A stretch of 41,315 nt of DNA, taken from assembly GCA_947467315.1 (NCBI GenBank), contig CANIID010000010.1, positions 1 through 41,315 of the forward strand, in the 5' to 3' direction. Below are positions 1 to 41,315 of the stretch, piece after piece. Every line of letters starts with the position of its first letter. Within the stretch, counting starts at the first letter, position 1. Origin of the DNA: Betaproteobacteria bacterium (GTDB lineage Bacteria > Pseudomonadota > Gammaproteobacteria > Burkholderiales > SG8-41). The notes under the pieces are model-generated. The model saw nothing but the letters and a program-made list of their open reading frames with translations, did no database searches and had not been told where the DNA came from. Both the position numbers and the translations under genes were made by a program.

Positions 1-101
1 GATTGCTGCGGTTTGAGATACAACGCGGGACATGGGTTTCCTTGAGTGTGTCTCCCTGATTACAGGGAATGTAAATCCAACGATTGCGGCAGTCCAGCAA
101 G

Positions 102-1070
102 CTAGTCGATGCGCATGCCGGCCTCTTTCACCACTTTGCGCCATTTCACGAGTTCATCCTTGATTAGCGCGCTGAACTGTTCGGGCGTGCCGCCGATACT
201 TTCAAGGCTCTGGCCGGCGAACCCTGCCTTGACTTCGGCGCGGTCGAGCGCGCGATTCATTTCGCTGTTCAGCCGCAGGGTGATTGCTGCCGGCGTCTTG
301 GCGGGCGCGAGGATGCCGAACCACGCCGTGGTCTCATAACCCGGCAGCGCGGCTTCCGCGAGGCTCGGCAGGTTCGGTGTAAAGGGCGACCGCTTGGCGC
401 TGGTGACAGCAAGCGGCCGCAAACGGCCTTGCTTCACATGCGGTAACGCCGTGGGCTGGCTGCCAAACGTGACTTGTGTTTCGCCCGACAACACGGCGAT
501 CAATGCCGCCGCGACGCCTTTGTAGGGCACGTGCGCCACGCGAACGCCGCCCATGCTGTTGAACAATTCACCGGCGAGATGCGCGGCCGCGCCATTGCCG
601 CCGGACGAATAAAAAAGTTCGCCCGGCCGCGCCTTGGCCAGCGCAATCAGCTCTTTCACCGATTTCACGGGCAACGACGGATGCACCACCAGCACATACA
701 CGGTGGAAGCGACCAGCACCACCGGCGCGAAATCGCGCAGCGTGTCGTAAGACAGATTCGGATACAGCGCCGGGTTCACCGTCACGGTCGGCGTGGTCAA
801 CATGAGCGTGTAGCCATCCGGCGGCGCTTTCGCCAGCAGTTCAAGCGCGATGTTGCCGCTGGCGCCGGAGCGGTAGTCGATGACGACCTGCTGGCCGAGT
901 TGCTCACTCAGGCGCGGCGTGAACTGCCGCGCCACCACATCCGCGCCGCCGCCCGGCGGAAACCCGACCACCATGCGCACCGGCTTCGCGGGGTAGTCCT
1001 GCGCAGCTACCACCGGCGCTATGCCGCTCAAGCCGAAGCACAGGATGGATAGTGCATGAGCGTGGCGCAT
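102..1070 (-). CDS. Bug/TctC-family tripartite tricarboxylate transporter substrate-binding protein
   Basis: 322-aa ORF with signal peptide and Bug hallmarks (YPAKPVRMVVGFPPGGGADVVAR, GQQVVIDYRSGASGNIA, PDGYTLMLTTP, HVPYKG). Confidence 0.93.
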   Translation of the reverse strand: MRHAHALSILCFGLSGIAPVVAAQDYPAKPVRMVVGFPPGGGADVVARQFTPRLSEQLGQQVVIDYRSGASGNIALELLAKAPPDGYTLMLTTPTVTVNPALYPNLSYDTLRDFAPVVLVASTVYVLVVHPSLPVKSVKELIALAKARPGELFYSSGGNGAAAHLAGELFNSMGGVRVAHVPYKGVAAALIAVLSGETQVTFGSQPTALPHVKQGRLRPLAVTSAKRSPFTPNLPSLAEAALPGYETTAWFGILAPAKTPAAITLRLNSEMNRALDRAEVKAGFAGQSLESIGGTPEQFSALIKDELVKWRKVVKEAGMRID

Positions 1071-1167
1071 GAGGCGTCTCCGATTGCGAAAGGTACAGTG
1101 CGTTGTAACTATTAAAGTTCGACAGAAAGCATTGCATGTCGCTGCGGCTCAGTCCCTTCCCCTTCAG

Positions 1168-1261
1168 GGCATAGGTATCTACACATCTCGACGAAACTGC
1201 TCCCTCGCCCCGCGTGCGGGGAGAGGGGACAGTATTTTGGAGATGTGTAGATACCTATGCC
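1168..1261. mobile_element. 94-bp MITE-like element with 22-bp perfect terminal inverted repeats (GGCATAGGTATCTACACATCTC / GAGATGTGTAGATACCTATGCC)
   Basis: Arms 1168-1189 and 1240-1261 are exact reverse complements; flanked by TTCAG at 1163-1167 and 1262-1266 (putative target-site duplication); non-coding. Confidence 0.75.
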
Positions 1262-1336
1262 TTCAGGGGGAAGGTTAGGATGGGGGTGGGGTTATCACCG
1301 TGCTGACCCCACCCCCATCCCAGCCTTCCCCCTGAA
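1261..1336. repeat. Long GC-rich imperfect inverted repeat (hairpin)
   Basis: CTTCAGGGGGAAGGTTAGGATGGGGGTGGGGT ... ACCCCACCCCCATCCCAGCCTTCCCCCTGAAG around a ~12-nt loop. Confidence 0.8.
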
Positions 1337-1381
1337 GGGGAAGGAGTTTCTTTGAAGCGCCTTTTCATTGGGGCCTGAATA
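1324..1381 (+). repeat. 58-bp dispersed intergenic repeat, copy A
   Basis: About 53/58 identical by eye to 5221-5278 (CCTTCCCCCTGAAGGGGAAGGAGTTTCTTTGA...CCTGAATA). Confidence 0.85.
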
Positions 1382-1482
1382 GACGCGGCACGTTATTCTA
1401 AAGGATGAGACAGAGTCGCACACCGGGATCGTATCGTCGCAAAGATTCGCTGTAATATCCCGCGTTCATTGGGGAAAACTGC

Positions 1483-2886
1483 GTGATGAAACCTACCGGC
1501 AACATTCGTACCATCGTCGAGCGCATCGGCGACTACACGGCGAATTTACGCGCCGAAGACATCGGCCCACAGGTGCTCGACTACACCAAGCGCATCCTGC
1601 TCGACTCGCTGGCGTGCGCCTATGGCGGCCTTGAAAGCGAGCCCGCGCGCATCGTGCGGCGCGGCATCGGCGAGATCGACAACGGCGCGCAGGCGACCCT
1701 GATCGGCAAAGGCATCAAAGCCAACGCGCAGTTCGCGGCGCTGGCCAACGGCGTCGCCATTCGCTATCAGGATTACAACGATGTTTATTTCGGCCCGGCA
1801 TGGACCGCGCATCCCAGCGACACCATCGCCACGGTGCTGGCAGCCGCCGAGTGGGCGGGGCGTTCGGGGATCGACTTTTTACTCGGCATGATTGCCGCGT
1901 ATGAAGTGCAGATGCGCTTCTCCGATTTGCCGGTGGCCAAAAACCTGTGGCATCGCGGCTGGCATCACACGGCGGCGTGTTCGTACGCGGGTGCAGCGGG
2001 CGCGGCGCGCATGCTGGGCCTGAACGCGCAGCAGACCGGCCATGCGATTGCGCTCGCCGGTGCGCGCTCAAACACATTCGCGGAAATTCGCCACGGCGAC
2101 ATTCCGATGGACAAGGCGCTGTCCGCGCCCATCGTCGCCAGTCAGGCGATTCTGTACGCGCTGCTGGCGCGGCAGGGGTTCACCGGATGCACCACGTTGC
2201 TCGAAGGCCCGTATGGTTTTGCGCACGCGGTGGCGGGCGGCGTGGATGTGGAGCCGCTGGTGCCGTGCACGGGCGATTTTCGTATCCTCAAAATCGGCCT
2301 CAAACCCTATCCGGTCGAAGGCATGACGCCGGCGATGGTGCAGGCCGCCATTGAGTTGCGCGAGGCGCATCATATCCAGCCGCAGGAAGTGCAGGCAATC
2401 CGCATTTTTGCGCACGAAGAAGCCGTGACCAAGCCGAGCTGGGATGACCACAAATTCAAGCCCGTGAACAAGGAAACCGCCGACCACAGCTTTTACTACT
2501 GCACGGCGGTGGGGCTGGTGGCGGGCGACTGCACCTCCGAACAATTCAACGACCGTTGGCTGCAAGACGCGGACGTGGCGCGCCTGATGGTGCTCTGCAC
2601 GCTCGAAGCCAAGCCGGAATTGACCGCGCTGTTCAAACAGGGTGGACGGCCGGCGGCAGTCGAAGTCAAAACAGCGCGCGGCGTTTTTTACCGAGAGGTG
2701 CTGTATCCCAAGGGCGACCCCAACAATCCAATGACGTGGGACGATGTGACGCGCAAGTTTCGGAAACAATCCGAGGCCATCATCACCCCGGCCGTCGCGG
2801 ACGAAATCGTCACACGTGTGAGCGCGATGGAACGCGAAACCGATATGCGTGATTTTGCGCGGTTGCTGGGTGCTGCCGCGCGCTGA
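1483..2886 (+). CDS. MmgE/PrpD family protein
   Basis: 467-aa ORF with MmgE/PrpD features (DYTKRILLDSLACAYGG, ALANGVAIRYQDYNDVY, KPYPVEGMTPAMVQAAIEL). Confidence 0.9.
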   Translation: MMKPTGNIRTIVERIGDYTANLRAEDIGPQVLDYTKRILLDSLACAYGGLESEPARIVRRGIGEIDNGAQATLIGKGIKANAQFAALANGVAIRYQDYNDVYFGPAWTAHPSDTIATVLAAAEWAGRSGIDFLLGMIAAYEVQMRFSDLPVAKNLWHRGWHHTAACSYAGAAGAARMLGLNAQQTGHAIALAGARSNTFAEIRHGDIPMDKALSAPIVASQAILYALLARQGFTGCTTLLEGPYGFAHAVAGGVDVEPLVPCTGDFRILKIGLKPYPVEGMTPAMVQAAIELREAHHIQPQEVQAIRIFAHEEAVTKPSWDDHKFKPVNKETADHSFYYCTAVGLVAGDCTSEQFNDRWLQDADVARLMVLCTLEAKPELTALFKQGGRPAAVEVKTARGVFYREVLYPKGDPNNPMTWDDVTRKFRKQSEAIITPAVADEIVTRVSAMERETDMRDFARLLGAAAR

Positions 2887-2914
2887 TGTTCCCATCATTT
2901 GGAGAGCAATCACC

Positions 2915-3682
2915 ATGAAAAAACAAGTATGGAAGATTAGCGCGAAGGTGTTGGCCCTGATTTTGGCGTCGCTTCCCGCGCAGGCCGAGGAAGTCGCGGT
3001 CGTGGTCTCCAATAACTTTAGGGCGGTTATGGAAGGTCTTGCACCGCAGTTTGAAAAGACGTCCGGACACAAGCTGGTGATTACCTATGGCTCTACCAAT
3101 CCGTTGAAGGCCCGGATTGAGAAGGGAGAGGCTTTTGATTTTGCGATACTGAGCAGTGTCACGATTGACGACCTTATCAAGCGGGATAGGTTGGTTGCCA
3201 CGACACGTGCCGCTATTGCGAGAACGGGCATGGGCGTGGCGATTCGCAATGGCGCGCCGAGACCCAACATCAATACAACAGAGGATTTCAAGCGGGCGCT
3301 CATAGACGCGAAATCTATCGCTTTTCTCGAGCAGGGATTGACCGGAGTCTATCTGAAGGGGCTATTCCAGCGACTCGGTATTGCTGAAGTTCTGAAATCA
3401 AAGATCAAGTACATACGCCCAAGCGAAGCCGTTGCCGAAGGGGAGGCCGAAATCGGGATTACGCAGATCAGCGAAATCCTGCCCGTGGCGGGTGTGGAAT
3501 TGGCAGGTCCGCTGCCATCTGAAATACAGAGCTACGCTACTATTGCTGCTGCCATTGGCAGCAATGCCAAGCAAGCCGACGCGGCCAAGGTGCTGCTCAT
3601 TTACCTGGGATCGCCCAATGCAGCAAGCGTAATTAAGGCGAATGGGATGGAGCCGACAACGACTAAGCCAAGCGGGCAGTGA
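2915..3682 (+). CDS. ModA-like periplasmic substrate-binding protein (molybdate-type ABC fold), orphan
   Basis: Start MKKQVWKISAK after GGAGAG RBS; signal peptide; VVVSNNFRAVMEGLAPQFEKTSGHKLVITYGSTNPLKARIEKGEAFDFAILSS resembles ModA. Confidence 0.8.
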   Translation: MKKQVWKISAKVLALILASLPAQAEEVAVVVSNNFRAVMEGLAPQFEKTSGHKLVITYGSTNPLKARIEKGEAFDFAILSSVTIDDLIKRDRLVATTRAAIARTGMGVAIRNGAPRPNINTTEDFKRALIDAKSIAFLEQGLTGVYLKGLFQRLGIAEVLKSKIKYIRPSEAVAEGEAEIGITQISEILPVAGVELAGPLPSEIQSYATIAAAIGSNAKQADAAKVLLIYLGSPNAASVIKANGMEPTTTKPSGQ

Positions 3683-3801
3683 ACGGCAACTTCGGAGAAA
3701 CGCGACTGACTCGATTTCGACGCGCCCTCCTCAAAACCAAGCGCTGGATCAAAGCCGGCACTGAATGTCAGCTCAAGTCCCAATTGTTGAGACCCATTAA
3801 A

Positions 3802-3928
3802 CTTCGTGACATTTGTGGTTGTCACACTTCTTTCCCTCACCCCCGGCCCCTCTCCCGGAGGGCGAGGGGAGAAAAGCCCTTCTCCCTCCGGGAGAAGGGT
3901 TGGGATGAGGGAAAAAGATGTCACGAAG
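3802..3928. repeat. Nested inverted-repeat element between convergent genes
   Basis: Outer arms CTTCGTGACAT (3802-3812) / ATGTCACGAAG (3918-3928); inner TTTCCCTCACCCC...GGGATGAGGGAAA and CTCTCCCGGAGGG / CCCTCCGGGAGAAG-type arms. Confidence 0.75.
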
Positions 3929-3952
3929 ATACGTAATTCTCAATAGTAGAGG

Positions 3953-5125
3953 TTACTTTCCCGGAGCGTGACGCGCGAAAATGTGCGGGCCGATTTCGGC
4001 AACCCGCCGCGCGCCGATGTAGCCGAAGCTGCGCTCCATTTCGTCCGACAGTATCTTGATCGCGCGCGCGGCACCTGCTTGCCCGCCGCAGGCCGTGCCG
4101 TAAAGGGTTGCCCGGCCGACCAGCACCATCTTCGCGCCGAGGCCCAATGCCTTGACGATGTCGCTGCCGCGACGGATGCCGCTGTCGAGAATCACCGTGC
4201 AGCGGTCGCCGACGGCTTCAACGATCTCCGGCAATACGTCGATGGTGGCTATCGCGCTATCAAACGCGCGTCCGCCGTGATTCGACACGACGATGCCGTC
4301 GGCGCCCGCATCGACGGCGGCTCTTGCCTGATCCGCGCTCAGGATGCTTTTGACGATCAGCTTGCGCGGCCAGAAGTCGCGGAATTTGCGGATGTGTTCC
4401 CAGGTCATCGCCTGAAATGCTTTCGGACGCACGCGCGTTATGCCGTCGAGCACGGTATGGCGGTAGCGGTCGGGAAAGTTGGCGTTGGTGGGCAGGCCGT
4501 CGTTCATGACGTATTTGCCCATCACGCGCCATAGCCAGCCGGGATGCATCATCATGTCCACCGCCGCTGTCACATTGGGCTTGAACGGAAACGAAAATCC
4601 GTTGCGCTCGTTGTGCTCGCGCCCGCGACCCGGCGCGGCGTCGATGGTCACCACCAGTGCTTCCCAACCCAGATCGCGCGCACGTGTGACCATTTCGTAG
4701 GAACCCGCTTCATCCGCCCACGGATAAAGCTGGAACCACTTGCGCGCATCGGGCACGGCCCTGCTGACTTCCTCCATGGCGGTCAGCGCGCCTGTGGCCA
4801 GCGTAAAAGGAATGCCCGCCGCAGCAGCGGCCCTCGCCAGTTCGATTTCGCCTTGATACCACATCAGTCCCGCGCTGCCGGTGGGGGCGATGCCGAACGG
4901 CAGGTTGATGCGCTGGCCGAAAATTTCGGTGCCGAGATCGCGCGTTGACCAGTCGTTGAGAAAACGCGTGTGCAGCTTGATGCGCTGAAATGCCGCGCGG
5001 TTTTCTTCGAGGGAAATGCCGTCCTCGGTACCCTTATCGACGTATTCGAAGATGCCTTTGGGCAGACGGCGCTGTGCCATCTCGCGCAGATCAAAGATGT
5101 TGTAGCACTGATCAAGGGTGGTCAT
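3953..5125 (-). CDS. FMN-dependent alpha-hydroxy-acid oxidizing protein (lactate/mandelate dehydrogenase-like)
   Basis: 390 aa; APTGSAGLMWYQGEIELARAA, SNHGGRAFD, DSGIRRGSDIVKALGLGAKMVLVGR. Confidence 0.92.
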   Translation of the reverse strand: MTTLDQCYNIFDLREMAQRRLPKGIFEYVDKGTEDGISLEENRAAFQRIKLHTRFLNDWSTRDLGTEIFGQRINLPFGIAPTGSAGLMWYQGEIELARAAAAAGIPFTLATGALTAMEEVSRAVPDARKWFQLYPWADEAGSYEMVTRARDLGWEALVVTIDAAPGRGREHNERNGFSFPFKPNVTAAVDMMMHPGWLWRVMGKYVMNDGLPTNANFPDRYRHTVLDGITRVRPKAFQAMTWEHIRKFRDFWPRKLIVKSILSADQARAAVDAGADGIVVSNHGGRAFDSAIATIDVLPEIVEAVGDRCTVILDSGIRRGSDIVKALGLGAKMVLVGRATLYGTACGGQAGAARAIKILSDEMERSFGYIGARRVAEIGPHIFARHAPGK

Positions 5126-5220
5126 GGGATTGTTCTTTCGGCAAGATGCTTGTGTTTGTTGAATCCTAGCTGTTCAGGTTCGCGAGAGAAAGCATTTGCG
5201 GAAATACTTACGCGCTGGTT

Positions 5221-5278
5221 CCTTCCCCCTGAAGGGGAAGGAGTTTCTTTGAGCCGCCTTTTCCTTGGAACCTGAATA
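5221..5278 (+). repeat. 58-bp dispersed intergenic repeat, copy B
   Basis: Near-identical to 1324-1381. Confidence 0.85.
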
Positions 5279-5308
5279 ATTACACTTGATAGCAATTTTA
5301 TTAAAAGC

Positions 5309-6208
5309 CTACTTGCGCAATTTATACCAGGGATGCGGATTGCCCGGCACCTTCACGCGCAGCGTGTACACGGACGTATGCGCGCAGCAGAACAGCGTGC
5401 GCATGTCTGGCCCGCCGAAGGCGAAATTCACCGATTGTTCGGGGAATTTGATAACGCCCACGCGCGAACCGTCGGGGTTCCACACGGCGATGCCACCCGG
5501 TGCGGTGCAGTACACGCGGCCGAGGCTATCGACTTTCAATCCATCAGGGATACCCGGCTCGCCGCCGTTGGCGTCGGCGAAAATGCCGCGGCCCGTCATG
5601 TTGCCTGCGGCGTCGAGATCAATGCGATGCACGTATTTCGACGAGCGTGTGTTGGCCACATACAGCGTGCGCTCGTCGGGTGAGAGCGCGAGGCCGTTCG
5701 GATACTCGCAGTTCGCGATCAGACTGACGGTGCCGTCGGTCGCCACGCGATACACACCCGCGCCGTCCCACAGATTGTTGTCGCCCTCGCGGCCCGGTAT
5801 CTCGCGCTCATGATACGGGCGGCGTTTGTCGGGGTCGGTGAAATAAATGCTGCCGTTGGAGTGGCACACGACATCGTTGGGGCGGCTGAAGCGCCCGCCC
5901 TTGTATTTATCGGCCAGCACTTCGACCTTGCCGTCCGCGCCCGTGCGCGTGACTTTGCGCCCATCGCCTTCGCACACGATCAACCGGCCCTGCAAATCAA
6001 ACGTAGTCCCATTGCCGCCCTCGGTGTTGCGTACCAGTTCCGCCTTTTGGCCGATTTTGACTTTGTGCAGACGGTTCGGGCGCAGATCAACGAAATACCA
6101 GAAATCATCGGGATGCCACAGTGGGCCTTCGGTAAAGGTGAAGCCGGAGGCGACGGTTACGGCTTCGGTGGTTTCGAGCACTTCAGGCAGATAGTTCGCG
6201 GCGGACAT
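5309..6208 (-). CDS. SMP-30/gluconolactonase/LRE family protein
   Basis: 299 aa; FTEGPLWHPDDFWYFVD, RFSRPNDVVCHSNGSIYFTDP, YPNGLALSPDERTLYVANT. Confidence 0.93.
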   Translation of the reverse strand: MSAANYLPEVLETTEAVTVASGFTFTEGPLWHPDDFWYFVDLRPNRLHKVKIGQKAELVRNTEGGNGTTFDLQGRLIVCEGDGRKVTRTGADGKVEVLADKYKGGRFSRPNDVVCHSNGSIYFTDPDKRRPYHEREIPGREGDNNLWDGAGVYRVATDGTVSLIANCEYPNGLALSPDERTLYVANTRSSKYVHRIDLDAAGNMTGRGIFADANGGEPGIPDGLKVDSLGRVYCTAPGGIAVWNPDGSRVGVIKFPEQSVNFAFGGPDMRTLFCCAHTSVYTLRVKVPGNPHPWYKLRK

Positions 6209-6292
6209 GCGTTGCTCCTTGATCGAATGAGTGAAATAGAGAATTTGGAATCGGGAATAGCAGCAGTGTAAAGCTTCACTGAAAAAGTTGCG

Positions 6293-6454
6293 TTACGGCA
6301 CCACCGGCAGCGCAGTGCTGATTTTGCCCTTGAGATATTGTTCTTTCAGCGATTGCACACCGGTAAGAAACTCTTCCATGGTCGAAGGGTTGTCGTTGTA
6401 CTGGCTCGACAGTTTTTGATGCGCGGCGATGTAGGCTTGATCGGTCATGGGCAT
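6293..6454 (-). CDS. Small hypothetical protein (53 aa, or 51 aa from an internal Met)
   Basis: Below the ORF-track length cutoff; my translation: MPMTDQAYIAAHQKLSSQYNDNPSTMEEFLTGVQSLKEQYLKGKISTALPVVP, lying between two same-strand genes. Confidence 0.4.
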   Translation of the reverse strand: MPMTDQAYIAAHQKLSSQYNDNPSTMEEFLTGVQSLKEQYLKGKISTALPVVP

Positions 6455-6456
6455 CT

Positions 6457-6489
6457 ATTATAAATAATCGTTTAAAAACAAATGGTTAC
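6457..6489 (-). repeat. AT-rich 33-bp dispersed motif, copy 1 (diverged)
   Basis: Minus strand GTAACCATTTGTTTTTAAACGATTATTTATAAT. Confidence 0.45.
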
Positions 6490-6502
6490 GTATTTGTTGG
6501 TG

Positions 6503-7699
6503 CTACACCACATTGCGCTTTTTCAAATCCGCGATCTGCCCATCCTGATAACCGAGCTCGTGCAGAATTTCATCGGTGTGCTCACCGCAATCGGGCGTCA
6601 CGCTGCGTATTTCGTTGGGTGTGCGTGACAAGCGCACCGGCTGATTGACGAGGCCAATGTCGCCGAGTTGCGGATGATGGATCGGTGCAGACATCTGATT
6701 GTGTTGCACTTGCGGGTCGGCGAACACTTCATTCATTTTGTAAATCGGTCCGCCCGCCACGCCGCCGGCTTCGAATTTCGCCGACCAGTGCGCGCTGGTT
6801 TGTTTAATCATCGCTTCCTGCAAATCTTTGTTCAGCGCGGCACGGTTGGACGAGCGCGCCTTGCTGTCGATGTATTCGGGCTTGCTGATCAGATGATCGA
6901 GGCCGAGCGCCTTGCACAGCCGCCCGTACATCTCGTTGCCGCCGGCGGCGATGTTCATGTAGCCGTCGGCGGTTTGGAATACGCCGGTGGGTATCGACGT
7001 CGGATGGTCATTGCCTGCCTGCTCCGGTACTTCATGATCGATGGTCCAGCGCGCCGCCTGAAAATCCAGCAGCGCGATCATCGCGTTGAGCAGCGACACT
7101 TCCACCCACTGCCCTTCGCCGGAGACTTCGCGTTCGAGCAGCGCCGTCAAAATGCCCATCGCACAATACAGGCCCGCAGCGGAATCCGACACCGCGCAAC
7201 CCGCGCGCATCGGTCCGTGACCCGGCTCGCCGGTGATCGCCATCAAGCCGCCCATGCCCTGCGTCACCTGATCGAAACCCGGCCGCTTGGCGTAAGGGCC
7301 GTCCTGACCAAAACCGGAAATGCTCGCGAGCACGATTTTTTTGTTGATCTTTTTCAGCGACTCGTAATCGATGCCGAGACGGAACTTCACATCCGGGCGA
7401 TAGTTTTCCGCCACCACATCCGAGCGATCGACCAGTTGATTGAAAATTTTCAAGCCATCGGCGTCTTTCAGGTTCAGCGTGAAGCCGCGCTTGTTGCGAT
7501 GCAGATTCTGAAAATCCGCGCCGGTACGCGAACCGCCCCACGCTTCGGGCAGATTCAGCCCTGGCGGCGTTTCGATTTTGATCACATCCGCGCCCCAGTC
7601 GGCCAACTGGCGCACGGCAGTGGGGCCGGAGCGCACACGGGTCAGGTCAATAACGCGAAAACGGGCGAGCGGGCCGCGACGCGGCGTTGTGGTGTTCAT
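6503..7699 (-). CDS. CaiB/BaiF (class III) CoA-transferase
   Basis: 398 aa; FRVIDLTRVRSGPTAVRQLADWGADVIKIE, NRNKRGFTLNLK-type region, VAENYRPDVKFRLGIDYE. Confidence 0.94.
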   Translation of the reverse strand: MNTTTPRRGPLARFRVIDLTRVRSGPTAVRQLADWGADVIKIETPPGLNLPEAWGGSRTGADFQNLHRNKRGFTLNLKDADGLKIFNQLVDRSDVVAENYRPDVKFRLGIDYESLKKINKKIVLASISGFGQDGPYAKRPGFDQVTQGMGGLMAITGEPGHGPMRAGCAVSDSAAGLYCAMGILTALLEREVSGEGQWVEVSLLNAMIALLDFQAARWTIDHEVPEQAGNDHPTSIPTGVFQTADGYMNIAAGGNEMYGRLCKALGLDHLISKPEYIDSKARSSNRAALNKDLQEAMIKQTSAHWSAKFEAGGVAGGPIYKMNEVFADPQVQHNQMSAPIHHPQLGDIGLVNQPVRLSRTPNEIRSVTPDCGEHTDEILHELGYQDGQIADLKKRNVV

Positions 7700-7809
7700 T
7701 GTCTGTAGTCCTTGAAATGGGAAAGTGCTGAAACCAGAGTGTATCCGCGTGCGCGATGCGCATCCTGCATCGGGCAGGCGTCAGTCACGCCCTGAAGCGG
7801 TATTGCAAG

Positions 7810-7834
7810 AATTCTTTAATAAACAAATACTTAT
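7810..7834 (-). repeat. AT-rich dispersed motif, copy 2
   Basis: Minus strand ATAAGTATTTGTTTATTAAAGAATT; supplies the TAA stop codon of the 7831-8517 CDS. Confidence 0.55.
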
Positions 7835-8517
7835 GATTTTTTCGCGCGCTGCGTAACCTGCAGCATGTTCGCCTGCTCGGCGAACCATTCTGCGGCGTAA
7901 CCGGTGTTACGCAGTTCGTCGTAGTACGGCCCGCCGAGGGTATGGTGAACGTTGCCCGGATTTGCGAGTGGCGCATCGTAGCCGACCAGATGATTCCAGC
8001 GATGCGGCAGCTCGCCGATCAAGTCGTCGTTGTCCAGCCATTTGAATTGATGCAGTTGCAGACCGCTGGCCGTGTTCACGTAGTCGGGTGTGAGCGTGCG
8101 GCACTTCGCGCAATTCATCAACATCACGCTCGACCAGTTCTTTTTTTCGTATTTCGACTGCGGCTCGTTGAGAAATTTGGTGGTCTCTTTCGGCACGTGT
8201 TGGTGTTTGACCACCTGCAAGGCATACCGCTCATCGCGCAGCGCCCACAGCTTGGCGATATCGTCCAGCATCAGCATGTCGCAGTCCATGAACAACGCCC
8301 AGCCTTCAAAGTCGCACAGGTAAGGCGTGAGAAAGCGCGTGAAGGAAAAATCCGTCGATTGCAGCGGATCGCGAGGCCGCGTGAAAACGCCTTCGAGCGA
8401 CGACAGCATCAACGGCACGAATGCGACGGGCGCCGAGGCGCGGCGCGCGATGCTGTGCTGCAAAACATACAATGCAGTCGATTCGCGACCATCGTAACCT
8501 ATGAAAACTCGAATCAT
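7831..8517 (-). CDS. Glycosyltransferase-like protein (DXD-containing, GT8-like)
   Basis: Likely start MIRVFIGYDGRESTALYVLQHSI; DXD-type motif WALFMDCDMLMLDDI. Confidence 0.65.
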   Translation of the reverse strand: MIRVFIGYDGRESTALYVLQHSIARRASAPVAFVPLMLSSLEGVFTRPRDPLQSTDFSFTRFLTPYLCDFEGWALFMDCDMLMLDDIAKLWALRDERYALQVVKHQHVPKETTKFLNEPQSKYEKKNWSSVMLMNCAKCRTLTPDYVNTASGLQLHQFKWLDNDDLIGELPHRWNHLVGYDAPLANPGNVHHTLGGPYYDELRNTGYAAEWFAEQANMLQVTQRAKKS

Positions 8518-8637
8518 TTTGCGGCAGCCAAGCAAGAAGGTTGGGGGAGAGAATTCTATCAGCTTCGACACGCGCAGCACTCACCACCGGCAGCAGTACC
8601 GCTGACAGCGCTGTTAAGCTGCGTGTGCCACGGGCGC

Positions 8638-9609
8638 TTACGGCTTCTTCGCCATCACCCCGCGCCAGCGCGCGATTTCGGCCTGCACGAATTTGCTGAA
8701 TTCCTCGGGCGTGCTGGGCCGTGTGACCAGCCCCATGTCGCTGAAGCGTTTGCGGATGTCCGGCATGTCGAGAGCCTTGCCGATCTCGGCGTTCAATTTT
8801 TGCACCACCGCGCGCGGCGTGCCGGCGGGTGCGAGCATGCCGCCCCAGCTTGAGAAATCGTAGCCGGGCACGCCGGATTCGGCGACCGTCGGCACATCAG
8901 GAAACGACGGATTGCGTTGCGGTGTGCTCACCGCCAGCGCGCGCATGAGGCCGCCGCGTATGTGCGGTGACGAGGCTGCGAGCGGATCGAACATGAAGGT
9001 AATGCGATTGGCGATGATGTCCGGGTGCGCGGGCGTGCTGCCTTTATATTGCACGCCGGTCATACCGGGAATGCCGCCGACCATCTGCGCCATCAGCAGC
9101 GTTGCCAGCTCGTGCGGGCTGCCGGTGCCGCTGGCGCCGTAGGTGATCTTGGCGGGGCTGGCCTTGGCGAGTTTCAGCAACTCCGGCAGCGTTTTCAATG
9201 GCGATTGCCCGCTGACGACCAGCACATAAGGTGTGGCGTGCGTCATCGAGATGGGCGCGAAATCCTTGATCGTGTCGTACGGCAAATCCGGCACGTTGAT
9301 GACGTTGATCGCCATGTTCGCCGCCGCCTGCAGCAGCGTGTAACCGTCGGGTTCCGCTTTCGCCACAATATGCGTGCCGATGACTTGCGATGCGCCGGTG
9401 CGGTTGTCGATCACCACTTGTTTGCCGAACGCCTGCGCGAGCTTGTCGCCGATCAGGCGCGCCACGATGTCGCTGGGGCCGCCGGTGGGCGAGGGCACGA
9501 TCACGCGGATGTTCTTGATGGGGTAGGTGGTCTGGCTATATGCCACATCTGTGGCGAATGGCGACAAAGTGACAACGAGTGATGCGGCGGCGTGCAGCAG
9601 GTGGCGCAT
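8638..9609 (-). CDS. Bug/TctC-family substrate-binding protein
   Basis: 323 aa; signal peptide, YPIKNIRVIVPSPTGGPSDIVARLIGDKL, VVIDNRTGAS, PDGYTLLQAA. Confidence 0.93.
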   Translation of the reverse strand: MRHLLHAAASLVVTLSPFATDVAYSQTTYPIKNIRVIVPSPTGGPSDIVARLIGDKLAQAFGKQVVIDNRTGASQVIGTHIVAKAEPDGYTLLQAAANMAINVINVPDLPYDTIKDFAPISMTHATPYVLVVSGQSPLKTLPELLKLAKASPAKITYGASGTGSPHELATLLMAQMVGGIPGMTGVQYKGSTPAHPDIIANRITFMFDPLAASSPHIRGGLMRALAVSTPQRNPSFPDVPTVAESGVPGYDFSSWGGMLAPAGTPRAVVQKLNAEIGKALDMPDIRKRFSDMGLVTRPSTPEEFSKFVQAEIARWRGVMAKKP

Positions 9610-9669
9610 GAATATTTCCTCAAGGCTTGTCAGGACTGGCAGGGTTAGCAGGGAGTGAGGATACCGCCG

Positions 9670-10119
9670 ATTCGCAGGGGCAACAACGCCGCCAAGGGCA
9701 ATGCCGGTCAGTTGAAGTATTCATCCACCGGTGTCGGCGGCAGGCCGCATCTCGCCATGGAACTGTTCAAGGCGGCGACCGGCATCCATATCGTGTACGT
9801 GCCGTACAAAAATTCGTCGCCGCGTTTCTCCGATGTGGCAGGCGGACAAATACAGACGTGCTTTTTTACCCTGCCGGGCGTTTTGCCCTTCGTCAAATCA
9901 GGGCGGATGCGCGACCTCGCCGTCTCGTCGGCCCGGCGTGCCGAGCAGTTGCCCACTGTGCCGGCCGTCATCGAATCCGGCGTGCCGAATTTCGATGTCA
10001 CCGTGTGGCAGGGATTTGCCGTGCCCAGAGGCACGCCGCAAAACCACATCGCGAAGATTTGCGCCGCGATAATGAAGGCCAGGAACGAGTCGATTTTAGT
10101 CAATCACTGCCCATCATAG
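9670..10119 (+). pseudogene. Decayed Bug/TctC-family fragment (central part only)
   Basis: GQLKYSSTGVGGRPHLAMELFKAATGIHIVYVPYK...LPTVPAVIESGVPNFDVTVWQGFAVPRGTP matches Bug mid-region; lacks signal peptide, N-lobe and normal C-terminus. Confidence 0.8.
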
Positions 10120-10156
10120 CGATGGCCGCTGCCGGCCCCTGAGCGCGTTTAAAGTT

Positions 10157-10200
10157 AGAAATCGTAGCCACACCTGCCTGTCAGGTTAGTTCCGATTTCT
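10157..10200. terminator. Hairpin between convergent genes (possible bidirectional terminator or repeat)
   Basis: AGAAATCG...CGATTTCT outer arms with inner ACCTG-CCTGT-CAGGT. Confidence 0.45.
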
Positions 10201-10231
10201 ACAGCGCATGGGCGTAACGCGCCGCCACGCA

Positions 10232-11221
10232 CTACTGCGCCTGCAACTTCGCGTCGCGTATCACCTTGCTCCATTTGATGATTTCGGCGCGCTGAAATTT
10301 ATCGAACTCCTCCGGCGTGGTGTAAACGACTTCCGCGCCTTGCTGCAGCATCGCGGCCTTCAGTTCCTGCAAGCTCAGTATGGATTTCACTTCGCGATTG
10401 ATTTTGTCGATGATGGTGCGCGGCGTTTTGCCGGGCGCATACAGTCCAAACCACACGTACGATTCGAGGCCCTTGAAGCCTTGCTCGGCGGCCGTGGGTA
10501 TGTCCGGCGCGCCGGCGAAGCGCTTGTCGTTGAGCAGTGCAATGGCTTTTAACTTGCCTGCGCGGATTTGTCCGCTGGTGGTGGTGGTGGACAGAAACGC
10601 GGCTTGCACTTCGCCGGTGAGCAGTGCGGTCAGGGTGAAGCCGGCGCCCTTGTACGGCACATGCACCAGATTGATGCCCATCACCTGCGTAAACAGCGCG
10701 CCGGTGAGATGGCTGCTGGTGCCGGCGGAAGCCGAGGCATAGAGCAGCCCGTGCGGGCGCGATTTTGCCAGCGCCACAAAATCCTTGAGATTGTTGACGC
10801 CCAGGGCGGGCGTCACCGTGACCACCAGCCCGGAATTCGTGATCAGCGAAATCGGCGCAAAATCCCGCAGCGGATCGAACGATATGTTTTTAATCAGCAG
10901 CGGCGCGCTGACTTGGGTGTTGACGCCGGTGACGTAGAGCGTGTGGCCGTCGGGCGCGGCGTTGGCGACGATCTCCGCGCCCACCACGCCGCCGGCGCTG
11001 GCGCGATTGTCGATCACCATCTGCTGCTTGAATCGCTCGGAGAGTTTTTGTCCGATGAAGCGCGCGGTGATATCCGCGGTGCCGCCGGGGGAACCCGAGA
11101 CGATGCGCACCGGGCGTGAGGGATAATTCGCCGCCGTATCGGCGGCAAGCAGCGGCGTGCCGGGCAGCGCCAGCCCCGGCAACGCGTAGGCGACTACGCA
11201 AACAGCGCGTGCAAATTGCAT
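10232..11221 (-). CDS. Bug/TctC-family substrate-binding protein
   Basis: 329 aa; YPSRPVRIVSGSPGGTADITARFIGQKLSE, VVGAEIVANAAPDGHTLYVTG. Confidence 0.93.
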   Translation of the reverse strand: MQFARAVCVVAYALPGLALPGTPLLAADTAANYPSRPVRIVSGSPGGTADITARFIGQKLSERFKQQMVIDNRASAGGVVGAEIVANAAPDGHTLYVTGVNTQVSAPLLIKNISFDPLRDFAPISLITNSGLVVTVTPALGVNNLKDFVALAKSRPHGLLYASASAGTSSHLTGALFTQVMGINLVHVPYKGAGFTLTALLTGEVQAAFLSTTTTSGQIRAGKLKAIALLNDKRFAGAPDIPTAAEQGFKGLESYVWFGLYAPGKTPRTIIDKINREVKSILSLQELKAAMLQQGAEVVYTTPEEFDKFQRAEIIKWSKVIRDAKLQAQ

Positions 11222-11299
11222 GGTTGAAGTTCCTCGTTTTTTTATCAGTATATTGTGCCTTGCTTCGCCGTGGCGCTGCTTCTGCCGGATGGATATACT

Positions 11300-11331
11300 G
11301 TAAGTATATGTTTTTACTCAATATTTTTTGA
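11300..11331 (+). repeat. AT-rich dispersed motif, copy 3
   Basis: GTAAGTATATGTTTTTACTCAATATTTTTTGA; 16-nt identity TAAGTATATGTTTTTA with copy 4. Confidence 0.6.
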
Positions 11332-11407
11332 GGTGCTGAATGTGGCATGATGCTCGTCGCGGATCTGTCGCAAGCACGGGCCGCCACTAACCACCAGGGG
11401 ATTACGC

Positions 11408-12394
11408 ATGACCCAACACCCATCAAGACTGGCGGCGCTGACGACACTGAGCGCGCTGATGACGCTGATGCCGATCACGGCAGGCGCGCAGGCGCAATCG
11501 TATCCGAGCAAGCCGGTACGCCTACTGGTGGGCTTCGCGCCTGGCGGCGGTGTCGATATTAGCGCGCGCATCGTGGCGCAGAAACTGGGTGAGTTGTGGG
11601 GACAAACCGTGGTGCCGGACAACCGCGCGGGCGCGGGCGGCACCATCGCCACCGATATCGCGGCCAGGGCGCCTGCGGATGGTTACTCGCTGTTGTTCTG
11701 CGGCATCTGGTCGCACGGCGTTGCGCCTTCGCTCTACAAAAAACTCAACTACGATCACTACAAGGATTTCGCGCCGGTGTCGATGATCGGCACCACGCCC
11801 AATGTGCTGGTGGTCAATCCGTCGGTGCCTGCCAAGTCGGTGAGCGAATTCATCGCCTACACCAAGACCAACAGCGGCAAGATCGTCATCGCCTCGCCCG
11901 GCACCGGCAGTTCGCCGCACATGACGATGGAGCTGTTTCGGCTGACCACCGGCATCAACATCGTGCATGTGCCCTACAAAGGCGGCGCGCCCGCGCTGGT
12001 GGATCTGCTGGGCGGCCATATCCAATCGATGTTCGACAACATGTCATCACAATTGCCCACGATGAAAGCGGGACGCACGCGTGCGCTCGCCGTCACCTCG
12101 CCCAAGCGCAGCGCGCATTTGCCGGAGGTGCCGACCATGCGCGAATCCGGCGTGCCCATTGATGTGACGGTGTGGTACGGCCTGTGTGCGCCGGCGGGTA
12201 CGCCCAAACCGATCCTCGCGAAACTCAATACCGATCTCACCAAGGTACTGAACCTGCCCGACACGCAGCGCCGGCTGGCCGAGCACGGCGTTGATACCTC
12301 GCCCACGACGCCGGAACAGTTTGCGGCGTTTATCAAATCCGAAACGGACACCTGGGCGCGGGTGGTACGCGACGCCAAGGTGCCGCAGCAGTAG
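11408..12394 (+). CDS. Bug/TctC-family substrate-binding protein
   Basis: 328 aa; YPSKPVRLLVGFAPGGGVDISARIVAQKLGELWGQTVVPDNRAGAGGTIATDIAARAPADGYSLL. Confidence 0.95.
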   Translation: MTQHPSRLAALTTLSALMTLMPITAGAQAQSYPSKPVRLLVGFAPGGGVDISARIVAQKLGELWGQTVVPDNRAGAGGTIATDIAARAPADGYSLLFCGIWSHGVAPSLYKKLNYDHYKDFAPVSMIGTTPNVLVVNPSVPAKSVSEFIAYTKTNSGKIVIASPGTGSSPHMTMELFRLTTGINIVHVPYKGGAPALVDLLGGHIQSMFDNMSSQLPTMKAGRTRALAVTSPKRSAHLPEVPTMRESGVPIDVTVWYGLCAPAGTPKPILAKLNTDLTKVLNLPDTQRRLAEHGVDTSPTTPEQFAAFIKSETDTWARVVRDAKVPQQ

Positions 12395-12402
12395 CGGAAC
12401 GC

Positions 12403-13407
12403 ATGCGGCGAATATTTTCGATGGTGGCGTGCGTGCTGGCGGGCATGCTCGCCAGCACGGGTTTTGCGCAGACGTCATCCGTGCCTTCAAATCCGTATCC
12501 TACCAAGCCCATCCGCATCGTTACCTCGGATGCGGCCGGTGGTAACGATTTCGTTGCGCGTCTGATCGCGCAGGGGTTGACCGTGAGTCTCGGCCAGCAG
12601 GCGGTAGTGGATAATCGTCCCGCCGGCGTGATCCCTGGTGAGATTGTGTCGAAAGCACGACCCGACGGTTATACCCTGCTGGTCTACGGCAACAACCTGT
12701 GGATCGGGCAATTTCTCCAGCACTCGCCGTATGATCCGGTGCGCGACTTTGCGCCGATCTCGCTCATCGGCAGAGCGCCCAATGTGCTGGTGGTGTATCC
12801 CTCGGTGCCGGCAAACTCGGTGAAGGCACTGCTCGCGCTGGCTAAAACGAAACCCGGAGAACTCAACTACGCGTCGGGTTCCATCGGCTCGTCGTCGCAT
12901 CTCGCGGCCGAATTGTTCAAGCACATGGGCGGCGTCAATATCGTGTGGATACCCTACAAGGGCGGCGGCCCCGCGATGAGTGCAGTGATCGCCGGGCAGG
13001 TGCAACTGAGTTTTGGCACGGCGGCCGCAGTGGCGCCACACACGAAATCCGGCCGGCTGCGCGCGTTGGCGGCCACCAGTGCGCAGCCGACCACGCTGTT
13101 GCCCGCGTTGCCGGTGATCGCGACAGATCTGCCGGGTTATGAGTCGGTGGCGTTCTACGGCATCTTCGCGCCGGCGGGAACCCCGGCGCCGTTGGTCGCT
13201 CGCCTGAATCGGGAGATCAAGTCGCTGCTGGACGGCGCTGCCGTGAAAGAGCGTCTATTCAACGCGGGTGTGGAAATCGATGGCGGCGCGCCGTCCGCAT
13301 TTGCGGTCGCGATTCAGTCCGACATGGTCCGCGTGGGCAAGATGGTGAAGGAGGCGGGCATACGGGTTGACGGGCTGCGGCCTGCTGCATCACCCGGGGC
13401 GCGTTAA
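12403..13407 (+). CDS. Bug/TctC-family substrate-binding protein
   Basis: 334 aa; YPTKPIRIVTSDAAGGNDFVARLIAQGL, RPDGYTLLVYGNNLW, PYKGGGPAMSAVIAGQV. Confidence 0.94.
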   Translation: MRRIFSMVACVLAGMLASTGFAQTSSVPSNPYPTKPIRIVTSDAAGGNDFVARLIAQGLTVSLGQQAVVDNRPAGVIPGEIVSKARPDGYTLLVYGNNLWIGQFLQHSPYDPVRDFAPISLIGRAPNVLVVYPSVPANSVKALLALAKTKPGELNYASGSIGSSSHLAAELFKHMGGVNIVWIPYKGGGPAMSAVIAGQVQLSFGTAAAVAPHTKSGRLRALAATSAQPTTLLPALPVIATDLPGYESVAFYGIFAPAGTPAPLVARLNREIKSLLDGAAVKERLFNAGVEIDGGAPSAFAVAIQSDMVRVGKMVKEAGIRVDGLRPAASPGAR

Positions 13408-14762
13408 TCTACCGTGGTTTCCGCCACCAGCCGCTGACACAAAGGCGCGACATCGGCGCATTCCCCGATGCGCCAGCAGTGGGCCAAAATTTCATCAGCG
13501 GCACGCGCCGGGTAGACGGTGCGCAATTGCGCCAGCGCTTTTTCCGACACATCGTCATCGGTCAACGGGCGTCGCACACTGCCCCGGCAGTGCGCAACGC
13601 GGGCTTCCAGCACGTCGCCGCGGTTGAGTATCACGCGCGCAATGGCGGTCTCGCGCCCCACGCTGGCGTCGCTGGTGCAGGTGACTTTACGGCGTAGTTC
13701 GGCGACACGTGGATCGTTCACCACGACATCGGTCACCTGCGCGATGCCGGCGGCTTTGTAGAGTAGTGACACCGACGCCCAGTGTTGAAAACTCACCAGC
13801 GCCTGTCCGCGGTCACGCGGTGCGACGCGGTTGGTAAGCTTTTCGGCGAGCGGATTGGCGGTGAGTTCCACGCGCGCGATGTGTGTGGGGTCGAACGACT
13901 GCCCGCGCGCGATCTCCAGGCAGGCATCGATAATCGGATGCACCACAAAGCCCGAGGGATACGGCTTGTAGGCAATCGATGACATCTCGAACACCTCGCC
14001 GAGCTTGTCGATGGCGACATCCAGATTCGGCTGCGTGCTGAACGAGACGGCGAAACCTTTCGCGCCTTCGATCATGGTGTCCGAACATTCAAATCCACGC
14101 GCCGCCAACAGCGCCGCCGTCAGCCCGCAGCGCGCGCCGTGGCCGTAGGTGAAATGGCTGGCCATCGTTGATTGTGCCTCGCGCAGCCCGCCGGCCTGAT
14201 TGGCCGCGTGGCCGATGGCGGTGGCCATGCCTTGTTCATCCAGCCCGAGCGCCTTGCCTGCCGCGACCGCGCCGCCTATGACGCCAGCCAGACCCTTCAT
14301 CGATAATCCGACATGGCTTTCCGCCGGCGGCACGCACAGGATATGGCCCACGCGGCACTGCACCTCAACGCCGAGGATCAAGGCGTGCAGCAGGTCTTTG
14401 CCTGACATCGGCCGGCGTTCCGCCAGCGCCAGCAACACGGCGACCACCGTCGCGGTGGGATGCGCCACGGTAGTGAAATGCGTGTCGTTGAATGCCAGCG
14501 AGCCGGAGCTCATCGAGTTGATAAACGCGGCGTTCAGACTGTCGAGCTTCGTACGATGGCCGACTACGGTGGTATCGGCCGCGCCGTTGAATTCGGCAAG
14601 GTGATCGCGCATGAGCAGCACATCGTCTTCGCGCGAGCCGCCTGCCGCACAGCCCATCCAATTCACAAAAGCGCGCGCGCCTTCGTGTTGAACCGCTGGC
14701 GGCAGCGCGTCGAACCGCGATTCGCAGACGTAACGCGACAGAATGCGCGTGATGTCTTTCAT
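13404..14762 (-). CDS. MmgE/PrpD family protein
   Basis: Likely start MKDITRILSRYVCESRF (ORF extension upstream overlaps the FKBP gene); FVNWMGCAAGG, FNDTHFTTVAHPTATVVAVLLALAE, KPYPSGFVVHPIIDACLEI. Confidence 0.9.
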   Translation of the reverse strand: MKDITRILSRYVCESRFDALPPAVQHEGARAFVNWMGCAAGGSREDDVLLMRDHLAEFNGAADTTVVGHRTKLDSLNAAFINSMSSGSLAFNDTHFTTVAHPTATVVAVLLALAERRPMSGKDLLHALILGVEVQCRVGHILCVPPAESHVGLSMKGLAGVIGGAVAAGKALGLDEQGMATAIGHAANQAGGLREAQSTMASHFTYGHGARCGLTAALLAARGFECSDTMIEGAKGFAVSFSTQPNLDVAIDKLGEVFEMSSIAYKPYPSGFVVHPIIDACLEIARGQSFDPTHIARVELTANPLAEKLTNRVAPRDRGQALVSFQHWASVSLLYKAAGIAQVTDVVVNDPRVAELRRKVTCTSDASVGRETAIARVILNRGDVLEARVAHCRGSVRRPLTDDDVSEKALAQLRTVYPARAADEILAHCWRIGECADVAPLCQRLVAETTVD

Positions 14763-14775
14763 GCGTGTATCGGGA

Positions 14776-15270
14776 CTAACGAATGCCCAGCAGCTCCAAT
14801 TCGAACACCAGCGTTGCATTCGGCGGAATCGTCCCGCCCGCGCCACGGGCGCCATAGGCGATGGATGACGGGCAGGTGAGCTTGGCCGCGCCGCCGGTCT
14901 TCATCAACGCAACGCCTTCGGTCCAGCACTTGATCACGCCGTTCAGCGGAAACTCAATCGGTTCGCCGCGCTGGTAGGAACTGTCGAACACTTTGCCGTC
15001 GGGGAAGGTGCCCTTGTAATGCACTTTGACGGTGGAGGATGCGGTGGGCTGCGCGCCCTTGCCTTCCTTGGTCATACGGATAACCAAGCCGCTGTCCGTC
15101 ACTTTCGCGCCGGGTTCTTTTGCCGCCGCGGCGAGCGTGGCGTCGGGGGTGGTTTGTGCGTGCGCTTGCGTTGCGCCGGCCAGCAGCAAACCGCTGGCGG
15201 CAGCGCTGACGAACAGGCGTTTCAACAATGAAAATTTGATGTGCATGTGGATGGCGTTGTTCTGGTTCAT
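14776..15270 (-). CDS. FKBP-type peptidyl-prolyl cis-trans isomerase, exported
   Basis: VKVHYKGTFPDGKVFDSSYQRGEPIEFPLNGVIKCWTEGVALMKTGGAAKLTCPSSIAYG; signal peptide. Confidence 0.95.
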   Translation of the reverse strand: MNQNNAIHMHIKFSLLKRLFVSAAASGLLLAGATQAHAQTTPDATLAAAAKEPGAKVTDSGLVIRMTKEGKGAQPTASSTVKVHYKGTFPDGKVFDSSYQRGEPIEFPLNGVIKCWTEGVALMKTGGAAKLTCPSSIAYGARGAGGTIPPNATLVFELELLGIR

Positions 15271-15313
15271 GATCGGACTGTTTTTGAGTTTGATAAGGTC
15301 AGGGGTTTTCGAA

Positions 15314-16084
15314 TCAGGCTTTCAAACCTTTGCGTGCCATGAACTCCGGGAAAGCATCCTTCGCCTTGGCGCCGCGCAACACGTGGGTGGTGTATTCGTG
15401 CTCGGCCATGTACTGTTGTTCCAGATCCATCGTCATTTGTTTCAGCATCAGCGCTTTTACACCCATCACCGCGCCGCGATGGTTGGCGGCGATCATCTTG
15501 GCCATTTCCATGGTTTTCTCGCGCAGTTGCGCGCGTGGCACCAGGTGATTCAACAGACCGATACGATAGGCTTCTTCCGCGCCCACGATGCGTGCGGTGA
15601 AGAGCAACTCTTTGGCGACGGGCCAGCCGACTTGATTGGGCAACGTCCAGGTGCTGTTGATGCGGCCATACGCTGCGGCGAGAAAGCGAAACTTCGAGCC
15701 TTCGCAACCGACCCGGATGTCGAGCGACGACACCAGCACCGCGCCGCCGCCATAGGCAATGCCATTCACCATGCCGATAACGGGCTTGGTGCACGCGGAG
15801 ATTTCATAGCGGTTCTTGTTGTCGCGCATCTCATCGAGTTGCTGGTCGCTGAATTTGGCGTCATTCTCCAGTTGCTCGTGAATGTCGCCGCCCGCGGTAA
15901 ACGCGCGTTCGCCGGCGCCGGTAATCACGAGGCAGCCAACGGCATCGTCCGCTTCCGCAGCCTTCACGGCGGCGTGCAACTCCAGCCCCAGCTTGCGGTT
16001 CATCGCGTTCATTTTTTCCGGGCGGTTGAGCGTGATGATGGCAACGCCGTCTTCAATCTCGTACAAAATATGTTCGTAACTCAT
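15314..16084 (-). CDS. Enoyl-CoA hydratase/isomerase family protein
   Basis: VAIITLNRPEKMNAMNRKLGLEL, CLVITGAGERAFTAGGDIHEQ, NGIAYGGGAVLVSSLDIRVG. Confidence 0.95.
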   Translation of the reverse strand: MSYEHILYEIEDGVAIITLNRPEKMNAMNRKLGLELHAAVKAAEADDAVGCLVITGAGERAFTAGGDIHEQLENDAKFSDQQLDEMRDNKNRYEISACTKPVIGMVNGIAYGGGAVLVSSLDIRVGCEGSKFRFLAAAYGRINSTWTLPNQVGWPVAKELLFTARIVGAEEAYRIGLLNHLVPRAQLREKTMEMAKMIAANHRGAVMGVKALMLKQMTMDLEQQYMAEHEYTTHVLRGAKAKDAFPEFMARKGLKA

Positions 16085-16193
16085 GGTGTGTTCTCCTGAA
16101 AGGGGGTGTTACATGCTGGAAGTTGCATCGAGGGGTGGCAAGAGCGTATCACGCTCTTTGCGTACGGGGAAAGCGCGCTTTACCGCGGCTATT

Positions 16194-17840
16194 TCAATGG
16201 CCACGCGCATCCGCCAGCACCAAATCGGAGGCTTTTTCGCCGATCATGATCGACGGCGCATTGGTGTTGGACGCGACCATGGTCGGCATGATCGATGCGT
16301 CGCACACGCGCAGCCCGTCGATGCCGTGCACCTTGAGCCTGGCATCGACCACGGCGCGCGCATCCGCGCCCATGCGGCAGGTGCCGATGGGGTGGTAAGA
16401 GGTTTGCCCCGTGGCGCGGGCATGGTCCAGCAGCGCGTCGTCACTCGATGCCGCCGGCCCTGGCCGCGTTTCGCGCACGATGTGCTGTGCCAGACCCGGC
16501 TGCGCGGCGATTTTGCGGATCATGCGCAGCGCCGCCACGATGGTGCGGATATCGTGCTCGGCTGACAGATAGTTGGCGCGAATTTCCGGCGGTTCGGCTG
16601 CATCCGCGCCGCGGATATGCACGGAGCCTTGCGATTCGGGTCGCAGGCAATAACAGCCGATGGAAAATCCGGGATAAGGGTCTAGCCCCATACGCTCGGC
16701 GATCGAGCGCGCGCCCTCGCGCCCGCCGTAATGACTGCTGGCCATCGACAACTGGTGCAACTGCATCTTGATGTCGGGCCGCGGCAGATCGGGGCTGCTG
16801 CGTGCAATCGCCATCGACGTTGCCGACGAGGTGCTCATTAGCCCGCGCCCCAAAAACAGCCAGCGCGCGCCCATCTTTGCTTTGAGCAGCGGACTGCGCA
16901 GGATGGTATTCAACGTGATGTTGAGTTGGGTTTCAAAACCGAGCCGCACATGCAGATGGTCGCGCAGGTTTTCGCCGACGCCGGGCAGATGATGCGCCAC
17001 GTTGACCCCCGCGCGTTTCAACACATCCGCGTTGCCAATACCCGAGAGTTCGAGCAATTGCGGCGACTGTATGCTGCCCGCGCACAACAGCACCTCGCGT
17101 CGCGCTTTCACGGTGAAGTCTTGTCCGCCTTTGCGATAGACCAATCCGGTGGCGCGGCGGCCTTCGAGCAACACGCGCTGCGTCAACGCGCCGGTTTCGA
17201 CCTTAAGATTCGCGCGGCGCATAGCGGGCCGCAGATAGTTGTCGCCGGTGTGGCGCCGCCAGCCGCGCTTGGTGTTGTATTGCAGGTAGCTCACGCCCTC
17301 GAAGCGCGGCCCGTTGTAGTCTTCGACCGCCGGCACGCCCGCCTGCTGCGCGCCCTGAATAAAGCCCTGCGACAAGGCATCGCGATCCTTGTAACGCGTG
17401 ATGTGCATCGGTCCATCATGCCCGCGGTAGGCGGGGTCGCCCTGCGTGAAACTCTCCATGCGCTTCAAATACGGCAGGATGTCGCTGCTGCCCCAGCCGG
17501 GATTGCCGAGGGACTCCCAGTGGTCGAGCTCCAAAGGATCGCTGCGCACCCAGATCATGCCGTTCACCGCGCTCGATCCGCCCAGCGCGCGCCCGCGCGG
17601 CCAGAAGATACTGCGCCCGCCCACCTTCTCGTCGGGCTCGGTGGCAAAACGCCAGATCGCGCGTTCGCCGATCAGGATGTGCGCGATGCCCGCCGGAATC
17701 TTGATCCACATCCAGCGATCGTCTTCACCGGCCTCGAGCAACAGCACCCGATGCTCGCCGGAAGCGCTCAGCCGGTTGGCCAGCACGCAGCCGGCGGAAC
17801 CCGCGCCGACGATGATGTAGTCGTATTCAGGAGAGGTCAT
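16194..17840 (-). CDS. GMC family FAD oxidoreductase (choline dehydrogenase-like)
   Basis: DYIIVGAGSAGCVLANRLSASGEHRVLLLEAG, GRALGGSSAVNGMIWVR, GVGENLRDHLHVR, C-terminal DASIMPTMVASNTNAPSIMIGEKASDLV. Confidence 0.96.
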   Translation of the reverse strand: MTSPEYDYIIVGAGSAGCVLANRLSASGEHRVLLLEAGEDDRWMWIKIPAGIAHILIGERAIWRFATEPDEKVGGRSIFWPRGRALGGSSAVNGMIWVRSDPLELDHWESLGNPGWGSSDILPYLKRMESFTQGDPAYRGHDGPMHITRYKDRDALSQGFIQGAQQAGVPAVEDYNGPRFEGVSYLQYNTKRGWRRHTGDNYLRPAMRRANLKVETGALTQRVLLEGRRATGLVYRKGGQDFTVKARREVLLCAGSIQSPQLLELSGIGNADVLKRAGVNVAHHLPGVGENLRDHLHVRLGFETQLNITLNTILRSPLLKAKMGARWLFLGRGLMSTSSATSMAIARSSPDLPRPDIKMQLHQLSMASSHYGGREGARSIAERMGLDPYPGFSIGCYCLRPESQGSVHIRGADAAEPPEIRANYLSAEHDIRTIVAALRMIRKIAAQPGLAQHIVRETRPGPAASSDDALLDHARATGQTSYHPIGTCRMGADARAVVDARLKVHGIDGLRVCDASIMPTMVASNTNAPSIMIGEKASDLVLADARGH

Positions 17841-17929
17841 GGCAGGTGAGGTAGGTTAGTGGACCACAGATTAGACGGTTGACATCATTTTATCGCGGCG
17901 GCGTTTTTCGACCCACGGTTACGACCCTA

Positions 17930-18856
17930 CTATTGTGCTTTGATCCCCGCAGCCTTCGCGATCTGCTTAACCGAATCGTTTTCGCGCCGCACGAAGCGCG
18001 CGAACTCCGCCGGCGTCATGTGCAGCGGTTCAGCGGCGAGTTTGCGGAAGGGTTCACGCAGCGCGGGCAAGTCAATCGTGCGCGCTACGTCTTTGGCAAT
18101 TTTATCGACGATGCCCGCACTCACACCGCGCGGCGCCCATACGCCGAACCACAACGATTCTTCGTATCCAGCGACGCCCGCTTCAATGAGTGTCGGCACA
18201 TCCGGCAACAGCGCCGAGCGCTGCGTGCTGGTCACGCCCAACGCGAGCAGTCGGTTGCTCTGGATAAACGGCAATGCGGTGCCGATGGTCGGCAGCCAGT
18301 AATGAATGCGCGCCATCATCACATCGTTCATCGCCTCCGGCCCGCCCTTGTACGGCACATGCAGCGCGTCGATAGCCATGGCGAGGCGCAATTTCTCGGC
18401 GGCGAAATGCGCGCCGCTGCCGATGCCGGCCGAGCCGTAAGTGACGTGCCCCGGTTTCGCTTTCGCCAGCGCGATCAATTGCGCCACGCTCTTGATGCCC
18501 TGCGAGGGCGCGATGGCGAGCACTTGATACATGCTGGCGATGGGCGCGATCTCGATGAAATCCTGCTGCGCGTTATAGGGTAACTGCGTGTAGAGCACCG
18601 TGTTGATGGTTTGGCTGATGCCGCTCACCAGCAGCGTGTAACCATCCGCCGGCGCGCGCGCAACCAACGCCGTGCCCAGCGTGCCGCCCGCGCCGGGGCG
18701 GTTATCCACCACGATTTGTTGTCCCCAGGCTTCGGATAATTTCTGGCACACCAGCCGCCCCACAATGTCCAGACTGCTGCCGGGCGAAATCGGGAAGACC
18801 GCACGCACGGGTTTGCTGGGGTAGGGCTGTGCGCGTGCGACGGCCATGAGCAACAC
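17930..18856 (-). CDS. Bug/TctC-family substrate-binding protein
   Basis: 308 aa; YPSKPVRAVFPISPGSSLDIVGRLVCQKLSEAWGQQIVVDNRPGAGGTLGTALVARAPADGYTLLV. Confidence 0.94.
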   Translation of the reverse strand: MLLMAVARAQPYPSKPVRAVFPISPGSSLDIVGRLVCQKLSEAWGQQIVVDNRPGAGGTLGTALVARAPADGYTLLVSGISQTINTVLYTQLPYNAQQDFIEIAPIASMYQVLAIAPSQGIKSVAQLIALAKAKPGHVTYGSAGIGSGAHFAAEKLRLAMAIDALHVPYKGGPEAMNDVMMARIHYWLPTIGTALPFIQSNRLLALGVTSTQRSALLPDVPTLIEAGVAGYEESLWFGVWAPRGVSAGIVDKIAKDVARTIDLPALREPFRKLAAEPLHMTPAEFARFVRRENDSVKQIAKAAGIKAQ

Positions 18857-18889
18857 ACCAACGAACAGGGCTGTCGCAGTATGTGTGAT

Positions 18890-18920
18890 ATAAGTATATG
18901 TTTTTATTTATATTTTTAAC
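18890..18920 (+). repeat. AT-rich dispersed motif, copy 4
   Basis: ATAAGTATATGTTTTTATTTATATTTTTAAC; includes the complement of the stop codon of CDS 18916-20310. Confidence 0.6.
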
Positions 18921-20310
18921 ATTGCAACAATGAGCGCAAGCGCCGCGCATCGGCCAGCTTTTCGAGCTGCCAAATCGCATCACACAGCGCACGCGCCTTT
19001 TTCGCGCCCAGCACCGGCGCCATCAGGTGATAGCACTTTTCATCGACCTCGGCGCGGGTCATCGGGTTGCCGGGGGTGCCGCGCACGGCTTCGGTGTGGT
19101 GACGCACTTTGCGGCCATCCTTCAGCGTGATTTCGACGATGCCCTGACGTTGCGGCAGTTTCTTTTGCAGTGCTTCGTCGCCGATGAGTTCGATGCGTTT
19201 GCGCACGGCCAGCACTTTCGGGTTTTTCATGCGCTTGATGTCGTGCGCGGAATCAAAGGTGGCGATGCCGTCGATGAGCATTACCGCGCACATGTGCTGC
19301 ATGCAGATGTCGGGCATCTCGCGGTCGCCGACGGTGTTGGCGCCGGTGATCGACACGCGCACCACGAGTTTTTCCACGTCGTCGGCTTTGATGTTGTGTT
19401 CGCGGATCAGGGTGAGCAGCGAATCCAGCGGGGCTTGTATCGGCGAGCCGACGGTCCAGCGCTTGATGTTGGTGCGCATGATTTCGTACGTGCTGCCGAG
19501 TTCGCGCACCAGTATCGACGGATTGGGGGTGAAGCCGCTGCGTTGCGATTCATCGTAGGCGGCGTAGAAGCCGCGCTCGCCGAACAGGATGTCGTCGGTG
19601 GCGGTGCAACCGGCGGCGACCATCGTGACAGCGGTGGCGCCGTTGCGCGCAGGCATGCCGCCGAAGTCGAACGCCTTCTCGATGTGTTCGGTGTCGCGCG
19701 CGTAGCTGGACAATCCGCCGGCTTGTTGCGCGGCGTAGGCGAGCGCGTAACGCACTTGCTTTGCGTTAAAGCCGGATAGCGCGGCGGCGGCGGCGGTGGA
19801 GCCGAAGGTGGGGCCGAAACAATGCGTCAGATGCCCGACCCGGCGAAACGCGGTATCGCCCAGCGACATATTCAGCCGCGAGCCGACGTCGTAACCCAGC
19901 GCCACCGCGCGCAGCAACGCAGTGCCGCTGCGCTGGTGCCGCTCGCCGAACGCCAGCGCGTTGGCGACGATGGCGCAGCCGGGATGCATCATCGACGGCG
20001 CGTGCGAATCATCGGTTTCGTCGGCGTGCGCCATCATCGCGTTGGCGAGCGCGGCGTTGACCGTGGTGGTCATCATGCGCGAACCGACAATAGTGGCTTC
20101 TTTGGTACCGCCAAGGGTTTTGGCGTATGCCAGCGCGGCCTTACCCGGCGACAGTTGGCTGCCGGACACCATCGCCGCTATCGTATCGAGGATGTGATGC
20201 TTGGTTTTTTCGGCGACGGCTTTCGGCAGCGCCTTGCGTGGCGCAGCGGCGATGTAGGCGGCTAGGGTTTGGGTGATGGGGGAGATTTTCGATGCAACTG
20301 CGGTGGACAT
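18916..20310 (-). CDS. MmgE/PrpD family protein
   Basis: 464 aa; HHILDTIAAMVSGSQLSPGKAALAYAKTLGG, NAMMAHADETDDSHAPSMMHPGCAIVANALAFGE. Confidence 0.93.
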   Translation of the reverse strand: MSTAVASKISPITQTLAAYIAAAPRKALPKAVAEKTKHHILDTIAAMVSGSQLSPGKAALAYAKTLGGTKEATIVGSRMMTTTVNAALANAMMAHADETDDSHAPSMMHPGCAIVANALAFGERHQRSGTALLRAVALGYDVGSRLNMSLGDTAFRRVGHLTHCFGPTFGSTAAAAALSGFNAKQVRYALAYAAQQAGGLSSYARDTEHIEKAFDFGGMPARNGATAVTMVAAGCTATDDILFGERGFYAAYDESQRSGFTPNPSILVRELGSTYEIMRTNIKRWTVGSPIQAPLDSLLTLIREHNIKADDVEKLVVRVSITGANTVGDREMPDICMQHMCAVMLIDGIATFDSAHDIKRMKNPKVLAVRKRIELIGDEALQKKLPQRQGIVEITLKDGRKVRHHTEAVRGTPGNPMTRAEVDEKCYHLMAPVLGAKKARALCDAIWQLEKLADARRLRSLLQC

Positions 20311-20441
20311 GGCAATTCCTTTTTGTTTGGTGAAGCCTGAAAAATAGCCCGGTCATTCCCGCCCCCGATTACAGCATTCGAGGGCAGGCTGCGGCGGGAA
20401 TCTATCAGCCGTCTCAAGTGGCACTGTGTTATGGGTTCCCG

Positions 20442-20461
20442 CCTGCGCGGGAACGACGGTG
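20442..20461. repeat. GC-rich dispersed intergenic repeat (CCTGCGCGGGAACGACGGTG)
   Basis: Exact 20-nt match to 34043-34062. Confidence 0.7.
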
Positions 20462-20477
20462 GGGGAGGATGTCCTTA

Positions 20478-21452
20478 CTATTTAGTCATGCCGATGTCGC
20501 TAAACACCGTGCGCAAAAATTCGTATTGCTGCCGCAAGTGTTCGCGCGTGGCGGCGGATTTTCTGAAATCAGGATCCTGAAAATCGATTGCGAGTTGCCG
20601 TTTCCAGTCGGCGTGATTGACGGCGCGCTCGATCATGTTTTCCCAATAGGCAATCTGCGCCGGCGTCAGACCGCGCGGGCCCATCACGATGGTGAAGCCG
20701 CCCAGCACCAGGTCAAAGCCCTGCTCGCGCAGGGTGGGCACGTCGGGTATGGCGGGCACGCGCTGCGCGGTGGAGACGCCGAGGATACGCAGCGCGCCGT
20801 TTTTATATTGCGGCACGGCGTTGTCGATAGACACCGACATCATGTCGATGTGGCCGCCGAGCAATTGCGTGAGGGATTCCGCGCCGCCGGCGAAGGTCAC
20901 CACCTTCAGGCGCCGCGCGTCGATGCCGTTCATTTTTGCCAGCAGCGCGATCATCACATGCGGCGTCGAGCCGCGCGTGCTGCCGACCGACACGCTTAAC
21001 GCCTGCGGGTCTTGTTTCAGGCGCTCGATCACATCGGCGATGGATTTTAACGGCGAGGCGGTGCGCACCGCGAGCACGCTGCGTTCGCCGCTCACCATAG
21101 CCAACGGCGTCATGTCGTTGGGGCCGATGGTGCTGCGGCCCAGAATGTGATTCGACAGATAGCCCGGTCGCACAATCACCAGGTAATGCGCGTCGTTCGG
21201 ATGCTGGTTGGTGTAAGTATAGGCCAGCGCACCGCCGCCGCCGACCTTGTTCACTACGGTGACGTTTTGCAGCCATTTGTTTTCAGACCAGATTTTTTGC
21301 AGCACGCGCGCAGTGCGGTCGTTGCCGCCGCCGGGGCCGGAGCCGACGACAAACTCCACCGGCTTATCGGGTTGCCAGGCGGGTTGCGCCTGAGCGGTCG
21401 CACACACACACGTCAGGCAAGCGAGCAGCGCTCGCATCACATGGGTTTTCAT
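20478..21452 (-). CDS. Divergent Bug/TctC-family substrate-binding protein
   Basis: 324 aa; WQPDKPVEFVVGSGPGGGNDRTARVLQKIW, IPDVPTLREQGFDLVLGGFTIVMGPRGLT. Confidence 0.9.
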   Translation of the reverse strand: MKTHVMRALLACLTCVCATAQAQPAWQPDKPVEFVVGSGPGGGNDRTARVLQKIWSENKWLQNVTVVNKVGGGGALAYTYTNQHPNDAHYLVIVRPGYLSNHILGRSTIGPNDMTPLAMVSGERSVLAVRTASPLKSIADVIERLKQDPQALSVSVGSTRGSTPHVMIALLAKMNGIDARRLKVVTFAGGAESLTQLLGGHIDMMSVSIDNAVPQYKNGALRILGVSTAQRVPAIPDVPTLREQGFDLVLGGFTIVMGPRGLTPAQIAYWENMIERAVNHADWKRQLAIDFQDPDFRKSAATREHLRQQYEFLRTVFSDIGMTK

Positions 21453-21454
21453 CG

Positions 21455-22429
21455 CTACACCTCCAATGCGGCAGGATTGACCACGCCGTACGGTTTGCCC
21501 GCCGCAAACGCCAGCACGCGCTTGATATTGTCGGAGAAATAATTCCCCATCTGATCGCGCTCCATGTAACCGAGGTGCGGCGTGGCGATCACGTTGTCGA
21601 GTTGCAGCAGCGGGTTATCCGCGTTCATCACCGGCTCGTCTTCATACACATCCACGGCGGCGCAGCCCGGACGCCCGTCGCGCAGCGCTGCCGCCAATGC
21701 GCCTTCGGCCACCAGTTCCGCGCGGCTGGTGTTAACGAACACGGCAGTGGGTTTCATGCGCGCGAGATCGCCCGGGGTCACCATGCCGCGCGTTTCCGGC
21801 AGCAGGCGGATGTGGATAGACAACACGTCGGCTTCATCAAACAGCGCCTCGCGCGTGGCAGCGGTTTCATAACCGTCGGCCAGCGCCTGCGCGCGCGCGG
21901 CCTCGCGCGACCACACCAGCACGCGCATGCCGAACGCCTTGCCGAAACCGGCCACCTGCTTGCCAATGCGGCCGTAGCCATAGATGCCCAGCGTGCGGCC
22001 ACGCAAGCCCGTGCCCGCGCGATTCTGCCACTGGCCGGCTTTTAATCGCGCCATCTGTTGCGGTATATGGCGCATGGCAGCGATGATGAGTCCCCACGTG
22101 AGTTCCGCTGTGGCGTATGAGGTGCGTGCATGTTCCGAGCACACCACGATGCCGCGCGCGGTGCAGGCCTCAACATCGACATGGGGGTAGGGGCCGTTTA
22201 GGGTGATCATTTTCAGCCGCGGCAAACGGGCGATGAGTTCAGCGGTGATGTGCGTGCGTTCGCGCAGCAGCAGCAACGCATCGGTGAACTTCAGGCGATC
22301 CGCCAGCGTGTCAATGTTACGTTCGCAATCGGTGTAAACCGTGAGCGAATGATCGCCGAGCAGGTTGACGCACGGCAGCGTGCGTACGATGTTGGCGTAG
22401 TCGTCGAGGACGGTAAGGTTCAGAGTCAT
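21455..22429 (-). CDS. D-2-hydroxyacid dehydrogenase (NAD-binding)
   Basis: Likely start MTLNLTVLDDYANIVRT; RGRTLGIYGYGRIGKQVAGFGKAFGMRVLVWS, NTSRAELVAEGALAAALRDGRPGCAAVDVYEDEP. Confidence 0.94.
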   Translation of the reverse strand: MTLNLTVLDDYANIVRTLPCVNLLGDHSLTVYTDCERNIDTLADRLKFTDALLLLRERTHITAELIARLPRLKMITLNGPYPHVDVEACTARGIVVCSEHARTSYATAELTWGLIIAAMRHIPQQMARLKAGQWQNRAGTGLRGRTLGIYGYGRIGKQVAGFGKAFGMRVLVWSREAARAQALADGYETAATREALFDEADVLSIHIRLLPETRGMVTPGDLARMKPTAVFVNTSRAELVAEGALAAALRDGRPGCAAVDVYEDEPVMNADNPLLQLDNVIATPHLGYMERDQMGNYFSDNIKRVLAFAAGKPYGVVNPAALEV

Positions 22430-22444
22430 GAAATCTGCTATTGG

Positions 22445-22472
22445 GTTGTTAGATATTTGGTTAACTAACAAC
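22445..22472. promoter_or_regulatory. Inverted repeat GTTGTTAG-N12-CTAACAAC upstream of the D-2-hydroxyacid dehydrogenase; candidate operator
   Basis: Perfect 8-nt arms, 16 nt upstream of the start codon at 22429. Confidence 0.35.
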
Positions 22473-22476
22473 AAAA

Positions 22477-22586
22477 CGTCATTCTGGCGTAGGCCGGAAT
22501 CCAGTGCGTCCAAGATGCGCAGCATCATTATTCATGATTCTGCGGATCGACTTACTTACTGGATTCTGGCCTTCGCCAGAATGACG
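22477..22586. repeat. Inverted-repeat element with 29-nt arms (CGTCATTCTGGCG...CCAGT / ACTGG...CGCCAGAATGACG)
   Basis: Arms 22477-22505 and 22558-22586 are complementary with 2 mismatches. Confidence 0.85.
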
Positions 22587-22629
22587 GGGCGGGGTTTCTA
22601 CATGCCGTGGGGAACGATGCTTCATGGTC

Positions 22630-23616
22630 TCAGCGCTTCGCCAGCCCCAGTTCCTGCAAGCCGAGATGCATCTGATCATATTGCGTCTTGAACGCGGCTT
22701 TGCAGCCTTCCGCGTTGGCGTAGCGGTCTACCCACGAACGCGTTTCGAGCAGTTGTTTCCACTCCGGGGTCTCCACCATCTTGCGCAGCGCGCTTTCCCA
22801 AAACGCCACTTGCGCGGCGCCCATGCCACGCGGCCCGGCGATGGCGCGAAACGCATCCACGGTCGCATCGATACCCAATTCTTTCCATGTGGGTACGTTG
22901 GCGAAGTCGCCGCCGAGTCGCTGTGGCGCGGCGATGGCAAGCACGCGCACCCGACCTTCTTTCAGCGGCGGGGCAAAGCTCGAATGCGGATTGGCGACAA
23001 GATCAATATGTCCGCCGTAGAGCGCGGCGAACCCTTGCGATACGCCGGAGAACACCACGGCGCGCATTTTTTTCGGGTCACCGCCCACACCTTTGGTGGC
23101 GAGCGCCAGGGCAATGTGGCCGGAGCCGCCGAACGCGGTACCCACCGCGACGCTGATCGACGAGGGATCGGCTTTCAGTTTGGCGAGTAAATCCTTGGCA
23201 TTGCGCATTGGGGAATCCGCGCGCACCGCCACGGCGGTGACTTCGCTGAATATCTGCGACGCACAGGTGAAGTCATTGTGACTCAGCGTGCTGGTGCCGG
23301 TGATGTAATTGCTCACCAGATTGCCGATCAGCAGCGTGAGGTGATGGCCGTCGGCGGGTTGCTGCGCCAGATACGTCCAGCCGACCGTGCCGCCGCCGCC
23401 GGGTTTGTTGATGACTGAAGTCGTGACATCGACGAATTTCTTTTCCTGCAGCAGGCGCTCAACCGCGCGCAGTGCGGTGTCGGAGGCGGCGCCGGCTGCC
23501 GAGCCGGAGATTAGCTCGACGTGTTTGGTGGGCTTCCACGATTGCGCGTGCGCCGAGCCGGCGAGCAGCAGCGCGGCGCACCATACGCCAGGCGCGATTT
23601 TCCAGTAACGATGCAC
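22630..23616 (-). CDS. Divergent Bug/TctC-family substrate-binding protein
   Basis: Likely GTG start (V/MHRYWKIAPGVWCAALLLAGSAHAQSWKPTKHVELISGSAAGAASDTALR) next to the end of the upstream gene; same subclass as 20478-21452. Confidence 0.88.
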   Translation of the reverse strand: MHRYWKIAPGVWCAALLLAGSAHAQSWKPTKHVELISGSAAGAASDTALRAVERLLQEKKFVDVTTSVINKPGGGGTVGWTYLAQQPADGHHLTLLIGNLVSNYITGTSTLSHNDFTCASQIFSEVTAVAVRADSPMRNAKDLLAKLKADPSSISVAVGTAFGGSGHIALALATKGVGGDPKKMRAVVFSGVSQGFAALYGGHIDLVANPHSSFAPPLKEGRVRVLAIAAPQRLGGDFANVPTWKELGIDATVDAFRAIAGPRGMGAAQVAFWESALRKMVETPEWKQLLETRSWVDRYANAEGCKAAFKTQYDQMHLGLQELGLAKR

Positions 23617-23618
23617 GT

Positions 23619-24197
23619 TTATTGCTTGCCTACTTTGCCTTGCAGGCTTACCGCGCCTGCCTGCACCGGCATTTCGTGCGACAGCAGCGTCATCGCCACC
23701 ATGCCGTAATAACCCATCAGGCAACTGAGTTCGACGATGGCAGGTATGCCGAAGAGCTCCTTGGCTCGGTTATAGGACTGGTCGCTGATGGCGTGGTTGC
23801 GAAACAGTTCTACGCCGTAGTCGTAGATCGCTTCTTCTTCGGCGCCGCTTTTGCTATCGGCAAATTTCGGACGCTCATTCTTAACCATCGCATCGACGAT
23901 GCTTTGCGATAAACCTGCATCGGTGGCGATTTTTGCGTGCGCGTTGAACACGTAGTCACAATCCCAGCAGCGCGCAGTGATGATGATGGCGAACTCTGAA
24001 AGTCGCAGCGGAAAACAACTGTTGAGTCGCAACTTTTCGCCCAGCGGGTGCCAAACCTCGGTGACTTCCGGCGCGTGCAGCGACAAACGATACGGGCCGG
24101 GGATGCGTCCGCCGCGGCGGCCGAGTATGCCATCCACCAAGCGGCGTTGCACGGGATCGAAGTCGCTGTCTTCGTTGAAGATGGGTATGCGTGCCAT
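23619..24197 (-). CDS. Carboxymuconolactone decarboxylase (AhpD-like) family protein
   Basis: 192 aa; LRLSEFAIIITARCWDCDYVFNAHAKIATDAGLSQSIVDAM, ELSCLMGYYGMVAMTL. Confidence 0.88.
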   Translation of the reverse strand: MARIPIFNEDSDFDPVQRRLVDGILGRRGGRIPGPYRLSLHAPEVTEVWHPLGEKLRLNSCFPLRLSEFAIIITARCWDCDYVFNAHAKIATDAGLSQSIVDAMVKNERPKFADSKSGAEEEAIYDYGVELFRNHAISDQSYNRAKELFGIPAIVELSCLMGYYGMVAMTLLSHEMPVQAGAVSLQGKVGKQ

Positions 24198-24327
24198 GAG
24201 AAGATCCTTGATTGGTGAAGGGCGTGAGGCGTGAGTAGTGACGGTAATGGATTATCGCGGCGTGTGTCAAACCCACGCCATGCACTGCTAGAATCGGCGC
24301 TCCTATTCTGCCGGGGAGTGATCGACG

Positions 24328-25302
24328 ATGATTATGCGTGGAAAGTGTAGTGGGTTAGTGGCGGCGTCGTTGCTGGCGGTTTCGGCACAAGCGCTCGCGC
24401 AGAGCTACCCGGTAAAAACCGTGCGTCTCATCGTGCCGTTTCCGCCCGGCGGCAGTACTGAGACGCTGGCGCGCATGGTGAGCGTGAAGCTCGCCGAGAT
24501 GTGGGGGCAGCAGATCATCATCGACAATCGTCCGGGCGCGGGCGGTATTATTGGCACTGAACTCGGCGCCAAGGCCGCGCCCGATGGTTATACGCTGCTG
24601 ATGGGCTCCGGCGCGCCGCTCACCATCGTGCCGGGGTTTCCGGCGAAGCTTGCGTACGATCCGCTCAAGGATTTTGCGCCGATCATCAACGTGGCGGCGG
24701 TGCCAAATGTAGTGGCGTTGCATCCATCGGTACCCGCGCGCACTATCAAGGAGTTGGTGGCGCTTGCCAAGGCGCGGCCCGATCAACTGAGTTTCGCCTC
24801 CAACGGTGCGGGTTCGCCGGGGCATCTGGCGGGCGAGTTGCTCAAATCGATGACCCACACGCGCATCACGCACGTGCCGTACAAAGGCAGCGCACCGGCG
24901 ACGATGGCGCTGGCGTCGGGCGAAACCTCGATGACGTTCACCACCACCACGGCGGTGTTGCCGCACGCCAAAGCGGGGCGGATCAAGATCATCGCGGTGA
25001 CCACGTTGCAACGCGTGCCGCAGTTCCCGGAGTATCCGACCGTGGCTGAATCCGGCCTCGCGGGTTACGAGGCGATCTCGTGGTTTGGGCTGGTGGCGCC
25101 TGCGGCGATTGCGCCCGAGCTGGTGAAAAAAATCCACGCCGACACGCTGCAAGTGGTCAACAGCAGCGATATGAAGAGCCGCATCGCGGGCCTGGGCGCG
25201 ACACCGATAGGCAACACGCCGGAGCAGTTTCGCGCGCAGATACGTGATGACCTGGCCAAGTGGGCGCGCATTATTAAAATATCCGGCGCGCAGGCAGACT
25301 GA
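24328..25302 (+). CDS. Bug/TctC-family substrate-binding protein
   Basis: 324 aa; YPVKTVRLIVPFPPGGSTETLARMVSVKLAEMWGQQIIIDNRPGAGGIIGTELGAKAAPDGYTLL. Confidence 0.96.
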   Translation: MIMRGKCSGLVAASLLAVSAQALAQSYPVKTVRLIVPFPPGGSTETLARMVSVKLAEMWGQQIIIDNRPGAGGIIGTELGAKAAPDGYTLLMGSGAPLTIVPGFPAKLAYDPLKDFAPIINVAAVPNVVALHPSVPARTIKELVALAKARPDQLSFASNGAGSPGHLAGELLKSMTHTRITHVPYKGSAPATMALASGETSMTFTTTTAVLPHAKAGRIKIIAVTTLQRVPQFPEYPTVAESGLAGYEAISWFGLVAPAAIAPELVKKIHADTLQVVNSSDMKSRIAGLGATPIGNTPEQFRAQIRDDLAKWARIIKISGAQAD

Positions 25303-25408
25303 CCAGAGCGCCATCCGTGTGGCACTATCGGTGTTGCATCACCAGTTGACGGTCGGACACGGCGTAGCCTATTCTGTCTTCGAATCATTCATCCAACAGG
25401 ACATCTCC

Positions 25409-26056
25409 ATGAAAAATTTTCCCGCCGTTACCGCAGGATTGCTCGTTGCGGCATTTGCTTTTTTCGGTTGCGCCGGGAATGCGCCTCTCCCATTTAACCA
25501 GCAGCCGTGGGGCAATCTACCGATTGGCTCGGATAAAGAGCCCTGGGTGACGCTGATCGACGGCGAAAAAGGACTTGAGAATTTTACGCGTCTGGGCGAT
25601 GCGAACTGGCTCGCCATGCACGGCGCGATTCAGGCCGATCGCAAGAACGGCAGCAGCACGGAGGCAGGCATACTGCTGTCGAAACAGTCCTATACGGATT
25701 TTCATATTTACACAGAGTTCTGGTCGGATGACGACGCCAATAGCGGTATTTATATCCGCGTGATGAATCAGAAAGTCGTGAATACCAAAGCGGCGTATGA
25801 GGTGCAGATTTGGGACAAGAGCCCAACCATGGCGACCGCATCGCTGATGCCGCCGGCTAAAGCCGCGCCCTCGTTCAAGGCGGCCGGCCGGTGGAATACC
25901 ATGGAAATCACCGCGAAAGGGCCGCGCATGACGGTGACGATGAACGGCGATCTGGCGGTCGACGTCAACGACACACAATTTTCCAGCGGCCCGATTGCGC
26001 TTCAGTACAATTCGGGTATCGTCAAGTTTCGCAAATTGATGATCCGCCCACTTTAA
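25409..26056 (+). CDS. DUF1080-like (3-keto-disaccharide hydrolase fold) lipoprotein, copy 1
   Basis: Likely start MKNFPAVTAGLLVAAFAFFGCAGN (lipobox FFGC); EPWVTLIDGEKGLENF, FHIYTEFWSDDDANSGIYIR. Confidence 0.85.
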   Translation: MKNFPAVTAGLLVAAFAFFGCAGNAPLPFNQQPWGNLPIGSDKEPWVTLIDGEKGLENFTRLGDANWLAMHGAIQADRKNGSSTEAGILLSKQSYTDFHIYTEFWSDDDANSGIYIRVMNQKVVNTKAAYEVQIWDKSPTMATASLMPPAKAAPSFKAAGRWNTMEITAKGPRMTVTMNGDLAVDVNDTQFSSGPIALQYNSGIVKFRKLMIRPL

Positions 26057-26118
26057 TTTCGCATGACGCATTTTGCAGAGTTGTTTTGTAAGTAACTACT
26101 CATCACAAGGGGAGCACC

Positions 26119-26769
26119 ATGAAACGATTTACCACGCAAATCGCAGGACTGTTGATCGTCGCATTTACTTTTTTCGGTTGTTCGAGTAATGCGCCTTTGC
26201 CGTTTAACCAGCAGCCGTGGGGCAATCTGCCCATCGGTTCCGACAAAGAGCCGTGGGTGACGCTGATCGACGGCGAAAAAGGCATGGAGAATTTCAATCG
26301 ACTGGGCGACGTGAACTGGCTTGCCATGCATGGGGCGATTCAGGGAGACCGTATGAACAGCGGCAAAGGCGCCGGACATTTGGTGACGAAAAATTCCTAC
26401 AAGGATTTCCAGATTTATGCCGAGTTCTGGGCCGATGAAGACGCCAACAGCGGCATCTTTATCCGCGCGCAAGACCCCAAAAAGATCGGCGCGGACAACG
26501 CCTATGAGGTGAATATTTACGACAAGCGCCCCGGACCGGAATACGGCACCGGCGCCATCGTCAATTTCGCCAAGGTGAATCCGATGCCGAAAGCCGCGGG
26601 CAAGTGGAATACGTTTCTAATCACTGCCAAGGGCGACCGTTTGACCGTGGTCATGAACGGCGACACCACCGCCGACATCAATGATAAGTCGTTTGCCAGC
26701 GGCCCGTTTACGCTGCAATACGGCAGCGGCATCATCAAGTGGCGTAAGGTGATGGTGCGCCCGCTGTAA
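26119..26769 (+). CDS. DUF1080-like lipoprotein, copy 2 (tandem paralog)
   Basis: MKRFTTQIAGLLIVAFTFFGCSSN; near-identical N-terminal half to copy 1. Confidence 0.87.
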   Translation: MKRFTTQIAGLLIVAFTFFGCSSNAPLPFNQQPWGNLPIGSDKEPWVTLIDGEKGMENFNRLGDVNWLAMHGAIQGDRMNSGKGAGHLVTKNSYKDFQIYAEFWADEDANSGIFIRAQDPKKIGADNAYEVNIYDKRPGPEYGTGAIVNFAKVNPMPKAAGKWNTFLITAKGDRLTVVMNGDTTADINDKSFASGPFTLQYGSGIIKWRKVMVRPL

Positions 26770-26809
26770 TTGCACTACTTAATACCGGTGTCCGCCGGGC
26801 TGCACACGG

Positions 26810-26843
26810 CCCAGGGTATTCCGTCACGGAACCCTGGGTTTTT
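26810..26843 (+). terminator. Rho-independent terminator after the DUF1080 pair
   Basis: CCAGGGTATTCCG-TCA-CGGAACCCTGG stem followed by a T-tract (TTTTT). Confidence 0.75.
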
Positions 26844-26972
26844 CATTGGATGCAGCGGTTTACCGCAGCAGGGGTTCAACCTATACTTGTCACGCGCTGA
26901 ACGAGCGCGCCGGTTGTTATTTCCGTTCATTTTTCTGAGCCATATGTTCACCAACACATAGGAGGAAAGATC

Positions 26973-27857
26973 ATGTTTCGCACTCTGTTTATGTTCGTTA
27001 CCGCACTGGCCGTGTTGACGGGCGCAGTCCATGCGCAACAGGCAGAACGCCCCGCCATCGCCACCACCAAGGTTGAAGGCACCGACAACGTTTATATTTT
27101 TCGTAACGTCGGCCACCAGGCGATATTCGTGGTGACGCCTGACGGCGTAATCGTCACCGATCCCGTCGCGTATGGCCGGCCCACCGGCGGGCAGGCGTAT
27201 CTGGATGCGATACGCAAGATCACCGACAAACCGATCAAGTACGTGGTCTACAGTCATCATCACTTCGACCACATCGCCGGCGGCAAGGTGTTCAAGGATG
27301 CTGGCGCGACCTTTATCGCGCATCATCGCGCGAAGTCGCGGCTGGAAGCGCTGAAAGACCCGCATACGGTGTTGCCGGATGAAGCGGTGAGCGATCGCGG
27401 CCGCACCCTACGCCTCGGCGGCACCACGCTGGAGCTGTCGTATCACGGGCTGAATCATTCGGATTCGACGCTGGTGATGCGTCTGCCGAAAGAGAAAATC
27501 ATCTTCGTGGTCGATACCATACCCGTGGGCACGGTGCCCGGACGCGGCATGATTGATATGCATCCGCTGGAAACCGAGGCGTTTTTGCAGGACGTGCTCA
27601 AGCTCGACTGGGAGCGTTTGATTCCGGGCCACCCCGGCCCCGGCGACCGGCTTGGCACCAAAAAAGACGTGGAAGATCAGCTCAAGCTATTGCAGACGGC
27701 TTCCGCTGAAATCAAGAAGCTCGCCCATGAAGGCAAGTGCTGGGAGCCGGCGGAGAAGGAATTCAAAATGCCGGAATACGAAAAATGGCCGGGCTATGCG
27801 GCAGGCTTGCCGTTCATTGCGCGCCGCTATTGCGGATTGTGGGGGCGTGGTACTTGA
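26973..27857 (+). CDS. MBL-fold metallo-hydrolase, exported
   Basis: 294 aa; HHHFDHIAGG metal-binding motif; signal peptide; AGGAGG-like RBS. Confidence 0.93.
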   Translation: MFRTLFMFVTALAVLTGAVHAQQAERPAIATTKVEGTDNVYIFRNVGHQAIFVVTPDGVIVTDPVAYGRPTGGQAYLDAIRKITDKPIKYVVYSHHHFDHIAGGKVFKDAGATFIAHHRAKSRLEALKDPHTVLPDEAVSDRGRTLRLGGTTLELSYHGLNHSDSTLVMRLPKEKIIFVVDTIPVGTVPGRGMIDMHPLETEAFLQDVLKLDWERLIPGHPGPGDRLGTKKDVEDQLKLLQTASAEIKKLAHEGKCWEPAEKEFKMPEYEKWPGYAAGLPFIARRYCGLWGRGT

Positions 27858-28669
27858 TGAGCGACATGAAATGGATGGATGTGAATGGCGTCAGCCTGCG
27901 CTACGAACTGTCAGGTAACGCGAGCGCGGGCACGCCGGCGGTAGTGCTGATACACGAGCTGGGCGGCTGTCTCGATAGCTGGGACGAGACGCTGCCCGCT
28001 TTTCAGCAGCATTTTCGCGTGCTGCGCTACGACCAGCGCGGCTTCGGCCAAAGCGAAAAGGTCAGCGGCACGTTGAAACTCAGCGACATGGTGGCGGATA
28101 TCGCGGCGCTGCTGGACGCGCTCGCGCTATCGCAGCCGGTGCATGTGGTGGGCTCGGCGCTGGGTGCTGGGATCGCTGCCGCGTTCGCCGCGCGCCACCG
28201 GCTGCGCATGGCGCGGCTGGTGGTACAAAGCCTGGTGACGCGCTCCAACCCGGCGACGCGTCCGCACATGATCGCGCGCGCGGCGGAGGTTGAAAAAACC
28301 GGCATGCGCGCACAGGCGCAGGCGAGTCTGGATCGTTCGTACCCGGAAGCCTTGCGTGTCGGCAGCGCGAACCGGGCGCGTTTTGAAACCTATCGCGCGC
28401 GCTGGATCGGCAATGATCCGCACAGCTTCGCCGCGATCAACCGCATGCTGCTCGAAATGGAAGTCGATGCCGAGCTTGCCGAGATCAACTGTCCCACGCT
28501 GTCGATCGGTTGCGATCACGACGTGATGCGCCCGCCCGCGATGGTGGAAGAGCTTACCAAGCTAATTCCCAGTGCGCGCTACGCCAATGCGGATTCAGGC
28601 CATTTCATGCACGCGCAAACGCCGGAGCTGTTTGCGAAAATGGTGGTGCCGTTTCTGCGTGAAGCGTAG
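27857..28669 (+). CDS. Alpha/beta-fold hydrolase
   Basis: Start overlaps the upstream stop (TGATG); VVLIHELGGCLDSWDETLPAFQQHFRVLRYDQRGFGQSEK, CDHDVMRPPAMVEEL. Confidence 0.93.
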   Translation: MSDMKWMDVNGVSLRYELSGNASAGTPAVVLIHELGGCLDSWDETLPAFQQHFRVLRYDQRGFGQSEKVSGTLKLSDMVADIAALLDALALSQPVHVVGSALGAGIAAAFAARHRLRMARLVVQSLVTRSNPATRPHMIARAAEVEKTGMRAQAQASLDRSYPEALRVGSANRARFETYRARWIGNDPHSFAAINRMLLEMEVDAELAEINCPTLSIGCDHDVMRPPAMVEELTKLIPSARYANADSGHFMHAQTPELFAKMVVPFLREA

Positions 28670-28677
28670 GGATATTC

Positions 28678-28706
28678 ATAAGTATTTGTTTATAAATAAT
28701 AATTTC
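28678..28706 (+). repeat. AT-rich dispersed motif, copy 5
   Basis: ATAAGTATTTGTTTATAAATAATAATTT between the alpha/beta hydrolase and ThDP genes. Confidence 0.6.
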
Positions 28707-28717
28707 AGGGGATGTAG

Positions 28718-30397
28718 ATGCCGCAAAAAATGACCGGCGCGAGATTGTTCGGCCAGATTCTTAAATCGTACGGTGTGTCCCACCTGTTTTTCATGGACGC
28801 CGTGCTGCGGCGCGCGTTGGCGGAAATGGAAGACACCGGCATCAAACGCATTCTCGGCCACTCCGAGAAAGGCGTGGCCTACATGGCCGACGGCTACGCG
28901 CGCACCTCCGGGCGGCCCGGCGTGTGCATGGCGCAATCGGTGGGCGCGGCGAATCTCGCCTCGGGCATGCAAGACCCCTATCTCGGCCATTCGCCGGTGG
29001 TGGCGATCACCGGGCGTCACGTCAGCACCATGCAATATCGCAATGCGTATCAAGAGGTTGACCATCAGCCGCTCTACGGCGCGGTGACCAAATTTCACGC
29101 CAAGATCGACGCGCTGGAACAAATGCAGCAACTCATGCGCCAGGCATTCCGCGAGGCCACCACCGGCACGCCGCGCCCCGTGCATCTGGATATGGCCGGG
29201 TTTACCGGTGATGCGATCACGCCGCTCGAAGGCATGTTTGATGTGATGCAGGACGACGCGCACACGCGCTACCCGGCGTTTCGCCCCGCGCCCGATGCGG
29301 CGGCGGTGCAGCGCGCGGTGGCGGCGATTGCGAAATCCCAACGGCCGGTGATCATTGCCGACCGCGGCGCGACGATTTCCGATGCGGGCGCCGCGCTGGC
29401 CGCGCTGGCCGCAAAAATCGGCGCGCCAGTGTGTGCCACGCCCGACGCGAAAGCGATCCTCACCGAAAACAACCCGCTATTCTACGGCACCATGGGCTTG
29501 TATGGCCGCACCGGCGGCAATCACATTGTCGATGAAGCGGATCTGGTGATTTTCTGCGGCAGCAACACCAGCGATCACACCACCGGCAACTACAAAATGC
29601 CGAAAGACGGCACGCCGATTATCCAGATCGACATCGACCCGGTGGAAATCGGCCGCAACTACTCCGGCGTCATCGGCGTGCTGGCCGATGTGCGCACCGC
29701 CGTCGAAGCGATCACGGCTGCAGCCGCGGCGGCGAAGCACGATGCGTGGCTCGCCACCGCGAAAAAGCATGTCGATGCGTGGCGCGTGGAGACCGAGAAA
29801 ATACGGTCGTCCGATGCGGTGCCGATGAACCCCGGCCGCCTGTGTAAAGAGCTGACCGAACTGCTGCCGAAAGACGCGATCCTGTTCGCCGACACCGGCT
29901 TTGCGGCGCTGTGGACCAACACCATGGTGTATTTCAATCACCCGGCACAGCGCTACTTCAGAGCGGCAGGTTCGCTCGGCTGGTCGTTCCCTGCGTCACT
30001 CGGCGGCAAATGCGGCGCGCCCGATAAGCCGGTGGTGTGTTTCACCGGCGACGGCGGCTTTTATTACCACCTGCCCGAACTCGAAACCGCCAGACGCCGC
30101 GGCATCAAAACCGTCACCATCGTTAACAACAACAAGTGCCTGGCGCAAGGCTTGAAGAATCTCTCCATCGCCTACGCCGGCAAAGCGGAACCGAACCGCC
30201 GCGACGAGTGCTACGAATTCCTCGAAACCGATTTCGCCAAAATTGCCAAGGCGTTCGATTGCTTCGGCGTGGTGGTGGATAAGCCCGGCGATTTCAAGAA
30301 AGCGTTCGAGCAGGCGATGGCGTCCGATTTGCCGGCGGTGATTGATTGCCGCACGGAGTTTGCGTCGCAGGCACCTATGCCTTGGATGCCTTCTTGA
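28718..30397 (+). CDS. Thiamine-diphosphate-binding enzyme (acetolactate synthase/benzoylformate decarboxylase-like)
   Basis: 559 aa; GHSEKGVAYMADGYARTSGRPGVCMAQSVGAANLASGMQDPYLG; GDGGFYYHLPELETARRRGIKTVTIVNNN ThDP motif. Confidence 0.94.
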   Translation: MPQKMTGARLFGQILKSYGVSHLFFMDAVLRRALAEMEDTGIKRILGHSEKGVAYMADGYARTSGRPGVCMAQSVGAANLASGMQDPYLGHSPVVAITGRHVSTMQYRNAYQEVDHQPLYGAVTKFHAKIDALEQMQQLMRQAFREATTGTPRPVHLDMAGFTGDAITPLEGMFDVMQDDAHTRYPAFRPAPDAAAVQRAVAAIAKSQRPVIIADRGATISDAGAALAALAAKIGAPVCATPDAKAILTENNPLFYGTMGLYGRTGGNHIVDEADLVIFCGSNTSDHTTGNYKMPKDGTPIIQIDIDPVEIGRNYSGVIGVLADVRTAVEAITAAAAAAKHDAWLATAKKHVDAWRVETEKIRSSDAVPMNPGRLCKELTELLPKDAILFADTGFAALWTNTMVYFNHPAQRYFRAAGSLGWSFPASLGGKCGAPDKPVVCFTGDGGFYYHLPELETARRRGIKTVTIVNNNKCLAQGLKNLSIAYAGKAEPNRRDECYEFLETDFAKIAKAFDCFGVVVDKPGDFKKAFEQAMASDLPAVIDCRTEFASQAPMPWMPS

Positions 30398-30473
30398 AGG
30401 GCGTTAGGCGTGAAGGGTGAGGCGTGGTGCGTCGTGATGCCACGTTAGCGTAGGCCACAACAAACAAAGAAAT

Positions 30474-30502
30474 CCCCTCTCCCGCCCTGGGGCGGGAGAG
30501 GG
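30474..30502. repeat. GC-rich hairpin repeat
   Basis: CCCCTCTCCCGCCC-TGG-GGCGGGAGAGGG followed by TTAGGGTGAGGG. Confidence 0.7.
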
Positions 30503-30538
30503 TTAGGGTGAGGGTAGGGGGAGGCACAAATATCCGTC

Positions 30539-31492
30539 ATGCACATCGTTGTGGCTTTTGCAGTTTTATTATCAGCAACACTCTCCCATGCCGCCTACCC
30601 CGACCGCCCCATCCGCCTCATCGTCCCGGTAGCCCCAGGCGGCGCGGTCGATGTCGTGGGCCGCATCGTCGCGCAAAAGCTCGGCGCGCAATTGGGGCAA
30701 AACGTCGTCGTCGATAACCGCCCCGGCGCCAACTACATCATCGGCACCGAAGTCGTCTCCAAAGCGCCCGCCGACGGTTACACGCTGCTCACCACGGCGG
30801 GCGGCCACACCATCAACCCGGTGGTGTACAAAAAGCTGCCGTACGACACCTTCCGCGACTTCACGCCGATCAGCCACATCTGTAATTCGAGCGGCCTGGT
30901 GATCGTGGTGCATCCGTCAGTGCCGATTCACACGCTGCAACAACTGATCGATTTCGCGAAGACCAATCCCGGCAAAATGATTTACGTCTCGGCCGGCTGG
31001 GGCAACTCCACGCACATCGCGGGCGCGCAGTTCGAGGCAATGGCCGGGGTGAAACTCACGCATGTGCCGTACCGCAGCGCTGGCCCGGCGGTCAGCGATC
31101 TGATTGGCGGACAAGTGCCGCTGATGTTCGGCCCCAGCCCGGTGGTGGTGCCGCTGGTGCAGGCGGGGCGATTGCGTCCGCTGGCGTTCACCGGGCTGAA
31201 GCGCACGCCGCAACTGCCCAATGTGCCCACGGTGGATGAGTCTGGATTGAAAGGCTACGAATCGACGGGCTGGTACGGCCTGTATGGTCCGCGGGGGATG
31301 CCACGACTTGTCGTGGACAAACTCAATGCGGCAGTGAAGCAGATGGTGCAGTCGGCGGATGTGCGCGAGCGCTTCACGCAACTGAATCTCGAACCCATTG
31401 GCAGCACGCCGGAGGAGTTCGCGAAGTTTCTGAAGGAAGATTACGAGCGGTACGTGGCAGTGGCCAAGGCGGCGGGGATACAACCGCAGTAG
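30539..31492 (+). CDS. Bug/TctC-family substrate-binding protein
   Basis: 317 aa; YPDRPIRLIVPVAPGGAVDVVGRIVAQKLGAQLGQNVVVDNRPGANYIIGTEVVSKAPADGYTLL. Confidence 0.95.
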   Translation: MHIVVAFAVLLSATLSHAAYPDRPIRLIVPVAPGGAVDVVGRIVAQKLGAQLGQNVVVDNRPGANYIIGTEVVSKAPADGYTLLTTAGGHTINPVVYKKLPYDTFRDFTPISHICNSSGLVIVVHPSVPIHTLQQLIDFAKTNPGKMIYVSAGWGNSTHIAGAQFEAMAGVKLTHVPYRSAGPAVSDLIGGQVPLMFGPSPVVVPLVQAGRLRPLAFTGLKRTPQLPNVPTVDESGLKGYESTGWYGLYGPRGMPRLVVDKLNAAVKQMVQSADVRERFTQLNLEPIGSTPEEFAKFLKEDYERYVAVAKAAGIQPQ

Positions 31493-31508
31493 ATTTAGAG
31501 TAATTGCA

Positions 31509-31829
31509 TTATCCGGCGTTTGCCGTGACGCACAGCTTGACCCGCGTCTTTTTCTGTAACGCACAAACAATATCAAAGAAATTCTCGGTACTGGGATTGC
31601 CGCGCGGCGCGAGCATGCGGTGCAGGCTCTTGCTGGGTTTTTTTGTCGCCATAGCCAAGCCTTCGAAACCGATGGTGGCATTCACCAGATCGCGCAGCAT
31701 GGCCTTGCCGGTGTGGGTGTCGCCGGATAGATAGGCGTTGATGGCTTCGGTAAACATCGCCTGATGAAATTTCGGGTCGCGTTGAATTCTCGCGATTACG
31801 GTTTTTTTGAAATCTCTTGTAAGCGCCAT
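31509..31829 (-). CDS. Type II antitoxin (HigA-like DNA-binding addiction-module antidote)
   Basis: Likely start MALTRDFKKTVIARIQRDPKFHQAMF; LRDLVNATIGFEGLAMATKKPSKSLHRMLAPRGNPSTENFFDIVCALQ; adjacent to a RelE-like toxin. Confidence 0.8.
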   Translation of the reverse strand: MALTRDFKKTVIARIQRDPKFHQAMFTEAINAYLSGDTHTGKAMLRDLVNATIGFEGLAMATKKPSKSLHRMLAPRGNPSTENFFDIVCALQKKTRVKLCVTANAG

Positions 31830-31840
31830 GTGCGTAATCC

Positions 31841-32179
31841 CTACTTCGCTGACTGTCTCTTCCGCCGTTTGTAATCCGCCCACGTATCGATTGCGTTGGC
31901 TATCGCGGCACTTTGGCGTTTTTTGGTGCTGCCGCCGATCAGAATGACCAGTGTTTCTCCATCCTTGCCGAAATACACACGGTAACCCGGCCCGAAATCG
32001 ATCTTGTATTCAAATACGCCGCTACCAACACCCTTTACGTTCGAGAAGTTGCCTTGCTCCATGCGATAAAGCGCAGTGGCGACTTTCGCCGAAGCATGAG
32101 TATCCAGTTCCAGAAACCAGCGCGCAAAAGGCGATTCGCCCGATCCGTCAAGGTACTCGACTACTTCGATATCTGACAT
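31841..32179 (-). CDS. Type II toxin, RelE/ParE-like (HigB/Gp49-like)
   Basis: 112 aa; LYRMEQGNFSNVKGVGSGVFEYKIDFGPGYRVYFGKDGETLVILIGGSTKKRQ. Confidence 0.88.
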   Translation of the reverse strand: MSDIEVVEYLDGSGESPFARWFLELDTHASAKVATALYRMEQGNFSNVKGVGSGVFEYKIDFGPGYRVYFGKDGETLVILIGGSTKKRQSAAIANAIDTWADYKRRKRQSAK

Positions 32180-32187
32180 GGATTATG

Positions 32188-32203
32188 GTAACTTATGTGT
32201 TAC
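32188..32203. promoter_or_regulatory. Inverted repeat GTAAC-TTATGT-GTTAC upstream of the TA pair; candidate autoregulatory operator
   Basis: Perfect 5-nt arms just upstream of the toxin start at 32179, in AT-rich DNA. Confidence 0.4.
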
Positions 32204-32230
32204 TTTAATGCAATGCGTATTATTGAGTAG

Positions 32231-33973
32231 CTACTTCGCCGGTATCACCGGCAGCAACACCGCCGCCGCATACTGCGGCCCAAAATGCAACGTCACCTTG
32301 CCACCGAAAATCTCCGGTGGGCGATCCGCCGGGTCGTCGTGCATGAAGGGGCCGCAGCCGCTCATGGGGTTTTTCATGTTCGATAGCGACGCGGCGGACT
32401 GGCCGTGGTCGTAGTCCTTGCCTTTGATCGTCAACGCCACGCGATAGCCCTTGGGCACGACGATGCAGCTCGGCCAGATCTCGATGTCGAGTTCGTACAC
32501 TTCGCCCGGCGTGAGCGGCTGCTTTTCATCGTGCGTGTGATAGGGGCGGTAGGGCAACGAACGCGCCTTGTCCAATTTGCGGTGCGAGGCGCGCAGCCAG
32601 CCTTGCGCGATGGGTGTTTTGGGATCGAGCGCGCCCTGGAACAACACTTCTTTTCCAGCGGGGTCGAACACGCGCAGAATCACGAACAAATCCGCATCGC
32701 TGGTCGATGACGAGACAAACAGTTTCAGCGCCGATGGCCCGGTGATTTCGGTGTCTTTTTCCAGCGGTGGCGTGGTGAACGTCGCCCCATCGCCCATGGC
32801 ATCGTAAGTATTTGTTTTTATTGTATTATTTTTAACGGCACTCAAGCCCATGTTGGCTGGGTCAAGATAAAAATTTGTCCACTGCGTACGCGCAATCGGC
32901 CACTCGTTTTCATGCCGCAGCACAAATTTTTCACCCGGATGGCGTATCTGCAATTGCACTTTGGGTTGTTGCTCCCAGCCGTTCTGCTTGCCCTTCAAAA
33001 AGTAATCGAAGAATTTTTTCTGCAGGCCCACGCCGTAGTCGGTGTAGAAAGGCGCCCAGTGCGAGCCACCGTGGGCTTCCAGCCATTTGTGTTCGGAGGC
33101 CGCGTGCATGTAGCCTTCAAAGTTGCCGCGCGGATGCAGGCCTTGCCCGCCCCAGTTGGCCGCCGATAGCACCGGCACTTTGACTTTCGACAGATCGCCG
33201 CTGCGCTCGCGGTAGTACGGGCCGTCCAGGTGGTTGGCGCTCAAATGGGCCCACATGTTTTCGCGGTTGTTCACCAACTCAGCGTCACTCAACGTCTCCG
33301 GGCCGCACGCGAGTTCGCCGGTGAGCGGGCTGCGTGTGCCGTGTTCGCCCACGCCGTGCTGCACGGTTTTGACCTGCATCTCTTGCCAATTTTTGCGGAA
33401 CACGCAGATGATGCCGCCGTGGTGTGTGGAGTCGCGGTAGTTATCCACCCAGCCTTCCCAAACGCAGATGGCGGCCAGATGCGGCGGCTGTGTCGCTGCG
33501 GCGCGCCACTGGTTCGCGCCGTAATACGAAATGCCGTTCAGACCAATCTTGCCGCTGCACCACGGCTGCTCTGCGGCCCACTCGATACAGTCGTGAAAAT
33601 CCTGGTTCTCGCGCGCGTCGTTGTGGCAAAGATAACCCGGCGAGCGCCCCGCGCCGCGCGAATCCACGCGCACCACGGCGTATCCGTCGGGTACCCATTT
33701 TTCGGGATCGACCACTTCCCAGTTCTGATATTTGTTGCTGCTGCCCGCCACCGCATCGGGATTTTCACGGCACATGATTTCCCACGCGGTTTTGTAGCCT
33801 TCCTGAAACGCAAGTCCCTTGCCGTATGGGCCGTAGCTCATGATCGCGGGGTATTTGCCGTCGGCAACGGGGCGAAACACATCGGCGCGCAACACGAGGC
33901 CATCGTCCATGGTGATCGGCACATCCCAATCGATACGCATGTGGTCGCGGATTTCGGATTTGTGGGTAGTCAT
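32231..33973 (-). CDS. CocE/NonD family hydrolase (X-Pro dipeptidyl-peptidase S15-like)
   Basis: 580 aa; YGPYGKGLAFQEGYKTAWE, VVRVDSRGAGRSPGYL, QPWCSGKIGLNGISYYGANQW, DAMGDGATFTTPPLEKDTEITGPSALKLFVSSSTSDADLFVIL. Confidence 0.94.
   Translation of the reverse strand: MTTHKSEIRDHMRIDWDVPITMDDGLVLRADVFRPVADGKYPAIMSYGPYGKGLAFQEGYKTAWEIMCRENPDAVAGSSNKYQNWEVVDPEKWVPDGYAVVRVDSRGAGRSPGYLCHNDARENQDFHDCIEWAAEQPWCSGKIGLNGISYYGANQWRAAATQPPHLAAICVWEGWVDNYRDSTHHGGIICVFRKNWQEMQVKTVQHGVGEHGTRSPLTGELACGPETLSDAELVNNRENMWAHLSANHLDGPYYRERSGDLSKVKVPVLSAANWGGQGLHPRGNFEGYMHAASEHKWLEAHGGSHWAPFYTDYGVGLQKKFFDYFLKGKQNGWEQQPKVQLQIRHPGEKFVLRHENEWPIARTQWTNFYLDPANMGLSAVKNNTIKTNTYDAMGDGATFTTPPLEKDTEITGPSALKLFVSSSTSDADLFVILRVFDPAGKEVLFQGALDPKTPIAQGWLRASHRKLDKARSLPYRPYHTHDEKQPLTPGEVYELDIEIWPSCIVVPKGYRVALTIKGKDYDHGQSAASLSNMKNPMSGCGPFMHDDPADRPPEIFGGKVTLHFGPQYAAAVLLPVIPAK
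32804..32836 (+). repeat. AT-rich dispersed motif, copy 6, inside the CocE CDS (in-frame)
   Basis: GTAAGTATTTGTTTTTATTGTATTATTTTTAAC (33 nt); minus strand encodes VKNNTIKTNTY. Confidence 0.65.
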
Positions 33974-34042
33974 TGCGAAATTCCTTCACATTTTCTGATG
34001 GCCAATACTATGTCTCATCTGGTGAATGTGCTACGGGTTTCC

Positions 34043-34062
34043 CCTGCGCGGGAACGACGGTG
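34043..34062. repeat. GC-rich dispersed intergenic repeat
   Basis: Exact 20-nt match to 20442-20461. Confidence 0.7.
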
Positions 34063-34090
34063 CTGGTAGATTGGGATATCGGCGGCTACG

Positions 34091-35092
34091 TCAATCCACT
34101 TTCGCGCCAATCAGCTTGACGATCTTGGCGTATTTATCATTTTCCGCGCGGATGTACGCGGCGAACTCTTCCGGTGTGCCGCCCACCACGTCGTAACCCA
34201 GCGTTTCAAATTGCGCTTTGGTTTCGGGCGAGCGCGTCACCTTGACCAATGCGCCGTGCAGACGCGTGATGATGTCCTTCGGCGTGTGCGTCGGCACCAG
34301 CATGCCGAACCAGGTACTCAATTCATAACCCGGCACGCCGGCTTCGCTGAGTGTCGGCACATCGGGCAACTGCGGTGAGCGGCGCGCACTCGACACGCCA
34401 AGCAAGCGCACGCGCCCCGATTTGACGTGTTGTATCACCGGCGGAATCGAGTTGAGCATCATATGCACGCCATTGCCGCCGATCACGTCGGTGACCGCCT
34501 GCGGTGCGCCTTTGTAGGGCACGTGCGTGATGTTCACGCCCGCCATGTTTTTGAAGAGTTCCATCGCCAGATGGTTGATTGCGCCGTTGCCCGCCGAGGC
34601 GTAATTCCATTTGCCGGGCTGCGCTTTCGCCAGCGCGAGCAGTTCTTTCACCGTTTTGGCCGGCACCGACGGATGCGCGATCAGCAAAAACGGCCCGATG
34701 CACACCAGGCTCACCGGCACAAAATCGCGCAACGTGTTGTAAGTCACGTTCTTTTGCAGATGCGGCAGGATGGTGAGCGAGCCGGGGCTGCTGAAAAACA
34801 GCGTGTAGCCGTCGGGTGTCGCGCGCGCGGCGAGTTCTGCGCCGATCAAGCCGCCCGCGCCGCTGCGATTGTCGAGCACCAGTTGCTGGCCGAGAATCGC
34901 CGACAGGCCGGGTGTGACCATGCGCGCCACCACGTCCGGCGTGCCGCCGGCGGGCACCGGCGCGATCACGCGGATGGGTTTGTTGGGCCAGGTCTGCCCT
35001 GTGCCGGTTGTGGTGGTTTGTGCTTGTGCCGTGATTGCGACTGCACCGGCAATCGCGGCCAGCCATACGGGAATTGATGGGGGGTTTTTCAT
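34091..35092 (-). CDS. Bug/TctC-family substrate-binding protein
   Basis: Likely start MKNPPSIPVWLAAIAGAVAITAQAQ (716-aa ORF is an artefactual extension); WPNKPIRVIAPVPAGGTPDVVARMVTPGLS. Confidence 0.94.
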   Translation of the reverse strand: MKNPPSIPVWLAAIAGAVAITAQAQTTTTGTGQTWPNKPIRVIAPVPAGGTPDVVARMVTPGLSAILGQQLVLDNRSGAGGLIGAELAARATPDGYTLFFSSPGSLTILPHLQKNVTYNTLRDFVPVSLVCIGPFLLIAHPSVPAKTVKELLALAKAQPGKWNYASAGNGAINHLAMELFKNMAGVNITHVPYKGAPQAVTDVIGGNGVHMMLNSIPPVIQHVKSGRVRLLGVSSARRSPQLPDVPTLSEAGVPGYELSTWFGMLVPTHTPKDIITRLHGALVKVTRSPETKAQFETLGYDVVGGTPEEFAAYIRAENDKYAKIVKLIGAKVD

Positions 35093-35263
35093 AGGGTGAC
35101 GATCGTAACTCAAAACACTATGCACGATGCGCCGTATCAGCGTCCACGCATTGACACGGTTGGCGCGGCCGGCGGCGTGGACGACCGAGGGTGTTTCGCC
35201 GTAAGATTTGCGCCCCGCAATCTTCGTCGCAAGATCCAAAGCTGGCGATCCACTGGAGCCTTT

Positions 35264-36625
35264 ATGAACGCACCCGCCGAAATCAAAATCTCTCGCAGTA
35301 AACAAGTGTCCGACTACGCTGCAGGCGCGCTCACGCGCGAGTTTCCCGCCGCCATATTGGTGGCCGCCAAGGTCGCGCTGATCGATGTGATGGGATGCGC
35401 CATCGGCGCGTGGGACGACGAATGCGTGCGCCCGGTGCGGCGCGTGGTCGAGGGCTGGGGCGCGCGCGGCGAGGCGCAAGTGTTTTTGGGCGGACGCACC
35501 GCGCCGGCCTTTGCGGCGTTGGCCAACGGCACCATGGCGCACGCGATGGATTACGACGATTCGCATCAGATGGGGGCGGGCCATATCAGTTGCGTGTGCG
35601 GCACGGCGGCGCTGGCGGTGGCAGGGCAACTCGGCAGCAGCGAAAAAGATATGTTGGCGGCCTACATCACCGGCTTTGAAGTGATGGCGCGATTGGCGGG
35701 TGGCGGCCCGCCGGGCGTCGGGCGCAGCCTGCATCGGCGTGGACTGCATCCGACCTCGGTGTTCGGCCGCGTGGGCGCGGCAGTGGTGGCATCGGTGTTG
35801 ATGCGCCTGACGCCGCAACAAACCGAATATGCGGTCGGTGCGGCAACCACCACTGCGGGCGGATTGGTGGGCTCGTTCGGCACGCACTCCAAACCGTTTC
35901 ACGGCGGCAAAGCGGCGATGGACGGCATCCTCGCCGCCGAATTGGCGCGCGAAGGGTTTCAAGCATCGACCAAACTGCTGGAACTCGAAAAGGGTCTGCT
36001 CGATGCCTTCATTCAGGATCGCAAGGTTGAAGTGCCGCCTATGGATTTCAGCTATTGGGAATTGAAACGCAACGGCTTCAAGCCCTACGCCAGTTGCCGC
36101 GCCACGCATGCGTCGATACAGACGTCGCGCAAGTTGGCCGCTGCGGTGGGTGGACGCAAAATCACCAGGGTGCATGCCAAGGTGCATCCCAACGTGGTGG
36201 TGGTGGCGAACCAGTTGAATCCGCAAACGCCGCTGGAACACAAATTCAGCGTGCGTTATTGCATGGCGATGGGGCTGACGGGTTATCGGCTGGTGGCGTC
36301 GGATTTCACTGACAAGCTGATGCAGGATGCGAAGTTAAAAGAGATTGCTGCAGTCACCGAGGTCGAAGTCGTGCCTGAGCAGCCGCAATATGAGGCGCAT
36401 CTCGATGTGTATGTAGAAGGTGAGGCGAAACCGCTGCACGCTGACACGAACATCGTGTTGGGCCATGCCGACAATCCGATGAGCGAAGACGAAGTTTGGG
36501 GCAAGTTCGACGGGTTGGTGACGCCGGTGCTGGGCGCCGACAAGGCGCACGCTCTCTATGATTTGCTGAAGCATTTCGAGATGCCGGGAAATCTCAAAAA
36601 GATTGTTTCGCTGGTTGCCAAATGA
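35264..36625 (+). CDS. MmgE/PrpD family protein
   Basis: Likely start MNAPAEIKISRSKQVSDYAAG; KVALIDVMGCAIGAW, NGTMAHAMDYDDSHQMGAGHISCVCGTAALAVA, GGKAAMDGILAAELAREGF. Confidence 0.94.
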   Translation: MNAPAEIKISRSKQVSDYAAGALTREFPAAILVAAKVALIDVMGCAIGAWDDECVRPVRRVVEGWGARGEAQVFLGGRTAPAFAALANGTMAHAMDYDDSHQMGAGHISCVCGTAALAVAGQLGSSEKDMLAAYITGFEVMARLAGGGPPGVGRSLHRRGLHPTSVFGRVGAAVVASVLMRLTPQQTEYAVGAATTTAGGLVGSFGTHSKPFHGGKAAMDGILAAELAREGFQASTKLLELEKGLLDAFIQDRKVEVPPMDFSYWELKRNGFKPYASCRATHASIQTSRKLAAAVGGRKITRVHAKVHPNVVVVANQLNPQTPLEHKFSVRYCMAMGLTGYRLVASDFTDKLMQDAKLKEIAAVTEVEVVPEQPQYEAHLDVYVEGEAKPLHADTNIVLGHADNPMSEDEVWGKFDGLVTPVLGADKAHALYDLLKHFEMPGNLKKIVSLVAK

Positions 36626-37599
36626 GATGGCGTACCTGCATTGCCGCGTGTGCACTGCTATTGCCATCCGTAGTTAATGCGCAAGCGCCCGCGGCGGGTG
36701 CGTACCCCACCAAGCCGATCCGCCTGATTTCCCCCTATGCCGCCGGTGGCGGCAGCGACACGTTGGCCCGCATCATCGGGCAAAAGCTGCTCGAAAGCTG
36801 GGGTCAGCCGGTGGTGGTGGACAACCGCCCCAGCTCCGGCGGCAACCTCGGCGCGGAACTGGTGGCGAAGGCCGCGCCGGACGGCTATACCTTGTTTGTC
36901 ACGCCCAGCGCGGTGCTCACCATCAACCCGCATTTGTACGCGAAGCTGCGCTACGACAGCTTCAAGGATTTCACGCCGGTGATCGCGGCCACCAACTCGC
37001 CGTATTTTCTGGTGGTGCATCCGAAGATTCCAGCCACCAGCGTCAAGGAATTGATCGCATACGCGAAAACGAATGCGGGCAAAATGAATTACAGCTCATC
37101 GGGCAACGGCTCATCCACGCACTTGGCGGGCGTGTTGTTCAACACCTTGGCGGGAGTAGACATTGTGCATATCCCGTATAAAGGCGCCGCGCCCGCGATC
37201 GTCGATCTGCTTGCCGGCAACATCCAGATGCGCTTTTCCAGTGTGGTGCCGGTGCTGCCGCACATACGCAACGGCCGGCTGCGCGGTTTGGGCATGAGCA
37301 GCGCGAAACGATACTCGCCGATGCCGGAAGTGCCGACCATCGCCGAATCCGGGCTGCCGGGTTACGTGGTCGAGTCGTTTTACGTGATCGTGGCGCCCGC
37401 TGCGACACCGCGCAGCGTCGTGTCAAAACTCAACAGCGAAATCGCACGTAAGCTGAAAGACCCGGAGATCAATACCCGCATGGCAGCCGATGGCGCGGAA
37501 GTGATCGCGGCTTCCGTGGAGGACAGCGCGAAGATGCTGCGCGACGATTACCATCGATGGGCGAAGCCGGTGAAAGATTCCGGCGCACGCGCGGATTAG
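36622..37599 (+). CDS. Bug/TctC-family substrate-binding protein
   Basis: 325 aa; starts in ATGA overlap with MmgE/PrpD; YPTKPIRLISPYAAGGGSDTLARIIGQKLLESWGQPVVVDNRPSSGGNLGAELVAKAAPDGYTLFV. Confidence 0.95.
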   Translation: MRWRTCIAACALLLPSVVNAQAPAAGAYPTKPIRLISPYAAGGGSDTLARIIGQKLLESWGQPVVVDNRPSSGGNLGAELVAKAAPDGYTLFVTPSAVLTINPHLYAKLRYDSFKDFTPVIAATNSPYFLVVHPKIPATSVKELIAYAKTNAGKMNYSSSGNGSSTHLAGVLFNTLAGVDIVHIPYKGAAPAIVDLLAGNIQMRFSSVVPVLPHIRNGRLRGLGMSSAKRYSPMPEVPTIAESGLPGYVVESFYVIVAPAATPRSVVSKLNSEIARKLKDPEINTRMAADGAEVIAASVEDSAKMLRDDYHRWAKPVKDSGARAD

Positions 37600-37620
37600 A
37601 ATTACCTAAAGGAGACGATT

Positions 37621-38691
37621 ATGGCAACAGTGAAAAACAAGCGTATTGCAATGATGGGCACGGGCGCGCTGGGCGGTTATGTCGGCGGCTATTTTGCACA
37701 CAACGGCGAGGATGTGACGCTGATCGATTTTTGGCCGGAACATATCGAGACCATTCGTGCTCAAGGATTGGATCTCGATGGTGTGACCGACCCGGAAAAG
37801 TTTGTCGTCAAAACGGCGAAAACGCTGCACTACAAAGACCTTGACACGTTAAAGGGTCAGCCGCCGTTCGACATCGTTTTCATTTCGGTGAAATCGTACG
37901 ACACCGAGCGCGTAACGAAGGCGATTGCGCCGTATCTGGCGAAAGACGGCTACGCGGTGTCGCTGCAAAACTGTTGGAACGAAGACACCATCGCGGGCGT
38001 GTTGGGCGCCGAGCGCGTGGTGGGCACGATAGCTTCCGTGATTTCGGTGGAGCTGTACGCGCCGGGGCGCATTCGCCGCATGGCGGAAAAAGGCGGCGAC
38101 AAGCACACGGTGTTTCGCGTGGGCGAAATTCATGGCCGCATCACTGATCGCGTGACCGAACTGGTCAACATGTTTTCGCTGATCGACAGCGCCAAAGCCA
38201 CGCCGAATTTGCAGGGCGAGCGCTGGACCAAGCTCACGCAAAACGGCATGAGTAACGGCATTTGCGCGGCCACCGGTTTGACCGGCCACGATTGCGACAA
38301 CAACGACGCGATCCGGCGCTTCGCGATTGCGGTGGCGGGGGAATCAATACGCGTCGGCAAGGCATTGGGCCTGAAGCTCGAAAAAATGGGCAAGCTCATG
38401 CCGGAACAACTTGAACAGGCGAGTGCGGGTGACCCTGCGGTGCTGGCGGAAGTGGAACACTTCATGAAAAACCGCAAGGCAGCGAATCCGCGCGCGAATA
38501 TTCAACGACCGTCGATGGCGCAGGACATGGCCAAAGGCCGCAAGACCGAAATCGAATTCATGAACGGTCTCATCGTGCGCAAGGGCAAGGAGGTCGGTGT
38601 TCCCACGCCGGCAAACGAAAAGTTGGTGCAGGCCGTGCTGAGTGTGGAGGGCGGGAAGATCAAGCCGTCCGCGTCGGTGCTGGGCGGGTAG
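37621..38691 (+). CDS. 2-dehydropantoate 2-reductase (ApbA/PanE)-like protein
   Basis: 356 aa; RIAMMGTGALGGYVGGYFAHNGEDVTLID, FDIVFISVKSYDT, KLTQNGMSNGICAATGLTG. Confidence 0.88.
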   Translation: MATVKNKRIAMMGTGALGGYVGGYFAHNGEDVTLIDFWPEHIETIRAQGLDLDGVTDPEKFVVKTAKTLHYKDLDTLKGQPPFDIVFISVKSYDTERVTKAIAPYLAKDGYAVSLQNCWNEDTIAGVLGAERVVGTIASVISVELYAPGRIRRMAEKGGDKHTVFRVGEIHGRITDRVTELVNMFSLIDSAKATPNLQGERWTKLTQNGMSNGICAATGLTGHDCDNNDAIRRFAIAVAGESIRVGKALGLKLEKMGKLMPEQLEQASAGDPAVLAEVEHFMKNRKAANPRANIQRPSMAQDMAKGRKTEIEFMNGLIVRKGKEVGVPTPANEKLVQAVLSVEGGKIKPSASVLGG

Positions 38692-38705
38692 TCGAGGTGG
38701 TAAGT

Positions 38706-38726
38706 GTAGGGCGGAAAAGCGCAGCG
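38706..38726 (+). repeat. GTAGGGCGGAAAAGCGCAGCG dispersed repeat, copy 1
   Basis: Exact reverse complement at 40572-40592; part of a larger hairpin-rich intergenic region 38700-38815. Confidence 0.8.
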
Positions 38727-38814
38727 CCTTCCGCCGACTGAGTCGCATTCGGCGGAAGACGCTACGCCCTTCTACAGGCTCAAGACAGGCTTTTCCGCCC
38801 TACGAATCAGGTTT

Positions 38815-39672
38815 TTAAACCGGCTTCTCCGGCCCCACCGTCAGCCGCCGCATTTCGCGCCGCGTGCCGTGATAATCGTTGATCGCGTTGTGCATGGTGA
38901 CGCGGTTGTCCCAGATCGTCATCTGGCCCGGTTCCCAGCGCACGCGGCAGGTGAATTCCGGCGTGATGGCGTGATCGTTCAGCATGTTGATAATCGGGCG
39001 ACTTTCGCGTTCGGTCATCTCATCGAGGCGCAGCGTGTGCAGCGAGCTGCAATACAGCGCGCGTTTGCCGGTCTGCGGATGCGTGCGCACGATGGGGTGC
39101 CGGGATTCAAAGCGGTCGGCGTTTTCGGAGTTCGTCACCGGCATGGTGGTGATGCGGCGGTGATGCGCGGCGCGGTCGCCGCCCGGTTTGTGCTTCAGGC
39201 TCGCGCTGAACACGCCGATCACGCCTTCGATCATTTTCTTCGTGCCGGCGGAAAGCTCCTCGTACGCTTTCTGCGTGTTGGCGTAAAGCGTGTCGCCGCC
39301 CTTGGGCGGGGTTTCCACCGAGTAGAGTGTGGTGATACGTGGCGGCTCGGCGAGATAGGGCGTGTCCGAATGCCAGTCGTTGCCGAAGTTTTCGCGCTCG
39401 TGCGGCTCTTTAATCACGCGCGTCATCTGCGGAATTTCATCCATGCCCTTGGCGAACGGATAAAAATTTGGCTCGCCGAAATGTTTGGCTGCGGCCAGTT
39501 GATCGAAGGGCGAAAGGCTCTGCCCACGCACGGCGATGACCTTGAATTCCAGCAATGCCTGCTGCAATTCATCCCACATCGCCGAATTCTCGTGATTTTT
39601 AAGATCCGCGCGGTAAATTTCCGCGCCGATGCTGCCCGCGATGGGGCGTGCTTCCAGTATCTTGTAGTCCAT
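38815..39672 (-). CDS. TauD/TfdA family Fe(II)/2-oxoglutarate dioxygenase
   Basis: 285 aa; WHSDTPYLAEPPRITTLYSVETPPKGGDTLYANTQKAYEEL, distal His TMHNAINDYHGTRREMRRLTV. Confidence 0.95.
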   Translation of the reverse strand: MDYKILEARPIAGSIGAEIYRADLKNHENSAMWDELQQALLEFKVIAVRGQSLSPFDQLAAAKHFGEPNFYPFAKGMDEIPQMTRVIKEPHERENFGNDWHSDTPYLAEPPRITTLYSVETPPKGGDTLYANTQKAYEELSAGTKKMIEGVIGVFSASLKHKPGGDRAAHHRRITTMPVTNSENADRFESRHPIVRTHPQTGKRALYCSSLHTLRLDEMTERESRPIINMLNDHAITPEFTCRVRWEPGQMTIWDNRVTMHNAINDYHGTRREMRRLTVGPEKPV

Positions 39673-39752
39673 AATATTTCCTCGATTGCCGACTGAGTGC
39701 CATAGTATAGTCCGGCAGCAAGTTCGACGAAATACTAATGGAGAAACGCATC

Positions 39753-40505
39753 ATGTCAGACCAAACCCAAGAACTCACTGGAAAAGTCGCGCTGATCACC
39801 GGCGCGGCAAAAAACATCGGGCGCGCCACCGCGCTGGAGCTGGCCCGCGCGGGCGCGGCAGTGGCGATCAACACGCGGCATTCGGTGGATGACGCGAAGA
39901 AAGTCGCCGAAGAAATTCGCGCGGCGGGCGGGCAGGCCGAGGTGTATGTGGCCGACATCGCCGATGCCAAGGCGGTCAAAGGCATGGTCGAAAGCGTGAT
40001 GAAAAAATTCGGCCGCGTGGATTTTCTGGTGCTCAATGCCTCGGTTCGTACTGAAAAGCCGTTTCTCGAATTGAGCTACGACGAGTGGCGCGTGCCGCTG
40101 TCGATCACGCTGGATGGCGCGTTTTACCTGGCGCAGGCATGCATCCCGTCGATGATCGCCAACGGCGGCGGCAGCATTGTTACGCTGGGCGGCATGATGA
40201 GTCTGTCGGGTGCGAAAAAGCGCATCCACGGCTCGGTGGCCAAACACGGCTTGGTGGGCTTCACGCGCGGCTTGGCGCGCGAGTTCGGTGATCGCAACAT
40301 CCGTGCCAACTGCATCGCGCCGGGGCAGATGAACACCGTGCGCGCGGCAGGGCGCACTGCGGCGGCGGGGGCTGAAATGATTCCGCTGGCGCGTAAGGGC
40401 GATGCGGAGGAGATTGCGACGGTAGTGCGGTTTTTGTGCGGCCCGGCGTCGAGTTATGTCACCGGGCAGTCATTGCAGATTAACGGCGGGCAGATGATGT
40501 TTTAG
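39753..40505 (+). CDS. Short-chain dehydrogenase/reductase (SDR) fold protein with atypical active site
   Basis: GKVALITGAAKNIGRATALELARAGA nucleotide-binding region, FGRVDFLVLNAS, C-terminal SSYVTGQSLQINGGQMMF (ORF could start at 39738). Confidence 0.92.
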   Translation: MSDQTQELTGKVALITGAAKNIGRATALELARAGAAVAINTRHSVDDAKKVAEEIRAAGGQAEVYVADIADAKAVKGMVESVMKKFGRVDFLVLNASVRTEKPFLELSYDEWRVPLSITLDGAFYLAQACIPSMIANGGGSIVTLGGMMSLSGAKKRIHGSVAKHGLVGFTRGLAREFGDRNIRANCIAPGQMNTVRAAGRTAAAGAEMIPLARKGDAEEIATVVRFLCGPASSYVTGQSLQINGGQMMF

Positions 40506-40571
40506 TGGTGTAGGTCGGAACGCGCAGCGGTTCCGACAGGCGGTGGTGACATGGGATGATTGTGTCGGAAC

Positions 40572-40592
40572 CGCTGCGCTTTTCCGCCCTAC
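40572..40592 (-). repeat. GTAGGGCGGAAAAGCGCAGCG dispersed repeat, copy 2 (inverted)
   Basis: CGCTGCGCTTTTCCGCCCTAC, exact reverse complement of 38706-38726. Confidence 0.8.
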
Positions 40593-40596
40593 GGGG

Positions 40597-41315
40597 TTAC
40601 GTCTTTTTTAGTCTTGATTCCCAATCCTTCGGTAACTGCACTTTCTTGCCGGTCGGGAAACCCAAAAACCCATTGTGCGCAAACACATACATGTTATTGC
40701 GCAGCGGGTCGCCTGACACGGCGATCATGAAGTCTTCGGGCTTCCATACAATCGGCACCAGCCGGTTTTCATCTTCCGATTCATAAAACACCTTCGGGAT
40801 GCGGTCGTTGCGCACGTCGTCTTTTAAATCCCACACGCCGCGAATATTCCACACGCGCAACTGGCGCTCGAACTCCCATGCGGGCAGACGCGCGTGGTCG
40901 TAGAGATATTGCTTCACGTCGGCCTTGGTCCAGCCGGCCTTGGCGATGGTCTCGACGATGATCGGGCTTAACACCACCAGTGGGCGCAGCATGCCGTTGC
41001 CGTGGCTGGTGGTAAAGGTGATCTGCCACATGTGGTATTTCAAAACGGAATCCGCCACGTACGGCAGCAGTTCTTCCGGCGTGCTGCCCGACACCGACGA
41101 GAACGAGCCGCCGCCAGTGTAGCGCGCGACCGTCACCACGTTGTCGCTGGCACTGAATCCGACTTCCTCGGCGGTGTTGGCCCAGCCGATTTTCTTCAAC
41201 ACCTCGTCGTTTTCCGCGAGCACCACGCGCCAGGTATTGCCGAAGGTGGCCTTGTCGGTTTTGTGCGGGAGGAAGCCCGCGACATTGCGCAGATACAAGC
41301 GCCAGAAGCGGCCTA
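40597..41315 (-). CDS. Hypothetical protein, 5'-truncated at the window edge
   Basis: Open frame continues past the ORF-track start (…GRFWRLYLRNVAGFLPHKTDKATFGNTWRVVLAENDE…), so the listed TTG start is probably internal; family not confidently recognised. Confidence 0.75.
   Translation of the reverse strand, partial: GRFWRLYLRNVAGFLPHKTDKATFGNTWRVVLAENDEVLKKIGWANTAEEVGFSASDNVVTVARYTGGGSFSSVSGSTPEELLPYVADSVLKYHMWQITFTTSHGNGMLRPLVVLSPIIVETIAKAGWTKADVKQYLYDHARLPAWEFERQLRVWNIRGVWDLKDDVRNDRIPKVFYESEDENRLVPIVWKPEDFMIAVSGDPLRNNMYVFAHNGFLGFPTGKKVQLPKDWESRLKKT

Follow-up and report, generated by a model that had tools for sequence, protein, structure and literature searches.

We describe an asymmetric AT-rich motif, scattered in both orientations through the genome to which the window (the whole 41,315-nucleotide stretch of DNA that was analysed) belongs, which probably serves as a tag of the DNA-uptake-sequence type, in a system as yet undescribed in freshwater Burkholderiales. 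In Haemophilus and Neisseria, such sequences are the ‘self’ tags by which cells recognise their own DNA during uptake. With slightly more reserve, we think it likely that the motif marks a third system of self-recognition in transformation, evolved independently, with an AT-only core and at least two dialects, whose reader would be a minor pilin encoded in the ComP/FimT operon. According to a 2025 paper, no families other than the Pasteurellaceae (USS) and Neisseriaceae (DUS) are known to employ uptake sequences, and in the open-licence literature we came across none described for Burkholderiales.

The motif was characterized with a position weight matrix (PWM) in 829 kb of the window's genome; plain k-mer ranking was dominated by GC-rich coding words. 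It is a unit of ∼38 bp, carrying about 39 bits, in which a loose AT-rich block (−9 to −1) precedes the core TAASTAWWTGTTTTTAWW (0 to 17). The motif breaks off at 18, and positions 19 to 28 form a second T-rich block, ∼12 bp downstream of the first. The outer flanks of the copies have the composition of the genome background, and none is shared. At up to three mismatches, the window has eight occurrences of the 16-bp core TAAGTATWTGTTTWTA, against 0.08 expected; at up to two, the 5.23-Mb genome has 812 (410 on the plus and 402 on the minus strand), against 12 for the reversed pattern. The 829-kb sample contains 71 perfect cores, 57 with one mismatch and 33 with two, where shuffled patterns gave 0, 0.15 and 2.4 respectively. 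PWM sites in the same sample number 173–203, and 3–40 for a reversed-matrix control, depending on the threshold; the density is ∼190–250 per Mb, or roughly 1,000–1,200 per genome when extrapolated from the sample. Such over-representation, a consensus so strong that perfect cores abound where shuffled patterns give none, and the equal use of the two strands all argue for an uptake sequence.

Besides the copy inside a gene for a CocE/NonD family hydrolase, five other good copies are present in the window, each of them either between genes or at the end of one, as well as a weak site at whose score the reversed-PWM control yields hits too:

32231..33973, minus strand: intact CocE/NonD family hydrolase gene (Peptidase_S15 + PepX_C), 580 aa, which hosts a motif copy
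32796..32833, plus strand: the copy hosted by the CocE/NonD gene, a 38-bp unit with a PWM score of 48.8
6460..6497, minus strand: motif copy, score 48.0, intergenic, adjoining the CoA-transferase-like ORF 6503–7699 (−) at its 3' end
7805..7842, minus strand: motif copy, score 37.4, spanning the 3' end of ORF 7831–8580 (−)
11292..11329, plus strand: motif copy, score 50.6, intergenic, flanked by divergent TctC-like genes
18882..18919, plus strand: motif copy, score 46.1, intergenic, just beyond the 3' end of ORF 18916–20310 (−)
28670..28707, plus strand: motif copy, score 46.0, intergenic, right after the stop of ORF 27737–28669 (+) and ahead of the ThDP-type enzyme gene 28718–30397 (+)
21261..21298, plus strand: weak motif-like site, possibly due to chance, score 21.1, within a TctC-like gene

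Across the 829 kb, of which 88.6% is coding by our own gene calls, 138 of the 203 sites fall between genes, 33 run across a gene end and 32 are internal to genes, a preference for non-coding DNA that again favours an uptake sequence. The motif is often found within ∼25 nt past a stop codon, in either orientation; in co-directional gaps it follows the orientation of the gene 55 times and opposes it 45 times, its distances to gene starts are broad, and seven copies lie in convergent gaps. The copies are spaced more evenly than chance would place them within the available gaps: the CV is 0.61, as against 0.80 ± 0.05 when an equal number of sites was placed randomly, one per intergenic gap, and none of 500 simulations was as even. 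This regularity points the same way. The copies inside genes are mostly antisense (28:4, or 13:3 in a stricter set), presumably because the antisense orientation offers two open frames, one of which would encode KTNTY, a mild peptide, while a stop or a hydrophobic stretch would result from the sense orientation. KTNTY or near variants were found again in several unrelated genes, a recurrence that is likewise consistent with a tag for uptake.

The preliminary description had noticed in the hydrolase gene a 33-nt copy of an AT-rich repeat, in-frame at 32804–32836. The exact 33-mer GTAAGTATTTGTTTTTATTGTATTATTTTTAAC does lie there, as the single occurrence in the window at up to three mismatches (0 expected), and it reads on the minus strand as VKNNTIKTNTY, the peptide originally proposed, at residues 380–390 of ORF 32231–33973. 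The stretch is indeed one copy of a repeat, as the other cores in the window attest; its length needs correcting, because the unit extends over ∼38 bp (32796–32833), encoding ...NNTIKTNTY... on the hydrolase gene's own strand. Nor does the peptide form the linker preceding the C-terminal domain that had been supposed: the Pfam matches are PF02129 at residues 24–305 and PF08530 at 331–525, and residues 380–390 fall within the latter, the PepX_C domain, where there is a loop and then, at 386–391, a predicted β-strand (pLDDT about 92). Third positions are 88% AT in the motif codons versus 26% across the remainder of the gene. Exact third-base conservation in the motif is not unusual (0.733 versus 0.684), and constraint at the DNA level is unsupported by the third bases of this gene. 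Among CocE paralogs, those of ∼60% identity in L059, L060, L067 and L068 carry a whole or partial motif at the same residue position, and those in L054–L058 have GC-rich codons there.

At this gene, the one site at which origin was examined in depth, the alignments show that the motif arose in place by base changes. We compared 12 genus orthologs (about 86–95% identity) with 80 homologs from named public genomes, some genomes overlapping. Length across the motif site is equal in 90 of 91 homologous loci, motif-bearing or motif-free, and no gap opens over residues 380–390 when the Staphylococcus-type structure 3ib3 is aligned. The motif occurs in every CocE homolog of at least 85.7% identity, a level that equates to the genus (PWM score 23–50), and at the same site in 12 of 12 genus orthologs from independent assemblies; it occurs in no homolog below 80% identity (PWM score at most 1). 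Homologs beyond the genus mostly have P/A/S/T/D at the site, with 24–47% AT in GC-rich lineages, so that the motif overwrote ancestral codons by substitution, thereby altering the peptide to a K/N/T-rich one. The 11-residue gap in homologs that the preliminary description led one to look for is absent, and insertion into CocE is rejected. Its idea of a short non-coding repeat that invaded the gene without breaking it survives insofar as the repeat is mainly intergenic and the gene intact, but invasion by insertion does not. Origin in place, without a change of length, is a further point in favour of an uptake sequence.

Three related genera of one Burkholderiales family, g1, g6 and g7, have the same consensus in the samples. 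At up to one mismatch, the core is present in 100–610 copies in 13 of 14 g1 genomes, 442 in g6 and 7–187 in g7, in most of which it is abundant; it is scarce in g8, and near or at chance in the family's other genera and elsewhere in the order, G438 excepted. In this genome, from genus g163 of another Burkholderiales family, the dialect TAAGTATTTGATTTTATTGAATATTTT gives 167 matches versus 5 for the control, and its copies have unrelated flanks. A second member of g163 has a weaker set (22), and the dialect is near-absent in three other members. No further motif lineages were found among 369 genomes of the class. A motif common to g1, g6 and g7, with a dialect in G438, fits a recognition tag well. 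Relatives with a name are MAGs of uncultured betaproteobacteria; to judge by the record names, several seem to come from lakes. MAG records titled ‘Bordetella parapertussis’ (L109, L111, L114–L116, L122, L137, L146, L173) contain genes with 73–95% protein identity to this lineage, and are probably mis-titled.

We then consider the genes for transformation. G009, which is 97% complete, is the sole g1 genome of the 14 that is nearly motif-free (six copies). It gave no hits to ComEC, DprA or GspH/FimT, and ComEC and DprA are present in the other 13 g1 genomes. In an RpoC tree, G009 branches within g1 and the motif-rich g6 lies outside (86/90, moderate support), which makes loss of the motif the simpler reading. 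The G+C content of G009 (sample L291–L310) is 48%, compared with about 60% in the window's genome, and it is possible that its base composition shifted together with the loss of competence. G057, 99% complete, has seven copies, the fewest among the sampled g7 genomes, and no GspH hit; its comEC is frameshifted into two ORFs in different frames (L224:3404–5813), a split that may be an assembly error. The motif is near-absent where competence genes are lost or damaged, a pattern that rests on the two loss lineages G009 and G057 and that supports a role in uptake. Counting against a link with competence are G051 (75 motif copies and no ComEC hit, 91% complete), G059 (few copies though all competence genes are present), and the incomplete, motif-rich G008 and G011 (no GspH hit); in the dialect genus g163 there is no clean ComEC–motif pattern, G466 having ComEC yet four matches. 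The window's genome itself has a minor-pilin operon in which a ComP_DUS-family pilin (E 2e-16) is encoded beside a FimT/GspH pilin, together with PilV-like, PilW and PilX-like genes, and the presence of these two pilins also favours uptake. ComP_DUS-like pilins are found in motif-poor genera too, and the family was therefore rejected as a discriminating marker.

From these observations we infer a scheme in which the transformation machinery would favour motif-bearing DNA; a minor pilin that binds DNA would be the reading protein of a type IV pilus, with ComEC and DprA acting next. Mutations improving the match would more often reach relatives through uptake and recombination, and matches would spread by molecular drive wherever they were tolerated, in intergenic gaps and in a few protein loops. 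The CocE loop would be one of these, a K-T-N-T-Y-like peptide presumably being harmless there.

Redfield et al. (2006; PMC1626085) describe USS and DUS as arising in place, lying at slightly regular intervals, preferring non-coding DNA, showing no bias of orientation and having a strong consensus, and they report decay of the uptake sequence in competence-defective H. ducreyi, whose competence genes are broken. Each of these traits has a counterpart in the present motif. Like the Pasteurellaceae USS (Hin-type AAGTGCGGT, Apl-type ACAAGCGGT), the motif joins an asymmetric core to downstream AT/T-rich blocks; in the Hin-USS a T-rich segment is centred 12 positions to the right of the previous one, and the T-blocks here (+10..14 and +22..26) are also 12 bp apart. 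The likeness extends to a copy number of around a thousand or higher, the use of both strands, dialects, decay upon loss of competence, non-coding preference, in-place origin and strong consensus (PMC1626085, PMC12616744). The present motif differs in that the inner GCGG of the USS (AAGTGCGGT or ACAAGCGGT) is absent from its unrelated, AT-only core TAASTAWWTGTTTTTA, in having an extra upstream AT-rich block and few inverted pairs, and in its host, an uncultured freshwater Burkholderiales with 60% G+C. The Neisseriaceae DUS (GCCGTCTGAA and its dialects), whose receptor is ComP, resembles it in abundance, in the use of both orientations and in dialects between genera, and a ComP_DUS-family pilin, one of the candidate readers, is encoded here as well. 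However, the DUS is a continuous motif of up to ∼13 nt without AT blocks and of unrelated sequence, and the inner CTG of the GCCGTCTGAA type is absent from the present core. Because its core is unrelated to USS and DUS sequences, the motif belongs to neither family; by analogy, it seems to work in the way that they do. FimT of Legionella and Xanthomonadaceae, a pilin that binds DNA and has GRxR as a C-terminal motif (PMC8897410), offers another parallel, since a GspH/FimT-type minor pilin is encoded in the operon here and was not found in G009 and G057, but the G000 pilin has GRPN where FimT has GRxR. Against a tag for uptake we count the density (∼0.2 per kb, versus ∼1 per kb for USS and DUS), a core without the G+C-rich inner core of the USS type, the ordinary degree of exact third-base conservation in CocE, and the fact that there are two loss lineages only, in one of which, G009, G+C content is also much lower.

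Over-regular spacing, occurrence in both orientations, intergenic preference and an AT-rich sequence with T-tracts would also suit a site bound by some nucleoid-associated or chromosome-organising protein (matS/MatP- or Noc-like) and selected at fairly regular intervals. We regard this as improbable, because an asymmetric ∼39-bit motif with more perfect than one-off copies is stricter than is usual for such sites, ∼1,000 copies are many, and a chromosome-organising role does not predict near-absence in G009, which lacks ComEC, DprA and GspH hits. If a large regulon used the motif as its promoter, operator or terminator, such a transcriptional role would account for the mostly intergenic positions, often just after stops or ahead of starts, yet the near-even orientation relative to genes, the broad distances to starts, the scarcity of copies in convergent gaps, where terminators are expected, and the copies deep within coding genes make it very unlikely, and it was rejected on orientation and placement.

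The view taken in the preliminary description, a mobile repeat (MITE/REP-like) inserting copies, one of them into CocE, draws on the many dispersed near-identical copies and on the in-frame copy in a gene. There is hardly any room left for it, since the occupied CocE site is no longer than the empty ones, outer flanks drop to background, and the core is strict and asymmetric while the AT tracts vary; the background flanks led us to reject a larger mobile element as well. Least credible of all is a local accident of AT-rich codons, or an assembly artefact, at CocE: the AT-rich third positions of the motif codons would suit it, but the same site is occupied in every genus ortholog, in independent assemblies, and copies number hundreds genome-wide, which refutes it.

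If the motif is indeed an uptake sequence, then uptake specificity evolves repeatedly, this third case lying outside host-associated bacteria and using an unrelated AT-only core, and heavy homologous transformation in lake bacteria would be implied. It would also provide a new test of whether uptake motifs arise through molecular drive alone, and comparing motif decay with loss of comEC and dprA makes this question testable by sequence in many more genomes.

The window also shows a large expansion of genes for TctC/Bug-type solute-binding proteins, many of them adjoining catabolic genes. They include, among others:

102–1070, 8638–9609, 10232–11221, 11408–12394 and 12403–13407: TctC/Bug-type genes
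17930–18856, 20478–21452, 24328–25302, 30539–31492 and 36622–37599: further TctC/Bug-type genes

A short, apparently truncated TctC/Bug-type copy lies at 9627–10142. Tandem duplicate genes at 25398–25655 and 26108–26365 share 78% DNA identity over 258 nt and encode putative secreted proteins. G+C-rich inverted repeats at 1155–1381, 5221–5278, 3842–3904 and 22477–22586, of the types CCTTCCCCCTGAAGG and CGTCATTCTGGCG...GGAATCCAGT, form a separate class of dispersed repeats that is unrelated to the AT-rich motif.
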